From positions 744,001 through 808,000 of the forward strand of contig NZ_AP025518.1 in NCBI RefSeq assembly GCF_022179545.1: a stretch of DNA of 64,000 nt, read 5' to 3'. Made by a program: the position numbers and the translations under genes. The stretch comes from Mycolicibacterium fortuitum subsp. fortuitum. GTDB taxonomy: Bacteria; Actinomycetota; Actinomycetes; Mycobacteriales; Mycobacteriaceae. Of this stretch, positions 1 to 64,000 are shown piece by piece. A model generated the notes under the pieces. That model was not told the DNA's origin. It was given only the letters and a program-made list of their open reading frames with translations, and did no database searches. The first letter of the stretch is position 1. Each line of letters begins with the position of its first letter.

Positions 1-365
1 GGCGACAGCGCGGGCTTGTTGCGCAGTGCACCGCGCAACGCGCCGACGGTGCTGGGGCCCCAGTGTGCCGGTACGGCGATCACGACGGGCGCACCGCCGC
101 CGGCAGCGCGGGCCATCACGTCCAGTGCCTCGGCGAGCACCAGTTCACCGCGGTGTTGTGACCCATCAGCGGCGACCAGTGGTACCGGATCGCCGACTCG
201 CTCGACGAAACCGGCCAGCGGCAGCCCGCTGCCGGTGTATTCGCCCACATCGGGTGCGCGGTCGTTGTGCAGTGTGAAGATTGATCGGCGGATCACCGGT
301 TGGCGGCCTTCGCGGGCTGCCACCAGATTGGTCATCCCGATCGACAACCCCAGTGCGTCGGTCAT
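1..365 (-). CDS. Hsp70-family (actin-like ATPase) protein, 3' part beyond window edge
   Basis: The minus strand is open from an ATG at 365 to the left edge, so only the first 121 codons are present. The product starts MTDALGLSIGMTNLVAA, a variant of the DnaK phosphate-1 loop, and continues through VGDPVPLVAADGS and VVIAVPAHWG. The same segments in the same order occur in the Hsp70-like protein encoded at 6041-7930, so the two are clear paralogs. The gene is divergent from the small IniB-like gene at 564 and shares a 198-bp intergenic region with it. The rest of the ATPase domain and any C-terminal tail lie outside the window. Confidence 0.75.
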   Translation of the reverse strand, partial: MTDALGLSIGMTNLVAAREGRQPVIRRSIFTLHNDRAPDVGEYTGSGLPLAGFVERVGDPVPLVAADGSQHRGELVLAEALDVMARAAGGGAPVVIAVPAHWGPSTVGALRGALRNKPALS

Positions 366-435
366 CAGGTGTCACTCCTGTTGTCTCGGCCGACCCTCAC
401 CCTAACTGCTGCGGCATCCAAGGCCCGGCATTGTT

Positions 436-479
436 CCCCTAGTGGCGTCAATCCCCTAATGCCGTCCCCCCTAATGGCG
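436..479. repeat. Three tandem CCCCTARTG repeats in a divergent promoter region
   Basis: Three copies of a 12-base motif, CCCCTAGTGGCG, CCCCTAATGCCG and CCCCTAATGGCG, start at 436, 453 and 468, giving spacings of 17 and 15 bp. They lie between the divergent Hsp70-like gene (start 365) and the IniB-like gene (start 564). A related CCCCTA series occurs upstream of iniB. A regulator binding site is inferred from the spacing and position only. Confidence 0.5.
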
Positions 480-563
480 GGTGGGCAGGGGTGGGCTCGG
501 CACCGATCCCAGCGCCCCTCCCCGCTGGCTAGCATTCGAAGCGAACTGTTGAGGAGGTGGAGC

Positions 564-1112
564 ATGGCGAACACATTGCTGGACTTTGTGATGTCGCTGG
601 TTCGCGATCCCGACGCTGCTGCCCACTATGCCGCCGACCCGGCCCAGGCTATCGCCGACGCGCATCTGACCGATGTGACCAGTGCTGACGTCAACAACCT
701 GATTCCGGTGGTGTCGGAATCGCTCTCGGCGGCGGGCGCCGGCGGCGCATTCGGAGACCCGGCTGCAGCCGACCCTGGCGGCAACGTGTGGGCCAGCGGG
801 GCAGCCACGGCGGCGTTCGACGCCTTCGGTGACCATGTGCCCGTAGACGACGCGTCCCATGCCTGGGATGCGACGGCGAGCCAGGTGATCGATCAGTCGG
901 ATGGTTTGGACCATTCGATTGCTCCCGGATCGGTCATCGACGACATCAATGTCCTTCAGCAACCGCTCGATGACGTCTCGTTGCAGGTCAACGAGCCTGT
1001 CATCGACGATGCGCCGATCATCGACCAAGCTCCCACGCCGGATTGGGCACACTCGATCGTCGAGGACCAGCACCACACAGATGGCGGCGGCGGATTCGAC
1101 ATCTTCGACTGA
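564..1112 (+). CDS. Small IniB-like protein (Rv0340-like)
   Basis: The 182-residue product has an N-terminus (MANTLLDFVMSLVRDP...) that matches the IniB N-terminus in pattern: a TLxDFxxxLxRxPxxAAxxxADP helix pair, then a short VTSADVNNLIPVV helix resembling the VTAAQLHAVAA of IniB. After about residue 60 it becomes acidic and rich in Ala, Asp and Gly, ending GGGGFDIFD; IniB likewise ends in GFDAF. The ATG at 564 has a strong GGAGG upstream. Position next to iniB suggests the counterpart of M. tuberculosis Rv0340. No enzymatic motif or signal peptide is visible. A perfect hairpin terminator follows, so it is probably transcribed apart from iniB. Confidence 0.75.
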   Translation: MANTLLDFVMSLVRDPDAAAHYAADPAQAIADAHLTDVTSADVNNLIPVVSESLSAAGAGGAFGDPAAADPGGNVWASGAATAAFDAFGDHVPVDDASHAWDATASQVIDQSDGLDHSIAPGSVIDDINVLQQPLDDVSLQVNEPVIDDAPIIDQAPTPDWAHSIVEDQHHTDGGGGFDIFD

Positions 1113-1129
1113 TCTCCCGGCGCCCCATT

Positions 1130-1159
1130 AAGCGCACGACCCGTGGTCGTGCGCTTTTT
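1130..1159 (+). terminator. Intrinsic terminator after the IniB-like gene
   Basis: A perfect 12-bp stem (AAGCGCACGACC / GGTCGTGCGCTT) with a 3-base loop is followed by a T run, 18 bp after the stop codon at 1112. Confidence 0.85.
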
Positions 1160-1207
1160 GCGTTTTACCTGCGGATTCGTCATTAGGTCTGGGGCTGGCT
1201 CGGCTTT

Positions 1208-1246
1208 CCCCTACGTAGCCCCTATGCCCCTATTGGGGGAACCCCC
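1208..1246. promoter_or_regulatory. CCCCTA repeats and C/G-rich inverted repeat upstream of iniB
   Basis: CCCCTA occurs at 1208, 1219 and 1227, and the last copy runs into an inverted repeat, CCCCTATTGGGGG followed by AACCCCCG. The motif resembles the three repeats at 436-479. It lies about 150-185 bp upstream of the iniB start, where the regulated promoter of iniBAC is expected. The binding protein cannot be named from the sequence. Confidence 0.45.
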
Positions 1247-1392
1247 GACACCCCGAGTAGGGGGCGTTCGGGGAGGGGAATCGGCCCCGTTTTCGCTGCC
1301 GCGGCGCGCCCATAACGTTGTCTCCAGATCGCCGGAGAGCCCGGCAGGGGAGTCACCAGAGACTCCACAGAAACATCCGAAAGGTTGGAGCA

Positions 1393-2502
1393 ATGACCAC
1401 TCTGATCGACTTCATCCTGGACCTGTTCCGCAGCCCCGCCTCGGCAGCTTCGTTCATCGCCGATCCGGACGGCAGCCTGCGTGACGCCGGCCTGCCCAAC
1501 GTGACGGCCGCTCAGCTGCACGCCGTCGCGGCCACCGCAGCCCCGGCCGGTGTCCTGCTCGGCGGCGGCAACCCGGTGCTCGGCCTGCAGCGCGCGGTCG
1601 CCGACCACCACAGCATCCCGGCCTCGTTCGGTAACCAGGTCGCCTCGCCCTTCTCCCCGCAGACGCAGTTCGCGCCGGAGGTGGCCAGCAACAACGACAC
1701 CGAGTGGGCCAGCCACAACAACGTCCCGGTGATGAGTCCCAACCAGGACGCCGGCGCCAACGCCCAGCAGGGCGCATTCAACCTCGGCTTCGGTGACATC
1801 ACCCTCGGCGACAAGAGCACCAACACCGCCACCAATGGCGGCGTGGTGGTCGACGGCGAGAACAAGGGCGACATCGTCAGCGGTGACGGCGCGGTGCTCG
1901 GCGACGGAAACACCATGAACAACGGCGACATCTGGGCCGGCTCCGGCTCGCATGTCGCGGTGGGCAAGGACAACGCCATCGAGGACAACTCGCAGCACGC
2001 CGGCGGTGACCTGATCTCCGGCAACGACGGCCCGGTGATCAGCGACGTCGACATGAGCGGCGGCCACGGTGGCGGCGCGTCCGGTGGCGACAGCCTGATC
2101 GGCATCGGCAGCGGCGGTGCATCCGGTGGCGACGGCGGCAACGCCGGCTCGATCATCCTGACCGACGCCTCGACCCACGCCGTGGGCGGCAACCAGACCA
2201 CGGTCGACGGTGACTACGGCAGCCGCAACACCCAGGACAACTCGGTGAGCACCTCGATCAAGACCGACACCACGCACAGCGTCGAGGACAACTCATCGAG
2301 CTACACCTCGAACATCGCGTCGAACAACGACACCGCGTTCGCGTCCAACAACGACACCTTGTCGCACAACGACACGTCCTTCGGTTCGCACAACGACACC
2401 AGCTCGGCGCTGGGCTCGGGTAACAGCTACGACTCGCACTCGCAGTCCCACACCGACGTCGCGTCGCACAATGCGACCGACACCGGGTTCGACGCCTTCT
2501 GA
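1393..2502 (+). CDS. iniB: Isoniazid-inducible protein IniB
   Basis: The 369-residue product has the IniB N-terminal helix pair (MTTLIDFILDLFRSPASAASF) and a long low-complexity body rich in Gly, Asn, Asp, Ser and Thr. The middle holds GDNGxxxx-like turns and GGASGGDS stretches; the C-terminus carries repeated N-D-T units (ASNNDT, LSHNDT, GSHNDT). It is the first gene of the iniBAC operon, known in mycobacteria to be induced by cell-wall inhibitors such as isoniazid and ethambutol. The ATG at 1393 has GGTTGGAG upstream; a longer reading frame from 1318 lacks the conserved N-terminus. Its molecular function is not settled, though a structural or surface role fits its composition. Confidence 0.88.
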   Translation: MTTLIDFILDLFRSPASAASFIADPDGSLRDAGLPNVTAAQLHAVAATAAPAGVLLGGGNPVLGLQRAVADHHSIPASFGNQVASPFSPQTQFAPEVASNNDTEWASHNNVPVMSPNQDAGANAQQGAFNLGFGDITLGDKSTNTATNGGVVVDGENKGDIVSGDGAVLGDGNTMNNGDIWAGSGSHVAVGKDNAIEDNSQHAGGDLISGNDGPVISDVDMSGGHGGGASGGDSLIGIGSGGASGGDGGNAGSIILTDASTHAVGGNQTTVDGDYGSRNTQDNSVSTSIKTDTTHSVEDNSSSYTSNIASNNDTAFASNNDTLSHNDTSFGSHNDTSSALGSGNSYDSHSQSHTDVASHNATDTGFDAF

Positions 2503-2594
2503 TTCGAAACGCCATAGGGGCGGGGACCATCCGATAGCCGGGTGGTCCCCGTCCCATTGGCGCGCCTACCGTTGAGCCCGGCAGGAGGGAACCC

Positions 2595-4451
2595 ATGACG
2601 CAACCCAGTGACCCGCGCAAGGTCGCGGCCGGCGGGCCGGCCAGACCAGTCAAGGTGATCGTCGAACTCATCGACCACACCAGCGCGATCGCCGCCACAT
2701 ACGACCGCGGCGATCTGGTGGAGCGTCTGCGCGTGGCGAAGGTGCGCATCAGCGATCCGCAGATCCGGGTGGTCATCGCCGGCCAGCTCAAGCAGGGCAA
2801 GAGCCAGTTGCTCAACTCGCTGCTCAACATCCCGGTGGCCCGCGTCGGCGATGACGAATCCACCGTGCTGGCCACCGTCGTGGCCTACGGCGAGCAGCCG
2901 TCGGCGCGCCTGGTGGTGGCTCGGCCCGAGGGGGCCGAACCCGAACTGATCGAAATCCCGCCCTCGGAAGTGACCAATGACCTGCGTCGCGCTCCGCAGG
3001 CCGGTGGCCGTGAGGTGCTGCGCGTCGAGGTGACCGCGCCGAGTCCATTGCTCAAGGGAGGATTGGCATTCGTCGACACCCCCGGAGTGGGCGGACTTGG
3101 GCAGCCCCACCTTTCGGCCACCCTCGGCCTGTTGCCGGACGCCGATGCGCTGCTGATGGTCAGTGACACCAGCCAGGAGTTCACCGAGCCCGAAATGACG
3201 TTCATCCGTCAGGCCGTCGAGATCTGTCCGGTGGCAACGATTGTCGCGACCAAGACCGACCTCTATCCGCACTGGCGCGAGATCGTCGGCGCCAACACCG
3301 GCCACCTGCAGCGGGCCGGCATATCGACCCCGATCATCCCGGTGTCCAGCGTGCTGCGCAGCCACGCGATCCAGCTCAACGACAAAGAGCTCAACGAGGA
3401 ATCGAACTTCCCCGCCATCGTGAAATTCCTGTCCGAGAAGGTGCTGACGCGCGAGAACGACCGGATCCGCGACCAGGTGGTGGCCGAAATCCATTCCGCT
3501 GCAGAGCATCTGCTGTTGGCGGTCGACTCGGAGCTGTCGGCTTTCACCGATCCCGGCGAACGTGAGCGGCTCACCGCCGAGCTGGAACGGCGCAAGCAGG
3601 AAGCCCAGGATGCCCTGCAGCAGACCGCGCTGTGGCAACAGGTGCTCAACGACGGAATCGCCGATCTGACCGCCGACGTCGATCACGACCTGCGGAACCG
3701 GTTCCGCAACATCACCCAGCACGCCGAAAAGGTGATCGACAGCGGCGATCCGACGCTGCACTGGGCTGAGATCGGCTCGGAGCTGGAGGAGGCGGTGGCC
3801 ACCGCCGTCGGCGACAACTTCGTCTGGGCCTACCAGCGGGCCGAGGCACTGGCGGCCGAGGTGGCCCGGACTTTCACCGAGGCCGGTCTGGAGGCGGTGC
3901 AGCTGCCGCAGATCGACGCGCGCGACATGGGCGCCGGATTCGGTGAGATGAAATCGCTGGCCAAGCTGGAGGCCAAGCCGATCAAGACCGGCCACAAGGT
4001 GATCACCGGAATGCGTGGTTCCTACGGCGGTGTGCTGATGTTCGGCATGCTCACCTCCTTCGCCGGCCTGGGCATGTTCAACCCGCTGTCGCTGGGCGCC
4101 GGGCTGGTGCTGGGCCGCAAGGCCTACAAGGAGGACATGGAGAACCGCATGCTCCGGGTGCGCGGTGAGGCCAAGACCAACATGCGCAAGTTCATCGACG
4201 ACGTCGCGTTCGTCGTCGGCAAGGAATCCCGGGACCGCCTCAAAGGCATCCAACGGCAACTGCGCGACCACTACCGCGGCATCGCAAACCAGACCACCCG
4301 CTCGCTCAACGAATCGCTGCAGGCCACCCTCGCCGCGGCAAAGGTCGAGGAGAACGAGCGCAACAACCGCATCCGGGAACTGGAGCGTCAGAAAAACATC
4401 TTGACCCAGGTGGTCGACCACGCCAAGAACCTGGCCGCAGCGGGCATCTAA
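2595..4451 (+). CDS. iniA: Bacterial dynamin-like GTPase IniA
   Basis: The 618-residue product shows a dynamin-type GTPase domain: P-loop GQLKQGKSQ near residue 63, DTPGVGG (G3) near 160 and TKTD (G4) near 219. A helical stalk follows. A hydrophobic, Gly/Met-rich segment near 476-506 (GGVLMFGMLTSFAGLGMF) is the likely membrane-inserting loop, and the C-terminus is coiled-coil-like and charged. IniA proteins are known membrane-remodelling dynamins linked to tolerance of cell-wall drugs. The start has a near-perfect AGGAGG site. It follows iniB by 92 bp and precedes iniC by 68 bp, consistent with one operon. Confidence 0.92.
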   Translation: MTQPSDPRKVAAGGPARPVKVIVELIDHTSAIAATYDRGDLVERLRVAKVRISDPQIRVVIAGQLKQGKSQLLNSLLNIPVARVGDDESTVLATVVAYGEQPSARLVVARPEGAEPELIEIPPSEVTNDLRRAPQAGGREVLRVEVTAPSPLLKGGLAFVDTPGVGGLGQPHLSATLGLLPDADALLMVSDTSQEFTEPEMTFIRQAVEICPVATIVATKTDLYPHWREIVGANTGHLQRAGISTPIIPVSSVLRSHAIQLNDKELNEESNFPAIVKFLSEKVLTRENDRIRDQVVAEIHSAAEHLLLAVDSELSAFTDPGERERLTAELERRKQEAQDALQQTALWQQVLNDGIADLTADVDHDLRNRFRNITQHAEKVIDSGDPTLHWAEIGSELEEAVATAVGDNFVWAYQRAEALAAEVARTFTEAGLEAVQLPQIDARDMGAGFGEMKSLAKLEAKPIKTGHKVITGMRGSYGGVLMFGMLTSFAGLGMFNPLSLGAGLVLGRKAYKEDMENRMLRVRGEAKTNMRKFIDDVAFVVGKESRDRLKGIQRQLRDHYRGIANQTTRSLNESLQATLAAAKVEENERNNRIRELERQKNILTQVVDHAKNLAAAGI

Positions 4452-4519
4452 GCTCCAAGGGCTGGTTTTCGAATGAACTCCCGGTTGATTTCCGGGTTGG
4501 AAGAGGTGGACTCCGCAGC

Positions 4520-6010
4520 GTGAGCACGGCCGATCAGGTGCGCTCGATTCTGGGCGGCACCATCAAGGCGTACCGGGGGGACCCGGCCTACCGCAATCGG
4601 CCCGACGTGCACAACGAGCTCGATCGCATCGGACGCAGGCTCAACCAGCCGATCCGCATCGCGCTGGCGGGCACGCTGAAGGCGGGCAAGTCCACGCTCG
4701 TCAACGCCCTGGTCGGGGAGGACATCGCGCCGACCGATGCCACCGAGGCAACCCGCATCGTCACCTGGTTCCGGCACGGCCCGACCCCCAAAGTGACCGC
4801 CAACCACCGCGGCGGGCGGCGTGCCAACGTGCCGATCGCGCGGGACCCGCACGATCGCGGCCTGACGTTCAGCTTCGCCGGGCTCAACCCTGACGATGTG
4901 GTGGACCTCGACGTCGAGTGGCCGGCCGCAGAGCTTGTGGACACCACGATCATCGACACCCCGGGCACGTCGTCACTGTCGCGGGACGTGTCGATGCGGA
5001 CCCACCGCCTGTTGGTGCCGGAGGACGGGGTGCCCCGTGTCGACGCCGTCGTGTTCCTGCTGCGCACCCTCAACGCGGCCGACATCGCCCTGCTGAAGCA
5101 GATCGGCGAGTTGGTCGGCGGGTCGTCGGGTGCGCTCGGCGTCATCGGGGTGGCCTCGCGCGCCGACGAGATCGGTGCCGGTCGCATCGACGCGATGATG
5201 TCGGCCAAGGACGTGGCCAAGCGGTTCACCGAAGAAATGGACAAGACCGGCATCTGCCAGGCCGTCGTCCCGGTGTCCGGGCTGCTCGCCCTGACCGCCC
5301 GCACCCTGCGCCAGAGCGAATTCGTCGCTCTGCAGAAGCTGGCCGGTGTGGAGCCGGCCGCGTTGACCAAGGCGATGCTGTCGGTGGACCGGTTCGTGCG
5401 GGAGGACGACACACTGCCCGTCGACGCCGCCACCCGCGCGGCGCTGCTCGACCGGTTCGGCATGTTCGGCATCCGGATCTCGATCGCGGTCATGCACGCC
5501 GGGGTGTCCGACTCCGTCGCACTGGCCGACGAACTGCTGGAACGCAGCGGCCTGATCGCCCTGCGCGACGTGATCGACCAGCAGTTCGCGCAACGGTCAG
5601 AGTTGCTCAAGGCGCACACTGCGCTGCTGTCGTTGCGACAGTTCGTGCAGCACAACCCGATCTACGCGACTCCTTACATCCTGGCCGACATCGACCCGCT
5701 GCTCGCCGACACTCACGCCTTCGAAGAACTGCGCCTGCTCGGCCTGTTGCGCTCGCGTCCCACCACGCTGAACGAGGACGAGATGGCGTCCCTGCGCCGC
5801 ATCATCGGCGGATCTGGCACTGACGCGGCCAGCCGGCTCGGCTTGCAACCGGATGCCCCGTTCGACGGGCCGCGCGCGGCCTTCGCCGCGGCGCAACGCT
5901 GGCGCAGGCGGGCCGATCATCCGCTCAACGACCCCTTCACCACGCGGGCCTGTCGGGCCGCGGTGCGCAGCGCCGAGGCACTGGTGGCCGAGTACTCGTC
6001 GCGGCACTAA
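4520..6010 (+). CDS. iniC: Dynamin-like GTPase IniC
   Basis: The 496-residue product has a P-loop GTLKAGKST near residue 51, a DTPGTSS G3 motif near 146 and a VASRADEI segment at the expected G4 position. It lacks the long hydrophobic loop seen in IniA, so it may work as the partner of a heteromeric dynamin pair. The start is a GTG at 4520. The Hsp70-like gene begins 30 bp after its stop, suggesting a longer operon than the classic three genes. Gene order iniB-iniA-iniC matches M. tuberculosis Rv0341-Rv0343. Confidence 0.9.
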   Translation: MSTADQVRSILGGTIKAYRGDPAYRNRPDVHNELDRIGRRLNQPIRIALAGTLKAGKSTLVNALVGEDIAPTDATEATRIVTWFRHGPTPKVTANHRGGRRANVPIARDPHDRGLTFSFAGLNPDDVVDLDVEWPAAELVDTTIIDTPGTSSLSRDVSMRTHRLLVPEDGVPRVDAVVFLLRTLNAADIALLKQIGELVGGSSGALGVIGVASRADEIGAGRIDAMMSAKDVAKRFTEEMDKTGICQAVVPVSGLLALTARTLRQSEFVALQKLAGVEPAALTKAMLSVDRFVREDDTLPVDAATRAALLDRFGMFGIRISIAVMHAGVSDSVALADELLERSGLIALRDVIDQQFAQRSELLKAHTALLSLRQFVQHNPIYATPYILADIDPLLADTHAFEELRLLGLLRSRPTTLNEDEMASLRRIIGGSGTDAASRLGLQPDAPFDGPRAAFAAAQRWRRRADHPLNDPFTTRACRAAVRSAEALVAEYSSRH

Positions 6011-6040
6011 CGAATTCGGGCTTCCCGTCGACATACAGGT

Positions 6041-7930
6041 ATGCGTGATTGCCTGGGGTTGTCCGTGGGGGCGACCAATCTGGTGGCGATCGCCGATCAT
6101 GCGCCGCTGGTGCGGCGGGCGGTGCTCACCGTGTCCGCGCACCACGGACCCGTGGTCGGCGCGCCGTCGTCGCCCGATGGCGGACTGGTGTTCAGCGATT
6201 TCGTGGGGCGGGTCGGCGACCCGGTGCCGCTGATCGCGGCCGACGGTTCGACGCACCATGCCGAGCGGTTGTTGGCCGGCGCGGTCGAGGCGCTGACGCG
6301 CGAGACGAGCCCGGCCCGCCGCCCCGACGTCTCGGTGCTCGCGGTACCTGCGCATTGGAATGCGGGCGCCCTGGCAGCTGTGCGCGGCGCGTTGCCCGGC
6401 GTCAGGGTGGTTCCCGATTCGGTCGCGGCGCTGACGGCCATCCAGGCTTATCCGGGATTGCCCGCACGCGGCGTCATCGCCCTCTGCGACTTCGGTGGAT
6501 CTGGCACCAGCCTGACACTAGCCGATGCCGGCGCGGGCTACGCCACCATCGGTCAGACGGTGCGCCACCCCGACTTCTCCGGCGATCTGATCGACCAGGA
6601 ATTGCTGCGACACGTGCTGAGCAATCTGGATGCCGAACCCGCAGGCACCGCAGCGGTCGCCGCTCTCGGCCAGCTGCGTGAACAGTGCCGCGCCGCCAAG
6701 GAACGGCTGAGCGATGAGGGCGCGACGAGTCTGAACGGGCCCGCCGGCGCGATCAGGCTGACCCGTGCCGAACTGGACGCGGTGGTGGACCAGCCGCTCG
6801 GGGGTGTGATCGAGGCGTTGCTGGACCTGATGCGCCGCAACGGGATTCACCCAGCACAGCTGGCTGCGCTGGTCACGATCGGCGGCGGAGCCCGGATACC
6901 GCTTGTCACTCAGCGACTTTCCGAAGCTTTCCGCATGCCGGTCACGACCGTTCCTCAGGCACAGGTGATCGCAGCTGTCGGGGCCGCGCTGCTGGGACGT
7001 CGCGGGGCCGACGACACCGCAACGCAGGTGGCATCTGCGCCTGCTCCCGGTCCCGTCTCGCAGACCGGGACTGTCGCAGCATCTGCACTGGCCTGGTCGG
7101 TCGAAGACTCGGTGGCCGAAGTCGCCGAGTTCATCCCCGCATCGGTGACCGACGATTCGGCCCGGCCCGAATTCGTTTTCTCCGAGCCGCCCGTGGCGCC
7201 CGCTCCGCCGCGGATCGCCTGGTACCGGCGCGGCGGTGTCGTGACCTACGCGGCGGTGTTCCTCGCCGTCGTCGGCACCGTCGGGATGGTGTTGTCGGCG
7301 CGGGCCGACCGCCTCGACGCCGCCGCGACCGGGTCAAGCCTTCTGGCGCCGCAGAATGTCCCGGCCGAGTCGCCGCTGGCCCAAGACGCGCCTGCGCCAC
7401 CGACCAGAACCGTGGTGGTCCGCGATCCGTCCTGGCCGGGTCCCGGCGCATCCGCTGCTCCGCGGCAAGCGGCCGCGCCATGGTTGGTGCAGAGTCGCCA
7501 GAGCGCACCGCTTGCCCCCGCCCCGCAACGGGTGGCTCCCGCACCGCGGGCTCCTCAGCCTCGACCGGCCGCCCCCGCACCCGCTCCGGTGCCTGTCCCT
7601 GTCCCCGTGCCTGCTGCGATCCCGGTGCCGCCGTTGGCTTTTCCGCCTGTGACGCTCCCGCAGTTGCCGGTGCCGACGTTCAAGCCGCCGGTGTCTGAGC
7701 CGTCACCTACGCCCACGCCCAGCCCTACGCCTACGCCTACGCAGGCGCCGAGTCCGACTCCCACGGCTTCGCCGGAGCCCACGCATACGCCGGAGCCCAC
7801 TCCGGAGCCGACTACGGAGCCGACGCAGGCGCCCGCGCCAACTCCGGAGCCCACTGCGGCGCCACAGCCCACCAAGGCGCCGGAGCCTACGCAGGCGCCG
7901 ACACCTACTTCAGCGGCGCCGACACCCTGA
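6041..7930 (+). CDS. Membrane-anchored Hsp70-like ATPase with Pro/Thr-rich tail
   Basis: The 629-residue product has an actin-like ATPase half: variant phosphate-1 loop LGLSVGATNL at the start, AVPAHWN, DFGGSGTSLTLAD (phosphate 2) near residue 149, and an adenosine-type IGGGARIPLV near 280. It lacks the DnaK substrate-binding domain. One transmembrane helix (about 398-420, TYAAVFLAVVGTVGMVL) follows, then roughly 200 residues rich in Pro, Ala and Thr with PTPTP and PEPT repeats, probably outside the membrane. It starts 30 bp after iniC, so it is likely co-transcribed with the dynamins. A paralog lies divergently at 1-365. A role as membrane partner of IniA/IniC is inferred from position only. 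Confidence 0.8.
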   Translation: MRDCLGLSVGATNLVAIADHAPLVRRAVLTVSAHHGPVVGAPSSPDGGLVFSDFVGRVGDPVPLIAADGSTHHAERLLAGAVEALTRETSPARRPDVSVLAVPAHWNAGALAAVRGALPGVRVVPDSVAALTAIQAYPGLPARGVIALCDFGGSGTSLTLADAGAGYATIGQTVRHPDFSGDLIDQELLRHVLSNLDAEPAGTAAVAALGQLREQCRAAKERLSDEGATSLNGPAGAIRLTRAELDAVVDQPLGGVIEALLDLMRRNGIHPAQLAALVTIGGGARIPLVTQRLSEAFRMPVTTVPQAQVIAAVGAALLGRRGADDTATQVASAPAPGPVSQTGTVAASALAWSVEDSVAEVAEFIPASVTDDSARPEFVFSEPPVAPAPPRIAWYRRGGVVTYAAVFLAVVGTVGMVLSARADRLDAAATGSSLLAPQNVPAESPLAQDAPAPPTRTVVVRDPSWPGPGASAAPRQAAAPWLVQSRQSAPLAPAPQRVAPAPRAPQPRPAAPAPAPVPVPVPVPAAIPVPPLAFPPVTLPQLPVPTFKPPVSEPSPTPTPSPTPTPTQAPSPTPTASPEPTHTPEPTPEPTTEPTQAPAPTPEPTAAPQPTKAPEPTQAPTPTSAAPTP

Positions 7931-7952
7931 GCCGCACTAGACCGAGGATTTT

Positions 7953-7967
7953 TGCTCGATAGTGACT
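7953..7967. repeat. 15-bp direct repeat, left flank of IS481 composite
   Basis: TGCTCGATAGTGACT is repeated exactly at 10565-10579 on the other side of the element. It is taken as the target-site duplication; 15 bp is at the long end for this family. Confidence 0.8.
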
Positions 7968-8050
7968 TGTTCTGATCCGGGACATCGCTGACAGGTGGAT
8001 GTCTCGGGACATCGCTAACACCTGAGGGTGGCTATGGGCCAGATTGGTTC

Positions 8051-8355
8051 ATGGCTCAGAAGGTGACGGCGATGGATATTCGTGCCGCGACGGCGCTGGC
8101 CGGGCAGGTGCAGAACGTGGCGGGATTCTGCCGCGAACAGGGGATCAGTCGCACGACGTTCTACAAGTTCCGGCGGCGGTTCCTCGACGAGGGTTTGGCC
8201 GGGCTGCAGGAGCACTCACGGCGACCGCTGACGTTTCCGGGCCAGACCAGCGCCGAAGTCGAAGAGGTGGTCCTGCGGAAGCGCAAACAGCTGCTCGAAG
8301 CCGGTGCCGACTACGGGCCCCAGTCGATCGTATGGGCCTTGCAGCGAGAGGGATT
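8051..8355 (+). pseudogene. IS481-family transposase, N-terminal part
   Basis: This part encodes the helix-turn-helix region (NVAGFCREQGISRTTFYKFRRRFLDEG) and the linker up to ALQREG, where the IS3 element is inserted. The frame then runs on into the IS3 end and stops at 8419. Joining 8051-8355 to 9624-10512 gives an uninterrupted 397-codon frame, with the junction reading LQREG-FGAVPSRASVW. The gene was therefore intact before the IS3 insertion. Confidence 0.85.
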
Positions 8356-8387
8356 GGGTCTGCTGCACGATCAGGTGACAGTTTCGG

Positions 8388-9263
8388 TCACGCGGCCTGA
8401 CTGGCCGGTGCGGTCATAATCGCTTCGAATTCGATCGGGGTCAACCGCCCGAGTCCGGCTTGGCGTCGGCGGCGATGGTAGGTCCGTTCGATCCAGGTGA
8501 CGATCGCGATCCTCAACTCTTCTCGTGTGCTCCACCGGCGGCGATCGAGCACGTTCTTCTGGAGCAGCGCGAAGAAGCTCTCCATGGCTGCATTGTCGCC
8601 GGCCGCTCCGACACGGCCCATCGATCCAACCATCTCGTGATGGCCGAGCGCGTGCACGAATTTCCTTGACCTGAACTGAGATCCGCGATCAGAGTGCAGA
8701 ATGCAACCGGCCACATCACCGCGGCGTGCCACCGCGCTACTGAGCGCTGCAGCGGCCAGCCGGGACTTCATTCGAGAGTCGATCGAGTACCCGACGATGC
8801 GGTTGGAGAACACGTCCTTGATCGCACAAAGATAGAGCTTGCCCTCATCGGTGCGATGCTCGGTGATATCGCTGAGCCACAGCTGATTTGGACCACCAGC
8901 GGTGAAGTCGCGCTCGACAAGATCATCGTGCACCGGCGGGCCCACTTTGCCGTTCTTGCCGCGCTTCTTGCCGAACACGCTCCACCACCGGTTCTGCGAG
9001 CAGATCCGCCAACCAGTGCGCTGCGCCATCGGCTCGCCGGCATCGGATGCCTCTTCGACAAGGTAGCGGTAGCCGAACTCCGGGTCATCCTTGTGAGCAT
9101 CGAACAGGGCATTGGCGCGATACGCCTCGATGACCTCAGCGTCGGTGATGGGATTGGCCCGCCAGCGGTAGTAAGGCTGGCGGGCGAGCTTGAGTACCCG
9201 GCACGTCACCGCGACGGGGATCCCATCGGCGGCGAGCTCACTTACGAGCGGGTAGAGCCTTTT
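8388..9263 (-). CDS. IS3-family transposase OrfB (made by -1 frameshift from orfA)
   Basis: The DDE integrase domain is complete: WLSDITEH with YLCAIKDVFSNRIVGY, then LHSDRGSQFRS, then AMESFFALLQKNVLDRR carry the two Asp and the Glu. The frame is open upstream of the first in-frame GTG at 9209, back to an A-rich slippery site (GGGAAAAGG, 9258-9266). Moving back one base there turns LPGKGSTRS of OrfA into LPGKRLYPLVSEL, giving the usual OrfAB fusion transposase. A stand-alone protein from 9209 is also possible. Confidence 0.85.
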   Translation of the reverse strand, partial: KRLYPLVSELAADGIPVAVTCRVLKLARQPYYRWRANPITDAEVIEAYRANALFDAHKDDPEFGYRYLVEEASDAGEPMAQRTGWRICSQNRWWSVFGKKRGKNGKVGPPVHDDLVERDFTAGGPNQLWLSDITEHRTDEGKLYLCAIKDVFSNRIVGYSIDSRMKSRLAAAALSSAVARRGDVAGCILHSDRGSQFRSRKFVHALGHHEMVGSMGRVGAAGDNAAMESFFALLQKNVLDRRRWSTREELRIAIVTWIERTYHRRRRQAGLGRLTPIEFEAIMTAPASQAA

Positions 9264-9550
9264 CCCGGAAGGTTGGCCTGTGACAGATAGGCCGCAGCCC
9301 GGCGCAGCACTTCATTCTCCTGCTCGAGCAGCTTGATCCGACGCCGCGCATCCCGCAGCTCAGCGGACTCGCCAGTGCGCTTGCCCGGCTTGGCGCCCTC
9401 GTCGATATCGGCTTGGCGCATCCACTTGTGCAGCGTCACCGGGTGCACACCGAAATCAGTGGCGATCTGCTCGATCGTCACCCCGTCATCGCGGTCGCGG
9501 GCGACCCGGACGACATCGTCACGGAACTCGCGAGGGTAGGGCCTTGCCAT
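9242..9550 (-). CDS. IS3-family transposase OrfA
   Basis: The 102-residue protein starts at the ATG at 9550 (MARPYPREFRDDVVRVARDR). It has the IS3 HTH (IEQIATDFGVHPVTLHKWM) and a C-terminal leucine-zipper-like helix (RRRIKLLEQENEVLRRAAAYL). An in-frame start further upstream at 9601 would lie in the IS end and is less likely. The frame ends at 9242, just past the proposed slip site that leads into orfB. Confidence 0.88.
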   Translation of the reverse strand: MARPYPREFRDDVVRVARDRDDGVTIEQIATDFGVHPVTLHKWMRQADIDEGAKPGKRTGESAELRDARRRIKLLEQENEVLRRAAAYLSQANLPGKGSTRS

Positions 9551-9623
9551 GCTGACATCCTTCCAGCTCACCCACCCTGGGCAAGCCAACTCAGATGTCA
9601 CCTATCCGTGCAGCAGACCCATT

Positions 9624-10512
9624 CGGTGCCGTGCCTTCCCGCGCGTCGGTGTGGCGGATCCTGACCCGCCACGGGGTGATCGTCGCGCAACCGCAGAAGC
9701 GGCCGAAATCGGCCACCAAGCGCTTCACCTTCCGTCGCCCGAACGAGTGCTGGCAATCCGATTGGACCGGATGGGCACTGGCCGACGGGGCCCCGGCAGC
9801 AATCGCCGGCTCCCTCGACGACCACTCTCGTTATCTGGTCGGGCTACGGGCCGGCCCCGGTGATGGCACCAATGAGTTGGTGTGGTCGGTGATGGTGGCC
9901 GGGATGGCCGAATGTGGTGTTCCGGCAATGTCATTGGCCGACAACGGATTTGTCTACACCGGAAAATGGCGCGGGTTCGAATGTTCGTTTGAGGCCAACC
10001 TGCGGGCCCTGGGCACCGTCACGATCAACTCGCGCCCATTTCATCCGCAGACCTGCGGCAAGATCGAACGGCTATGGCAGACGCTCAAGAAGTGGCTGCG
10101 GGCCCGGCCCGCCCCGGCCACCATCGCCGAGCTCAACGATCTCCTCGACCAGTTCCGTGAGTTCTACAACCACCAACGGCCGCATCGCGCCTTGCACGGA
10201 GCCACTCCCGCCGAGGCGTTCGCCGCCACCGCCAAGGCCCGCCCCGCCGATCGAACCCTGGCCGCGCCGGTGCTGGTCACCCGCCACACCGTCACCAAGC
10301 ACGGATCCCTGTTCGTTGCGCCCTACCAGGTCCACGTCGGCGTGTGCTGGGCCGGCCACCTGTGCGACAGCGTCCGCGACGGCGAGCACATTGCCATCTT
10401 CAGCGGCGCCGTTCTGGTGCGGGAGCTCACCGCCAACCCGCGCAAGATCTATCAACCTGGCGACAAACGCATACGAACCCGCCGCACACCCGCACCCAAA
10501 CCGGCACCATGA
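9624..10512 (+). pseudogene. IS481-family transposase, C-terminal catalytic part
   Basis: This part carries the rve/DDE domain: NECWQSDWTGW, SLADNGFVYTG and CGKIERLWQTLKKWL contain the Asp, Asp and Glu. It ends with a lysine/arginine-rich tail. The reading frame is open back to an ATG at 9595 inside the IS3 end, so a truncated protein without the HTH could be made, but it would lack sequence-specific end binding. Together with 8051-8355 it forms the full transposase. Confidence 0.85.
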
Positions 10513-10564
10513 GTGTCAGCGATGTCCCGAGACAAAAGTGTTAGCGATGTCCCGAGACACCACA

Positions 10565-10579
10565 TGCTCGATAGTGACT
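10565..10579. repeat. 15-bp direct repeat, right flank of IS481 composite
   Basis: An exact copy of TGCTCGATAGTGACT found at 7953-7967, immediately outside the right inverted repeat. Confidence 0.8.
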
Positions 10580-10599
10580 GCAATCCTCGGTACTGATGG

Positions 10600-11535
10600 C
10601 TAGGCGGCGCGGTCGAGTCGATCGAACTCACAGCGAGGCCCGCATGGGTGGCCGGCCACCGCGATCCCGTGCTGCTGCAGCACCTGAGCGATCTTGCCTG
10701 CGGTCTGACAGGGCCGGTCGAAGACCTGCCCGTAGGAGAGCCTGACAGTGGAACGGCCATCGGCGGCGGCGTCGAGATCCCGTTCGAAATCCGCATCGCG
10801 CCGGGGCGTCGAATCATGGTGCACGCGGCCGTCGAGCTCGACGATGAGCCGTTCGCTGTACTCGGCATCGCGGTAGCAGACGCCGACGGAGGACTTGGCC
10901 CGCTTCTGTCGCGCGGCCTTGGGCAGACCATGCGGACGCTCGACGCGAACGAGATAGCCGTGCTCAAGGACCGAGCAGGTGCCGTCGGCGATATCGACCA
11001 GCACCCCGCGTAACCACCGGCGACGACGGACTCGAGCCCGTGAATCGAGCACTCGGAGCAGCCGATCTGCGGTGGTTCGCCGCGACTGGCAGGCGTTGGC
11101 CAGGACTGCAATGGCATCGAGTTCGGACACGGCGCGGCATGCGACGTCGATCGCGGCTTCGTCGTAACGCATCCGCGGTGGGCTGACGTTCCACAGGACT
11201 CGCTCGTGGAGGTTCACCAGATGGTGAATGCGAACTCCTGCCGGCTCAGCCAATATCGCGCGGTGTTGTGCGACGGCGACATGGATGGGCAACGCGTCGG
11301 CTCCGAGGGCGGAATCGAGGCACAGCGCTGCCGGGGCCGCGTAAAGCACTGCGGCCCAGGCGCGTTGCGACCACGTCAATGGTCCGGTGTGCTGGACGTA
11401 CACGCCCGTGTGCACCCGCGCCCACTCGTTACGCCTGAGCAACCGCCGAATCTCGTGGTCCCGCAGCCCGCCATCCAGCGCCTGGCTGCGGGAGATCACG
11501 CCGTCCTGTCGGCGAAGAAGCTCGTCAACGTCCAC
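10600..11535 (-). CDS. DUF559 / AbiEi-like domain protein
   Basis: The 311-residue product starts with a winged-helix-like segment (ELLRRQDGVISRSQALDGGLRDHEIRRLLRRNEWARVHTGVYV), the pattern of AbiEi-type N-terminal domains. It ends with a Vsr/DUF559-like nuclease fold: YSERLIVELDGRVHHDSTPRRDADFERD, where the E-x10-D layout is typical. Mycobacteria carry many such single proteins; whether this one is an antitoxin-like regulator or a nuclease cannot be told. No toxin partner lies next to it. It is convergent with the Hsp70-like gene across the IS insertion. Confidence 0.65.
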   Translation of the reverse strand: MDVDELLRRQDGVISRSQALDGGLRDHEIRRLLRRNEWARVHTGVYVQHTGPLTWSQRAWAAVLYAAPAALCLDSALGADALPIHVAVAQHRAILAEPAGVRIHHLVNLHERVLWNVSPPRMRYDEAAIDVACRAVSELDAIAVLANACQSRRTTADRLLRVLDSRARVRRRRWLRGVLVDIADGTCSVLEHGYLVRVERPHGLPKAARQKRAKSSVGVCYRDAEYSERLIVELDGRVHHDSTPRRDADFERDLDAAADGRSTVRLSYGQVFDRPCQTAGKIAQVLQQHGIAVAGHPCGPRCEFDRLDRAA

Positions 11536-11616
11536 CGAGTCGATGCTCGTGGACAGGCGCCGCCGCGGCCAGAGGCATTCTGAGGCCTGTGGATAACCGG
11601 CTGAACGCCGAGCCGG

Positions 11617-12075
11617 CTATGGGTTCGCCGGCGGCGCCGTGGTTGTCGTCACCGGTGCGGTCGTGGTGGTCGTCGTCGGCGCAGTGGTCGTGGTCGTCGT
11701 CTCGGTTGTGGTGGTCTCGGTCGTCGTAGGAGTGGTCTCCTCGACCGTCGTGGTGGTGGGTACCACGGTTTCGGTGACGGTGCGCGTCGGCGCCGGAACC
11801 ACGGGGGCCGACGTGGCGACCGATGTGGTGGTGGTCGTGGTGGTCGACGCCGTCGTTGTGGTGGTCGTCGAGGGCGAGTCCGACGAGAACAGCTGCACCA
11901 GGGCGTAGATGACCAGCGCCGCGATGACCGCCCCAGCAGCCCCCATCCCGATCAATGCCGCGGGTTTGCGGTACCACGGAACGGGTTCGGGAGCGAGCGG
12001 TGCGGGTGGTTCTGAGTACTCGCCGTAACTGGGGGCGTACTGGGTGGGCTCGTCGTCGTCGTAATAGTTCGACAC
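11617..12075 (-). CDS. Thr-rich single-pass membrane protein
   Basis: The 152-residue product has an acidic, Tyr/Pro-rich cytoplasmic head (MSNYYDDDEPTQYAPSYGEY), a transmembrane helix near residues 38-62 (ALIGMGAAGAVIAALVIYALVQLF) and a tail of almost pure Thr with a few Val, Pro and Glu. The layout matches the neighbour at 12095-12568, which points to an old duplication. The Thr tail could be an O-mannosylated extracellular stalk. No catalytic motif is seen. The stop-to-start gap to the upstream gene is 19 bp, so the two are likely co-transcribed. Confidence 0.7.
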   Translation of the reverse strand: MSNYYDDDEPTQYAPSYGEYSEPPAPLAPEPVPWYRKPAALIGMGAAGAVIAALVIYALVQLFSSDSPSTTTTTTASTTTTTTTSVATSAPVVPAPTRTVTETVVPTTTTVEETTPTTTETTTTETTTTTTAPTTTTTTAPVTTTTAPPANP

Positions 12076-12094
12076 GCGCCGATGGTAGGCGCGT

Positions 12095-12568
12095 TCAGCC
12101 GCCCGGTACCGGATACAGCGTGCGTGTCACGTTGGTGCGCGGTCGGTGGTACGTCGTGGTCGGGTACTCGCCGTAGCCCGGGTTGCCCGACTCAGTCGTA
12201 GTCGTGGTGGTGGTTGTCGTGGTCGTCGACGTCGGCGACGTCTCCGAGGTCGACGTCTCCGAGGTCTCCGAGGACGACGTGGTTGAGGTGTCCGACGGCC
12301 CGCCGAACTCCGTGGTCATCGGCAGGCGGCTGGTGGTGGTCCGAGTCGTGGTGGACTTCGTCGTCTTCGACGTCGACGTATAGGTGGGCGGGACGAAGTC
12401 GATGGGTGCGTCTTCGGGGCCACCCGAGCCGGTCAGCGAGACGGCCACCCACACCACCAGGCCGATCACGGCGAGGGCAGCGGCGCTGGCCCCGGCGACT
12501 GCCGGCGTCGAGTGATGCCAGGGCGCCTCGGGAGGCTGCCCCTGCTCGTCGTCACCGGTCACGGGCAC
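12095..12568 (-). CDS. Thr/Ser-rich single-pass membrane protein
   Basis: The 157-residue product has a short cytoplasmic head, a transmembrane helix near residues 22-46 (PAVAGASAAALAVIGLVVWVAV) and a Ser/Thr-rich tail containing repeated SETSETSTSETS and a poly-Thr run. It ends with YHRPRTNVTRTLYPVPGG. It begins 33 bp after the oxidoreductase gene and is followed at 19 bp by the similar gene at 11617-12075. It may be a glycosylated surface stalk; the function is unknown. Confidence 0.7.
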   Translation of the reverse strand: MPVTGDDEQGQPPEAPWHHSTPAVAGASAAALAVIGLVVWVAVSLTGSGGPEDAPIDFVPPTYTSTSKTTKSTTTRTTTSRLPMTTEFGGPSDTSTTSSSETSETSTSETSPTSTTTTTTTTTTTESGNPGYGEYPTTTYHRPRTNVTRTLYPVPGG

Positions 12569-12601
12569 CGATACTATGCCCGGCCGTGAAACGGCCTTCG
12601 A

Positions 12602-13531
12602 TCAGCTCAGCTGACGGATGACTTCACCCGCGAAAAGCTCCAGATGATCCAGATCGGATTGGTCGAGCATTTGCAGGTAAACCCGCTGCACGCCCGCCTC
12701 ACGGAACGGGCCGAGCTTGTCGACGATCTCGGCAGGAGTGCCGACCAACGGCGAGTTGCTGCGCAGTTCCTCCACCTCGCGGTTGATGGCTGCGGCCCGC
12801 GCGGCGATCTGCGCTTCGTCGCTGCCCGCGCAGAGCACGAAGGCTGCCGAATAGGCCATGGAGTCGGTCGAGCGGCCTGCCGCGGCCACTGCGTCGGCTA
12901 CCCGGGTGAACTGCGTCTTCAGAGTGTCCAGCGGCACGAACGGCACGTTGAACTCCGAGGCGAACTCGGCGGCCAGCGCAGGTGTCCGCTTGGCGCCCTG
13001 GCCCCCGATGATGATCGGCAGATCCGACTGCGTCGGCTTGGGTAGCGCCGGGGAGTCGACGACGGTGTAGTGCTTGCCGGAGAAGTCGAAGGTCTGGCCA
13101 ACCGGTGTCTTCCACATTCCGGTGAGGATGCGCAGTTGCTCTTCGAGCCGGTCGAATCGCTCGCCGAGGGGTGGGAACGGGATGGCGTAAGCCTGGTGCT
13201 CTTCTTCGAACCAGCCTGCGCCGAGCCCCAATTCCACGCGGCCGCCGCTCATTTCGTCGACCTGAGCCACCGATATGGCCAGCGGACCCGGGTAGCGGAA
13301 GGTGGCCGAGGTGACCATGGTGCCCAGTCGGATCGTCGAAGTTTCGCGCGCGATGCCGGCCAGGGTCACCCAGGAGTCGGTGGGCCCGGGCAGGCCGTCG
13401 CCGCTCATCGCCAGGTAGTGGTCCGATCTGAAGAAGGCGGAGTAGCCGAGCGCTTCGGCGGCGCGGGCCACCGCGAGCTGATCGGAGTAGGTAGCACCTT
13501 GCTGGGGTTCGACGAACACACGGAAATCCAC
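12602..13531 (-). CDS. LLM-class F420-dependent oxidoreductase
   Basis: The 309-residue product begins at a GTG (VDFRVFVEPQQGATYSDQLAVARAAEALGY, split here as the luciferase-like first strand and helix). It carries the family landmarks SDHY, GTMVTSATFRYPGPLA and VELGLGAGWFEEEHQAYG-like residues around 110-125. Such proteins use F420H2 or FMN on unknown substrates. Longer in-frame starts to 13603 would overlap the upstream giant gene and lack family similarity. It follows that gene by 22 bp. Confidence 0.85.
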   Translation of the reverse strand: MDFRVFVEPQQGATYSDQLAVARAAEALGYSAFFRSDHYLAMSGDGLPGPTDSWVTLAGIARETSTIRLGTMVTSATFRYPGPLAISVAQVDEMSGGRVELGLGAGWFEEEHQAYAIPFPPLGERFDRLEEQLRILTGMWKTPVGQTFDFSGKHYTVVDSPALPKPTQSDLPIIIGGQGAKRTPALAAEFASEFNVPFVPLDTLKTQFTRVADAVAAAGRSTDSMAYSAAFVLCAGSDEAQIAARAAAINREVEELRSNSPLVGTPAEIVDKLGPFREAGVQRVYLQMLDQSDLDHLELFAGEVIRQLS

Positions 13532-13553
13532 GAACGCCAGCCTATCGGCGATC

Positions 13554-15990
13554 TCAAGTGGGCGGCTGCTGACTGAGTTCGTCGAAGCGGGCGAGCGCGG
13601 CATTCAGGTCGGACTCGTCGAAGACTTCGCCGAGCCTGATTCGGTCGCCTTCCACGGTCAAGATGCAAACGTCCCGCCACTCGGCATCGAATCCGTCGCG
13701 GGAGGTCGCTGACGCTACATGAGTGACAACTGTTCCGATATCACTCAGCTGATGCACGGCCTCTACATGGATAGTGGCTTGTGACGTGATGTCCCAGATC
13801 GCGTGGAGCGACGCTCCCATGTCACCCGCCTCGATTGTGACTAGTCGCCGATGATCGATATCGATCCAGTTTGCTGTGGCGGCAGGAAGCTCGTGCCGAT
13901 TGAGTGCGGCGTAAACGCCAGTGACTACGGACCAGGTGCGCGCATAGGCGGCGGCTTCACCGGCGAGGTAGCGGGCGTCGAGTTCAGCGAAGGCCGCGTC
14001 GACGTCGTCGGAGTCGAAGGTGACCACATCGGCGATGAGCCCCTGGCTGTCCAGGCCGATGATTTCGAGAATTTCCACGTGGAATCCTTCGACCTGTTCA
14101 TCGCGGTTCGCGTATCGGGAGCGCCTGAGCGCCAAGCGCTCACCGCGTATCGCGATGACGGTTGCCAATGTGTTCCTGACGTTGAGCTCAGCGACTGCAC
14201 GAGCGTCTTCGAGGGCGGCATCCCGACCGCGACGGATGCCGGTGCTTACGATGTGACGGCGGTCCTCGCTGCGGATGTCGTCAGCCAGCATGGTCGCCAT
14301 TGCATCCAGATCCGGTCGGATAAAACACTTCTGTAGGCGCTCGTACGCCCGGCTTGCCGCGTTCTCCAACCGCAGCACCGGGCGGCTGAGTTCATCGAAG
14401 CGGGCCAACGCGGCGTCGAGGTCGCTTTCGTCGAAGACCTCCAAGCTGCTCAGCTGCTCGCCATCGACGGTGAGGATGATGACGTCCCGCCACTCGGCAT
14501 CGAAGCCCTCGTGCGAAGTGCCATTCAGCACTTGGGTGAACAGCGCTCCTGAATCATTCAGCCGATGTACGGCCTCGATGTAGAGGTTGATGTCCGGCGC
14601 CACAGTCCACGTCGCCCGGATGTACGGGGTGATGTCGCCGGGCTGAAACGCGGTCGCGCGCCGGTGGTCGGTGGTTACCCAGCCCTGCGTCGTCTTCAAT
14701 GGCTCACGTCGGTTGAAAGCCGCGACATTGCCGGCGATGGCCGTCCAGGTCCGCCTGTGGTCGGCGGATTGACCGGCGAGGTACCGCGCATCTAGCTCGG
14801 CGATCGCGGCGTCGAGATCGTCGTGGTCGAATGTGACCGTCACTGCAATCCGATCGTCGCTGTCGACCTCGATCACATGCAGGAGATCGAGGCCGAATTC
14901 CTCAGGTGCTCCACCACCGAGCGAGAACCGGGCTCCTACGAGCACGACACGCTCGCCCCGGATCGCTATGGCGGTTGGTGCCTGTGTGGCGCCGAGATCA
15001 GCTGCAATCCGGAAGTTCTCGACGAACGAATCACGGCCGATCTGCAGATCGGCGTTGATCACCTGGCGGCGATCGTCGAACCTGATGTCGTCGGTCACCG
15101 CCTCTCCCATTGCGTCCCAGTCGCGGGCGGCGAATCGCTCCAGGAAACGATCGGTCGCTCGGCTTGCCGCGTTCTCCAGGCGGCGAACCGGCTGGCTGAG
15201 TTCGTCGAACTTGGCAAGCGCGGCATCGAGGTCCGACTCGTCGAAGATCTCGCAGCGGGTGACGAGCTCGCCCTCGACCATCATGATGTCCACGGCCCGC
15301 CACTCTGCGTCGAAGCCCTCGGATGACGTGCCCCAGGCGGAGCTCGCCACGACCGCTCCGGATCTCGTCAGCCGATACACCGCGGTGGGGTAGATGCGGA
15401 TGTCTGGCGTGTCCTGCCACGAGGCTTTGATGTAGGCGACCTGATCGCCGCTCGCGAAGCCTGTTCCGTGACGGTGGTCCATATTGACCCAGTCGGGCGA
15501 AATCGGGGGAACTACACGTTTGTTGAGTGCCGCGAACCCTTGCGCGACGACGGCCCATGTTTCGGAGTACGGTGCGGCTTCGCCGGCGAGATATCGAGCC
15601 TCGAGTTCAGCGAAGGCGGCATCGATGTCGTCGACATCGAATACGAAGCGGGTCGATACCTGGTTGTCGGAATTCACCTCGATGATCTCGAGAAGGTCGC
15701 TGTGGAAAGGCTCGGGTTGCCGGCTTGCCGCGGCTCGGCTGCGACACAAGACGAGGTTTCTGCCACGGGTCGCGATAACGTCTGACCGGACTTCTGCGAC
15801 TCCGACCTCAAAGATTGCCGAAATCTCTGCAATCACCGCATCGCGCCCCGCTCTGCGGCCGGCATTGACTACCCGGCGGCGATCCTCGGTTGAAATGTTC
15901 TCGGCGAGAACCCTTCGAATTGCTTCCCAGTCTCGGACAGCGTAGTTCGCGATGATGCCCCGATACACGTGGCTGGCGGCGTTCTCCAGC
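13554..15990 (-). repeat. Three tandem ~810-bp coding repeats
   Basis: Segments encoding ENAASR lie near 14357, 15167 and 15977, and segments encoding FDESDLDAALARFDELS lie near 13573, 14386 and 15196. Both series have a spacing of 810-813 bp, that is 270 codons. Between units the DNA stays similar in places (for example CTGAGTTCGTCGAA), but most positions have diverged, so the duplication is not recent. Confidence 0.8.
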
Positions 15991-18900
15991 TTCGACGTGT
16001 GCGTCCGCTCTTCTCCGGACCGGGCATACTGCGCCTCGAGTTCTGCTACGGCGGCATCCATGTCATCAAGGTCGAAGGACACTTGTACGGCGACAAGGCC
16101 TTCCTCGTTGAGTCCGACCACCTGAACGAACTCATCTAGTGGCGCTCCGGGGGCCGTGTCGTCCGTAGCGCTCGTGAGCAGGATCAGGGCATGGCGGTCG
16201 CCGCGTACGGCAAGAAACGTCGGCCGATGACGCACTATGCCCACTGCGGAGTAGTGCCTCATTCCGTCTGTCCATTCACGGGGTGAAAGTTCAGTGCGGA
16301 TGTAACCGACGATCTTGCGGTGGCTTTCGACGACGATGACGGGTGCAAGCAACGTCTCGGCTTCGTCCCATGCCTCGCGGTCGACCGCGCTGGTCAGCTT
16401 GTCCCCGATCCGCACGCACGGATGGTCCGGCTCAACGGCGCGATCTCCGGTTGCGGCTGGTGCACCAGTCGGCGATAGGCGCGATTGATTGCCGAGAAGA
16501 CCTTGAGCCTTTCCAGCAAGTGTTACAGCGCCTTTGCGCGCATAGAGATCGGCGGCGAGGTCGGCCGCTATCCTCGCTTCGGCTGCGGTGCCCGCGGCGG
16601 CCAGCACTGTCGCCAATGCCAAGCAGGCATCACCGTGATCGACCAGGGCGTCGGTACGTTCGGCGATGGCGACGGCTTCTTCGGCGACACGCCGCGCCCG
16701 ATCGTGCTCCCCGCTGTGCGAGAACAGCTGCGCCCGAGTCGTGCGCCACGCGATCGACGGTTTCAACGCGTGGCCGGCGAGCCGCTCGCTCTCGGAACAC
16801 AGTTCGTCTGCTTCGGCCTCGCGGCCCAGAAGGAGGCAGGCACGGGCCAAAAGCGCGGCTGTCTCCGCAGTGTCGGCGTCCAGGCCCATGCGGCGAAAAC
16901 CGTTGTAGGCGAGACGAAGATGCCGCTCTGCCGCGGCGGCATCGGCGAGGACCAGCTCCACGATGCCGGCAAAGTGCTCGACTTCGAGAAGTGCGTGGCG
17001 CAAGCCGAGCTCGGTGACAGTGCGCCGGGCGGAGTCGATCATCCGCCGTGCCGCGGCCGCCCGGCCTCGAAACGCTTCCAACACGGCTTGGCACCGGGTC
17101 GAGGTGGCCTCGACCGCCGGCGAATCGGTGGTGATCCGCAACAGACGCACTACATCAAGACAGCGGCCGCCCGCGCGCGGAACCGGGTTGGGTCCCCACA
17201 GCGCGGCCAGCGGAGCGCCTGCCAACACCGAATTGACCAATCGGTGCTCGTTTGCCTGGCGCGCTGCGGCCAGTGCGTGGTCCAATGCGACCTCACAGTC
17301 GGCGACCCGCCCGAGGCGTGCCAGACATCCCGCTCGAACCGTGTGTGCTTTGGCCTCCCCCGCGGCGTCGCCCAATTCGGCCAGTGTCGCTGCGGCGGCG
17401 GCTACTGCGGATTCGATCTCGTTCAGGCGCTCGGGGTCGACAAGCATGGACAGTTCGCCATCGAAACATGTCGCCCACGCTGCGACTCGGGCTGAATTGC
17501 GTGTTCCTTCCTTCAGTTCCGCCACTGCACCGGCCGCCGACGACACATCGCCCGCGGCCAGCAATGCCTCACACCGCGCCACGAGAAGTTCGACCCGCTG
17601 GCCGTCGCGGTCTGGCAGTTCGTCGTCCACGTCCTCCAGCGCGTGCAACGCGTGACCGTAAAGGTCGGCGGCTCCCTCGTATGCCAGTCGCACCATTGCC
17701 TGGTCTGCGGCACGCCGGGAGTACTCGACAGCCTTGACCGCGTTTCCCGCCCAAGCACATTCGAAGTAGTGGTGGGCCAACTCGGCCAGAAGCTCGTCAT
17801 CGGCGCCCGGCATCGTCTCCAAAGTGGTGGCGATCCGTTGGTGCAGGCGCATGCGCCGGACAGACGCCAGTTCGGCGAGCAGCGACTGCCGGACGATGGC
17901 ATGGTTGAACCGGTACCAGCCGCCGGGCTCCTCGACGAGGATGCCGACCTGGCTGGCTTCGTCGAACCCGTCGACCAGGTCTTGGCCCACCACTTGCTCA
18001 ACCAGGTCGAGGGCGAACCGGCTGCCCACAACCGCGGCTGCCGCCAGCGCCTTGTTGGTCTCAGCCGGGAGCCTGGAAAGTCTGCGGCTCACGGCTTCCC
18101 GAACTCCCTGAGGCAGGGTGCTCGGATCCCAATGCCCGCCGCTCTCGTCTACGTGGCGCAATGCCTCGATGAGGAAGAACGGATTGCCCCCGGTGACCGA
18201 GGCCAACGCGCGGGCCAGCTCTTCGTCGTCGTATCCGGCCTCGGCCACGTACGCACTGACGTCCTCCTCATCGAGGCCGCCCAGCGCAATACGATTGGCG
18301 CTGCCGTCGCGGTGAAGGTCGGCCAGCATCGCCGCCAAGGGATGCGAGCGGTCGAGGTCGGTGCTGCGGTACGTGCCGACAATCTGCACGCGGGCGTGCT
18401 CGCCGAACCGCAGAAGGTGGCGCAGCAGAAGCAGTGTGGGCTTGGCCGCCCAGTGGAGGTCATCGAGCACGAGGACGATGGGCGCCTCTGCCGAGGCGAT
18501 GCCGAGCAAGGCCACGACCGCGTCGAACAGTGCGTATCGTTCGGTGTCAGGATCACCGCGAGGTGGCGCGGCGAGATCGGGCAGGACATCGGCCAGTCCT
18601 GGAACCAGTGGCAGTAGCGCCTCGACGCCGCGCGTCCCGCGCAGTCGGCTGCTACCGAGACAGGGGACGAGTGCGCGCAGCGCTTCGGCGAACGGCTGGT
18701 ACGGCGCGCCGAGGTCCTCGTCAGAACGACCGTAGAGCACCACCGCGCCCTGCTCGTGAGCCTGCCTGCACCACTCGCCGGCCAGGCGGGTCTTTCCGAC
18801 GCCTGGTTCGCCGGCGATCAGCACCGCGCGGGTGCCGGCGATGACTGTCTGATGCCAGTCGGAGAGCAGCTCTGCCAGTTCGCGGCTGCGCCCGACAAAA

Positions 18901-20291
18901 GGGCCGGGCCCCGCGAGCACCGCCGGTACCCCGGGCCGCTCGATCGGCGTATCACCGCTCGGCAGTGGGGCATCGGCGGTTTGCAGACGGAGTTCGAAAG
19001 TGTGCTCGGGGCGTGCCAGGTTCTTCAGCTGCCGCATGCCCAGATCGAGGAGGGCGACGTCGTCGGACAGGGAGTCGATCACCAGCTCGGCGGTCGCACC
19101 AGAGCACAGGATCTGTCCGCCACAGGCCTGCGAACGCAGGCGGGCGGCACGGTTGACGGCGCGTCCGAAGTAGTCGCCATCACGAAGCTCCGCCTCGCCG
19201 GTATGCAATGCCACCCGGATACGCATGGGCTCGGCCAGCGGCCAAGGCTCGTGAGAGATCGCGTCCTGCAACTCGATCGCGGCGGCGGCAGCAGCTGACG
19301 GCCGGTCGAACACCGAGAAGGTGGCGTCGCCCTCGCCTCGAGTCTTGATCAGGCGGCCGCCGCGGGACGTGATGACCTGTTCGACGACTTCGTCGTGCCG
19401 GGCGAGCGCCACGGCCATGGCGTCGGCATCAGCTTCCCAGGCGGCTGTGGAGCCTTCGATGTCGGTCAGCAGGAACGTCACGGCCCGGGTGACGGACGGA
19501 ACATGTTGTGCCGCAGGGATGTCGAGCTCAGGATCCTGAGCGACGATCGCGGCTTCCAGTCGACGGAGTTCGGGGCCCGGGTCGACGCCGAGCTCGTCGG
19601 CCAACAGTGACCGGGCTCGCCGGTAGGCTCCGAGCGCCTCACCCTGCCGACCGGCGCGGTACAGCGCGAGCATGAGTTGGCCCCAACGCCTCTCGCGCAG
19701 CGGTGCGTCCGCCACCGCGGCCTCGAGGTCGCCGATGATCTCCGCGGCACGGCCAGTTGCCAGGAGTGCATCGGCCCGGTCCTCGACCAGTGCCGAGTGG
19801 GCCTCGATCCACCGGGTCTTCTCAGACATACCCCGCCGACTGTCGGGCAGTTCAGGGATCCCACGCCACAGGGCAGCCGCCTCGTCGAACCGGATGAGCG
19901 CAGCGCTGGTGTCGCCGGCGCCCAGGGCATCGCGGCCCAATTTGGTGAGGGACTGATGGCGCGCGGCATCGGTCTCGGCGGTGTTCAGGCGCCAGCCGGT
20001 GCCCTCGGTCAACACGAAGCCGTCGCCGAGCGTGTGGCGCAGCGAGGAGATGTGAGTCTGCAGGGCCTTGGCCGCGGTGCGTGGCGGATCGTCGCCCCAC
20101 AGCAACTCCATGAGCACGTCGGCCGGTACCACCGCACCCCCGTGGAGGCCGAGCATTGTCAGGATGGCGCGCGGCTTGGCGCCCGGTATCGCGACGGGCG
20201 CTCCGTCCATACGGACCTGAAGAGGTCCCAAAACCTCCAGTTCCACCGATGAAAGCGTACCCACGCGCCAATCGTCGAGGTGACGATTCAA
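13554..20291 (-). CDS. Giant BTAD / adenylate cyclase / AAA-ATPase / TPR regulator with seven SnoaL-like modules
   Basis: The product has about 2245 residues. In order: an OmpR-like winged helix (about 17-95, ELEVLGPLQVRMDG), a BTAD domain (about 100-255), a class III nucleotide cyclase domain (about 270-440, FLLTDIEGST and TRGEGDATFSVF), an AAA/STAND ATPase (Walker [15 protein letters not shown] near 494, Walker B VLVLDDLHWA near 609), a TPR region to about 1280, and then seven SnoaL/NTF2-like modules. The first is a lone diverged module (about 1290-1430); the rest are three tandem 270-residue units of two modules each. The open frame begins at a TTG; GTG codons at 20264 or 20246 are more likely starts. 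No LuxR-type HTH is seen at the end. DNA binding through the N-terminal domain is inferred from the SARP family. Confidence 0.85.
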   Translation of the reverse strand: MNRHLDDWRVGTLSSVELEVLGPLQVRMDGAPVAIPGAKPRAILTMLGLHGGAVVPADVLMELLWGDDPPRTAAKALQTHISSLRHTLGDGFVLTEGTGWRLNTAETDAARHQSLTKLGRDALGAGDTSAALIRFDEAAALWRGIPELPDSRRGMSEKTRWIEAHSALVEDRADALLATGRAAEIIGDLEAAVADAPLRERRWGQLMLALYRAGRQGEALGAYRRARSLLADELGVDPGPELRRLEAAIVAQDPELDIPAAQHVPSVTRAVTFLLTDIEGSTAAWEADADAMAVALARHDEVVEQVITSRGGRLIKTRGEGDATFSVFDRPSAAAAAAIELQDAISHEPWPLAEPMRIRVALHTGEAELRDGDYFGRAVNRAARLRSQACGGQILCSGATAELVIDSLSDDVALLDLGMRQLKNLARPEHTFELRLQTADAPLPSGDTPIERPGVPAVLAGPGPFVGRSRELAELLSDWHQTVIAGTRAVLIAGEPGVGKTRLAGEWCRQAHEQGAVVLYGRSDEDLGAPYQPFAEALRALVPCLGSSRLRGTRGVEALLPLVPGLADVLPDLAAPPRGDPDTERYALFDAVVALLGIASAEAPIVLVLDDLHWAAKPTLLLLRHLLRFGEHARVQIVGTYRSTDLDRSHPLAAMLADLHRDGSANRIALGGLDEEDVSAYVAEAGYDDEELARALASVTGGNPFFLIEALRHVDESGGHWDPSTLPQGVREAVSRRLSRLPAETNKALAAAAVVGSRFALDLVEQVVGQDLVDGFDEASQVGILVEEPGGWYRFNHAIVRQSLLAELASVRRMRLHQRIATTLETMPGADDELLAELAHHYFECAWAGNAVKAVEYSRRAADQAMVRLAYEGAADLYGHALHALEDVDDELPDRDGQRVELLVARCEALLAAGDVSSAAGAVAELKEGTRNSARVAAWATCFDGELSMLVDPERLNEIESAVAAAAATLAELGDAAGEAKAHTVRAGCLARLGRVADCEVALDHALAAARQANEHRLVNSVLAGAPLAALWGPNPVPRAGGRCLDVVRLLRITTDSPAVEATSTRCQAVLEAFRGRAAAARRMIDSARRTVTELGLRHALLEVEHFAGIVELVLADAAAAERHLRLAYNGFRRMGLDADTAETAALLARACLLLGREAEADELCSESERLAGHALKPSIAWRTTRAQLFSHSGEHDRARRVAEEAVAIAERTDALVDHGDACLALATVLAAAGTAAEARIAADLAADLYARKGAVTLAGKAQGLLGNQSRLSPTGAPAATGDRAVEPDHPCVRIGDKLTSAVDREAWDEAETLLAPVIVVESHRKIVGYIRTELSPREWTDGMRHYSAVGIVRHRPTFLAVRGDRHALILLTSATDDTAPGAPLDEFVQVVGLNEEGLVAVQVSFDLDDMDAAVAELEAQYARSGEERTHTSKLENAASHVYRGIIANYAVRDWEAIRRVLAENISTEDRRRVVNAGRRAGRDAVIAEISAIFEVGVAEVRSDVIATRGRNLVLCRSRAAASRQPEPFHSDLLEIIEVNSDNQVSTRFVFDVDDIDAAFAELEARYLAGEAAPYSETWAVVAQGFAALNKRVVPPISPDWVNMDHRHGTGFASGDQVAYIKASWQDTPDIRIYPTAVYRLTRSGAVVASSAWGTSSEGFDAEWRAVDIMMVEGELVTRCEIFDESDLDAALAKFDELSQPVRRLENAASRATDRFLERFAARDWDAMGEAVTDDIRFDDRRQVINADLQIGRDSFVENFRIAADLGATQAPTAIAIRGERVVLVGARFSLGGGAPEEFGLDLLHVIEVDSDDRIAVTVTFDHDDLDAAIAELDARYLAGQSADHRRTWTAIAGNVAAFNRREPLKTTQGWVTTDHRRATAFQPGDITPYIRATWTVAPDINLYIEAVHRLNDSGALFTQVLNGTSHEGFDAEWRDVIILTVDGEQLSSLEVFDESDLDAALARFDELSRPVLRLENAASRAYERLQKCFIRPDLDAMATMLADDIRSEDRRHIVSTGIRRGRDAALEDARAVAELNVRNTLATVIAIRGERLALRRSRYANRDEQVEGFHVEILEIIGLDSQGLIADVVTFDSDDVDAAFAELDARYLAGEAAAYARTWSVVTGVYAALNRHELPAATANWIDIDHRRLVTIEAGDMGASLHAIWDITSQATIHVEAVHQLSDIGTVVTHVASATSRDGFDAEWRDVCILTVEGDRIRLGEVFDESDLNAALARFDELSQQPPT

Positions 20292-20333
20292 CGCAGGATC
20301 AAGAACGGGTAAAGGTGGGTGCTACCTGGTGTT

Positions 20334-20957
20334 TTACAGGCCGCGGTGGGCCGCGCGCAGCGCGGCCACGGCGGCGTCGTCTCCAGAGAACGTGACGCGG
20401 GCCGGCTCCCGGCCTGCGGCGAACAACAACAGCTCGCCGGGCTCGCCCGTCACCGTCACCTCCGGGCCGGAGCCGACGGTGGCCAGGGTCTTGCCCGCCG
20501 GGGTGGTCAACGCCACCCGCGCCGGGGATTTGCCCATCGACATTCGTGCCATCGCACCAATGCCGCGGGACAGTGCGGAAACCGTCGCACCATCGAGTTC
20601 CCTTGGCTCCCACTCAGGTTGCGCGCGACGGACGTCCTCGTTGTGGATGAACATCTCGGCCACATTCACCAGCGGGTCGAGCAACTTGAACGGCGAGTAC
20701 AGCGGAGGGCCCGCCGCGATCTGATCGACCAGGTCGTCCCACTCGGTGCTGTCGGTGACCTGCTTCTGCACCCGCTCGGTGTAGCCGGCGAGCTGAGGCA
20801 CCAGGATGCCCGGGGCGGCATCAAGGCGACGCTCCCGCACCACCAGGTGGGCAGCCAGGTCACGGGTGGTCCAGCCCTCACAGAGGGTGGGTGCATCCGG
20901 TCCTGCGGCACGCATGGACTCGACCAGGGCGGCACGTTCGCGCCGAGCGACAGTCAC
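20334..20957 (-). CDS. TIGR03085-type, DinB-like metal-binding protein
   Basis: The 207-residue product has the mycothiol-dependent maleylpyruvate isomerase N-terminal pattern: RRERAALVESMRAAGPDAPTLCEGW, then RDLAAHLVVRERR with one metal-ligand His, then NVAEMFIHNEDVRRA with the other His. The C-terminal part resembles the small domain found in these proteins. The substrate is unknown. It stands alone between the giant regulator and the LpqJ-like gene, both on the same strand. Confidence 0.75.
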   Translation of the reverse strand: MTVARRERAALVESMRAAGPDAPTLCEGWTTRDLAAHLVVRERRLDAAPGILVPQLAGYTERVQKQVTDSTEWDDLVDQIAAGPPLYSPFKLLDPLVNVAEMFIHNEDVRRAQPEWEPRELDGATVSALSRGIGAMARMSMGKSPARVALTTPAGKTLATVGSGPEVTVTGEPGELLLFAAGREPARVTFSGDDAAVAALRAAHRGL

Positions 20958-21001
20958 GCGCGATCCACCTTCGGCTTCTCGCTTGAAGTCATGAAGAGAC
21001 T

Positions 21002-21550
21002 CTAAAACGTTTTCACGCCTTCGACAGCGATCGTCATCCCGTGCCCGGTGCTGTCATTGCTGATGCGAGTGCCGTTCTCACCCGCATCGATGGTCCAGCC
21101 CACCGCGCTGTACTTGCGATAGTCCAGGGTGACCACGGGAATGTCGCCGAGGTTACCCAGGACCCACTTGATCTGGCCGTCAGGGGTGAGTCTTACGCCG
21201 TTCGCGCGCTCACCCTCGATCATCGGGGCGTCGGTGAAATCGGATTCGCAGCCGACGTCCTGCTTCGACAGCTGGCAGCGCGTCTTACCGGACTTCGTCT
21301 CGATGAAGACATATCCGTTCTCCGGCTGCAGCGGGGTGGCGCCGGAGGGGGCGGGGGAAGTGCTGGGTGGAGCGGTGGAGGTGGTGCTCGGCGGGGATGC
21401 CGGGCTGGACCGGGTGGGCCGCGCCGTCGGGAAACTGGGCTCAGTCGGCGATTGGGGGCTGGTGGCAGGGGTGCCCTCGATGTTCGATTGGCAGCCCGAC
21501 AACAGCACCCCCGCGGCCAGCAGGGGACCCAGCGATTGCCACGCCTTCAT
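21002..21550 (-). CDS. lpqJ: Lipoprotein LpqJ-like
   Basis: The 182-residue product starts MKAWQSLGPLLAAGVLLSGCQSN, a signal peptide with the lipobox LSGC, so it should be acylated and anchored at the outer face of the membrane. A Pro/Ser/Thr-rich linker (about 25-75) precedes a compact domain with two Cys residues (TRCQLSKQDVGCESDF) and an ADGVRL-like central strand. Size and features fit M. tuberculosis LpqJ (Rv0344c), which lies next to iniC there; here about 15 kb separate them. The symbol rests on pattern and synteny only. Confidence 0.65.
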   Translation of the reverse strand: MKAWQSLGPLLAAGVLLSGCQSNIEGTPATSPQSPTEPSFPTARPTRSSPASPPSTTSTAPPSTSPAPSGATPLQPENGYVFIETKSGKTRCQLSKQDVGCESDFTDAPMIEGERANGVRLTPDGQIKWVLGNLGDIPVVTLDYRKYSAVGWTIDAGENGTRISNDSTGHGMTIAVEGVKTF

Positions 21551-21587
21551 CGCGCCAAGGCTACGCATCGCGTGTGGTCACGCCGGG

Positions 21588-22319
21588 TCATGACGCGCCG
21601 AACAGCCCCGCATAACCGTCAGAGAGGCCACGCAACTGCGCGGCCCCGTCGCCGTGGAACGACGCCCCGTGCATGATCGCCAAAGTGGTGGGGTCGAGTT
21701 CTGCGAGCCGGGTCAACGTGGGCGCCAGGTTGGTGGTCAGGCCGGTGGCGTGGAACACTGCTTCGGCTTCCAGAGCCGGTGCCACGCAGTCGGATTCGGT
21801 GAGTGCCGGGCACTGGCCGGTGTGGGTGAACAGGTCGCCGGCCAAGAGTGTCGACGTGGTTTCGTCGAACCACAGCCCGGCTTCCCAGTTGTGCGGCACG
21901 TGCGGTGTGGCGATGAACCGCAGGCTGTGACCACCGATATCGTGCGCGGCCTCAGTGGGTGCGGCGACCGGCGGCCGGTCGCACATGTCGTTCAGCGACA
22001 CCATGATCGCCAGCGGGCCGTGGATCACCTCGGCGTGCGGTGCGGCCGCCAGGAACTGGTTGACCGCCCCGCACTCGTCGGCTTCTAAATGTCCGAACGA
22101 GATCCAGCGCAGCCGGTTCAGCGGCACGATCCGTTCGATGGCCGCCCAGACCTGTGGAAACAGGAACCGTTGACCGGTGTGGAACAGGAAGGGCTCATCA
22201 CCGGTCAGCAGGAACTGATTGAAGGTGAAACCGTGCTCGGTGATCCCGGGTATCCAGGTGGACAACCGGTAGATGTCCGGGGCGATCTCGTCGACGCGGG
22301 TTTCCAGGTCGGAGGCCAT
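21588..22319 (-). CDS. MBL-fold metallo-hydrolase (ODP/flavodiiron-like subfamily)
   Basis: The 243-residue product has the metal site HLEADECG (the HxExD form found in flavodiiron-like proteins), then PHVPHNWEAGLWF, LLAGDLFTHTG and MHGASFHGDG, which supply the other ligands. No flavodoxin domain is attached. It probably acts on a small oxygen- or ester-containing substrate, not identified. It ends 38 bp upstream of the LpqJ-like start and may share its transcript. Confidence 0.75.
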   Translation of the reverse strand: MASDLETRVDEIAPDIYRLSTWIPGITEHGFTFNQFLLTGDEPFLFHTGQRFLFPQVWAAIERIVPLNRLRWISFGHLEADECGAVNQFLAAAPHAEVIHGPLAIMVSLNDMCDRPPVAAPTEAAHDIGGHSLRFIATPHVPHNWEAGLWFDETTSTLLAGDLFTHTGQCPALTESDCVAPALEAEAVFHATGLTTNLAPTLTRLAELDPTTLAIMHGASFHGDGAAQLRGLSDGYAGLFGAS

Positions 22320-22374
22320 GCCTCCATGGTCCGCCCTCCGAAACCAGGCAGAGCGGGTTTCGGAGGATGTGGGG

Positions 22375-22971
22375 TCAGGTCAGGAACGGGTTGTGCTCGG
22401 GAAGCGGCTTGATCAATGGATCGAGCAGCTTCGCCGACTGTTCGACGGTCAGGACGTCAGCCGGGTCGAGCTGGATGAATTCCCGCGCGCTCTCGTCGTA
22501 CTCCCAGACGTCCTCACCGACCAGTCGGCCGTTGTCGTAGGGCCAGATCATGTGCTCGGCGGTCTTGACCAGATAGGTGGCCTCGGGATCGGCGGCCATC
22601 CCTTCGGCGGCGAGGAGGACGCCCGGTGTCTGCTGGTAGATGTACGACGTCGACACGATCATGTGATCGCTGATCGCCAGCTTCTCGTCGTCGGCATAGA
22701 AGATGCACTGGGCGGTGTCCTTCCAGGCGTGGTAGAGCCCCTTGACCGCCTCGGTGCCTTCCACAGTGACGCTCTTGCCGAGCATGTTGAAGTGGTACAC
22801 CGGCTTTTCGACGGTCATGTCCGGGGCGAAGATCTCCTCATAGCGCCCGGCCATTTCCAGGTAGCGGTGCCGGTTGTAGGCGTGCAGCATGTACAGGTGA
22901 CGCGGGTTGTCCGTCGTCTCGATCAGGCGCTCCACGGCTCGGTTGGTCTGGGTGATGTCGTAGCGGCTCAT
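22375..22971 (-). CDS. SnoaL/NTF2-like protein
   Basis: The 198-residue product has the one-domain NTF2-like pattern: RHLYMLHAYNRHRYLEMAGRYEEIFAPDM at the start and a VTVEGTEAVKGLYHAW segment after it. It follows the acyl-CoA ligase by 12 bp, so it is the last gene of the WS/DGAT-ligase operon. A role as a small lyase, isomerase or binding protein in lipid metabolism is inferred from context. Confidence 0.65.
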   Translation of the reverse strand: MSRYDITQTNRAVERLIETTDNPRHLYMLHAYNRHRYLEMAGRYEEIFAPDMTVEKPVYHFNMLGKSVTVEGTEAVKGLYHAWKDTAQCIFYADDEKLAISDHMIVSTSYIYQQTPGVLLAAEGMAADPEATYLVKTAEHMIWPYDNGRLVGEDVWEYDESAREFIQLDPADVLTVEQSAKLLDPLIKPLPEHNPFLT

Positions 22972-22983
22972 TTTCGTTTCCTT

Positions 22984-24600
22984 TCAGGCTGTGAGAAACA
23001 TGGTTCGGAGTTCGGATTTTTTGAATTTGCCGGTGGCAGTGCAGGGCAGCGCTTCGACGAATTCGAATCGGTCCGGTAACTGCCACTTGGCGAAATCCTG
23101 TGCGAGGTGGTCGCGCAGCGCTTGGGCGGAGGCGTGGCCACCGTCCGCAAGCACGACCACGGCCAGCGGGCGTTCGCCCCACCGCTCGTCGGGCACAGCG
23201 ATCACGGCCGCCTGTGCGACGGCGGGATGCGACATTAGCTGGTTCTCCAGGTCGACCGAGGAGATCCACTCGCCGCCGGACTTCACCAAATCCTTTGAAC
23301 GGTCGCAGATTCGGATACATCCGTGCGGATCGATGCGCACCACATCGCCGGTCCTGAACCAGCCGTCAGCGGTGAAACTGTCCGTTCCGCGGCCACCGTG
23401 GTAGCTACCCGCCACCCAGGGGCCGCGCACTTCGAGTTCGCCCATGGCGGCGTCGTCCCAGACGATGAGATCACCGTTATCGTCACGGCCCCGGATGTCG
23501 AAGAACGGGCTCGCGACACCCTGGCGCATGCGGTACCCGTACTGTTCGTCGCGCTCGCCCGCGTCGAGATGCGCAGGAGTGCGGCAGACCGCGCCAAGAG
23601 GAGCGGTCTCGGTCATTCCCCAGGCCTGCACCACGGTCAGCCCGTGGCGGTCGAACCCTTCGAACATCGAGCGCGGCACCGCCGCTCCTCCGACGACCAA
23701 CCGGTCGAGCTCGGACAAATTCCACTTCTCGGGGGCCGCATCGAGTGTGGCGAGCATGCCCATCCACACCGTCGGTACACCCGCCGTCATCGTGACCTGC
23801 TCGCGGGCGCACAGGTCGAGGACACTCTCGGGGTCAAGGCGCGGGCCCGGCAGGACCAGGCGAGCGCCGGCCAGGGCGGCGGCGTAGGGCAGGCCCCACG
23901 CATTGGCGTGAAACATCGGGACGACGGGAAGGACTGTGTCCCTGGACGATACGGACAGCTGGTCGGGCAGGGCGGCGACCAGCGAGTGCAGGGCCAGTGC
24001 TCGGTGCGAGTACACGACACCTTTGGGGCGGCCGGTGGTGCCCGAGGTGTAACACATGGCGGCGGCGCGCTGTTCGTCGAGCGCGGGCCAGACCATTGGC
24101 TCGGCACCGGCGATCAGAGCTTCGTAATCGAGCGTTCCCGCTGGGGCGGCCCCATCGTGGGTGACGACGATGACGTGGTGGAAATCGTGCCGAGCACCGA
24201 AAGTTTCGAATACGTCCAGCAGGGACTCATCGACGATGATCACTCTGTCGTCGGCGTCGTCGACGATGAACGCCAACTCGTCGGGGAACAGTCGGGGGTT
24301 GAGGGTGTGGATGACCGCACCCATGGCCGGCACCGCGAAGTACGCTTCGAGGTGTTCGCTCTGGTTCCACAGCAGGGTGGCCACCGGATCACCCTCACCG
24401 ACGCCCAAGGCGCTCAGCGCACCTGCAAGACGCCTCGCGCGGGCCGCGCATTCGCCAAAGGTGGTGCGCGTGACCGCACCCGAAGGCCGGCGCGACACCA
24501 CGTCCACGTCGGAATGGAACCGCCCGGCGCGCTCCACAACGCTGGTCAGGGTGAGCGGATAGTCGTCCATGCTGTTGCTGCCCAACACGTTTACGGTCAT
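22984..24600 (-). CDS. Long-chain fatty-acid-CoA ligase / acyl-AMP ligase
   Basis: The 538-residue product is a full ANL-family enzyme: P-loop-like YTSGTTGRPKGVVYSH near residue 190, WGMTETAPLG near 320, and the hinge and C-terminal motifs GWFRTGDVV, DRSKDLVKSGGEWIS and TATGKFKKSELR with the catalytic Lys. It activates a carboxylic acid with ATP and CoA. Its ATG overlaps the stop of the upstream WS/DGAT frame (ATGA), showing translational coupling. The substrate is likely a fatty or branched acid destined for acyl transfer. Confidence 0.88.
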   Translation of the reverse strand: MTVNVLGSNSMDDYPLTLTSVVERAGRFHSDVDVVSRRPSGAVTRTTFGECAARARRLAGALSALGVGEGDPVATLLWNQSEHLEAYFAVPAMGAVIHTLNPRLFPDELAFIVDDADDRVIIVDESLLDVFETFGARHDFHHVIVVTHDGAAPAGTLDYEALIAGAEPMVWPALDEQRAAAMCYTSGTTGRPKGVVYSHRALALHSLVAALPDQLSVSSRDTVLPVVPMFHANAWGLPYAAALAGARLVLPGPRLDPESVLDLCAREQVTMTAGVPTVWMGMLATLDAAPEKWNLSELDRLVVGGAAVPRSMFEGFDRHGLTVVQAWGMTETAPLGAVCRTPAHLDAGERDEQYGYRMRQGVASPFFDIRGRDDNGDLIVWDDAAMGELEVRGPWVAGSYHGGRGTDSFTADGWFRTGDVVRIDPHGCIRICDRSKDLVKSGGEWISSVDLENQLMSHPAVAQAAVIAVPDERWGERPLAVVVLADGGHASAQALRDHLAQDFAKWQLPDRFEFVEALPCTATGKFKKSELRTMFLTA

Positions 24601-26081
24601 GACTTCGCCTTCATCCGGCTCACGGTGCGGACGGCGTTCTGCAGCTCTTCCAAGCCGTCACCGAGGGCGGACAGGATCGGCCACGGGTCGTCGACCAACT
24701 CACGGTCGACGACGATGCCGAACTCGAGGGAATCCTGATAGCTCATGACGGTGATGTTGATGCCGATCCCGTCGAGCACCCCGGAGACCGGGAACTGGGC
24801 GCGCTGTTTGACCCCGCCGAGGTACAGCGGCGTGGCCGGGCCGGGGACATTCGAGATCATGGCGTTCGCAGGCTGATTGAGGCCGCGCACCCCGGCCAGT
24901 CGAGACAGCGACCGAGCGGCCTGGGCGAACAAGGCAGGCGGGATGAAGTGATTGGCGTCTTGCAGCAGTGAGGCCGGCAGCGCGCGCTGCCGTTCCTTGG
25001 CGGCGTTCATCGCTTTGTTGATCCGGCGCACCCGCTCGACGGGATCGGCCTCATCGGTGGGCAGCTGGGTGAGCATCACCGACACCCGGTTACCGAAGGT
25101 GCCCTGCTGCTCGGGAGTGCGCACCGACATTGGGATGAAACTCGCGAGAGGTTCGGCGGGCAGCTCGCCCTGCTTGTCGAGCCAGGACCGCAGACCCGCC
25201 GTGCAGATTGCCAGCACGACATCGTTGACGGTGCAGCCGAGGGCGTTCTTTATCGCTTTGACCTCGGCCAGCGGCATCGAGCCGAATGCGACGCGGCGGT
25301 GCGGTGACACCCGCGCCTGGAACCGGGTCCGGGGAGCGGTGACGTCGCTGCCCCGCAGCGCGGTCACAGGACTGCCGGCTTTCAAGGCGCGCTTGACGAG
25401 CCGGCTGCTGCGGGCGAGGGCCTTCACTCCGGGCAAGTGCCGGATGGTGGGAACGTCGTCGAGGTGCGGCAGTGCCGTGGGGCCGGCCCGCAGCACCCGC
25501 AGCGGCTGGCTCGCCAGCCCGACCAGACCGCGACCCAGCATCTCCACCTCGGAGGGGTACTTCTCCGCCACGATCGTGGGTGCCGCTTCACGTTAACGCC
25601 CGGTCGTGTCGTCGAGGAGGATGCTCATGACCTCGACGCCGGACACCCCGTCGACCGCGGCGTGGTGCATCTTCGTCAACACCGCGACGCCGCCGTCTTC
25701 GAGTCCGTGGATGACGTACACCTCCCAGAGCGGGCGGGCCCGGTCGAGCTGACGGCCGATGATCCGGGCCACCTGCTCGGCGAGCTGGCGCTGGTCGCCC
25801 GGTGCGGGCAGGGCCAGCTCGCGGACGTGGTACTCGATGTCGAACGAGCCGTCGTCGACCCAGTACGGGTAGTCCAGCGAGAAGGGCACCTGGGCCAGCC
25901 GCCAGCGGAAGGTGGGCAGCAGGTGCAGGCGTTCGCTGATGACTCCGCGAACGAGGGCGGCATCGAGCGGCTCGCCCGATGCGGTGTGGGAGTCGTAGAT
26001 GCCGAGAACACTGACGTGCCCCTGGACACGGTCGTTCTCCATGGCCAGGAACTGCGCGTCGAGGCTGGTCAGTTGTCGCAT
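24597..26081 (-). pseudogene. WS/DGAT acyltransferase, broken by one in-frame stop
   Basis: The protein reads as a wax ester synthase/diacylglycerol acyltransferase. The N-terminal part (MRQLTSLDAQFLAMEN) carries the catalytic HHAAVDG near residue 139. A TAA codon at 25593-25595 follows LDDTTGR, and the same frame continues as REAAPTIVAEKYPSEVEML and on through the normal C-terminal domain (NVPGPATPLYLGG) to 24597. The total of about 490 codons is the family length. A second protein could start at the GTG at 25571 but would lack the active site. The gene is the first of an operon with the acyl-CoA ligase and the SnoaL gene. It may be a real nonsense mutation or a sequencing error. Confidence 0.82.
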
Positions 26082-26196
26082 GTGAAGATCGTCTGTCAGC
26101 GGGGCCGGCATTCTCTTGTCTGCGGGCGCCAACGCTGCGGCCGGTCGTTGTTCAATTTGCCTACCGTGGGCCGGGGACGGCGCTACCGTGCACTGC

Positions 26197-27510
26197 ATGG
26201 AGCCGGCCTGGGCAGACGCACAGGGTGACGAGCAGCGACGGGTGTGGTCGGAGGTGTTGCGGCCGGCCGCCGCCGAGCTCGCCGAGCGGGCCCGCGAGAT
26301 CTCGGCCGCGGTGAACGATTACACCCGGGCTCGGCTGAGCGACCTGCTGGCCGACGAGCAGGCACTCGAGGTCAATCGGGCGAGTACCGAGGCGAGCATT
26401 CTCGACTTCGCGCAGGTGCTGTCGTCCGGCGACGATCCGCTGGCGGCGGTGCAGCTGCAGTCGCCGACGCTCGACTATGCACGGGACGGCGCACAACACG
26501 GCATCCCGCTCACCACGCTCATGCGCAGTTATCGCCTCGCGCACGCCGCCAGCGCGACTCATTTCACCGCGATTCTGCAGAACCACGCGAGCAATGCCGA
26601 AGAACTGCACCTTGCCTCGGAGCTGGGGTCGGCGTGGATGTTCGCCTACGTCGACGCCGCGCTGTGCCTGGTGGAGGAGGTGTACACCGCCGAACGCGAC
26701 CGATGGCTGCGAAGCGCCGCTGCCAGCCAAGCCGAGACCATCGCCACCATCCTGGCCGGTGAACCGATCGACACCGACGTGGCCACCCGGCGGCTTCGCC
26801 ACGATGTCCGCCGGGTCCACGTCGCTGCGATCGCCTGGCTCGAATCTCACGAAGAAGGACGCAACACGCAGGCCGTCCTCGAAGCGGCGATCCGCGACAT
26901 CGCCTCCGCCATCGGCAATCAGAAGCCGCTCGTGCATCCGCTCGGAATACTGTCGACCGCCGCCTGGATCAGCTCGCACAGCCCCATCCCGTCGAAGGTG
27001 TTGGACGAGTTACGGTTCCGGACTGCAAATGCGCCCGGTGTGCGGGTCGCGATCGGTGAGCCGGCGCCCGGGATCGGGGGTTTCCGGTCGAGCTATGTGG
27101 AAGCGGTTGAGGCGCAACGAGTCGCACGCCTTGCCGGCCGCGCGGCCGGGAGCGTCACCCGCTACGACAATGTGTCGCTGCGGGCCATCGCGACCGCCAA
27201 CCTCGACCAGGCGCGCGATTTCGTGCGACGCGAACTCGGACCGCTCGGGGAGATGGACGAAACCACCCGGCGGCTCGCCGCCACGGTGCGCGCCTACCTC
27301 GACGAAAACTGCAGCCGCGGAAGGACAGCCAAGCGGCTCCACGTCCACGACAACACCGTCGCCTACCGGATCCGTCAGGCGGAGGAACTGTTGGGTAGAT
27401 CGTTGGAGCGGCGCACCCTCGAGTTGCGTGTCGCGCTGGCCCTGGCCGATGTCGTCGCCGAATCCTCCGATTCGGCGACGCCACCCGCTTCCCTACGGCC
27501 GGCCAACTGA
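26197..27510 (+). CDS. PucR/CdaR-family transcriptional regulator
   Basis: The 437-residue product has an N-terminal helical sensor region, a middle GGDEF-like fold and a C-terminal PucR-type HTH (about 365-412, AYLDENCSRGRTAKRLHVHD followed by NTVAYRIRQAEELLG). The ATG at 26197 was chosen because the longer frame from 26116 has no family similarity. It is divergent from the WS/DGAT operon with 115 bp between the starts, so control of that operon is likely but not shown. Confidence 0.82.
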   Translation: MEPAWADAQGDEQRRVWSEVLRPAAAELAERAREISAAVNDYTRARLSDLLADEQALEVNRASTEASILDFAQVLSSGDDPLAAVQLQSPTLDYARDGAQHGIPLTTLMRSYRLAHAASATHFTAILQNHASNAEELHLASELGSAWMFAYVDAALCLVEEVYTAERDRWLRSAAASQAETIATILAGEPIDTDVATRRLRHDVRRVHVAAIAWLESHEEGRNTQAVLEAAIRDIASAIGNQKPLVHPLGILSTAAWISSHSPIPSKVLDELRFRTANAPGVRVAIGEPAPGIGGFRSSYVEAVEAQRVARLAGRAAGSVTRYDNVSLRAIATANLDQARDFVRRELGPLGEMDETTRRLAATVRAYLDENCSRGRTAKRLHVHDNTVAYRIRQAEELLGRSLERRTLELRVALALADVVAESSDSATPPASLRPAN

Positions 27511-27523
27511 CCAAGCGCCCCGG

Positions 27524-28312
27524 TCACACCCGGCCGAGCATCGCGTCGCGCACCCGCCCCACCCCGGCCAGGCGCGCGAGGTCACCGATCAGAACCGGTG
27601 CGACGGCACCGATTCCGGTCAGTAGTCGCACGCCGACCGAGGCGACCGTGGTTTCCGGGGTGTCACGCTCGATGGCCCTGGCCACCTCCCGGGCGACATC
27701 CTCGGGTGAACTCGTCCCGAACCCTCGCGGCAGGGCGACACCGGTGTCCGCCAGCATGCCCGCATCACGGATCGGACCGGGAAAGATCGTGGACACCCCG
27801 ATGCCGGTGCCGTGCAGCTCTTGCCGCAGGGCCAGCCCGAGGCCACGCAGGCCCCATTTGGTGGCCGTGTACACCGCGCCGTTCCCGGGTGTCGCAATGA
27901 GTCCGGCTCCCGACGAGATGAAGACGATGTGACCTCGGCCGCGGCGCTGCATCGACGTCACCGCGGCCCGGGCGAGCGCGGCGGGGGCCAGCAGGTTGAT
28001 ACGTACGGCTTCTTCGATCTCACTGTCGCTCAGCATCGCGAGGTCCTGCGGGATACCGACGCCCGCGTTGGCGACGAGGATGTCCACGTCGCCCGCACTG
28101 TCCATCAGATCCCGAGCCGCGTCGAGGTCGGTCAGATCTGCGGTCAGCGCGCGGGCGGTCGGGCCGAGCTCGCCGACCAGCTTCGTCAGCTGCAGCTCGC
28201 GCCGGCCCGTCACCGTGAGTGCGCACCCGCGTCCGGCGAGTTCTCGTGTGATGGCCCGGCCGATCCCGCCCGTCGCTCCGGTTACCAGTGCGCTGCGGCC
28301 TGTGAGTTGCAT
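27524..28312 (-). CDS. Short-chain dehydrogenase/reductase (SDR)
   Basis: The 262-residue product has the classical SDR motifs: TGATGGIG near residue 11, NAGVG near 85, SSGAGL and the active-site YTATK near 148. It probably uses NADP(H), given the RR after strand two. Its start lies 23 bp after the stop of the SDR at 28336-29184, so the two are co-transcribed; its end nearly meets that of the convergent PucR gene. The substrate is unknown. Confidence 0.82.
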   Translation of the reverse strand: MQLTGRSALVTGATGGIGRAITRELAGRGCALTVTGRRELQLTKLVGELGPTARALTADLTDLDAARDLMDSAGDVDILVANAGVGIPQDLAMLSDSEIEEAVRINLLAPAALARAAVTSMQRRGRGHIVFISSGAGLIATPGNGAVYTATKWGLRGLGLALRQELHGTGIGVSTIFPGPIRDAGMLADTGVALPRGFGTSSPEDVAREVARAIERDTPETTVASVGVRLLTGIGAVAPVLIGDLARLAGVGRVRDAMLGRV

Positions 28313-28335
28313 GTTGCGTCCTCGAATGTGGCTGG

Positions 28336-29184
28336 TTACTTGGATAATTCAGCGACGCGTGCCGCGAGCCGGCGTGCGAGCGGCGGGGCAGTGCGCGAGA
28401 GCGCATACATCAGGTGCGCTTCGGCGGCGACCGGAGCGACCGCCCGGTTGCGGTCGACTGCGCGCAGGATGTTCTTGGCGACGCGCTCAGGGGTGTACCC
28501 GCGCTTGTGGTAGGTCGACTCGAGGTGCCTGCGCCGTTCGTCGACGTCGCCGCCCCCGCGGATAGGGCTGGTCTGCGTGATGGCGGTGTTGATGATGCCG
28601 GGGCACACCGCGGTGACCCCGATGCCATGGGGTCTCAGTTCCATGCGCAGCGCTTCGGACAAGCCGAGTACGGCGAACTTCGTCGCGCTGTAGGCCGTCA
28701 GTTGGGGATTGGCCAGGAGACCGGCCGCCGAGGACAGATTGACGACGTGACCACCGCGACCCGAGTCGATCATGGTGGGCAGGAAAGCGCTACAGCCGTG
28801 TACCACGCCCATCAGGTTGACGTCGACCAGCCATTGCCAATCTTTGATGCCGGTGTCCAGGAAACCGCCCACCAGGCCGACTCCGGCGTTGTTGACCAAC
28901 AGGTCCACCCGGCCGAAACGTTCGGCGGTGGCGTCGGCGAAACGTGTCATCGACTCGGTTTCGGACACGTCCGCCCACGATGTCAGCACCTGCGCGTCGT
29001 GGGCGCGCGCCGCGTCGGCGGTGTCGGACAGGCCGCCCTCATCAACGTCGCACAGGGCCAGTTGGGCGTGGCGTCGCGCGCACAGCAGGGCGATTTCGCG
29101 GCCGATGCCGCTGCCGGCACCGGTGACGACCACCACCCGATCGGTCAGGTCGGCGGTCTTGAATCGAGGTCCAATTATGGGCAT
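28336..29184 (-). CDS. Short-chain dehydrogenase/reductase (SDR)
   Basis: The 282-residue product has TGAGSGIG near residue 21, NNAGVG near 97, LSSAAGL, and the catalytic YSATK near 166. The Asp after strand two (LCDVDEGG) suggests NAD(H). The C-terminal extension (TPERVAKNILRAVDRNR) is typical of mycobacterial SDRs involved in lipid or xenobiotic oxidation. It is the first gene of a pair with the SDR at 27524-28312. Confidence 0.82.
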   Translation of the reverse strand: MPIIGPRFKTADLTDRVVVVTGAGSGIGREIALLCARRHAQLALCDVDEGGLSDTADAARAHDAQVLTSWADVSETESMTRFADATAERFGRVDLLVNNAGVGLVGGFLDTGIKDWQWLVDVNLMGVVHGCSAFLPTMIDSGRGGHVVNLSSAAGLLANPQLTAYSATKFAVLGLSEALRMELRPHGIGVTAVCPGIINTAITQTSPIRGGGDVDERRRHLESTYHKRGYTPERVAKNILRAVDRNRAVAPVAAEAHLMYALSRTAPPLARRLAARVAELSK

Positions 29185-29263
29185 GCGTCGAAGCTATGGA
29201 CATGGCCTGGCTGTTCGCTCGTGCCGATGAGCCAACGTGTGCGCGGTCGGTTGTCGCAATGGG

Positions 29264-30205
29264 CTAATCGACGCTGTTCACCCGCAGATGCTGGACGAGA
29301 TGGCCGGCAATGCGTTTCGTCGCGTCGTGCGCCGAGGCTGCTTCCGATCTGGTGAAGCCGTGGTCGATACCTTCAAAACAATGGTGAGTGGTCGGGACAC
29401 CCGCGTCGGACAAACGTGCCGCCAGCTCATCACCCTCAGGACCGAGGGTGTCGAGGGCGCCGGTCAGAATCAACGTCGGCGGCATCGCGGCCGTCAGCTC
29501 GTCATCGAAGCGGGGAGAGGCCAGCGGCTCCCGCGAGCGGCTCGTGTCCACGAGGTACGAGTCGATCACGAGTCGTTGGATCCTTCGCGATATGCGTGGA
29601 CGCGGCTTGGCCGAGGTGCGGTCGGCACGGCTGAGGTCGACGACGGGAAAGGCCAGCGCCGCGGCGCGGAACCCGACATCGCCTGTGCGATAAGCCTGCT
29701 GGCATACGTTGATGGCGAGCTTCGCGCCCGCGCTCGCACCCGTCACCGACATTCGGGCGGCGTCCCAGCCGCGGTGACCGGCTTCGCCGCGTACCCACAG
29801 CGCGACATCGAAGCACTCTTGTTCGGCCACCGGATATCGCACCTGTGGTGCCGTGGCGTAGTCGGCCAAGACGACCACTGCGCCGGCCTCAGCCGCGATG
29901 TGGTGCGCGATGTATTCCTCCTGCCGTGGGTTTCGCACGATGAAGGCCCCGCCGTGCAAGTGCAGATTGACCGGCGGCCCGTCCGCTCCGGTCATGGCGA
30001 GTGGGGCGTCGGGGTGCGGCCAGTAGATCAGGCACCGGACGGCGCCGTGGCGAGTCGGTACGTCGACGACCTCGGGTGGGGAGACGCGCCGGGTCGCGGA
30101 ACTGAAACTGCGCGGGGTGGGTGTCAACGGCAGCAGCCGTTGGGCCAGGTGGGCTGCGACCCGGACCCCTGCGTGTCGTGCCCGGGTAGACATAGCTGTG
30201 TTCAC
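29264..30205 (-). CDS. Alpha/beta-hydrolase, hormone-sensitive-lipase type esterase
   Basis: The 313-residue product has the oxyanion motif HLHGGAF, the nucleophile elbow GASAG, an acid residue in GALDTLG and a His in GIDHGFT, in the right order for the HSL/Lip family of mycobacteria. No signal peptide is evident, so it is probably cytoplasmic. An in-frame ATG a few codons in (MSTRARHAG) is an alternative start. It stands between the SDR pair and a divergent membrane protein gene. Confidence 0.8.
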   Translation of the reverse strand: MNTAMSTRARHAGVRVAAHLAQRLLPLTPTPRSFSSATRRVSPPEVVDVPTRHGAVRCLIYWPHPDAPLAMTGADGPPVNLHLHGGAFIVRNPRQEEYIAHHIAAEAGAVVVLADYATAPQVRYPVAEQECFDVALWVRGEAGHRGWDAARMSVTGASAGAKLAINVCQQAYRTGDVGFRAAALAFPVVDLSRADRTSAKPRPRISRRIQRLVIDSYLVDTSRSREPLASPRFDDELTAAMPPTLILTGALDTLGPEGDELAARLSDAGVPTTHHCFEGIDHGFTRSEAASAHDATKRIAGHLVQHLRVNSVD

Positions 30206-30292
30206 GCGGCGGAACGGTAGCCAGGGCCGTTCGTCGCCGGCTTGTCTCGATAAGCTGAAAACTGCGGCTGCCGTTGTCGTTTTTGGCCGTCT

Positions 30293-30305
30293 TGGGAACT
30301 TCCCA
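30293..30305. promoter_or_regulatory. TGGGAA-C-TTCCCA palindrome upstream of membrane protein gene
   Basis: A perfect 6-1-6 inverted repeat lies 24 bp before the GTG start at 30329 and inside the divergent intergenic region. It could be an operator; no regulator gene is adjacent. Confidence 0.3.
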
Positions 30306-30328
30306 GCTGCGTTTCCTACAGTCGTCGC

Positions 30329-31108
30329 GTGCTCGGCAAAGCCCTCGACGCCTTCCTGGACTCTCCCCTGTCCGGGATCGTGCCGTGGGCGCTGATGGCG
30401 ATTCTGGCCGGACCGGGACGGTATGAGATCGCGGTGTGGGGCGCGCTCGGTTTCTCACTGCTGGTGCTGGCGCTGGACCGTCGCCGCAACATTCCGGTGC
30501 ACGTGCTGGAGATGCTGGGAGTGAGCTTCTTCGTGGTGCTGGCCGTCATCGGGCTGGTGGCCTCCAGAGGGCAGAAAATGTGGCTGGAGATGTGGTCAGG
30601 GGAGATCACGAATGCCTCCTTGGCTATCTTCGCGCTGGTCAGCCTGCTGATCGGCCGGCCGTACACGACGGCGTACGCGCGCGACGTGACCCCGCCCGAC
30701 CATTGGGGAACGCCGCTGTTCAAGCGCACCAACATGGTGGTGACCGCGGTCTGGGCGGCGGCCTTCGGGTTCTCTGCCTCGGTCGGCTTCCTCGGGGACG
30801 TGCTCTATGGCAGTACCGACAATTTCTGGACGGGTTGGATTCTGCAGCTGGGTGCACTTTTCTTCGCGGTGGCCGTCACCGAGTTCTATCCCGAATACGC
30901 CCGGGCCAAGGAGGCGGCCCATGCGCTGCACCCGGTGCCGTCATGGTCGCGGGTGTTCGAGTGGCTGCCTCCGTTCGTGCTGGCCACCGGCGTGGCCGGC
31001 TGGATGCTGGCCAGTGTCAGCAGCGGGGTGGCCTCCGACCTGGTGGTGGTCGGTGCGTTCGGCACGGCACTGTTGCGACGGCGTGAGCTGCGGGCCCGGG
31101 CCACCTAG
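30329..31108 (+). CDS. Multi-pass membrane protein, unknown function
   Basis: The 259-residue product has about six to seven hydrophobic helices (IVPWALMAILAG, AALGFSLLVLAL-like, LGVSFFVVLAVIGLV, NASLAIFALVSLLIG, VVTAVWAAAFGFSASVGFL, WILQLGALFFAVAV, VLATGVAGWMLASV). It contains YTTAYARDVTPPDHWGTPLF between helices, a motif seen in an uncharacterised actinobacterial membrane family. No catalytic motif is recognised. The start is a GTG; the end is 3 bp from the convergent SBP gene. Confidence 0.7.
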   Translation: MLGKALDAFLDSPLSGIVPWALMAILAGPGRYEIAVWGALGFSLLVLALDRRRNIPVHVLEMLGVSFFVVLAVIGLVASRGQKMWLEMWSGEITNASLAIFALVSLLIGRPYTTAYARDVTPPDHWGTPLFKRTNMVVTAVWAAAFGFSASVGFLGDVLYGSTDNFWTGWILQLGALFFAVAVTEFYPEYARAKEAAHALHPVPSWSRVFEWLPPFVLATGVAGWMLASVSSGVASDLVVVGAFGTALLRRRELRARAT

Positions 31109-31111
31109 CGG

Positions 31112-32083
31112 TCAGGACTTACTCGGCTCCGGCAGGAACTGGTTGTCGAGGAACTTCGCGTAGTCGGGCAGTTGTGTGCCGGGGTCGATGGATTTCTGGG
31201 TCTTGGCCCACTCCGCCAACTCGGTGAGCTTGCCGGCCAGATCAGGTTTCAGCTGCAGCGTGAAGTCAAATTCGCCGAGCACCGTGTCCAGTAGTTGAGG
31301 ATCCAACTGGGTGGCCTTCGCGACGGCGTCGGTGGCGGCCTTGTCGTGGTGGGACAGGGCAATACCGGCGTCGCCGAGCGCCGCGAGGAAAGCGGTGATG
31401 GCCTTGCCCTTGGTGGCGACGGCCGATTCGGTGGCGACGAACAGGCTGTGCTGGTTGTAGGTTCCGCCGCTCAGCGCGACTGCGTCTTCGCCGAGGGCTT
31501 TGATTGTCTGTGCCTGGTAGGGCTGGAAGATCGATACCGCGTCGACGTTGTGCTGGGTGGCGGCAGTAACGATCGCAGACGGCGCCACCTGCACCAACTC
31601 AGCCTTGACGTTGTTCTGCGCCATGGCGTTCGACACATAGTAGGCGGCGCTGGTGCCCAGCGGAGTGCCGATCGACTTGCCCGCCAGATCGGCGACGGTG
31701 TTGATGCCGGCGCCGCGGCGAGCGACGATACGCGAACCCTCCCAACGGGATCCGTCGGCGATCACCCGCAGGGTGGGTGTGCGGGTCAGCGCGGCCGAGG
31801 TCGGCACGTCGGCCGCGGTGGTGATGTCGACCTGACCGGCCGCCGCGGCCTGCAGTGCCTCGACACCGGATTGGAAGTTCACCACCTTGACGTTGACGTT
31901 GTGCTGGCCGAACAGGCCGGTGTCGGCGGCGACGGGGATCTGCGCCCAGGACGGGTCGACGACGAACCCGACGGTGAGCTGATCGGCGTTCGCGGCGCCC
32001 GGATCGGTGCAGGCGGTGCCGGTGACAGCGAGGGCGGCAGCGGCAACTGCTGCGGCGACGATGCGCCGAAGAGGGGTCTTCAC
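31112..32083 (-). CDS. ABC transporter substrate-binding protein, sulfonate/nitrate (NMT1-like) type
   Basis: The 323-residue product has a signal peptide ending near Cys25 (AVTGTACTDPG), probably a lipoprotein. The periplasmic-binding fold follows (QLTVGFVVDPSWAQIPVAAD, GQVDITTAADVPTSAA, DAVSIFQPYQ), the pattern of SsuA/TauA/NMT1 proteins. It is the last gene of a four-gene operon with an ABC ATPase, a permease and an arylsulfotransferase-like protein, so an organosulfur substrate is likely. Confidence 0.82.
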   Translation of the reverse strand: MKTPLRRIVAAAVAAAALAVTGTACTDPGAANADQLTVGFVVDPSWAQIPVAADTGLFGQHNVNVKVVNFQSGVEALQAAAAGQVDITTAADVPTSAALTRTPTLRVIADGSRWEGSRIVARRGAGINTVADLAGKSIGTPLGTSAAYYVSNAMAQNNVKAELVQVAPSAIVTAATQHNVDAVSIFQPYQAQTIKALGEDAVALSGGTYNQHSLFVATESAVATKGKAITAFLAALGDAGIALSHHDKAATDAVAKATQLDPQLLDTVLGEFDFTLQLKPDLAGKLTELAEWAKTQKSIDPGTQLPDYAKFLDNQFLPEPSKS

Positions 32084-32110
32084 GGATGGGGTCCTTTGTG
32101 GGTAGCGGGG

Positions 32111-32869
32111 TCAGTGGACGGCGTGGTCGATGCCGAGTTGGTGGTGCAGGGTCTTGCGGATCTCGCTGTAGCCCTGCTGATCTGCGAGTGCATCTGCCGG
32201 TCGCGGTCGGGTCAGGGGGTTGGTGATCCTCTCGACGATCTGTCCGTCGCGCAGCACACTGACGGTGTCTGCGAGCCGGATCGCCTCGTCGATGTCGTGC
32301 GTGACGAACACGATCGTGCGGTTCAGCCGCGTCCACAGGTCGATCAGCAGGTCCTGCATGCGCAGCCGGGTCAGTGCGTCGAGCGCCGCGAAGGGTTCGT
32401 CCATCAGCATCACTGCCGGTTCTCCGGCGAGCACGCGGGCGATGCTGACCCGCTGTCGCATGCCGCCGGACAGTTCGCCCGGACGTTGCGCGGCCACCTC
32501 GTCGCGCAGGCCGACCAGATCGAGCAGCTCGTGAATCTTGTCCCGCCGCGCAGGCTTCGACAACCGGCGCGCGGTCAGGGCGAAATCGATGTTGTCGGCG
32601 ACCGTCATCCACGGGAACAGCACGTCGCGCTGGAAGGCGACGCCGCGCCGGGGATGAGGCTCGGTGACCGTTTCACCACCGTCGGTCACCGAGCCCGTGG
32701 TGGCCGTGATGAGGCCGGCGAGGCAGTGCAACAGGGTCGATTTTCCGCTGCCGGAGGCGCCGACGAGGACCGAGAAGGTTCCGTCGGGAATGGTCAGCGA
32801 GATGCCCTTGAGCGTCGGCTCGTGCTTGCCGGGGAACCGCACCACGAGATCATGGGTCTGGATGGCCAT
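32111..32869 (-). CDS. ABC transporter ATP-binding protein, sulfonate/nitrate type
   Basis: The 252-residue product has Walker A GASGSGKST, signature LSGGMRQR, Walker B VMLMDEPFAALD and the His switch VTHDIDEA. The start at the ATG at 32869 (MAIQTHDLVVRFPG) was chosen; the frame is open upstream, but that part overlaps the permease gene. It energises import with the permease at 32871-33710 and the binding protein at 31112-32083. Confidence 0.9.
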   Translation of the reverse strand: MAIQTHDLVVRFPGKHEPTLKGISLTIPDGTFSVLVGASGSGKSTLLHCLAGLITATTGSVTDGGETVTEPHPRRGVAFQRDVLFPWMTVADNIDFALTARRLSKPARRDKIHELLDLVGLRDEVAAQRPGELSGGMRQRVSIARVLAGEPAVMLMDEPFAALDALTRLRMQDLLIDLWTRLNRTIVFVTHDIDEAIRLADTVSVLRDGQIVERITNPLTRPRPADALADQQGYSEIRKTLHHQLGIDHAVH

Positions 32870-32870
32870 C

Positions 32871-33710
32871 TCAACGCTCCTCGTGCGCCCAGCGGGTGAA
32901 CGGTGATGTGACCGAGGCGACCAGTTGGTCGCACAAGGCACCGATGATGCCAAGGACTATCAGGCAGAAGATCAGCCGATCGGCCTGGGAGAACAGCTGC
33001 GCCTGGGAGATCCGGTATCCGATACCCATTGTGGTGCCGGTCATCTCGGCCACCACGATCAGCACGAATGCCATCGCCGCGCCCACCCGCAGGCCCGACG
33101 CGATATCGGGAGCGGCCTCGGGCAACACCACCCTGGACAGGGTCTGCCAACGACCCGCCCCCAGGCAACGGGCCGCCTTCAGATAGTCGACCGGGGTGCT
33201 CGCCAACCCCGAGTGGCTGTTGATCCACACCGGGACGAAGACCCCGAGCGCAATGACCAGGATCTTGCTGTTCTCGCCGAGCCCGAACCAGAGGATCGCC
33301 AACGGCACGAGACCGATCGTCGGGATCGGCGAGAACACGCGGAGTACCGGTTGCAGCAGGCTGCGGCCCGCCCGCGTCGTCGCCGTGAGCACCGCGACGG
33401 CGATCCCGGCGACTGCGCCGATCGCGAAACCCACTGCCGCCCTGCTCAAACTGGCGGAGACGTCGGCGGCCAACAGGCCTTCGGTCCACAGCGTCTGCCC
33501 GGCGGCCAGGATCTCGGGCACACTCGGGAACAGCTGACGAGGAAACCGCCCGGTCGCCACGATCACCGACCACAACGCCGCGGTGATCCCCAGCCCGGCG
33601 AGCGTCCAGCCGAGGACGCCCAACCGGGCGACCACCGACCGCCCCCGGGACGGGCGGGTGTTGGACGGGCGGCTTGCCGCATGCGTGCGGACCGCCAAAC
33701 CGACTGTCAC
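32871..33710 (-). CDS. ABC transporter permease, sulfonate/nitrate type
   Basis: The 279-residue product has about six membrane helices and the permease EAA-like loop near residue 190 (AARCLGAGRWQTLSRVVLPEAAP), with the conserved Gly that meets the ATPase. It resembles SsuC/TauC. Its ATG overlaps the stop of the upstream arylsulfotransferase gene by four bases, and the ATPase ATG lies right after its stop, so the three are translationally coupled. Confidence 0.88.
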   Translation of the reverse strand: MTVGLAVRTHAASRPSNTRPSRGRSVVARLGVLGWTLAGLGITAALWSVIVATGRFPRQLFPSVPEILAAGQTLWTEGLLAADVSASLSRAAVGFAIGAVAGIAVAVLTATTRAGRSLLQPVLRVFSPIPTIGLVPLAILWFGLGENSKILVIALGVFVPVWINSHSGLASTPVDYLKAARCLGAGRWQTLSRVVLPEAAPDIASGLRVGAAMAFVLIVVAEMTGTTMGIGYRISQAQLFSQADRLIFCLIVLGIIGALCDQLVASVTSPFTRWAHEER

Positions 33711-35032
33711 GGGCGGCTTCCCGCTTCGATTCCGATGGCCCGCAGCGGTTCGCGCGGGGTGCCCGCAGGGACCCAGTCGAACGGAACGGCCTGTGAGCGG
33801 TACACCAGCGCGGTGCGGGTGAGTCGGTCGACGCCGGGCACCCTGGTCTGCTTGACCTCGGGCTCACCGGCCACCCCATAGCCCTGAAAGGGGCTGTGGT
33901 ACTCCCACACCACGTCGCCGTCGGGGGTGACCTGGAAAAGCCGTCCCTGCATCCCTTCGGTGATCAAGGTGTTGCCGTTGGGCAGACGTTGCGCATTGCT
34001 GACGAACGAACTGAAGAAGGTCCACGACGGCAGGCCGGAATCTTCTGCGGTGTACTGCCACACGATCTCCGCCGTGGCGGGGTCGATCTCGAGCACGCGG
34101 GACCCGGCGTAGATTCCGAGCGGAGCAGCCGGATATCCGGCACCGCCCTGGTTGTCGAACACCAGGATGTGGCCCTCGCCGGGAAGGCCGGGGGCGATCA
34201 TGTGCGGGTTGTGCTGGCCGGACGTCTGGTCGACAGGTCGCGGCACCTTGTGCACATTGATGCGCTGATGCTGGGCGCCGAACTCGGCGTCGTAGTAGGG
34301 CCCCAGTTTCCAGGCGATTCCACCCGAGGCCTTGTCGATCAACGCGATGATGTTGGCCTTGCGGAAGCTGATCAGGATGTTGTCTGGGTGGAACACCGAA
34401 TCGGAATCCTCGACGTGCCACCGGTTTGGGCCGAGACTCTTGGCGCTGTTCATCTCCAGATAGCCCCACGGATCGTCAGGATCACGAGCGACAGCCTGTC
34501 GCAAGGCTTTCCAGCCGGCTTCGGAGAACCCGAACTCGTCGAGATGGTCGCCGGCCAGCCACTGCCAGACGATCTGACCGTCGGGCGTCACCTCGTAGAG
34601 TCCCTGATCGCCGACGGTGTGGTCGCCGAGGCCGGGTACGACACGGGGAACGGTCGTCAGGATTAGGCGGTTGCCATTGGGCAGCAGCTCCCAATCGTGG
34701 TTCTGCCGTGCGGCACCTCCGGGTGCCTGCGCACCCCACTCCCACACTCTGTCACCGTTCCAGTCGAGTTGACCGATGGTGCCGTTGGCGTAGATACCGC
34801 CGCGGGCATCGTCACTGTCGGACAGTTGCACTCCGATGTCGCCGATACGTCCGCCGTTGAGCTCGGGATCCAGGATGCGCGGCGGCACACCGGCATACGG
34901 CCATTCGTGCACGATCGTTCCGTTGAGGTCGATCAGGCGGGTGGTGCCGTCCGCTCCGGTGAACAGGACATAGCTGTCGTAGGTGAGTTCAGGGTCGAGG
35001 TAGCTGACTCCGGAGAGTCGTACGAATGCCAT
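33707..35032 (-). CDS. Arylsulfotransferase-like (ASST) protein
   Basis: The 441-residue product is a beta-propeller of the ASST family. Repeated blades read NHDWELLPNGNRLILT, YEVTPDGQIVWQW, VLEIDPATAEIVWQY and AQRLPNGNTLITEG, the usual HxxxxLPNGNxL and DGxxVWxW patterns. No signal peptide is present, so it is probably cytoplasmic, unlike the periplasmic enterobacterial enzymes. First in an operon with a sulfonate-type ABC transporter, it could move sulfate between aryl compounds after import. It is divergent from a LacI regulator. Confidence 0.78.
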   Translation of the reverse strand: MAFVRLSGVSYLDPELTYDSYVLFTGADGTTRLIDLNGTIVHEWPYAGVPPRILDPELNGGRIGDIGVQLSDSDDARGGIYANGTIGQLDWNGDRVWEWGAQAPGGAARQNHDWELLPNGNRLILTTVPRVVPGLGDHTVGDQGLYEVTPDGQIVWQWLAGDHLDEFGFSEAGWKALRQAVARDPDDPWGYLEMNSAKSLGPNRWHVEDSDSVFHPDNILISFRKANIIALIDKASGGIAWKLGPYYDAEFGAQHQRINVHKVPRPVDQTSGQHNPHMIAPGLPGEGHILVFDNQGGAGYPAAPLGIYAGSRVLEIDPATAEIVWQYTAEDSGLPSWTFFSSFVSNAQRLPNGNTLITEGMQGRLFQVTPDGDVVWEYHSPFQGYGVAGEPEVKQTRVPGVDRLTRTALVYRSQAVPFDWVPAGTPREPLRAIGIEAGSRP

Positions 35033-35084
35033 GTCAGCTACTCCACCAACGTCGGGTTACAACCACGGGTCCTCCTCGTTACGG

Positions 35085-35100
35085 TTCTAATCGATTAGCG
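35085..35100. promoter_or_regulatory. Putative LacI-family operator
   Basis: CTAATCGATTAG (35087-35098) is a perfect 12-bp palindrome with the central CG pair typical of LacI/PurR operators. It lies in the 106- to 157-bp gap between the arylsulfotransferase start (35032) and the LacI-type gene, so it could control both directions. Confidence 0.6.
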
Positions 35101-35189
35101 TAGGCAGGCGAATCCTGGGTGTAACCGTCACAATCGAGGTGATTCAAACTCTTTCGAGTGGTCGTCGACGAGCGGAGGCTCCAGCCGTT

Positions 35190-36215
35190 GTGAGTGGTAA
35201 ACGTCCTACCCTGGCCGATGTGGCCAACCGCGCCGGCACCTCGACGGCAGTGGTGAGCTATGTGCTCAACAATGGGCCACGACCAGTATCAGATCTGTTG
35301 CGGGCCAAGGTGATGAGTGCGCTCGACGATCTGGATTACCGGCCCGATGGTCGTGCCCGCGCGTTGCGCCGCCCTCGGCGTTGGCGTCAGATCGGATTGC
35401 TCGTTCCCGATCTCACGCTGCCCCTGTTCGGAGAATTCGTTGGCCGCATCGAAGTGGAGGCACGGGCGCGCGATCACCTGACCCTGATCGGCAACACCGG
35501 ATACGACCCCGAGCGCGAGCTCGAGTTCGCCACCGCATTCGCCGAGGTCGGTGTCGACGGGCTGCTGGTGGTCGGTGCGGCCAACGCCCCGCAGACGGCG
35601 AATCTCTGCCGGCGCGAACGTATTCCGGTGGTCTGGATGCACAACATCCGCGGTGCGGTCGAGGCCGACATCATCGGCGTGGATCACGTCAGCGCAGGTG
35701 AACTCATCGCCCGGCATCTACGCGACGTCCACAACTGTCGTGACGTCGCCTTCGTCGGCGGTGTCACCGCGGCCGATGTCCGGCACGGTGACCGGGAGAC
35801 GGTGCAGCAGCGATTGGAGGGCGTCGCCGCCGTCGTCGGTCAAGATCTTCCGATCATCCGCACGGATCTGACCCCGTCGGGTGCCTACGGTGCGGTCAGC
35901 GCGATTCTGCGCGAGGGCGGGCCGCCGTCGCGTGCCCTCGTGGTCGGGACATACGGGCAGACCGCCGCGACGATTCGTGCGGTGGCCGATGCAGGCCTGC
36001 GAATACCCGACGACGTCCGGATCGTCGGATTCGACGGCGCTGCGACCGACTACGGACGGCTACGGCTCACCACCGTGCAACAACCCGTCGATGTGCTGGC
36101 CCGCGCGGCGCTGGGCCGGCTGCTCGGCGAAAACCCGTCTACCCACGGTCAATTCGTGCCGACCCTGCGGGTCGGGGAGACCTGCGGTTGCGTGGTTTCC
36201 ACGCCGCCGGGCTGA
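35190..36215 (+). CDS. LacI-family transcriptional regulator
   Basis: The 341-residue product starts with the LacI HTH and hinge helix (RPTLADVANRAGTSTAVVSY and LLRAKVMSALDDLDYRPD), followed by a periplasmic-binding-like effector domain. The GTG at 35190 puts the HTH close to the start, as usual; the frame is open to a GTG at 35139, whose extra residues have no family support. Divergent orientation and the palindrome upstream suggest control of the sulfotransferase-ABC operon in response to its substrate. Confidence 0.82.
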   Translation: MSGKRPTLADVANRAGTSTAVVSYVLNNGPRPVSDLLRAKVMSALDDLDYRPDGRARALRRPRRWRQIGLLVPDLTLPLFGEFVGRIEVEARARDHLTLIGNTGYDPERELEFATAFAEVGVDGLLVVGAANAPQTANLCRRERIPVVWMHNIRGAVEADIIGVDHVSAGELIARHLRDVHNCRDVAFVGGVTAADVRHGDRETVQQRLEGVAAVVGQDLPIIRTDLTPSGAYGAVSAILREGGPPSRALVVGTYGQTAATIRAVADAGLRIPDDVRIVGFDGAATDYGRLRLTTVQQPVDVLARAALGRLLGENPSTHGQFVPTLRVGETCGCVVSTPPG

Positions 36216-36222
36216 GCTCCGC

Positions 36223-37536
36223 CTAGTGGTGCAGCACCGTCCGCACCAGGTCCGGCAGCGCGTTGACGGACTCGGGCTCGTGACCGAAGTGCTCGATCAC
36301 CTGTACCTGGATCTCACCGACGATGCCGCCCAGAACAGCACCGACCGCGATCATGGTCGGCTCGTCATCCTTGAACACCGGGCGCAGGATCGACTCGTAT
36401 TCCTCATTGGTGAGCTGACCCATCTTGTCGATGATGGTCTTCTCCAAGTCGAGGGCGCCCATTGCGTAATCCTGCGCGTCGACCAATGTGGTGGGCAGCC
36501 GCTCGAGCACCATCTGAACCAGGTTGTCCTTGAAGGCGTTGTACCGCTGCGTGCCGACTGCGAATTTGACCAGCGGGGTGGCGATTCCGGTCTGCGCGTC
36601 GATGGCCGCTTCGACCTCCTTGCCGACGAGTGAGAACAATTTGTCGGCACCGGGACCACGCAGTACGCCGTCGAACAGGATCTCCGGGGAGAACAGGTCC
36701 TCGGCCAGGATCCGGGCGTAATCCTTGGTGATGATGTCGCGCTGAGCGTGCAGCAATCCCTGGAAGGGGATGAAACCGAGGTACTTCTTGGGGTGGACCG
36801 GCCGGAACAGCATGTTGAGCGCGATGTAATCGCTGATGAACCCGACCCCGAAGCCGAATGCGGGCATGATCCACGGGTTCTGGAACAGCGCCCATGCCAC
36901 CACCTGCACGAGCCCGATACCCAGCCCGAAGTAGATGCCGCTGCGCCGGACGAACGCCATGGCGTTGTCGCCGAGCCCGCGCATCAGCTTGTTCAGCTTG
37001 TCCTTGTTGCGGACGAGCGTCGTGACGGCCAGGTACTGGATGTCGACGAAGCGGTTGAGGTCCGCCCGCATCTCGTTGAGCATCTTCTCCACGACCTTGG
37101 GGGTCTGGTCGTGGATACGGGCCTGAATCGCGTTGCGCGCGGCGTCGGGCAGCGAGTCCCACAGCCCTGGTCGGATCTGCTCGGCGATATCGCGGGAGAT
37201 CTCGTCGACCACCTGGGTCAGCGGCTCACGCAGCGCGTTGACGGCCTCCTTGGCGTCGACCCGTTCGAGTAGTTCCTCCGGCTTGAGCAGGTTCTGGGTC
37301 AGCAACTCGATGGTCTTGGAGCCCACCTTGCCCGCCCGCCGGGGCACGATGCCCTGCCAGCCGAACGGCCCGATGCCCTTGAACTCCATCGGCCGGTAGA
37401 TCATCTCCAGCGCGACGATCTTGGTGCTCCACCCGACGAATGCCGCCACGAACGGCATGGACAGGTAGATCAGCCAGTTGACACTGAAATCGGCCTTGAT
37501 CTCCTGCCACGTCTGGACCGCGAGAACCGTCGTCAC
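36223..37536 (-). CDS. DUF445-family membrane protein
   Basis: The product, 437 residues from a GTG at 37536, has an N-terminal membrane helix (WLIYLSMPFVAAFVGWSTKIVALEMIYRP, read in two parts) and a second membrane region near 220-265. The MIYRPMEFKGIGPFGWQGIVP segment is the DUF445 hallmark. It also contains long amphipathic helices. The GTG overlaps the stop of the upstream Abi-alpha-like gene (GTGA), so the pair is translationally coupled. The molecular role of DUF445 is not established. Confidence 0.8.
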   Translation of the reverse strand: MTTVLAVQTWQEIKADFSVNWLIYLSMPFVAAFVGWSTKIVALEMIYRPMEFKGIGPFGWQGIVPRRAGKVGSKTIELLTQNLLKPEELLERVDAKEAVNALREPLTQVVDEISRDIAEQIRPGLWDSLPDAARNAIQARIHDQTPKVVEKMLNEMRADLNRFVDIQYLAVTTLVRNKDKLNKLMRGLGDNAMAFVRRSGIYFGLGIGLVQVVAWALFQNPWIMPAFGFGVGFISDYIALNMLFRPVHPKKYLGFIPFQGLLHAQRDIITKDYARILAEDLFSPEILFDGVLRGPGADKLFSLVGKEVEAAIDAQTGIATPLVKFAVGTQRYNAFKDNLVQMVLERLPTTLVDAQDYAMGALDLEKTIIDKMGQLTNEEYESILRPVFKDDEPTMIAVGAVLGGIVGEIQVQVIEHFGHEPESVNALPDLVRTVLHH

Positions 37537-38363
37537 GAACCGTTCCGTTGCACCGCGGACTCCCACAAACCGCGCCCCAGACCCGACAGGGAAAGGGTCA
37601 ATTTCTCCACCCGTGCGGCCAGCGGCCCCCGGGATCCGCTCTTGATCGCCTGCAACACCATGGGCTCCGCCAGGAGCACCTCGTACTCAGCCTTCTGCGA
37701 AGGGTCCTCGGGGCCCGTCTCGACCAGACCGAGCGACAACAGATGCCCCACGTACTGAGGGACCATGGCCGGCAAAGCCACATTGGCGGTGCGGCCGATC
37801 AGACAGGCGTTCTCGAGCACCGCTTGACCAGGTGTGCGGGACCGGGTCCAGGCGTGGATGTTCACCAGCGGTGAAGCGTCGCCTTCGGAGAGCGCGCCGA
37901 GAATACGTGCTTCATCGGCCACCAGCTGGTCCAGCAGGCGGTGATAGAGCTCGACCTGGCTACCCGCGGTGCTCTGATCCAAGGCCCGGTCCAGCAGGCG
38001 GTCCATCTTGGTGTTGAGCGATTCGGGTGTCGGCTCCTCCGGCGTGGCGATGGTCACCGGGCGAGGCGCCGCCGAATCGATGGCTTCCAGCCGGTTCTTC
38101 ACCAGGGTGGCCAGTTGCTCTTCACCCCAGGCGGCCAGCTTCATGCTCGTCTTGGCAGCGTCGAGAGCCCGATCAGCGATGCCGAACGGGTCGTACCGCT
38201 TCGGCAGCAGGGGGCGCTCTGTACGAGGGGTGCGAATCGCGATGGCGATCTCCCCGACGGGTGTGGCGAACCTGAATGCCCGCCGCTGCATGTTCCTGCG
38301 GCGTGCAGGCGCGTCATCGGACGCTGTGGCGTCCTGACCCCTCTTCGACAGTTCCTCTGACAT
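37533..38363 (-). CDS. Abi-alpha (DUF4393)-like protein
   Basis: The 276-residue product, starting at MSEELSKRGQ, has no membrane helix. A helical core (ELYHRLLDQLVADEARILGALSEGDASPL, split in the middle) is followed by a winged-helix-like segment (QYVGHLLSLGLVETGPEDPSQ) and the ending AARVEKLTLSLSGLGRGLW. This order matches the DUF4393 family named after an abortive-infection protein. It is coupled to the DUF445 membrane protein. An antiviral role is not shown here. Confidence 0.55.
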   Translation of the reverse strand: MSEELSKRGQDATASDDAPARRRNMQRRAFRFATPVGEIAIAIRTPRTERPLLPKRYDPFGIADRALDAAKTSMKLAAWGEEQLATLVKNRLEAIDSAAPRPVTIATPEEPTPESLNTKMDRLLDRALDQSTAGSQVELYHRLLDQLVADEARILGALSEGDASPLVNIHAWTRSRTPGQAVLENACLIGRTANVALPAMVPQYVGHLLSLGLVETGPEDPSQKAEYEVLLAEPMVLQAIKSGSRGPLAARVEKLTLSLSGLGRGLWESAVQRNGS

Positions 38364-38470
38364 CGCTGATCGATTGCCTCCCCACCTACCGGGGTGTCCC
38401 CGGGCTGTGGGCACCGTACCTGGTCACCCGGTGCGGTGCCCAAGTCGCAGGTGGTGATGTGGTCGGTGAG

Positions 38471-39097
38471 CTAGGAGGGGGCGTCGGGGAGCAATCCGCG
38501 CAGGGCGGTCGCCGCCAGTTGCCTGGCGTGCTCCTCGGTCAGCGGATAGTGGCCCGTCATCCGGCGGAAGATCAGCGGACCGAACAGAATGTCGATCACA
38601 TCGTCGATCGCCGTGCCGGCGTCTGCCTCCCCCCTGTCCACGCCGCGCCGCCACAGCTCGGTGATGGCCGCACGTCGACCACTCAGGAAGTACTCGCGGA
38701 AATACGCTGCGCCCGTTGTGTCTTCGACACACGCGGCGAGCAGTTGGGCGAACACCTCCCCGCGCGCACTGGCATAGAACGCCGAGACCCGTACCACCTG
38801 TTCGGTGAGATCGGTTGCCGTGCTGCCGGTATCGGGTAGCGGAAGCGCCTCGGCCATCATGGTGCCGAACGCCTCGGCGGCGACGGCGGTCCGCGACGGC
38901 CAGTGTTTGTACAGAGTGGCCTTGCTGGCGCCCGATCGTGCGGCGATCGCGTCCATGGTGGCTGCCGGGAAGCCACCCTCGTCGAGAAGTTCGGCTGTCG
39001 CGACCAGGATGGCCTGGTGTATCCGGTCGCTGCGAGCGCCGGTGGGGCGGACGAACTCGCCCGCCCCACCGGCCGCCGTCTCAACCGGCCGCGACAT
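38471..39097 (-). CDS. TetR-family transcriptional regulator
   Basis: The 208-residue product starts at the ATG at 39097, placing the TetR HTH near residues 24-70 (LLDEGGFPAATMDAIAARSG and KATLYKHWPSR). The C-terminal domain is of the type that binds small hydrophobic ligands. Its start overlaps the stop of the SDR gene at 39081-39926, so the pair is one operon. The perfect inverted repeat upstream of that gene is the probable operator. Confidence 0.85.
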   Translation of the reverse strand: MSRPVETAAGGAGEFVRPTGARSDRIHQAILVATAELLDEGGFPAATMDAIAARSGASKATLYKHWPSRTAVAAEAFGTMMAEALPLPDTGSTATDLTEQVVRVSAFYASARGEVFAQLLAACVEDTTGAAYFREYFLSGRRAAITELWRRGVDRGEADAGTAIDDVIDILFGPLIFRRMTGHYPLTEEHARQLAATALRGLLPDAPS

Positions 39098-39926
39098 CGT
39101 CGAAATCCGTTGATTCCGAGACACTTCGCCACTGCGCCAGCTCGGCCTGGACGTGGGCGATCTTGCCCTCGACGGCCGCGATGGTGTCGTTGCCCAGCAG
39201 TAGGCGCAGCGGCGGCTGTGCGGATTCGACGACATCGATGATGGCCTTTGCTGCCTTGACCGGATCGCCGGGTTGGTCGTGATTCCGGTCGGCGGCGGCG
39301 AGGCGCATCTGCCCGGCAGGTCCGGCGGTGTAGTCGTCGATGACATTGCGCTGGGTCTGCAGGCTCGAGGAGTCGAGGAAGTCGGTGCGGAAATAGCCGG
39401 GCTCGACCACCATGACGTGCACGCCCAGCGGCTTCAGTTCGGCGTGCAGTGCCTCGGAGATCGCCTCGACGGCGAACTTGGTGGATGCGTAGACGCCCCA
39501 ACCGGGTGAGCCGACGAATCCGCCGACCGAGGAGATGTTCACGATGGTGCCCGACCGCTGCGCCCGCAGCACCGGGGTAACCGCGCGGGTGACGGTCAAC
39601 AGTCCGAAGACGTTGGTTTCGTAGACGGCCCGCACCTCGGCGTCGGTGGCCTCCTCGACAGCCCCGAGCAGCCCGCGTCCGGCGTTGTTGATCAGGACAT
39701 CGATGCGGCCGAAGCGGTCCACCGCCGCTTGTGCGGCCTTTTGTGCCTGCTCTTCGTTGGTGACGTCCAGGGCCACCGCGAGCACGTTGTCGCCCTCCCC
39801 GAGGGCGGCGGCGACGGCGGCCGCGTCGCGCGCGGTGGCGACGACCTGGTGCCCGCGCTCCAGTGCGTCGCGGGCGATCTGCAGTCCGAATCCGCGCGAT
39901 GCCCCGGTGATGAACCAAACGCTCAT
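39081..39926 (-). CDS. Short-chain dehydrogenase/reductase (SDR)
   Basis: The 281-residue product has TGASRGFG near residue 8, NNAGRG near 84, SSVGGF and the catalytic YASTK. It is of the oxidoreductase kind with an extended C-terminus (PVKAAKAIIDVVESAQPPLRLLLG). The ATG at 39926 was taken because the motif starts right after it; an in-frame start at 39938 is possible. It lies directly downstream of the operator-like palindrome at 39952 and is followed by an overlapping TetR gene. Confidence 0.85.
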   Translation of the reverse strand: MSVWFITGASRGFGLQIARDALERGHQVVATARDAAAVAAALGEGDNVLAVALDVTNEEQAQKAAQAAVDRFGRIDVLINNAGRGLLGAVEEATDAEVRAVYETNVFGLLTVTRAVTPVLRAQRSGTIVNISSVGGFVGSPGWGVYASTKFAVEAISEALHAELKPLGVHVMVVEPGYFRTDFLDSSSLQTQRNVIDDYTAGPAGQMRLAAADRNHDQPGDPVKAAKAIIDVVESAQPPLRLLLGNDTIAAVEGKIAHVQAELAQWRSVSESTDFDDVAAG

Positions 39927-39951
39927 GTCTTTGACCACCTGTTCTGGTAAT

Positions 39952-39979
39952 TAACTAAACTGTACGACCAGTTTAGTTA
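39952..39979. promoter_or_regulatory. Perfect 11-6-11 inverted repeat, TetR operator candidate
   Basis: TAACTAAACTG and CAGTTTAGTTA are exact reverse complements separated by TACGAC. The site lies 26 bp upstream of the SDR start in an AT-rich stretch that could hold the promoter. This fits autoregulation of the SDR-TetR operon. Confidence 0.75.
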
Positions 39980-40066
39980 TGTTGACGGTCGCTGCAACGG
40001 GACGGTGGTCGCAGATATTCCGGGGGTAGCATCCGTTACACAACTCAACACGTCGACGACGCATTG

Positions 40067-40245
40067 TGGGAGAACCTCCGGCCTTCGGAGGTGCCGTAGG
40101 TGCAAATCCTCTCCGGGAAACTCTCAGGCCCAAATACCGCAGTGCCGAGGCAACTCTGGAGAACTGCGTGCGTAATTGTGCGCGTACCGAAGGGGAACAG
40201 GCGCGACCCGCCGAAAACTCTCAGGTTTCAGGACAGAGCGGAGGG
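40067..40245 (+). promoter_or_regulatory. Tandem glycine riboswitch upstream of sdaA
   Basis: Two aptamers can be read. The first (about 40067-40142) has TGGGAGAACCT, a CCTTCGG hairpin tip, GGTGCAAATCCTCTCC and AACTCTCAGG. The second (about 40154-40245) has CTGGAGAAC, ACCGAAGGGGAAC, AACTCTCAGG and GGACAGAG. ACTCTCAGG and GGACAGAG are signatures of the glycine-binding core. A 7-bp hairpin (GCATCGC/GCGATGC, 40261-40280) lies between the second aptamer and the start codon and may be part of the expression platform. Glycine-induced expression of the downstream serine ammonia-lyase is inferred. Confidence 0.85.
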
Positions 40246-40328
40246 GTGTCACCGCACGATGCATCGCCTAGCTGCGATGCCGGGGATCGGAGTCATCTCA
40301 TGCCTCAGTACAGCGCCGGGTGCTAACC

Positions 40329-41714
40329 ATGGCGGTCAGCGTGTTCGACCTGTTCTCGGTGGGGATCGGTCCATCGAGTTCACACACCGTCGGCCCGATG
40401 CGGGCCGCGGGGATGTTCGTCGACGAACTCGTCGACCGCGATGCGCTTGATCGTGTCGCCGACGTCAGGGTGGACCTGTTCGGCTCGCTGGCGGCGACCG
40501 GTGCCGGGCACGGCACCATGCCGGCCATCCTGCTGGGCCTTGAGGGGTACCGGCCCGACACGATCGAGACCGACGTGATGGAACAGCGGCTGACGAGTAT
40601 GCGTGCCGAGGGCAAGATCCGGTTGGCCCACCGAACCACCGTCTCGCTCAACGAATCCGACATACACCTGCATCCCGGCCGCAGACTGGGCCGGCACCCG
40701 AACGCCATGACGATGGCGGCATTCTCATCCGGCGGTGACGTCATCTACCGCGAGACCTACTTCTCTGTCGGCGGCGGCTTCGTCGTCACCGAAACCGAGC
40801 CGGCCACGCGTTCAACGGCATCCGCCGACACCGGCGGCAGCTTTCATTCGGCCGCCGAGTTGCTCGCTCTCGCCGACCGTGACGGGCTGTCGGTGAGCCA
40901 GGTGATGATGCGCCAGGAATGTGCAGCCCGGAGTGAAGCCGAGGTGCGGGCGCAACTGCTGCACATCCGCGATGTCATGGTTGCGTGTCAGGCAAACGGG
41001 ATGGCCCGGGACGGCCATCTGCCGGGCAACTTGATGGTCCGCCGTCGTGCCCGGGATTGGTTCGTCCGGCTCGATTCCGAGGACCCAGAGCGTGATCCGG
41101 CCTTCGCCGAGGACTGGGTGAACCTCGTCGCGCTGGCGGTGAACGAGGAGAATGCATCGGGCGGCCGGATCGTGACCGCGCCGACCAACGGCGCTGCCGG
41201 GATCATCCCCGCGGTTTTGCACTACGCACTGCACTACACGCCGGCCGGACATGCGGATCCGGACGAGACGACCATCCGCTTCCTGCTCACCGCCGGTGCC
41301 ATCGGCTCGTTGTACAAGGAGCGTGCCTCGATCTCCGGCGCCGAGGTCGGCTGCCAGGGTGAGGTCGGCTCAGCGGCGTCCATGGCGGCCGGTGGGCTGG
41401 CCGAAATCCTGGGCGGTACGCCGCGGCAGGTCGAGAATGCCGCCGAGATCGCGATGGAGCACAGTCTCGGCCTGACATGCGACCCGATCGGTGGTCTGGT
41501 CCAGATCCCGTGCATCGAGCGCAACGCCATCTCGGCCGGCAAGGCGATCAACGCTGCTCGGATGGCACTTCGGGGTGACGGGACCCACCGCGTGAGCCTG
41601 GATCAGGTCATCGAGACGATGCGGGCCACCGGGCTGGACATGAGCGCCAAGTACAAGGAGACCTCCACGGGAGGGCTGGCGGTCAACGTCCCGGTCAACG
41701 TCGTCGAATGTTGA
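40329..41714 (+). CDS. sdaA: L-serine ammonia-lyase, single-chain Fe-S type
   Basis: The 461-residue product starts [20 protein letters not shown], the conserved L-serine dehydratase N-terminus, followed by [10 protein letters not shown]. Cys residues in a [13 protein letters not shown] segment and in [19 protein letters not shown] fit the [4Fe-4S] cluster that activates the substrate. The reaction gives pyruvate and ammonia from L-serine. Placing the gene behind a glycine riboswitch links serine removal to glycine supply, since glycine can be converted to serine by hydroxymethyltransferase. The ATG at 40329 lacks a strong ribosome-binding site. Confidence 0.9.
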
Positions 41715-41788
41715 GCCTGGTCTGGGAAAAATTCTCCGAAAACCGGGAACAAATCGCCCGAAACCCCCGTTGACCTCATCGACAACAA

Positions 41789-41809
41789 GTTGAGCGCTAC
41801 AGACTCAAG
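41789..41809. promoter_or_regulatory. HAIR operator 1 upstream of dnaK
   Basis: GTTGAGC, 7 bases, ACTCAAG match the HspR-associated inverted repeat (CTTGAGT-N7-ACTCAAG), the known binding site for HspR. It lies about 100 bp before the dnaK start and just upstream of a TTGACA hexamer (41816-41821). Confidence 0.85.
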
Positions 41810-41843
41810 TCTGGGTTGACAATCGACGCCCACCCGGAGCAAG

Positions 41844-41864
41844 CTTGAGCGCAGTCCGCTCAGA
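41844..41864. promoter_or_regulatory. HAIR operator 2 upstream of dnaK (weaker match)
   Basis: CTTGAGC, 7 bases, GCTCAGA form a second, imperfect HAIR site about 35 bp downstream of the first centre-to-centre distance plus one turn. Paired sites around the promoter suggest cooperative HspR repression of the operon. Confidence 0.65.
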
Positions 41865-41891
41865 CCCCTATATCTATCAGGAGGCAACACT

Positions 41892-43747
<1,856 letters not shown>

Positions 43748-43751
<4 letters not shown>

Positions 43752-44389
43752 CCGAGAACGATTCGCACGAGCCGGTGACAGTCACCGACAAACGGCGCAT
43801 CGATCCCGACACCGGTGAGGTTCGTGAGCAGGCGCCGGCCCCTGGTGGGCCGGCGTCCGCCGCCTCCGAAGCCGGTGCGCCGGCGAGCGATAGCGACGAG
43901 GTCGCCGAGCTCAAGGCCACGCTGCAGCGCGTGAAGGCCGAGTACGACAACTACCGCAAGCGGGCCCTGCGCGACCAGCAGGTCACCGCCGATCGGGCCA
44001 AGGCCGGTGTCATCACCCAGTTGTTGGGTGTGCTCGACGATCTGGACCGGGCCCGCAGCCACGGTGACCTGGAATCCGGCCCACTCAAGTCGGTCTCCGA
44101 CAAGCTCGTCGGTGCCCTTGAGGCCCAGGGGCTTTCCGGGTTCGGCGAGGAGGGTGACGAGTTCGACCCCTCACTGCACGAGGCCGTGCAGCACGAGGGA
44201 GAGGGCACCCATCCCGTTGTCGGGACCGTGATGCGCCGCGGCTACAAGATCGGTGATCAGGTGGTCAGGCACGCGCTTGTCGGTGTCGTCGACACCGTGC
44301 CCGACGCCGATGCCGGTACGGGTTCCACGTCGGGGGCAGCGGATAACGCTGACGCCGCCGGTGACCAGGCCGCAGAATCAGACAAATAG
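43748..44389 (+). CDS. grpE: Nucleotide exchange factor GrpE
   Basis: The 213-residue product starts at a GTG that overlaps the dnaK stop. A disordered head precedes a long coiled coil and the GrpE motif region ([48 protein letters not shown] and [16 protein letters not shown]). It releases ADP from DnaK. The next gene, dnaJ, starts 37 bp later behind an AAGGAGG site. Confidence 0.95.
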
Positions 44390-44426
44390 TCCAACCAACT
44401 AGAGAGAAGAGGTAAGGAGGTGGCGC

Positions 44427-45593
44427 ATGGCCCAACGCGAGTGGGTCGAGAAGGACTTCTACAAAGAACTCGGCGTCTCCTCTGACGCCAGCGCCGACGA
44501 GATCAAGAAGGCCTACCGGAAACTGGCCTCCGAACTGCACCCCGACCGCAATCCCGATGCGGGAGCGGCGGAGCGGTTCAAGGCGGTTTCCGAGGCGAAC
44601 AGCGTCCTGTCGGACCCCGCTAAGCGCAAGGAGTATGACGAGACCCGTCGGTTGTTCGCCGGCGGTGGCCGTCGGTTCAACCCGGGCGGGAATTTCAGTG
44701 GTGGATTCGGTTCCGACGGAGCCGAATTCAACCTGGGCGACCTGTTCGACGCTGCCGGCCAGAGCGGCGGCGCCAATATCGGTGACCTCTTCGGCGGGCT
44801 GTTCGGGCGGGGCGCACAACCCCGCCCGAGCCGGCCCCGCCGGGGCAACGACCTGGAAACCGAAACCGAGCTGTCCTTCTTGGAAGCCACCAAGGGCGTG
44901 GCCATGCCGCTACGGCTGACCAGCCCGGCCCCCTGCACCAACTGTCACGGCAGCGGTGCCCGGCCGGGAACCAGCCCCAAGGTGTGCCCGAACTGCAACG
45001 GCTCGGGTGTGGTCAACCGCAACCAGGGAGCGTTCGGATTCTCCGAGCCCTGCACCGAATGCCGGGGCAGTGGCTCGATCATCGAGCATCCCTGCGAGGA
45101 ATGCCATGGCACCGGCGTCACCACCCGGACCCGCACCATCAACGTGCGGATCCCGCCGGGTGTCGAGGACGGTCAGCGTATTCGGCTGGCCGGCCAGGGC
45201 GAGGCCGGGCTGAGAGGTGCGCCCTCGGGCGACCTCTACGTCACCGTGCACGTGCGTCCGGACAAGGTGTTCGGGCGTGACGGCGACGACCTGACCGTAA
45301 GCGTTCCGGTCAGCTTCCACGAATTGGCTCTGGGCACAACGCTTTCCGTTCCCACCCTGGACGGCAAGGTCGGGGTGCGGGTGCCCAAGGGCACCTCCGA
45401 CGGCCGGATCCTGCGGGTGCGCGGTCGTGGGGTGCCCAAACGCTCCGGCGGCCACGGTGACCTACTGGTCACGGTGAAGGTCGCCGTGCCGCCGAACCTG
45501 GAAGGTGAAGCGGCCGAGGCGCTGGAGGCCTATGCGAAAGCCGAACGGGCCAGCGGGTTCGATCCGCGGGCCGGATGGGCAGGCAACATATGA
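44427..45593 (+). CDS. dnaJ1: Co-chaperone DnaJ1
   Basis: The 388-residue product has a J domain with HPD at residues 38-40, a Gly/Phe-rich region, a zinc-binding domain with four CxxCxGxG repeats (CTNCHGSG near 170, [24 protein letters not shown] near 223), and the C-terminal substrate-binding part. Membership of the dnaK-grpE-dnaJ-hspR operon identifies it as DnaJ1. Its stop overlaps the hspR start (ATGA). Confidence 0.95.
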
Positions 45594-45973
45594 GCCAGCG
45601 CAAAGAGGAAGCTCGCACGTTTTTGATCTCGGTGGCCGCCGAGCTGGCCGGTATGCACGCGCAGACCCTGCGCACATACGACCGGCTCGGCCTGGTGAGC
45701 CCGCAGCGCAGTTCCGGCGGCGGGCGTCGCTACTCCGAACGTGACGTCGACCTGCTCCGTGAGGTGCAGCGGCTGTCACAGGACGAGGGTGTCAACCTGG
45801 CCGGGATCAAGCGCATCATCGAGCTGACCAACCAGGTTGATGCACTGCGAACCCGGGTTTCGGAGTTGACCCAGCAGGTCGAACAACTCAGAGATCAGCG
45901 TCGCGACGTGTCGGCGGCGTCCAAGGCGGTCGTGCTGTGGCAGCCGCGACAGCCTCGCCGCGGCGCGCGCTAG
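45590..45973 (+). CDS. hspR: MerR-family heat-shock repressor HspR
   Basis: The 127-residue product has a MerR-type winged HTH ([20 protein letters not shown], then [22 protein letters not shown]), a coiled coil (about 80-100) and a short C-terminal tail ([14 protein letters not shown]). HspR represses its own operon and clpB by binding HAIR sites, with DnaK as co-repressor; HAIR sites are present upstream of both. It overlaps the convergent epimerase gene by four bases. Confidence 0.95.
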
Positions 45974-46872
45974 CCGACCCTGATCGAAAAGGTGGCCGTC
46001 TCCGGACTTCCGGGGGCGGCCATTTTGTAATCTCCGCGCCGCAACGCGTCGGTCGGTGCGGTCATCGGCTCGATGCCCACCAGACTGTCGCCGGCCGGCG
46101 CGAACAACTGCGCGGCGCCGTAGCCCCGGCAGAAGGTGACCTCCACCCGGTGGTCTCCACCGGAGAGCACGAACACCGCCCCCTCGTCGACGTCGTCGAA
46201 TCCGTCGTCGAGTTCGGTGGTGCTCAGTCGCCTCGTCACGCCCGCCCACTCCTCGGATTCGCCGGTGGGCAGGCCCCGGTCGTCCACGAACACATGCCGC
46301 ATGGCCGGGGTCTGCAGTTGCCAATCTGCCCGCGGCACACCGGGAATCGTGGCGTAGGGATGGTAGCCGTAGCACAGCGGCACCGACCGATCCGCGGTAG
46401 GCGTCACCGTGGTCGCGACGGTGAGCGTCCGCTCGGCCAGCGTCACCGACACCGTGAGACGGTGCGGGAACGGGAACGACGCGAGCAGTGCCGGCTGCGC
46501 GGCCCAGTCGAGCGATGCCACCAATGTGTTCGCGGTTTGGTCACCCACCTCCCAGCCGGGATTGGCGGCGAGCACACCGTGGATCGGCGCCCCGTGGGCG
46601 TCACCCCGTACGCCGTTCGCTCCCGGCACCACGTCCACTACCGTGTCCCCGACGCGGTATTGGTTGGCGCTCAAGCGGTTTGCCCACGGATAGAGAATCG
46701 GGATGCCCATCGTCTTGCCGTCGGAGATGTAGGCCTGCAACCCGCGTCGCTGGCCCAGATACTCGACCCCGTCATCGGCGAGCGACGTACAGATCATCCC
46801 CGCGCCGGGCACGTAGGTGGCCGTCAGTGACGACGACGGGTCAGACAAGGTGACTGGTTGAACCTCGGCCAT
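45970..46872 (-). CDS. Aldose 1-epimerase family protein
   Basis: The 300-residue product has the galactose mutarotase landmarks: NRL near residue 65 (PWANRLSANQYRVG), DAHGAPIHG with a His, YGYHPYA with the second His, and GIEPMT carrying the catalytic Glu. It probably interconverts sugar anomers. It is convergent with hspR and its 3' end contains the hairpin that may end the dnaK operon transcript. Confidence 0.82.
   Translation of the reverse strand: MAEVQPVTLSDPSSSLTATYVPGAGMICTSLADDGVEYLGQRRGLQAYISDGKTMGIPILYPWANRLSANQYRVGDTVVDVVPGANGVRGDAHGAPIHGVLAANPGWEVGDQTANTLVASLDWAAQPALLASFPFPHRLTVSVTLAERTLTVATTVTPTADRSVPLCYGYHPYATIPGVPRADWQLQTPAMRHVFVDDRGLPTGESEEWAGVTRRLSTTELDDGFDDVDEGAVFVLSGGDHRVEVTFCRGYGAAQLFAPAGDSLVGIEPMTAPTDALRRGDYKMAAPGSPETATFSIRVG
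45989..46027 (+). terminator. Putative terminator of the dnaK operon, inside the epimerase 3' end
   Basis: TGGCCG and CGGCCA (45993-45998 and 46017-46022), with inner CCGG/CCGG pairing, form a long GC stem followed by TTTT. It lies 20 bp after the hspR stop, within the last codons of the convergent epimerase gene. Confidence 0.6.
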
Positions 46873-46891
46873 GGCGCCAGTCTGGCACGCG

Positions 46892-48058
46892 TCAGCGCGT
46901 CAACGGGTCGTGCTGGATGCGCTCGGCCGGCGCTCCACGTTCCACCAGCGCGGCTTTCGTCGCGGTCACCATGTCCGGACCACCACAGATGAGGATCTGC
47001 CGGTCACCCCAGTTGCCGTATCGCGTCACCACCTCGGCCAGCGTGCCGGTCTGACGCACGTGCAGTCCGCGGGGCGGCTGGACGTCGGGATACTGGCCGG
47101 CCCACGGCGGGTCGGTGCTGTACTCGGACACCGGGGTCACCGACAGCCAGGGGTTGGTGGAGGCGATGTGCCACAGGGTCTTCAGGTCGTACAGCTCGCA
47201 CGGATAGCGGCCGCCGAAGAACAGGTGCACCCGCGGGTTCTCCCCGTGCAACGTCATGTCCATGATGATGTTTCGCAGCGGCGCCAGGCCTGTGCTCCCG
47301 GCCACCATCAGCACATCCTCGCCGTCGCGGTCGACATGCAGGCCGCCGTGCGGGCTGGACATCCGCCAGCGATCACCGATCTTGGTCTCGGCGACAATGG
47401 CGGTGCTGACCATGCCGCCGGTGACCGACCTGACGTGGAACTCGATGGCCCCCGACCGATCGGACGGAATGGCCGGGCTCAGGTAGCGCCAGCGCCGCGG
47501 CCACTGAGGCACCTGGACGGTGACGTACTGGCCCGGGTGGTAGAACAGCGGCTGATCGAGCTGTAGCCGGATCACCGAGACGTCGCGGGTGACGCGATGG
47601 TGTTCGATCACGGTGCCGTCGCAGTACGCGGGGGAGTCCTCGGCGTCGGCTGCCCCGCGCATCACGCCGATGACCAGTGCCACCGCGTCGTGCGTGGCCT
47701 CGGCCAGCGCGTCGTCCCAATCGTCCTGAAGGTGGTCTCGCAGCGTGTTGTACAGCGCTTCCTGCATCGAGTCGTAATGACTCTGCACCACGCCGTACTT
47801 GCGATGATCTCTGCCGAGCTGGGCCAGGAATGCCACCGGCTCCTCGGCGCGTTGGGCGATCAATTCCCCGAACAGCCAGGTCAACGCGCTGGCAAAGACC
47901 TTGCGTTGGCTGTCCATGTCGGGGGGAAACAGATCGCGGGCCGAGAGGTCGGTGGCGAACCAGCGGGTGTAGAAGTCGCGGATCAGCGGCTCCGAGCCCT
48001 GTTTGGGGTCGACAGCGTTCTGCAGTGTCTGCAGTGCTTGGCGGTCATCGAGTCCCAC
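46892..48058 (-). CDS. Type II flavohemoglobin-like protein (Rv0385-like)
   Basis: The 388-residue product has a globin domain (about 1-135) whose proximal His lies in GRDHRKYGVVQSHYD, an FAD-binding barrel (HPGQYVTVQVPQW, RYLSPAIP) and an NAD-binding part (MVAGSTGLAPLRNII, ILICGGPDM). The layout fits the mycobacterial type II flavohemoglobins represented by Rv0385, which differ from classic NO dioxygenases and have been linked to lactate oxidation. It starts with a GTG, overlapping the stop of the upstream membrane protein gene by 14 bp. Confidence 0.82.
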   Translation of the reverse strand: MGLDDRQALQTLQNAVDPKQGSEPLIRDFYTRWFATDLSARDLFPPDMDSQRKVFASALTWLFGELIAQRAEEPVAFLAQLGRDHRKYGVVQSHYDSMQEALYNTLRDHLQDDWDDALAEATHDAVALVIGVMRGAADAEDSPAYCDGTVIEHHRVTRDVSVIRLQLDQPLFYHPGQYVTVQVPQWPRRWRYLSPAIPSDRSGAIEFHVRSVTGGMVSTAIVAETKIGDRWRMSSPHGGLHVDRDGEDVLMVAGSTGLAPLRNIIMDMTLHGENPRVHLFFGGRYPCELYDLKTLWHIASTNPWLSVTPVSEYSTDPPWAGQYPDVQPPRGLHVRQTGTLAEVVTRYGNWGDRQILICGGPDMVTATKAALVERGAPAERIQHDPLTR

Positions 48059-49076
48059 GCAGCTGCATCTTAGGCGCGGTGCGCGCCGGCCGCCGCAATG
48101 CCGCCATGATCACCAGCGCCAGGCCGACGATAACCCAGCAACTGAGCACGATGATCGCGGTGTCGGCTCCGGCTCCGTTGAAGTAGGCCGTGGACCGCAG
48201 CAGGGTGGCAGTGGCTCCTTGGGGCAGCAGCTGGCCGAGCTGACCCCAGCCGGCCGGCAGCATCTCCGGTGCGGCCGTCAGCCCGGACAGCGGATTACCC
48301 AGGAGCAGGGCCAGCGCCGCGCCGACGGCCAGGCCGACCTTGCCGAACAGCGACCCGAGGCCGAGCATGAGCAAGCCGGCGGCGGCGATGCCCAGCGTCA
48401 GGCCTGCGGCGACTCCCCACAGATTCGAGTCGATCGAGCCGAACACGTACCGGAGCAGAGCCGCCACCGTGATACCCGCGAGTGCCGAGAACGCGATGGC
48501 GGCGGTCAGACGGGTCCACACTTCGCGCCGCAACGCCAGCACCAGCGCTGCCGCGGGCAGGATGCCGGCCAAGGTGATCGGCAGGGCCGACGCGGCCAGG
48601 CCGGTGCCGCGGGGATCCTGCGTGGTGGGCGGGGCCAGGTCCTCCGTATGCAAGGGCATGCCGGAGTGTGCTGCGACGCCGTTGCCGATCTGGGTGAGCA
48701 GCTGTGCAACGGCGGGGCTACCGCCGGTGGCGGTCAGCAGGGTGGGGCCCTGCGGCCCGAAGGCGATGCCGCCGTAGACATTCCGATGAAGAATCGCCTC
48801 ACGTAGGGCGTTCTCGCCGGGGTAATAGGTGACCGAGAAGGCACCGGGGGCCTGCTGCTCGAGCCGCTCGGCGATCTGGCTCGTGGCGGCCTGGGGTCCC
48901 GCGACGCCGACCGGTACGTCGTGGGGTTTGGAGCGTGATGCGGGAAGCGCGAAAGCGATCGCCACGATCGCGATCGCGGCGGTCAGCGCGACGACGATGC
49001 CGGCTGCTCGCAGCGCGGCGGGCGGTTCGTGTACCGGTGCGGCGTGATGGGGCGTAGAGGCCTGGGTCGAGAGCAT
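48045..49076 (-). CDS. ABC-2/DUF3533-like membrane protein
   Basis: The 343-residue product has one N-terminal helix (about 22-45), a large extracytoplasmic loop (about 46-160, with QAATSQIAERLEQQAPGAFS), and five or six C-terminal helices. This topology resembles DUF3533/YhgE-like and ABC-2 permeases. No ATPase gene is adjacent. It is divergent from a TetR gene and coupled to the flavohemoglobin gene. Export of a small hydrophobic compound is a guess based on the regulator type. Confidence 0.65.
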   Translation of the reverse strand: MLSTQASTPHHAAPVHEPPAALRAAGIVVALTAAIAIVAIAFALPASRSKPHDVPVGVAGPQAATSQIAERLEQQAPGAFSVTYYPGENALREAILHRNVYGGIAFGPQGPTLLTATGGSPAVAQLLTQIGNGVAAHSGMPLHTEDLAPPTTQDPRGTGLAASALPITLAGILPAAALVLALRREVWTRLTAAIAFSALAGITVAALLRYVFGSIDSNLWGVAAGLTLGIAAAGLLMLGLGSLFGKVGLAVGAALALLLGNPLSGLTAAPEMLPAGWGQLGQLLPQGATATLLRSTAYFNGAGADTAIIVLSCWVIVGLALVIMAALRRPARTAPKMQLRGTR

Positions 49077-49140
49077 GTTCCCTCTTTTCATCCGACGTTG
49101 AATTAATCGGTTGAAGCGAGGGTATGCCCTGTTGAGCTAG

Positions 49141-49160
49141 ATTTCAACAGCCATTGAAAT
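49141..49160. promoter_or_regulatory. TetR operator candidate ATTTCAA-N6-TTGAAAT
   Basis: A perfect 7-6-7 inverted repeat lies 14 bp before the TetR start codon and 64 bp from the divergent membrane protein start. It is placed to control both directions. Confidence 0.7.
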
Positions 49161-49174
49161 GATAGTGTCGACGT

Positions 49175-49804
49175 ATGGCTTCACCAGGGGAAACGACGAA
49201 GCGGCGCGGCCGTCGCCAAGGTGACCCGGTGTCGCGCGACGCGGTGCTGGCAGCGGCCAAACAGCGGTTCGCCGCCGAAGGGTACGAGAAGACGACGCTG
49301 CGGGCCGTCGCCTCGGACGCGCACGTCGACGCCTCGATGGTGCTCTACCTGTTCGGGTCGAAGGCCGACCTGTTCCGGGAGTCGCTGCGGCTGATCCTCG
49401 ACCCCGACGTGTTGGTCGCCGCGCTGGACGGGCCGGCCGAGTCCATCGGTGAACGCATGGTGCGCGTCTATCTGAAGATGTGGGAATCTCCCGACACTGC
49501 GCCCAGCATGCGGGTGATGCTGCAGTCCGCCACCTCGAATTCCGATGCGCACGACGCGTTCCGGTCGTTCATGCAGGAGTACGTACTCGCCGCGGTCTCA
49601 GGCGTGCTCGGTGGTGGCGAGCAGGCCCGGCTGCGGGCCATGCTCGCCGCGTCAAGCCTGGTCGGTACCGCGATGCTGCGCTACGTGATGGCGGTGCCGC
49701 CGTTGGCGACGCTCGACGGTGAAGACGTGGTTCGGCTGCTCGCGCCGACCGTGACCCGCTACCTCACCGCCGATGCGGACGAGTTGGGGTTGCCGGATCT
49801 CTAG
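49175..49804 (+). CDS. TetR-family transcriptional regulator
   Basis: The 209-residue product has a TetR HTH near residues 15-65 (AAKQRFAAEGYEKTTLRAV and DAHVDASMVLYLFGSKADLF). The C-terminal part (RVMLQSATSNSDAHDAFRSF) resembles the TetR_C_17 type seen in efflux regulators. It is divergent from the ABC-2-like membrane protein and flavohemoglobin genes and probably controls them through the palindrome at 49141. Confidence 0.85.
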   Translation: MASPGETTKRRGRRQGDPVSRDAVLAAAKQRFAAEGYEKTTLRAVASDAHVDASMVLYLFGSKADLFRESLRLILDPDVLVAALDGPAESIGERMVRVYLKMWESPDTAPSMRVMLQSATSNSDAHDAFRSFMQEYVLAAVSGVLGGGEQARLRAMLAASSLVGTAMLRYVMAVPPLATLDGEDVVRLLAPTVTRYLTADADELGLPDL

Positions 49805-49834
49805 GCGGGCCAACGTGATTCATGATCGCGGAGT

Positions 49835-50641
49835 TCATCGGGACCAGCGTGACAGCGGGGCTACCGAGCTGAGGTTGTCGTACAGGAAGTGCGCGAACGT
49901 GACGGCCAGGATCAGGCCGGACATCGGCGGGGAAGTGGGGCATGCGCAATCGAGTCGGTAGTCGAAGGTCGCCTTCGTGAGCGCGCGCGTAAGCCTCGAT
50001 TGGTTGGGTTGACTGCGTACTCGTGCAACCTCGGCACCGCCGGCGTCGTTGATCGGGACGTCGAGTTCCAACGCGGTGAACGGGGGAATATGGGTCCGTA
50101 TTTTGCTGGTACCCATCGCTTGATCCTCACACTCCAGGTCGACGGACATCCAGGGAGTTCGAAAGTACTGCCAGTACGAGTTCGTCTGGCGGAGGCATCC
50201 GAGTTCGTTGCCCGCCGGGTCGTGAACCTGCAGGCAGTGACGGGCAAACGAGGTGCGGCCGGTAGATCGAGTGAACCGCAATAGCTGGATTCCGTTGGGC
50301 CGAACCACCTCGAACTCGAGCTTGCACACTGCCGCAGCCCCGAACGGGAATTCTCCCAGCGGTTGGATCAGCGCCAGTGGTTGTCCTTGCCGGTTGGTTA
50401 TCGAACAACGGACATCGGAGCCGAAACCGCTGCGGATCGGTCGCAGGAACAGGGTGGGTTCCCCGAACGGGTACCCGTCTGCCGACACCGGCGGGGTAGG
50501 GAACGGCGTCGAGGACACCGGCTGGGCCGTGTGGTTGGTCCATTGTCGACCGTCGAAATACCGAATCTGTTGGGGATTCCAGGGATTGGTGAGCCAGCTG
50601 GGCGGCCCGGGTCGAGGAATGTCGATAATTCGGCCCTCCAT
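49835..50641 (-). CDS. DUF2510 plus scramblase/LURP-like protein, copy 1
   Basis: The 268-residue product starts at the ATG at 50641 (MEGRIIDIPRPGPPSWLTNP). A DUF2510 motif follows (PWNPQQIRYFDGRQWTNHT, residues about 20-40), then a beta-rich domain with the scramblase/LURP-like order: SITNRQGQPLA, VRPNGIQLLRF, VHDPAGNELGCL, DVPINDAGGAEVARV. A hydrophobic C-terminal segment (MSGLILAVTFAHFLYDN) ends it. Copy 2 at 51116-51898 is a paralog. The frame is open further upstream, but that part is a remnant of a CYTH gene. Confidence 0.65.
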   Translation of the reverse strand: MEGRIIDIPRPGPPSWLTNPWNPQQIRYFDGRQWTNHTAQPVSSTPFPTPPVSADGYPFGEPTLFLRPIRSGFGSDVRCSITNRQGQPLALIQPLGEFPFGAAAVCKLEFEVVRPNGIQLLRFTRSTGRTSFARHCLQVHDPAGNELGCLRQTNSYWQYFRTPWMSVDLECEDQAMGTSKIRTHIPPFTALELDVPINDAGGAEVARVRSQPNQSRLTRALTKATFDYRLDCACPTSPPMSGLILAVTFAHFLYDNLSSVAPLSRWSR

Positions 50642-50740
50642 GTCTGCCAAGGTCGGCGGCTCACTGCCAGTTACCACTGAAACGTAGAACGACGGAACGG
50701 CCAGGTCGACCACGGGCGCGCCGACACGGAGGCGGTGACA
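50642..50740 (-). pseudogene. Remnant of a CYTH-domain gene fused to the start of copy 1
   Basis: Read on the minus strand, it encodes GAPVVDLAVPSFYVSVV, matching GGPVVDLAIPSFCVSEV in the CYTH gene at 51996-52619. About 50 bp are also nearly identical at the DNA level (for example GTGGTCGACCT). The remnant stays in frame with copy 1, so a start at 50713 would give a fused N-terminus. Confidence 0.7.
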
Positions 50741-50814
50741 AGGATTCGTTGACTATGTCCCTCGGTGCGCATGCCGCGGCAGGGCCTGCGCCCGGAGGCG
50801 GGAAATTGACGCCG

Positions 50815-51051
50815 TCAATGCTCCTCGCTGGAATGCCGTGCGATGAGCGCGAGCTCGGCGTCAGAGGCCTGCTGAGGGGTCGCGAAGGGCATGTTGGTCG
50901 CGACGAAATTCCTGGCCTCCTTGGGATCCACCCCCTGCTCGACCATCATGTCAACTACTCCGGCGTGAACCACTGCCGTCGCTTTCGCGGCGGCAACTGC
51001 TGCCACGAATCGAATCTCGTCTGCCAATTGTCCCTCGGTCAACGTGGTCAC
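50815..51051 (-). CDS. Small helical protein, unknown
   Basis: The 78-residue product starts at a GTG (VTTLTEGQLADEIRFVAAVA). It is predicted to be mostly helical: AAKATAVVHAGVVDMMVEQG and then DPKEARNFVATNMPFATPQQ. The frame is open upstream to 51147, but that part is basic and lacks the helical pattern. No family is recognised. It lies between the two DUF2510 paralogs on the same strand. Confidence 0.5.
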   Translation of the reverse strand: MTTLTEGQLADEIRFVAAVAAAKATAVVHAGVVDMMVEQGVDPKEARNFVATNMPFATPQQASDAELALIARHSSEEH

Positions 51052-51115
51052 TCTCGGGTCCAAATGAATCTGTGCGCCGATTTCGATGCATCGCCATCGG
51101 ACCAGTACGTGCTGA

Positions 51116-51898
51116 TCAGTTGTCCCGCGACGGCCAGCGCGGTCCACCGAGCGGTCCGCCCATCTGGATCCGGTCGTACATGTAGTGGGCGAAGGCGGTA
51201 GCCAGCATCAGGGCCGGGAGTGGAAATGACGTTGGCTCGGAGCAATCCAAGATGTAGTCGTAGTGCGGATTGCGTGATCCCGTGTGTGGGTGCCACCGCC
51301 GATCGACGTGAGCAACCACAGTGCCGGCCGCATCGAGGATGGGTTCGTGCACCTTCTTGTCCATTTGCCAGATGGTGGTTCCAATGTTGGACTGCCCGAG
51401 ACGTTGTCCGCTGAACTCGAGGTCCATAGTCAAGGTGTAAATACGCCAGCGTGAACCACCTCGACGCAAACGTCCCAAGCCCTGCCCAGTGGGATCTTGC
51501 ACGTCGATGGTCTGTCCGCTGTATCCCCCCGAGCTGATGAAGTACAAGAGCGGAGCCCCGTCGGGACGGGTCATAACGAATGTTTGGCCGGCGCTCCCCC
51601 GCGTGAGCCAGCCGATCTTGGTCGTCGGATGAATCGTCCCGATCTGCTGGCCGCGCACGTTCTCAACCCCGCACACGATGCTGGCGTCGTATTCAGTCGC
51701 GATGGCCCGCAAGACCAGGAGCTGCTCCCCGAAGGGGTAGCCGGTATCCCAGGCGTAGTCCGAGGGCGCCACCGGGGCGGGTACGGGTGTGGTGTGGCTG
51801 GACCACTGTTGGCCGTCAAAGTAGCGCAGCTGCTGTGGGTTCCAAGGATCGGCGAACCAGCCCGACGGTCCGACCGGTGGAATGCTGTTGTCGATGAT
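51116..51898 (-). CDS. DUF2510 plus scramblase/LURP-like protein, copy 2, start codon unclear
   Basis: The encoded protein has the DUF2510 motif (GWFADPWNPQQLRYFDGQQW) and the same beta-rich domain as copy 1 (VENVRGQQIGTI, RPDGAPLLYF, VQDPTGQGLGRL, DAAGTVVAHV, FPLPALMLATAFAHYMYD). The DUF2510 part has no ATG, GTG or TTG in frame. Where copy 1 reads GGCAGACATGGAGGGCCGAA, this copy reads GGCAGCTGCGAAGGAGCCGA, so the ATG is gone. AAGGAG precedes ATC-ATC codons. The first usual start is a GTG at 51772, which omits DUF2510. Either a rare start is used or the N-terminus is lost. Confidence 0.6.
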   Translation of the reverse strand: MIDNSIPPVGPSGWFADPWNPQQLRYFDGQQWSSHTTPVPAPVAPSDYAWDTGYPFGEQLLVLRAIATEYDASIVCGVENVRGQQIGTIHPTTKIGWLTRGSAGQTFVMTRPDGAPLLYFISSGGYSGQTIDVQDPTGQGLGRLRRGGSRWRIYTLTMDLEFSGQRLGQSNIGTTIWQMDKKVHEPILDAAGTVVAHVDRRWHPHTGSRNPHYDYILDCSEPTSFPLPALMLATAFAHYMYDRIQMGGPLGGPRWPSRDN

Positions 51899-51995
51899 TC
51901 GGCTCCTTCGCAGCTGCCAAGATCGGCCGCACCCGGGTTGTCGATGCTATCCGGGGTGTGGATTCGCTTGCCGCAGAAGGTAGAAGGCCCGCTGC

Positions 51996-52619
51996 TCAGC
52001 TACCCTCGAACTGATTCCGCCCCAACGTATCCAGGAATGTTGGCCCGCGTCGGTCGAGCTCACCTCGGTACACGTCGGCCCATGTGCTGAACGGGTGATG
52101 TGCCAGATGCTCATTGCGGAACCGGTCGTCCTCGGACACCTCGGAAACGCAGAATGACGGAATGGCGAGGTCGACCACCGGCCCGCCGCGCTCGACCTCG
52201 GAGAGCAACAGTGGCGCGTTTCTGCCGAGGAACTGATCGATGATCCAGCCATCTTCGCCCAACCACATCGAATAGCGGACTTTCGCGACGACAAATTCGG
52301 ACCGGCGCACGATCTGGGCTGCGACCAACGGGTCGAGTTCACGCTCGGCCTCATATCGGGTGCCCCCGACCGCCGGCCCTTTCGCCGTCATCGTCCCGAT
52401 CGACTCGTCACCCAGTGCGTCGGCGAGTTCGGCGGCAGTGGTGCCCAATTCTGCCGGGGCGGGCCCCTGCACGCGGACGCGAACGGCATAGCCGTCGGCC
52501 GCGAACAGATACGCCTGGACGATCAGTGCTGGTGCGGGATCCGACGCTGCCACTGCGGGCAATTCGCGGACAAAGAACTTCCGCTCGAATTCGAAATCAC
52601 CGAAACCGGATTCGGACAT
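51996..52619 (-). CDS. CYTH-domain protein (triphosphate tunnel fold)
   Basis: The 207-residue product has the CYTH signature ExExK in FEFERKFFV near residue 8, then YAVRVRVQG, TAKGPAVGGTRYEAERELD, KVRYSMWLGEDGWIID and FLGRNAPLLLSEVE, as expected for the beta-tunnel with paired Arg/Lys and Glu lines. Members hydrolyse triphosphates or make cyclic nucleotides; the reaction of this one is unknown. It is the source of the remnant near 50700. Confidence 0.8.
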   Translation of the reverse strand: MSESGFGDFEFERKFFVRELPAVAASDPAPALIVQAYLFAADGYAVRVRVQGPAPAELGTTAAELADALGDESIGTMTAKGPAVGGTRYEAERELDPLVAAQIVRRSEFVVAKVRYSMWLGEDGWIIDQFLGRNAPLLLSEVERGGPVVDLAIPSFCVSEVSEDDRFRNEHLAHHPFSTWADVYRGELDRRGPTFLDTLGRNQFEGS

Positions 52620-52656
52620 GCGCACACCGTAGCCCGTCCTACGCCGAATACGTCGC

Positions 52657-53325
52657 CTATAGGACGTGTATTCCTTTGTAGAGCACGAGCACGCCGATCA
52701 CCACGAGAATGGCGGCAACCAACACCGCGTGGTTGCGCTCCATCCATTCCTTGAGCCGGTTCAGCGCGGGATCCAGGCGCTCGCCGGACACCGCGTACGC
52801 CAGGATGGGCAGGGCCACCGTCGACCCGGCGGCCACCACGTAGTACAGCCCTGCCGCCCACACCCCGGGCTGGCCGAGGCCGGCACTGCCGATGGCCAAT
52901 CCTGCTGCCGCGCAGATGAACAGGACCTTGGGGTTCACCACGGTGAGAACTACGCCGGCGGCTCCCGCCTTGACCGGCGTGAGCTTGCTGAGGCTGGTCA
53001 TCCAACTGGGCATATGTTCAGACTTCGCCCGGGTGAGAAAGCGGTAGACGCCGAAGACGATGAGGGCGGCGCCCACCACGACGCGTAGCCATGACGCCCA
53101 TGTCGGGGCGGCGTTGAGCCCGCCGAGCATGCCGGAGACACCGACGAAGATGGTGGTCAGCGCGGCGAGGCCGACGAGCCATCCGGTGAGGAAGGCCAGG
53201 CCTGTCGGTCGCGGGCGTGGGCTGTGCAGCACCAGGACCGCCGGAATGATCGACAGCGGCGACAAGGCCACCACCAGTGCGAGCGGGATGAGTTCGGCCA
53301 GAACCGAACCCCAGCTTTCCGTCAT
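52657..53325 (-). CDS. GAP/Sap-family membrane protein
   Basis: The 222-residue product, starting MTESWGSVLAEL, has six hydrophobic helices (LIPLALVVALSPLSIIPAVLV, GLAFLTGWLVGLAALTTIFVG read in parts, and so on to VLVAAILVVIGVLVLYKG). The ALSPLSI and VNPKVLFIC motifs fit the family that includes the glycopeptidolipid- and sulfolipid-addressing proteins, which help export glycolipids. A glycosyltransferase gene ends 69 bp upstream on the same strand. Confidence 0.75.
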   Translation of the reverse strand: MTESWGSVLAELIPLALVVALSPLSIIPAVLVLHSPRPRPTGLAFLTGWLVGLAALTTIFVGVSGMLGGLNAAPTWASWLRVVVGAALIVFGVYRFLTRAKSEHMPSWMTSLSKLTPVKAGAAGVVLTVVNPKVLFICAAAGLAIGSAGLGQPGVWAAGLYYVVAAGSTVALPILAYAVSGERLDPALNRLKEWMERNHAVLVAAILVVIGVLVLYKGIHVL

Positions 53326-53393
53326 GGCCGCCCTCTCGACGCAGTATCCGAGCAAAACCTAGCAAGCAGCGGGTCATGCTCGGGGCTGAGTGC

Positions 53394-54587
53394 TCACCAG
53401 CGCCCGGCGACAATGTCCTCGACGGCATCGGCGGCGTGTTCCGGCCCGCCATGGGCACGGATCTCGCCGCGAATGACGTCGAGTCTCGCCCGGACCCGAT
53501 GGTCGGCCGCGACACCGAGCACCGCGTCGCGGATCGTCGCCACGCTGGGGAGATGGTCCTGGAGATGACGGCCGACACCCAGAGCCTGCAGACGGGCGGC
53601 ATTGGCGGGCTGATCGACGGCCTGCGGAACCGCCACCATCGGCACGCCGAACCACAAGCCCTCCGTGCACGAGCCCATGCCGGCGTGGGTGATGAAGCAG
53701 TCGGCCCGTTGCAACACGGCCGGCTGCGGCACGGTCTTGCGCGCCTGAACCCACTGCGGGACACTGCCCAAATCCTCGATTCCGGTGCGTCCGGTGGAAA
53801 GCACCAACCGCCAGCCCTGCCCGTCGAGAGCCTCGATGACGTTGCGGTACACGTCGGCTCGGTCGGTGTAGGCCGTGCCGAACGCCAGCAGTGCCAGCGG
53901 GCCGTCGCCGTCCGGAGGGCTCCAGTCACCGGGTTCTTCGCGGCGCGGATCGATACACGGCCCGACGAACCGGTAGCGGTCGCCGACCCGGTCGGCGTTG
54001 CGTTGCATCACACGGGGGATCAGCGCCAGACAGCGACGGGGTGCGCCGGTCACCTCGTCGAAGGTCAATCCCGTTCCGGACTCGATCAGCCACTCGTCGA
54101 ATGCGCGGCGGTAGGCCCGTCCGCCGGGGCGGGCGAAGATGGGGCCCAGCACCTCGGCCATGTCTTCGTGATAGCCCTCCCAAGCCACTTCACTCGGCGA
54201 CAGTTGAGCTGACGGCACGTCCCACTGACCGGCGGCCACCGGCCCGGCCATGCCGCCGATGTCGTAGAGCACGAGATCGGGCCGATCGTCGTCGAGCGCG
54301 GCGTGAAGCTGCGGCAGGACGTGCACCGCCTCGTCGAGGAACAAGCGCATGCCGGCCACCGGGTCGGTTTCGTCGAAGGATTCGGGCGCACCGGGCGCTC
54401 CGGGCAGCACTGAGGTGCAGGCGATGATGTCGGCTCCGGTCGGACCGACCAGATCGGCCAGGTGCCCGCCGACCGCGTAACTCACCCGATGACCGCGGCG
54501 CGCCAGCTCGGTGACAACCGCCAGATGCGGGTACATATGGCTGGGTGCGGACGCGGCGACTACCGCGATGTGTGAGGCGGGGTGCAC
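53394..54587 (-). CDS. UGT/MGT-type glycosyltransferase
   Basis: The 397-residue product is a GT-B glycosyltransferase. An N-terminal acceptor domain (SHMYPHLAVVTELARRGHRV) precedes a donor domain with FGTAY and the signature HAGMGSCTEGLWFGVPMVAV, then PQAVDQPANAARL, which binds a nucleotide sugar. It resembles macrolide and glycolipid glycosyltransferases. The acceptor is unknown; the adjacent GAP-family gene suggests a cell-envelope glycolipid. It is divergent from clpB. Confidence 0.82.
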   Translation of the reverse strand: MHPASHIAVVAASAPSHMYPHLAVVTELARRGHRVSYAVGGHLADLVGPTGADIIACTSVLPGAPGAPESFDETDPVAGMRLFLDEAVHVLPQLHAALDDDRPDLVLYDIGGMAGPVAAGQWDVPSAQLSPSEVAWEGYHEDMAEVLGPIFARPGGRAYRRAFDEWLIESGTGLTFDEVTGAPRRCLALIPRVMQRNADRVGDRYRFVGPCIDPRREEPGDWSPPDGDGPLALLAFGTAYTDRADVYRNVIEALDGQGWRLVLSTGRTGIEDLGSVPQWVQARKTVPQPAVLQRADCFITHAGMGSCTEGLWFGVPMVAVPQAVDQPANAARLQALGVGRHLQDHLPSVATIRDAVLGVAADHRVRARLDVIRGEIRAHGGPEHAADAVEDIVAGRW

Positions 54588-54619
54588 GTGGTCGAGTCTG
54601 CCTGCCGAAAATTTTTAAA

Positions 54620-54640
54620 GTTGAGCGGAACAGACTCAAC
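54620..54640. promoter_or_regulatory. HAIR operator upstream of clpB
   Basis: GTTGAGC, 7 bases, ACTCAAC match the HspR operator. It overlaps the promoter region 57 bp before the GTG start of clpB. TTGACT directly downstream (54642-54647) may be the -35 element. Confidence 0.85.
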
Positions 54641-54696
54641 CTTGACTACGTTGTATATCGCGACAAGCATTTTCTCTATCGAAAAAGGGAGGTGTC

Positions 54697-57243
54697 GTGG
54701 ACTCGTTCAACCCGACGACCAAGACTCAGGCGGCGCTGACCTCAGCGTTGCAGGCGGCCAGTTCCGCAGGCAATCCGGAGATCCGGCCCGCACACCTGTT
54801 GATGGCACTGCTCACCCAGAATGAGGGCATTGCCGCACCCCTGCTCGAGGCCGTCGGCGTGGACCCCGCGACGATTCGCGCAGGAGCACAACGACTGCTC
54901 GACCAGCTGCCCAGCGCCAGTGGCGCGAGCAGCCAACCCCAGCTGAGCCGGGAATCGCTGGCTGCGATCACCACGGCCCAGAACCTGGCTACCGAGATGG
55001 ACGACGAGTACGTCTCCACCGAACACCTGATGGTCGGCCTGGCCACCGGTGACTCAGAGGTCGCCAAGCTGCTGACGGGCCACGGCGCCTCGCCGGAGGC
55101 GCTGCGCGAGGCCTTCACCAAGGTGCGCGGCAGCGCTCGGGTCACCAGCCCCGACCCCGAGGGCAGCTACCAGGCACTGGAGAAGTACTCCACGGACCTG
55201 ACCGCTCGCGCGCGGGAAGGCAAGCTCGACCCGGTTATCGGACGCGACAACGAGATTCGTCGCGTCGTGCAGGTGCTGAGCCGTCGCACAAAGAACAACC
55301 CGGTGCTCATCGGTGAGCCCGGTGTCGGTAAGACGGCGATCGTCGAGGGATTGGCCCAGCGCATCGTCGCCGGCGACGTGCCGGAAAGCCTGCGGGATAA
55401 GACCGTCATCTCCCTGGACCTCGGTTCCATGGTGGCCGGCGCGAAGTACCGCGGCGAGTTCGAGGAACGGCTCAAGGCTGTCCTCGACGAGATCAAGGAC
55501 TCGGCCGGACAGGTCATCACGTTCATCGACGAGCTGCACACCATCGTCGGCGCCGGCGCCACCGGTGAATCCGCGATGGACGCGGGCAACATGATCAAGC
55601 CCATGCTGGCCCGCGGCGAGCTGCGGCTGGTCGGTGCGACGACGCTCGACGAGTACCGCAAGTACATCGAGAAGGACGCCGCTCTGGAACGCCGCTTCCA
55701 GCAGGTGCTGGTCGGCGAGCCGTCGGTCGAGGACACCGTCGGCATCCTGCGCGGTCTCAAGGACCGCTACGAGGTGCACCACGGTGTGCGCATCACCGAC
55801 TCGGCACTGGTTGCGGCCGCGACCCTTTCGGACCGCTACATCACCGCGCGTTTCCTGCCGGACAAGGCCATCGACCTGGTGGACGAGGCCGCTTCGCGGT
55901 TGCGCATGGAGATCGACTCCCGGCCCGTCGAGATCGATGAGGTCGAGCGGCTGGTCCGTCGCCTCGAGATCGAGGAGATGGCACTGGAGAAGGAGGAGGA
56001 CGACGCCTCCAAGGAGCGGCTGGAGAAGCTGCGCGGCGAGCTGGCCGATTACAAGGAGAAGCTCTCGGAGCTGACCACCCGTTGGCAGAACGAGAAGGGC
56101 GCCATCGACGTGGTCCGCGAGCTCAAGGAGCAGCTCGACAGCTTGCGCGGTGAGGCCGACCGGGCCGAGCGCGACGGCGACCTGGCCAAGGCAGCCGAAC
56201 TGCGCTACGGGCGGATCCCCGAGGTCGAGAAGAAGCTCGACGCCGCACTGCCGGTGGCCGAGGCCCGCGAGAACGTGATGCTCAAGGAAGAGGTCGGTCC
56301 CGACGACATCGCCGAGGTGGTCGAGGCGTGGACCGGTATTCCGGCCGGCCGGATGCTCGAAGGCGAGAGCGCCAAGCTGCTGCGTATGGAAGAGGAGCTG
56401 GGCAAGCGCGTCATCGGACAGCGGGCTGCGGTGACCGCGGTGTCGGATGCGGTGCGCCGCACCCGGGCCGGCGTGGCCGACCCGAACCGGCCGACTGGCT
56501 CGTTCATGTTCCTGGGCCCCACTGGTGTCGGTAAGACCGAGCTGGCAAAAGCCTTGGCGGAGTTCTTGTTCGACGACGAACGGGCCATGGTCCGCATCGA
56601 CATGAGTGAGTACGGCGAGAAGCACTCGGTGGCTCGGCTGGTCGGTGCGCCTCCGGGCTACATCGGCTACGACCAGGGTGGTCAGCTGACCGAGGCAGTG
56701 CGTCGACGTCCGTACACGGTGGTGCTGTTCGACGAGATCGAGAAGGCCCACCCGGACGTGTTCGACGTGCTGCTGCAGGTGCTCGACGAGGGCCGGTTGA
56801 CCGACGGTCAGGGCCGTACGGTCGACTTCCGCAACACAATCCTGATCCTGACCTCCAACCTGGGTGCCGGCGGTACCGAGGAGCAGGTGATGGCCGCGGT
56901 GCGGGCGGCGTTCAAGCCCGAGTTCATCAACCGGCTGGATGACGTGATCATCTTCCACGGCCTCGAACCCGGCGAGCTGGTGTCGATCGTCGACATCCAG
57001 CTGCAGCAGCTGCAGAAGCGGTTGTCGCAGCGCCGGCTCACCCTCGAGGTGTCGCTGCCCGCCAAGCAGTGGCTGGCCCAGCGGGGCTTCGACCCGCTCT
57101 ACGGCGCCCGCCCGCTGCGCCGGCTGGTGCAGCAGGCCATCGGCGACCAGCTGGCCAAGATGCTGCTGGCCGGTGAGGTGCACGACGGCGACGTGGTGCC
57201 CGTCAACGTCAGCGCGGACGGCGAAGGCCTGGTCTTGGGCTGA
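54697..57243 (+). CDS. clpB: Disaggregase ClpB
   Basis: The 848-residue product is a full Hsp100: N-terminal Clp repeats (about 1-145), first AAA domain with Walker A GEPGVGKT near residue 207 and ITFIDELHT, a coiled-coil middle domain (about 400-520), and a second AAA domain with GPTGVGKT near 607 and [15 protein letters not shown]. The start is a GTG behind GGGAGG. It threads aggregated proteins with DnaK help. The HAIR site puts it in the HspR regulon, as in M. tuberculosis. Confidence 0.97.
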
Positions 57244-57253
57244 GTCTCCAGCG

Positions 57254-57289
57254 AAAAGTCCCGCCACACACGGTGTGGCGGGACTTTTT
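57254..57289 (+). terminator. Intrinsic terminator after clpB
   Basis: AAAAGTCCCGCCACAC and GTGTGGCGGGACTTTTT form a perfect stem with a 3-base loop and a T tail, 10 bp after the clpB stop codon. The following 200 bp up to 57493 hold no gene I can support. Confidence 0.92.
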
Positions 57290-57493
57290 GTGTCATGCGC
57301 AGCCGAGTGGGCACGCACGGCGGTGATTGTGCGTCAGGGGCGACCGCACAGCCGATCGACGGCCCTGAGCGCACGCTCGGCACCCGCTGTCCATTTTTGA
57401 GGGATTCGTGGCCGGACGAAGGCGGCGCAGCACCCATGGTGGCGAGAAGCATGGAGGTCAGAAGCCCTCGGACCACCAGAAAGCCCAGAAGCC

Positions 57494-58132
57494 ATGTCAC
57501 ACACCATTGCCGGGATCGAGATTCCGGATACTGCGGCAGTCGCCGAAGCGACGCGTCTCGTCCAGCAGACCATCACGCCGCTCATCTACCACCACTCCTG
57601 CCGGGTGTTCTACTTCGGCCAGATCCATGCCCAGCGGCTCGGCGTGAAACCGGACCCCGAACTGCTCTACCTGGCGGCGATGTTCCACGACACGGGTCTT
57701 GTCACGCCGTTCTCCGACACCGAACAGCGCTTCGAGGTCGACGGCGCCGATCACGGACGCGAATTCCTGCTTGAGCGTGGGTTTTCCGCCTCGGCCGCCG
57801 ACACGGTGTGGACAGCGATAGCCCTGCACACGACACCGGGCATCCCGGGCCGGATGGGCCCCGAGATCGCCGCGACACACCTCGGGGTGCTCACCGACGT
57901 GGTCGGTTTCGATCTCGATGAACTGGACCCGGACCGGATCAGCGAGATCCTTGCGGTTCACCCCCGCGGCGATTTCAAGCACGAGTTCCTGAGCGCGTAC
58001 TTCGACGGGTTCAAGAACCGCCCCGAGACGACGCTCGGCACGGTGAACTCCGATGTCCTGGAGCACTTCATGCCCGATTTCCGACGCATCACCACCGTGG
58101 AACGCATTCTCGGCTCGCCGTGGCCGAGCTGA
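57494..58132 (+). CDS. HD-domain phosphohydrolase-like protein
   Basis: The 212-residue product has the HD pattern: YHHSCRVFYFGQIHA, then LAAMFHDTGLV with the HD pair, then GADHGREFL and ALHTTPG. The metal ligands H, HD and D fit. It resembles cyanamide-hydratase-like HD proteins; the substrate is unknown. A secreted cupin gene follows at 45 bp on the same strand and may be co-transcribed. Confidence 0.75.
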   Translation: MSHTIAGIEIPDTAAVAEATRLVQQTITPLIYHHSCRVFYFGQIHAQRLGVKPDPELLYLAAMFHDTGLVTPFSDTEQRFEVDGADHGREFLLERGFSASAADTVWTAIALHTTPGIPGRMGPEIAATHLGVLTDVVGFDLDELDPDRISEILAVHPRGDFKHEFLSAYFDGFKNRPETTLGTVNSDVLEHFMPDFRRITTVERILGSPWPS

Positions 58133-58177
58133 CCGGTTTGCCGGCAAGACCATCGATACACGTGAAGGAGCTCCCAA

Positions 58178-58597
58178 ATGATCCCGAAGGGCCCGTTGGC
58201 CGGAGCGGTCGTGGCCGTGATCGCCGGCTACTGCGCTCCGGTCGCGGCGGCAGCGCCCGTTTCGGCCGACACGTCGGCGATCGTCACCTTTCCGCCGGGG
58301 GCACATGTGGCGCCCCAGCGCCACAGCGATGCGTTCGTGTTCGCCTATGTGCTGGAAGGTGCGGTGAGCAGCCAGCTCGAAGGCCGGCCTGCGCACGTGT
58401 ACCGGCGAGGTGAGAACTGGTCCGAGCAACCGGACGCCCACGACGTCGCCATCGACAACATCAGCGCAACTGATCCGGCGAAGCTGCTGGTGGTCTTCGT
58501 CGCCGCTCCCGGTGAACACTCCCAAGACGCATGGCCCGCACGGGTCGGGTATCAGTCGGAGCCTGCGCGTCGAGCGGTGCTGAACCGGCGCTGGTAG
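58178..58597 (+). CDS. Secreted cupin-domain protein
   Basis: The 139-residue product starts with a signal peptide (MIPKGPLAGAVVAVIAGYCA, cleavage near residue 26). A small cupin barrel follows, with HSDAFVFAYVLEGAVSSQL and YRRGENWSEQPDAHDV supplying motif 1 and 2 positions; the metal-binding His set is only partly present. The 3' end overlaps that of the convergent GlxA-type gene by 46 bp. Confidence 0.72.
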   Translation: MIPKGPLAGAVVAVIAGYCAPVAAAAPVSADTSAIVTFPPGAHVAPQRHSDAFVFAYVLEGAVSSQLEGRPAHVYRRGENWSEQPDAHDVAIDNISATDPAKLLVVFVAAPGEHSQDAWPARVGYQSEPARRAVLNRRW

Positions 58598-59547
58598 GCG
58601 GCCGGGCTGATCGACAGCTTCCTCACGAATACCCGCCTCATGCTCTCGTAACTGGGGAACCCGGCGCGAGCAGCTGCCTGCGTCGCGTTGTGACCTTGAT
58701 CCAGCAGCGCCCTGGCCATGTCGAAACGGATGCTCTCGACATAGCGTGCCGGTGTCGTGGACAGCTCGTCGTGGAAGAGCCGGGTGAGGTGCCGAGTGCT
58801 CACGTTGAGGTGTTTGGCGAGTTCGGCGAGCGAATGGTCACCTTGTGGGTCCGCCGTCACCAAGTCAACGACCTGTCGTAGGGCTGGAGAACGGGGCGGC
58901 GAGCCTTGCAAGGGTGCGGAGAACTGTGATTGCCCGCCGGCACGTTGCATGTACACCACCAGGGCCCGGGCGACGTCGCGGGTCAGGTCGGGCCCGTGGT
59001 CTTCTTCGACGAGTGCGAGTGCGAGGTCGATCCCGGCCGTCACGCCCGCCGACGTGTAGGTGTTGCCGTCGCGGACATAGATCGCGTCGGGTTCGACCTC
59101 ACATGTCGGACACCGTGCGGCAAGTTCGCGGGCGACGTTCCAGTGCGTGGTCGCACGCTTGCCGCCGAGGAGTCCGGCGGCGGCGAGGATGAACGCACCG
59201 GTGCAGATCGACGCGACGCGGCGGGCTCCCGCTGCCGGGATCGCTGCGGCCTCGGCCAATGTCGACGGGACCGGAGTCCGCGGGAAGTTGTCGGAGCCGG
59301 GCACCAGATATGTGTCTGCTGCCGGCTCCGCGGACACATCGCGCTCGACGGTGATCCCGAAACCCAGGTTGGATGTGACGTTTTCACCCGTCGGCGACAG
59401 CAGCACGATCTGGTAATCGGCGCCGAACCGGTTCGCCGTCTTGAACACCTCCGCCGGGCCCGCCACGTCCAAAAGGGTCACACCGTCGTAGACGAGGATC
59501 GCGACGCGGCGTGGGCCAGGCGTTGCGGCGGTGGTCGACGCAGGCAT
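58552..59547 (-). CDS. GlxA-family regulator (DJ-1/PfpI domain plus AraC HTH)
   Basis: The 331-residue product has an N-terminal DJ-1/PfpI-like domain (VAILVYDGVTLLDVAGPAEV, and SICTGAFILAAAGLL with the nucleophile-elbow Cys) and a C-terminal AraC HTH pair (LAELAKHLNVSTRHLTRLFH, then NATQAAARAGFPSYESMRRV). The ATG at 59547 was chosen over upstream starts because the DJ-1 fold begins just after it. Members often control catabolic genes; no target is evident, though the convergent cupin/HD pair is nearest. Confidence 0.85.
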   Translation of the reverse strand: MPASTTAATPGPRRVAILVYDGVTLLDVAGPAEVFKTANRFGADYQIVLLSPTGENVTSNLGFGITVERDVSAEPAADTYLVPGSDNFPRTPVPSTLAEAAAIPAAGARRVASICTGAFILAAAGLLGGKRATTHWNVARELAARCPTCEVEPDAIYVRDGNTYTSAGVTAGIDLALALVEEDHGPDLTRDVARALVVYMQRAGGQSQFSAPLQGSPPRSPALRQVVDLVTADPQGDHSLAELAKHLNVSTRHLTRLFHDELSTTPARYVESIRFDMARALLDQGHNATQAAARAGFPSYESMRRVFVRKLSISPAAYQRRFSTARRAGSD

Positions 59548-59599
59548 GACCACGAGTGTGCTCGCTGCGCGTCCGGTGTGCTGGAGATCTAGCCGCGGG

Positions 59600-60679
59600 T
59601 CAGAGTGCGAACCTGCCGGCGAAGCCACGTAGCGGCACGTCGGCGCTCGTCAGCAGCCCCGGCGGGGCCTTGACCACCGAGGCGATGGCGTTGAGCGCGG
59701 GCAGCCCGGTGACGGTCATGCCGATCGAGGCGAACGAATCCGGATCGGACAGATCCACACCGGGTTTCGGGAAGATCATGTGCTTGTTGTAGACGCACGG
59801 ATCGCCCTTGATCTGAGTTATGTAGCACCCCTTGATGTCCCAGCTCGGATCGGTGTGCGGGGTCATCTGCCATTCCAGGTGGGTTTCGACGCGCGGCACG
59901 CCGTTCACCATGCCCTGGTACTTGATGTAGTTGCCGCCCAGCGATCCCTTGGGCAGGGTGTACCAGCCCAGGTCGACATCCTTGGTGCACGCGCCGAGTT
60001 CGTAGGTGAACTTGACCTCGTCGAGTTCCAACCCGAAACAGTCGGCCATCATCAGCACGCTGTCGGCGAAGACACGGGTGTACTTCTCCAGCTTGCCGGG
60101 AATCGACGGGTCATCGACCGGCAGGCCGTAGCCGACCTCGATCCAGGTGTCCTTGCTGTGATGGCATGACACGTCGACGGATTCGATGGTGGTGACATTC
60201 TCGATCTCGGCGACGTCTGCCGAGCACACCACGCCCAGGATCTGGTTGAGGCCGGGGTTCATGCCGGTGCCGTAGAACGTCGATCCACCCTTGGCGCAGG
60301 CCTCGGCCAGCAGCTGTGATACCGGTTTGCCGGAAGGGTGTGGATGATTGGTGTCGCGGTGCCAGCCGGTGATCCAGTCCGCGGTGGTGACGATATTGAT
60401 CCCGGCCTCAAGAACTTTCACGTACAGGTCCTCGTCGGGAAATACGCCGTGAAACGTCATCACGTCCGGACGTGCCGCGATGATCTCGTCGACCGAGCCC
60501 GTCGCCGTCACGCCGATCGGCTCGATCCCGGCGATCTCACCGGCATCGCGTCCCACCTTTTCCGGTGTGTAGCAATGTAACCCGATCAGTTCGAGATCGG
60601 GCCGCTTGCCGATGCGCTTGATCATCTCGGTGCCGACGTTGCCGGTCGCCACCTGGAATACGCGGATCTTCTCGGTCAT
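59600..60679 (-). CDS. Dihydrodipicolinate-reductase-like / amine-dehydrogenase-like oxidoreductase
   Basis: The 359-residue product has a Rossmann start (IRVFQVATGNVGTEMIKRIG) and landmarks of the DapB-like, diaminopentanoate-dehydrogenase-like group (GTGMNPG, VTTADWITGW). Its ATG overlaps the stop of the Rieske oxygenase gene by four bases, so the two proteins work in one pathway. The substrate may be a steroid-type or related ketone; that is inference from the partner. Confidence 0.75.
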   Translation of the reverse strand: MTEKIRVFQVATGNVGTEMIKRIGKRPDLELIGLHCYTPEKVGRDAGEIAGIEPIGVTATGSVDEIIAARPDVMTFHGVFPDEDLYVKVLEAGINIVTTADWITGWHRDTNHPHPSGKPVSQLLAEACAKGGSTFYGTGMNPGLNQILGVVCSADVAEIENVTTIESVDVSCHHSKDTWIEVGYGLPVDDPSIPGKLEKYTRVFADSVLMMADCFGLELDEVKFTYELGACTKDVDLGWYTLPKGSLGGNYIKYQGMVNGVPRVETHLEWQMTPHTDPSWDIKGCYITQIKGDPCVYNKHMIFPKPGVDLSDPDSFASIGMTVTGLPALNAIASVVKAPPGLLTSADVPLRGFAGRFAL

Positions 60680-61707
60680 AGGGTGTCTGCCTTCCGTATA
60701 CGCGCGAGGTCGGCCGCGCTGCCGCCACGGCCGTCGGGATAGAACTGCATGGCCCACTTGCGGATTGCGGTGAAGCCTTCGTATTCGGCGGTGGCCAGCG
60801 CCGGGGGATCGGAGTAGCGCTGGTGCGACCAGATGTGGATGTCCTGGGTGAACTGGCGGATCACCTCGTTGCCGAACTCGGCGGCGCGCTCGGCGGCCCG
60901 TGGAGTGTCCTTGCCTGGGGTCCGGCCGATGTAGACCATGAACCGCACGTCGGAGGTGGACTCGTCGACGGGGGTGACCGCCGAGATGGTGCGGTTGTCG
61001 ATCATTCCCCAGCTCTTGGTCACCGCGATGCCCAAGCCGCCGTTGATGGCCTCGACGCCGCTGCGCACATCGTCGATCGACTGCTGGTCATCACCCTCGA
61101 ACGTGATGGTGAAGTCCACGTAGGAGATCGGGGCGGCGAAGTCGTGGCGGGTGAATACCGGCACGATCGGGGTCTGGTGCACGAACTTGAAATGCGCGAA
61201 GTCGACGCCGTTCTCGAGCACGTACTGAGGATGCAGCTCGAGCCCTTCGCGGAAGAGTCGCTGCTGGGGGTAGTAGTCGGCGGCGCTGCTGCCGTCGTTG
61301 AAGGAGGCGAACACATCCGGCGCATCGAAGAACGGCTCGCGACCTTCGATGTCGTGCCAGATGTAGATGATCTCGTTGCGCTCGACGACGGGATAGGTGC
61401 GCATCCGACGACCGCGGTTCGGCCGGTCCTGGTACGGGATGCAGACATTGCGGCCCTCGGCGTTCCACTGCCAGCCGTGGAACGGGCACTGGATGACCTC
61501 GCCGACGACCTGGCCGCCGAAACCCAGGTGGGCGCCCAGATGCTCGCAGTAGGCGTTCATCACCGTCACCTGCCCGGATTCCGAGCGCCAGGCGACCATC
61601 TCCTCGCCGAAGTACTTCATGGCGTGCACAGCGCCGACTTCGACCTGGTCTGACCAGGCGACCTGGAACCATCCCGTCGGTTTCATCGACAGCGGTGGTT
61701 TAGCCAT
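60676..61707 (-). CDS. Rieske-type oxygenase (KshA-like)
   Basis: The 343-residue product starts at the ATG at 61707. A Rieske centre is complete: Cys54-x-His56 in CEHLGAH and Cys74-x2-His77 in CPFHGW. Mononuclear iron ligands lie in the catalytic domain (ENGVDFAHFKFVHQT with D and two His). The layout resembles the oxygenase part of 3-ketosteroid 9-alpha-hydroxylase. It needs a separate reductase, none of which is nearby. It is divergent from a TetR gene and coupled to a dehydrogenase gene. The long frame upstream to 62481 lies antisense to the TetR gene and is not used. Confidence 0.83.
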   Translation of the reverse strand: MAKPPLSMKPTGWFQVAWSDQVEVGAVHAMKYFGEEMVAWRSESGQVTVMNAYCEHLGAHLGFGGQVVGEVIQCPFHGWQWNAEGRNVCIPYQDRPNRGRRMRTYPVVERNEIIYIWHDIEGREPFFDAPDVFASFNDGSSAADYYPQQRLFREGLELHPQYVLENGVDFAHFKFVHQTPIVPVFTRHDFAAPISYVDFTITFEGDDQQSIDDVRSGVEAINGGLGIAVTKSWGMIDNRTISAVTPVDESTSDVRFMVYIGRTPGKDTPRAAERAAEFGNEVIRQFTQDIHIWSHQRYSDPPALATAEYEGFTAIRKWAMQFYPDGRGGSAADLARIRKADTL

Positions 61708-61797
61708 GACGCGAATCGTAGGAGGATCTGTGAAACTTGTGAAGGGGTTTGACAGAGGGTTCTGCGAAAAGTTTTCCGACCGGCTAATCTCTCGTAG

Positions 61798-62415
61798 ATG
61801 ACCGAGGTGAGTACGCGCCGCACCAACCGGCGCGGCGAGGCCACCCGGGAGAGCATGCTCGAAGCCGCACGCAAGGCGTTGGCCAGCGGCGACCCGGGCG
61901 CCGTATCGGCCAACCGGATCGCCAAAGAGATCGGTGCCACCTGGGGTGCGGTCAAATACCAGTTCGGCGACATCGACGGATTCTGGGCCGCGGTCCTGCA
62001 ACGCACCGCCGAACGTCGCGCGGGAATGCTGAGCCACCGCGACGACAGTGTGCCGCTGCGAGAGCGCGTCGCCGGCATCATCGACCTGCTCTACGACGGA
62101 CTCACTGCCAGCGATTCCCGGGCGATCGAGAACCTGCGCGCCGCGCTGCCACGGGACCATGCCGAACTGGAACGGCTCTACCCGAAGACCGCAGCGGAAC
62201 TGTCGTCGTGGGGGCAGAGCTGGCTGCAGACCTGCCAGGAGGCCTTCGCCGACCTCGATGTCGACCCCGAACGGGTCCGGGAGGTGGCCTCGTTCATCCC
62301 CGGCGCGATGCGCGGTATCACCTCCGAGCGCCAACTCGGTACGTACACCGACCTCGATCTGGCCCGCCGCGGACTCACGAACGCGATCGTCACCTACCTC
62401 GAAGAGTCCCGGTAA
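61798..62415 (+). CDS. TetR-family transcriptional regulator
   Basis: The 205-residue product has a TetR HTH near residues 17-62 (AARKALASGDPGAVSANRIA and KEIGATWGAVKYQFGDIDGF). The C-terminal part resembles regulators of lipid or steroid catabolism. The divergent position suggests control of the Rieske-dehydrogenase pair. No clear perfect palindrome was found in the 90-bp gap. Confidence 0.82.
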   Translation: MTEVSTRRTNRRGEATRESMLEAARKALASGDPGAVSANRIAKEIGATWGAVKYQFGDIDGFWAAVLQRTAERRAGMLSHRDDSVPLRERVAGIIDLLYDGLTASDSRAIENLRAALPRDHAELERLYPKTAAELSSWGQSWLQTCQEAFADLDVDPERVREVASFIPGAMRGITSERQLGTYTDLDLARRGLTNAIVTYLEESR

Positions 62416-62495
62416 CAGCCCTCTGATCACCAGTAACCGGGTTGTGACCTCCCAAGGTAGGGGCATTTGGGCCGTCAACAAGTAGGCTAGGCCCG

Positions 62496-63362
62496 ATGGT
62501 CCCGCTCTGGTTCACGCTGTCCGCACTCTGTTTTGTGGGTGCGGCGGTTCTGCTGTACGTCGACATCGACCGTCGGCGTGGGTTGGGACGGCGCCGCAAG
62601 TCGTGGGCGAAGTCGCATGGCTTCGATTACGAGCACGAGTCGCACGAGATCCTCAAGCGCTGGAAGCGCGGGGTCATGTCGACCGTCGGTGACGTCACGG
62701 CCAAGAACGTCGTCCTCGGCCAGATTCGTGGCGAGGCGGTGTTCATCTTTGACATCGACGAGGTTGCGACGGTGATCGCGCTGCACCGCAAGGTCGGCAC
62801 CAACGTCGTCGTCGATCTGCGGCTCAAGGGCATCAAGGAGCCCCGGGAGAGCGACATCTGGCTGCTCGGCGCGATCGGCCCGCGGATGGTGTACTCCACC
62901 AACCTCGACGCCGCCCGTCGTGCCTGCGACCGCCGGATGGTCACGTTCGCCCACACCGCTCCCGACTGCGCCGAGATCATGTGGAACGAGCAGAACTGGA
63001 CGCTCGTCAGCATGCCTGTCACGAGCACCCGGGCCCAGTGGGACGAGGGACTGCGCACCGTGCGTCAGTTCAACGACCTGCTGCGGGTACTGCCGCCGGT
63101 TCCGCAGAACGGTGTTGCGCCACAGTCGGGGCAGGGTAGCCAGGCTGCGCTGGCGCGTCGCGCGAGCTCGCCGAGTCGGCCGCTGGCACCGACCCCCGCC
63201 GGGCGTCGCGAGCTGCCGCCGGGGCGGGCCGATGCCGCGCCCGGGCGTGGTGACGTGAGCCGCTACACCCAGCCGCGGCAGGAGCCGGGCCGTCCGGATG
63301 CGATCCGTCGGACCCAGCCTCCGGCCCGCAACGGGCGTCACGCCCCGCACTACCAGCGCTAG
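62496..63362 (+). CDS. ttfA: TtfA-like membrane protein (trehalose monomycolate transport factor)
   Basis: The 288-residue product has one N-terminal helix (VPLWFTLSALCFVGAAVLLYVD), a short basic loop, and a cytoplasmic domain with KGVMSTVGDV-like, VFIFDIDEVATVIAL and WNEQNWTLVSMPV segments, ending in a disordered Pro/Arg-rich tail. Size, topology and closeness to clpB match Rv0383c, described as TtfA, an MmpL3 partner in trehalose monomycolate export. The ATG at 62496 is directly upstream of the helix. Confidence 0.75.
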   Translation: MVPLWFTLSALCFVGAAVLLYVDIDRRRGLGRRRKSWAKSHGFDYEHESHEILKRWKRGVMSTVGDVTAKNVVLGQIRGEAVFIFDIDEVATVIALHRKVGTNVVVDLRLKGIKEPRESDIWLLGAIGPRMVYSTNLDAARRACDRRMVTFAHTAPDCAEIMWNEQNWTLVSMPVTSTRAQWDEGLRTVRQFNDLLRVLPPVPQNGVAPQSGQGSQAALARRASSPSRPLAPTPAGRRELPPGRADAAPGRGDVSRYTQPRQEPGRPDAIRRTQPPARNGRHAPHYQR

Positions 63363-63397
63363 CTGACGCAACAGAGCAGTTGAGTACCCTCTAGGTC

Positions 63398-64000
63398 GTG
63401 CCTCGTCCCCTTGCGCTGATCACCGGACCGACCTCGGGCCTCGGCGCCGGGTTCGCCCGCCGCTACGCGCGCGACGGTTACGACCTCGTCCTGGTGGCGC
63501 GCGACGGCGTCCGGTTGGAACAACTCGCCGCCGAACTGCGCGATGAGGCCGGCGCCCAGGTCGAAGTACTCCCCGCGGACCTCGCCTCCGCTCCCGATCG
63601 GGCCAAGGTCGCCGATCGGCTGCGCGCAGGCGTGCAGGTGCTGGTGAACAACGCTGGCTTCGGCACGTCGGGTGAGTTCTGGACCGCCGATCTGGCCAAA
63701 CTGCAGGCCCAGCTGGATGTCAATGTCACCGCGGTGATGGAACTGACTCATGCCGCGCTGCCGTCGATGATCGACGCGGGCAGCGGCACCGTCATCAACG
63801 TGGCCAGTGTCGCCGGGCTGGTGCCCGGCCGCGGGTCGACATACTCGGCATCCAAGGCCTGGGTCGTCTCGTTCACCGAGGGCCTGGCCAACGGGCTCGG
63901 TGGTACCGGGGTCGGGATACATGCCCTGTGCCCGGGGTTCGTTCACACGGAGTTCCATGCCCGCGCAGGCATCGACATGGCGGGCACACCCTCGTTCCTG
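63398..64000 (+). CDS. Short-chain dehydrogenase (SDR), 3' end beyond window
   Basis: A frame open to the window edge starts at a GTG at 63398 ([19 protein letters not shown]). It carries the SDR motifs [21 protein letters not shown] and the catalytic YSASK, then [13 protein letters not shown]. The first 201 codons are present. It follows the TtfA-like gene by 35 bp on the same strand and may be co-transcribed. The C-terminal part is outside the window. Confidence 0.85.

Follow-up and report, generated by a model that had tools for sequence, protein, structure and literature searches.

What is a bacterial regulator for when it joins a SARP region, a nucleotide cyclase domain, a STAND-type ATPase and seven NTF2-like units in a single chain? 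The question is raised by a minus-strand open reading frame (13554-20291; 2245 open codons counted from a TTG) in a stretch of 64,000 nucleotides, hereafter the window. The initial annotation took the encoded protein for a single odd regulator, whose repeated modules might form a multivalent ligand sensor. Its relatives show that it belongs to a large Mycobacterium family, and the more telling feature, invisible from one sequence, is a cassette-like exchange of units between strains. The anatomy and the cassette-like evolution of the array are well supported. As for its function, ligand sensing would be the most likely one, the main rival being a protein-recognising receptor of immunity or kin recognition.

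The gene is present as one full copy in the genome (whole-genome search; 6.41 Mb, one contig). Its predicted start is more likely GTG 20264 than TTG 20291, because homologues (for example P0012) begin at codon 10 of the window protein. The domain order is SARP (winged helix plus BTAD), class III cyclase, AAA_16, TPR-like region and SnoaL/NTF2 tail (Table 1).

Table 1. The giant gene, its parts and its surroundings (positions in the window)
Feature	Residues	Position	Strand	Basis or remark
Two dynamin-family GTPases, then Hsp70-like protein		2595-7930	+	
Two integrase-core (rve) frames, IS-like		8388-10512	both	opposite strands; near giant gene
AbiEi-type antitoxin-like frame		10600-11535	-	about 2 kb downstream; 84-87% in six fortuitum-group loci
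Luciferase-like oxidoreductase, downstream		12602-13603	-	frame overlaps end of giant gene; retained in fortuitum-group loci
Whole giant gene		13554-20264	-	GTG start likely; frame open from TTG 20291; stop 13554-13556
SARP: OmpR-type winged helix and BTAD	14-262	19506-20252	-	Pfam; conserved columns
Class III nucleotide cyclase domain	263-445	18957-19505	-	Pfam; PDB Ma1120; conservation
STAND-type AAA/NOD	455-760	18012-18929	-	AAA_16; conservation in 82 sequences
TPR-like helical region	900-1284	16440-17594	-	homology to sister-protein stretches matching TPR_12
N0, first NTF2-fold unit	1285-1432	15996-16439	-	A-like, diverged
Unit A1	1433-1572	15576-15995	-	
Unit B1	1573-1702	15186-15575	-	
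Unit A2	1703-1842	14766-15185	-	also in structure model
Unit B2	1843-1972	14376-14765	-	also in structure model
62-bp stretch, inter-module helix	codons 1951-1971	14380-14441	-	two blastn pieces against L041 overlap
Unit A3	1973-2112	13956-14375	-	
Unit B3	2113-2245	13557-13955	-	
MDMPI-like gene, upstream of giant gene		20334-20957	-	retained in fortuitum-group loci
WS/DGAT wax-ester synthase homologue		24597-26198	-	divided between two neighbouring frames (N terminus in 25593-26198, C terminus in 24597-25571)

Most of the architecture first proposed for the protein was borne out: the BTAD, cyclase and AAA domains by Pfam, and the seven NTF2/SnoaL units by shuffle-tested alignments. At the N terminus, BTAD covers residues 107-249 (1.2e-35, 123.4 bits against a cut-off of 22.1) and Trans_reg_C residues 39-90 (29.3 bits against 26.2), with conserved columns taken from 75 aligned sequences, the window's included. 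An OmpR-type winged helix followed by BTAD is the combination that defines the AfsR/SARP family; the NCBIfam AfsR equivalog model scores 150.9 bits, under its cut-off of 1430. Guanylate_cyc matches residues 269-403 (2.5e-8, 34.1 bits against 21.9), and the domain matches PDB Ma1120 at 1.6e-19. Residues D277, K316, D373, N380 and R384 occur in all of the 75-76 sequences compared, including the window's, while the second metal position is Glu320, not Asp, in 74 of 75. For these positions we assume the residue roles of this domain to be two metal Asp, substrate Lys/Asp and transition-state Asn/Arg. The predicted cyclase may possibly serve as a second output, against which counts the Glu320 at its metal site.

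The third block carries AAA_16 (residues 464-636; 8.3e-27, 95.1 bits against 32.6), with the Walker A motif GEPGVGKT at 494-501 and the Walker B Asp at 610-611, both motifs being more than 97% conserved in 82 sequences, the window's among them. A P-loop AAA/NOD with both Walker motifs, followed by a TPR-like region and the array, is the layout of a STAND protein. The TPR assignment of the initial annotation stands in part: Pfam calls no TPR in the window protein, and the region is called TPR-like because homologous stretches of sister proteins match TPR_12, one of the two above its cut-off.

The array itself consists of N0 and three A-B pairs. With 200 shuffles for each alignment, A units join A units at z 38-45, B units join B units at z 50-63 and N0 joins A units at z 17-20; alignments across types are weaker (A-B z 2.0-6.5, N0-B z 1.2-3.5). 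SnoaL_2 exceeds its Pfam cut-off (5.5e-10, best stretch 1714-1816), and a weak SnoaL match at 1981-2039 lies below its own. The A2-B2 pair is modelled (pLDDT 95.5, pTM 0.90) as two ketosteroid-isomerase (KSI)/NTF2 folds, with the predicted cone-shaped alpha+beta form of the NTF2/SnoaL class, and its fold matches are KSI, NTF2 and epoxide hydrolase. The claim of SnoaL-like modules is thereby upheld and an alternative fold excluded. By sequence, the same pair finds chance-level matches only in the PDB (0.12-0.13), and a unit profile reaches mhKSI at E 0.16. The placing of modules in a model of the 961-aa array was left uninterpreted because its pTM is 0.50.

How widespread is such a protein? Searched with the front half, the genus gives matches at 1e-200 in 163 of 396 genomes, the window's genome included (159 of the 361 of good quality); with the array as query, 68 of 148 genomes match at 1e-10. 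The search of the order gave 20 of 298 genomes and one of 76 genera, that of the phylum 4 of 346 genomes and 2 of 218 genera. The nearest named relative is M. senegalense, at 95% over SARP-cyclase in a search that may omit records very near the window's genome. In 74 full-length relatives, the front half is 76-97% identical to the window's. The architecture that the initial annotation proposed to look for in actinobacteria is thus that of a large Mycobacterium family; outside this family, the search met a sister type with a zinc ribbon. In L172, from another actinobacterial class, and L161, a divergent protein of Mycobacterium, a zinc ribbon stands in the place of the SARP, followed by the cyclase, AAA, TPR-like region and NTF2 units; the TPR region of L161/L172 matches at 9e-101 and 4e-121, and nine of 120 L172 relatives among the matches listed combine zinc-ribbon and SnoaL domains. 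These proteins (also P0226 and others) share the order of cyclase, AAA, TPR and NTF2 array with the giant regulator, but they have GDG in the cyclase where the SARP-type family has GEG, and their unit order is less regular.

Protein length in the family varies by whole units. Among the 150 matches listed from the front-half search of the genus, frames measure 1300-7523 aa (median 3044.5), the short ones possibly stopping at contig ends, and lengths are quantised at 135 aa, that is, one unit (phase coherence 0.61 versus at most 0.28 in 300 smoothed controls). The longest frame, 7523 aa, holds 46 units, and two others hold 29 and 23. Units of about 135 aa are mostly arranged in A-B pairs of about 270 aa, with a module period mostly of 268-272 aa. 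Of 226 full-length proteins that carry three units or more, 160 follow A(AB)k exactly, the rest having extra, missing or unclassified units. Some relatives (G340, G300, G319; G076, G022 and others) contain in-frame stops within the matching part, which reflect gene decay or sequencing error. Some genomes have two giant genes (L055/L068, L047/L067), in one case on one contig with the front halves about 24 kb apart. Proteins of the mycobacterial type also appear under Kofleriaceae and Candidatus Sericytochromatia metagenome bins (P0003, P0217), perhaps from mis-binned contigs. Names given so far by the sources are 'BTAD domain-containing putative transcriptional regulator', 'regulator' and 'class 3 adenylate cyclase'.

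The way in which arrays differ was examined in 130 pairs, drawn from 226 proteins, whose front halves are at least 97.5% identical. Of 1379 matched units, 1299 are at least 80% identical and 80 at most 65% identical, with none in between, the low-identity matches arising where the ordered alignment pairs whatever occupies the gap. Counted as distinct unit pairs, the figures are 311, 53 and 0. Differences were seen in 44 of the 130 pairs (31 by swaps, 27 by indels); the pairs are not independent and fall into 13 clusters, of which 10 show swaps and 11 indels, and cluster 10 hinges on the short P0192 (1721 aa), with doubtful unit matching, without which 43 of 129 pairs differ. Only one of 1170 core blocks, adjoining the array, falls below 80%; such evenness is expected and provides no independent control, since the pairs were selected by front-half identity. 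What is informative is that no unit falls in the middle of the identity distribution and that the borders are sharp.

Single pairs make this concrete. The M. avium proteins P0283 and P0303, whose front halves are 98-99% identical, agree at 96-99% in all units but 1, 3 and 5, which are 50, 57 and 48% identical; the units of M. septicum P0122 and P0125 agree at 91-99%, except for three out of 14, which are at 49-57%. Where two pairs were followed in 20-residue steps, the transitions between high and low identity sit about one step or less from the unit borders, the first drop in P0283/P0303 starting slightly ahead of the first unit. M. avium P0263 has one B-A pair more than P0283, M. setense P0152 is one module longer than P0153, and two A units, 78 and 83% identical, have exchanged positions between P0125 and P0140, whose front halves are 95% identical. 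The window gene itself differs from that of M. senegalense (L041) by 807 bp, or one module, and the inter-module helix encoded by the 62-bp overlap is conserved.

Where do replacing units come from? Among the best 25 replaced units by outside match, 22 have a match of at least 90% in another cluster, 18 of the 25 at the same position, and the fifth unit of P0303 is 89.6% identical to that of P0084 from M. intracellulare, although the front halves are only 84% identical. Since the outside partners are mostly close relatives (front halves mostly 92-97%), the replacing units could equally be long-shared alleles or the result of recent transfer. Homogenisation of repeats within proteins was rejected: modules have a mean identity of 49.5% to their neighbour in the same protein and of 49.3% between proteins (mid modules), and a single module pair exceeds 80% in 75 proteins, the window's included. 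First units omitted, 2740 units make up 1557 types at 80% identity (1410 A units give 804 and 1330 B units 753), and rarefaction is far from flat. When single-member types are set aside, 89 of the 151 remaining A types and 101 of the 172 remaining B types occupy more than one position.

Inside units, variation differs between the two faces of the sheet. In 993 non-redundant A units, sheet positions 83, 85, 87, 99, 101, 103, 116 and 118 have a mean entropy of 3.34 bits and the alternating positions 1.29, and in 933 B units the two faces average 2.80 and 1.13, the faces having been picked after the entropies were seen (A by pKSI numbering, B by alternation itself). The high-entropy A face coincides with what we take to be the pocket numbers of pKSI; the 15 presumed pocket positions average 2.61 versus 1.92 (permutation P 0.004, a descriptive value). 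The variable face is probably the pocket side, a placing that rests on weak KSI alignments (hhalign prob 5.9, covering A10-60 only), their extension by eye and our assumed pocket list. An Asp-x-Arg pair is near-invariant: Asp38 in 939 and Arg40 in 984 of the 993 A units, Asp173 in 911 and Arg175 in 913 of the 933 B units. In 69 orthologous units at least 80% identical (22 independent pairs), dN/dS is 0.217, compared to 0.101 for the core, and equals 0.162 on both the variable and the opposite sheet face. Point-diversifying selection at the pocket was thus not seen in this sample, which counts against reading the array as a sensor. Within a unit type evolution is conservative, and novelty arises by unit replacement.

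The surroundings of the gene change from clade to clade. No operon partner is conserved across clades: the MDMPI-like and luciferase-like genes are found only in fortuitum-group loci. Elsewhere, a GAF-SpoIIE-HATPase protein adjoins the giant gene divergently at 13 loci, with a median gap of 79 bp (for example L060 7200-9914, minus strand), and an NlpC/P60-like gene lies upstream at 13 (73 of 80 named loci having a frame). That neighbours differ between clades counts against the sensor-array reading as well. The dynamin-family pair in the window, with the Hsp70-like protein after it, is suggestive of the ini dynamin genes. An origin from phages or plasmids was rejected: 100 pattern matches in viral contigs confirmed no array relative, phage records gave none, and the 745 matching plasmid records are all less than 60% identical and never cover as much as 80% of the query; the 20 of them that were listed stop by residue 908, ahead of the array.

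The best reading of these data is a strain-variable combinatorial sensor array that would gate a STAND switch whose outputs would be transcription and possibly cyclase activity; the predicted anatomy and the variability of one sheet face agree with the proposal that a multivalent ligand sensor is coupled to a STAND ATPase and a nucleotide cyclase. On balance, we lean towards a large cytosolic SARP regulator of STAND type with the C-terminal NTF2 array as its sensor. In AfsR, a large SARP of Streptomyces, the NOD-TPR part inhibits the SARP and ATP relieves this inhibition, according to the available text of the source (PMC10936776), and we infer that the same logic may apply to the giant regulator, extended by the array as a sensor. 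The array would sit on the TPR-like scaffold and sense, the AAA/NOD would be the ATP-driven switch, and the SARP, perhaps with the class III cyclase, would provide the outputs. Units presumably share their scaffold and the Asp-x-Arg pair and differ in pocket lining, and would therefore bind different ligands. Binding at one or more units would relieve autoinhibition and let ATP load the NOD, which in turn would switch on SARP-dependent transcription and/or cyclic nucleotide synthesis. Homologous recombination through the conserved inter-unit sequence could swap units between strains, so that each strain would acquire its own detection repertoire. Small hydrophobic ligands are modestly favoured over protein ligands because of the unit fold. 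More tentatively, the whole may be a receptor family in which exchangeable pocket-bearing NTF2 units, up to 46 per chain, offer strain-specific combinatorial repertoires to one conserved STAND switch that acts through transcription and cyclic nucleotide. It is conceivable, with the same reserve, that such a family serves as a chemosensor or an immune receptor of the repertoire type, diversified through swaps of whole domains.

A receptor for immunity or kin recognition is the alternative that survives best, and we hold it to be unlikely yet well worth keeping in view. The array would then bind proteins (of phage, or non-self), and the STAND part with the cyclase or SARP would trigger defence, as in fungal NLRs. 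The exchange of units and the variable repeat number next to a STAND core do resemble the repeats of those proteins (PMC4986451), and STAND proteins with variable C-terminal sensors counter phage (PMC10907252), as far as the available parts of both sources go. The patchy presence of the family and the AbiEi-type frame close to six fortuitum-group genes would also suit defence. NTF2 folds are usually pockets for small molecules, however, and the pocket probably lies on the variable side of the sheet. The outputs of the protein look regulatory, GAF-SpoIIE and NlpC/P60-like proteins are the neighbours identified in two other clades, PADLOC reports only mad8 (17.2 bits, E 7e-4), and the viral and phage searches confirmed no array relatives; all of these weigh against defence.

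That the units are, or once were, enzymes (epoxide hydrolase, isomerase or cyclase-like) in a catalytic or scavenging tail, their variation being a change of substrate, appears improbable. The top two-domain fold matches are indeed polyether epoxide hydrolases, Lsd19 (1.6e-11) and MonBI-MonBII (2.2e-11), but the Lsd19-type overlay has a TM of 0.42 and an rmsd of 12.7 A across both domains; the A-B pair therefore appears to be arranged differently from the epoxide hydrolases. Similarly, Asp38 aligns with Asp40, which we take, with Tyr16 and Asp103, for the key residues of KSI (pKSI numbering), Asp40 being the catalytic base. The position matched to Tyr16 is F, L or Y, and that matched by eye to Asp103 is highly variable, so the units were rejected as ketosteroid isomerases. 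Moreover, a fusion to STAND and TPR suits sensing better than catalysis. Equally improbable is a neutral turnover of repeats, in which a permissive tail would acquire and shed units to little functional effect: it would agree with a unit dN/dS about twice that of the core, with the in-frame stops of some relatives, with the varying unit number and with the lack of point-diversifying selection, but dN/dS is far under 1, scaffold residues are near-invariant and frames stay open over as many as 46 units.

The sensor-array reading can be placed among systems already described. The available text of the open-access literature searched holds no description of this architecture, of its unit swapping or of its role; the corresponding parts of a 2004 cyclase survey (PMC2447327) give no account of the architecture, and those of PMC7159879 do not mention SnoaL and name NTF2 once, for another system. 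AfsR is the nearest known system in architecture, with an N-terminal SARP followed by NOD and TPR; its published layout, in the text available, has neither the cyclase between SARP and NOD nor the NTF2 array, both of which are present here (PMC10936776). ECF41 and ECF56 sigma factors, as described in the parts available, also carry a C-terminal regulatory extension on a transcription factor, SnoaL_2 in the case of ECF56 (PMC3426412, PMC7730460), but it is a single extension on a sigma factor, with neither a STAND switch nor an array.

In evolutionary mode, the nearest systems by analogy would be the shuffled-repeat NLRs of fungi and the DGR-diversified STAND sensors of multicellular bacteria. 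In the latter, a STAND NTPase carries a hypervariable sensor at its C terminus (PMC10907252); in the text available, their sensors are C-type-lectin folds mutated by reverse transcriptase, whereas the NTF2 units of the giant regulator are replaced whole. Fungal NLRs (HET-D/E/R and NWD, with WD, ANK or TPR repeats) have a STAND core and a C-terminal array whose repeats differ in number and are shuffled among alleles (PMC4986451), and the mycobacterial arrays likewise show repeat-number polymorphism and unit exchange between alleles, the mode of a shuffled-repeat receptor. According to the available parts of the same source, fungal repeats are about 85% alike within a protein and have positively selected binding sites, and their fold and effectors are unlike those of the giant regulator; here repeats are about 49% alike and no such selection was seen. 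Since high repeat identity and positive selection are lacking, the giant regulator is similar in mode to fungal NLRs and not one of them.

The pattern is familiar from receptors that need to keep changing the targets they recognise. The finding makes testable the question of what these bacteria must recognise so variably; natural alleles that differ unit by unit can be used for binding assays, and very large proteins that bear generic names only are given a meaning. Shuffled repeats on STAND switches are known from self/non-self recognition in fungi, and a like signature is now found in a widespread mycobacterial regulator, whose repeats have another fold and whose output would be transcription, perhaps together with a cyclase.
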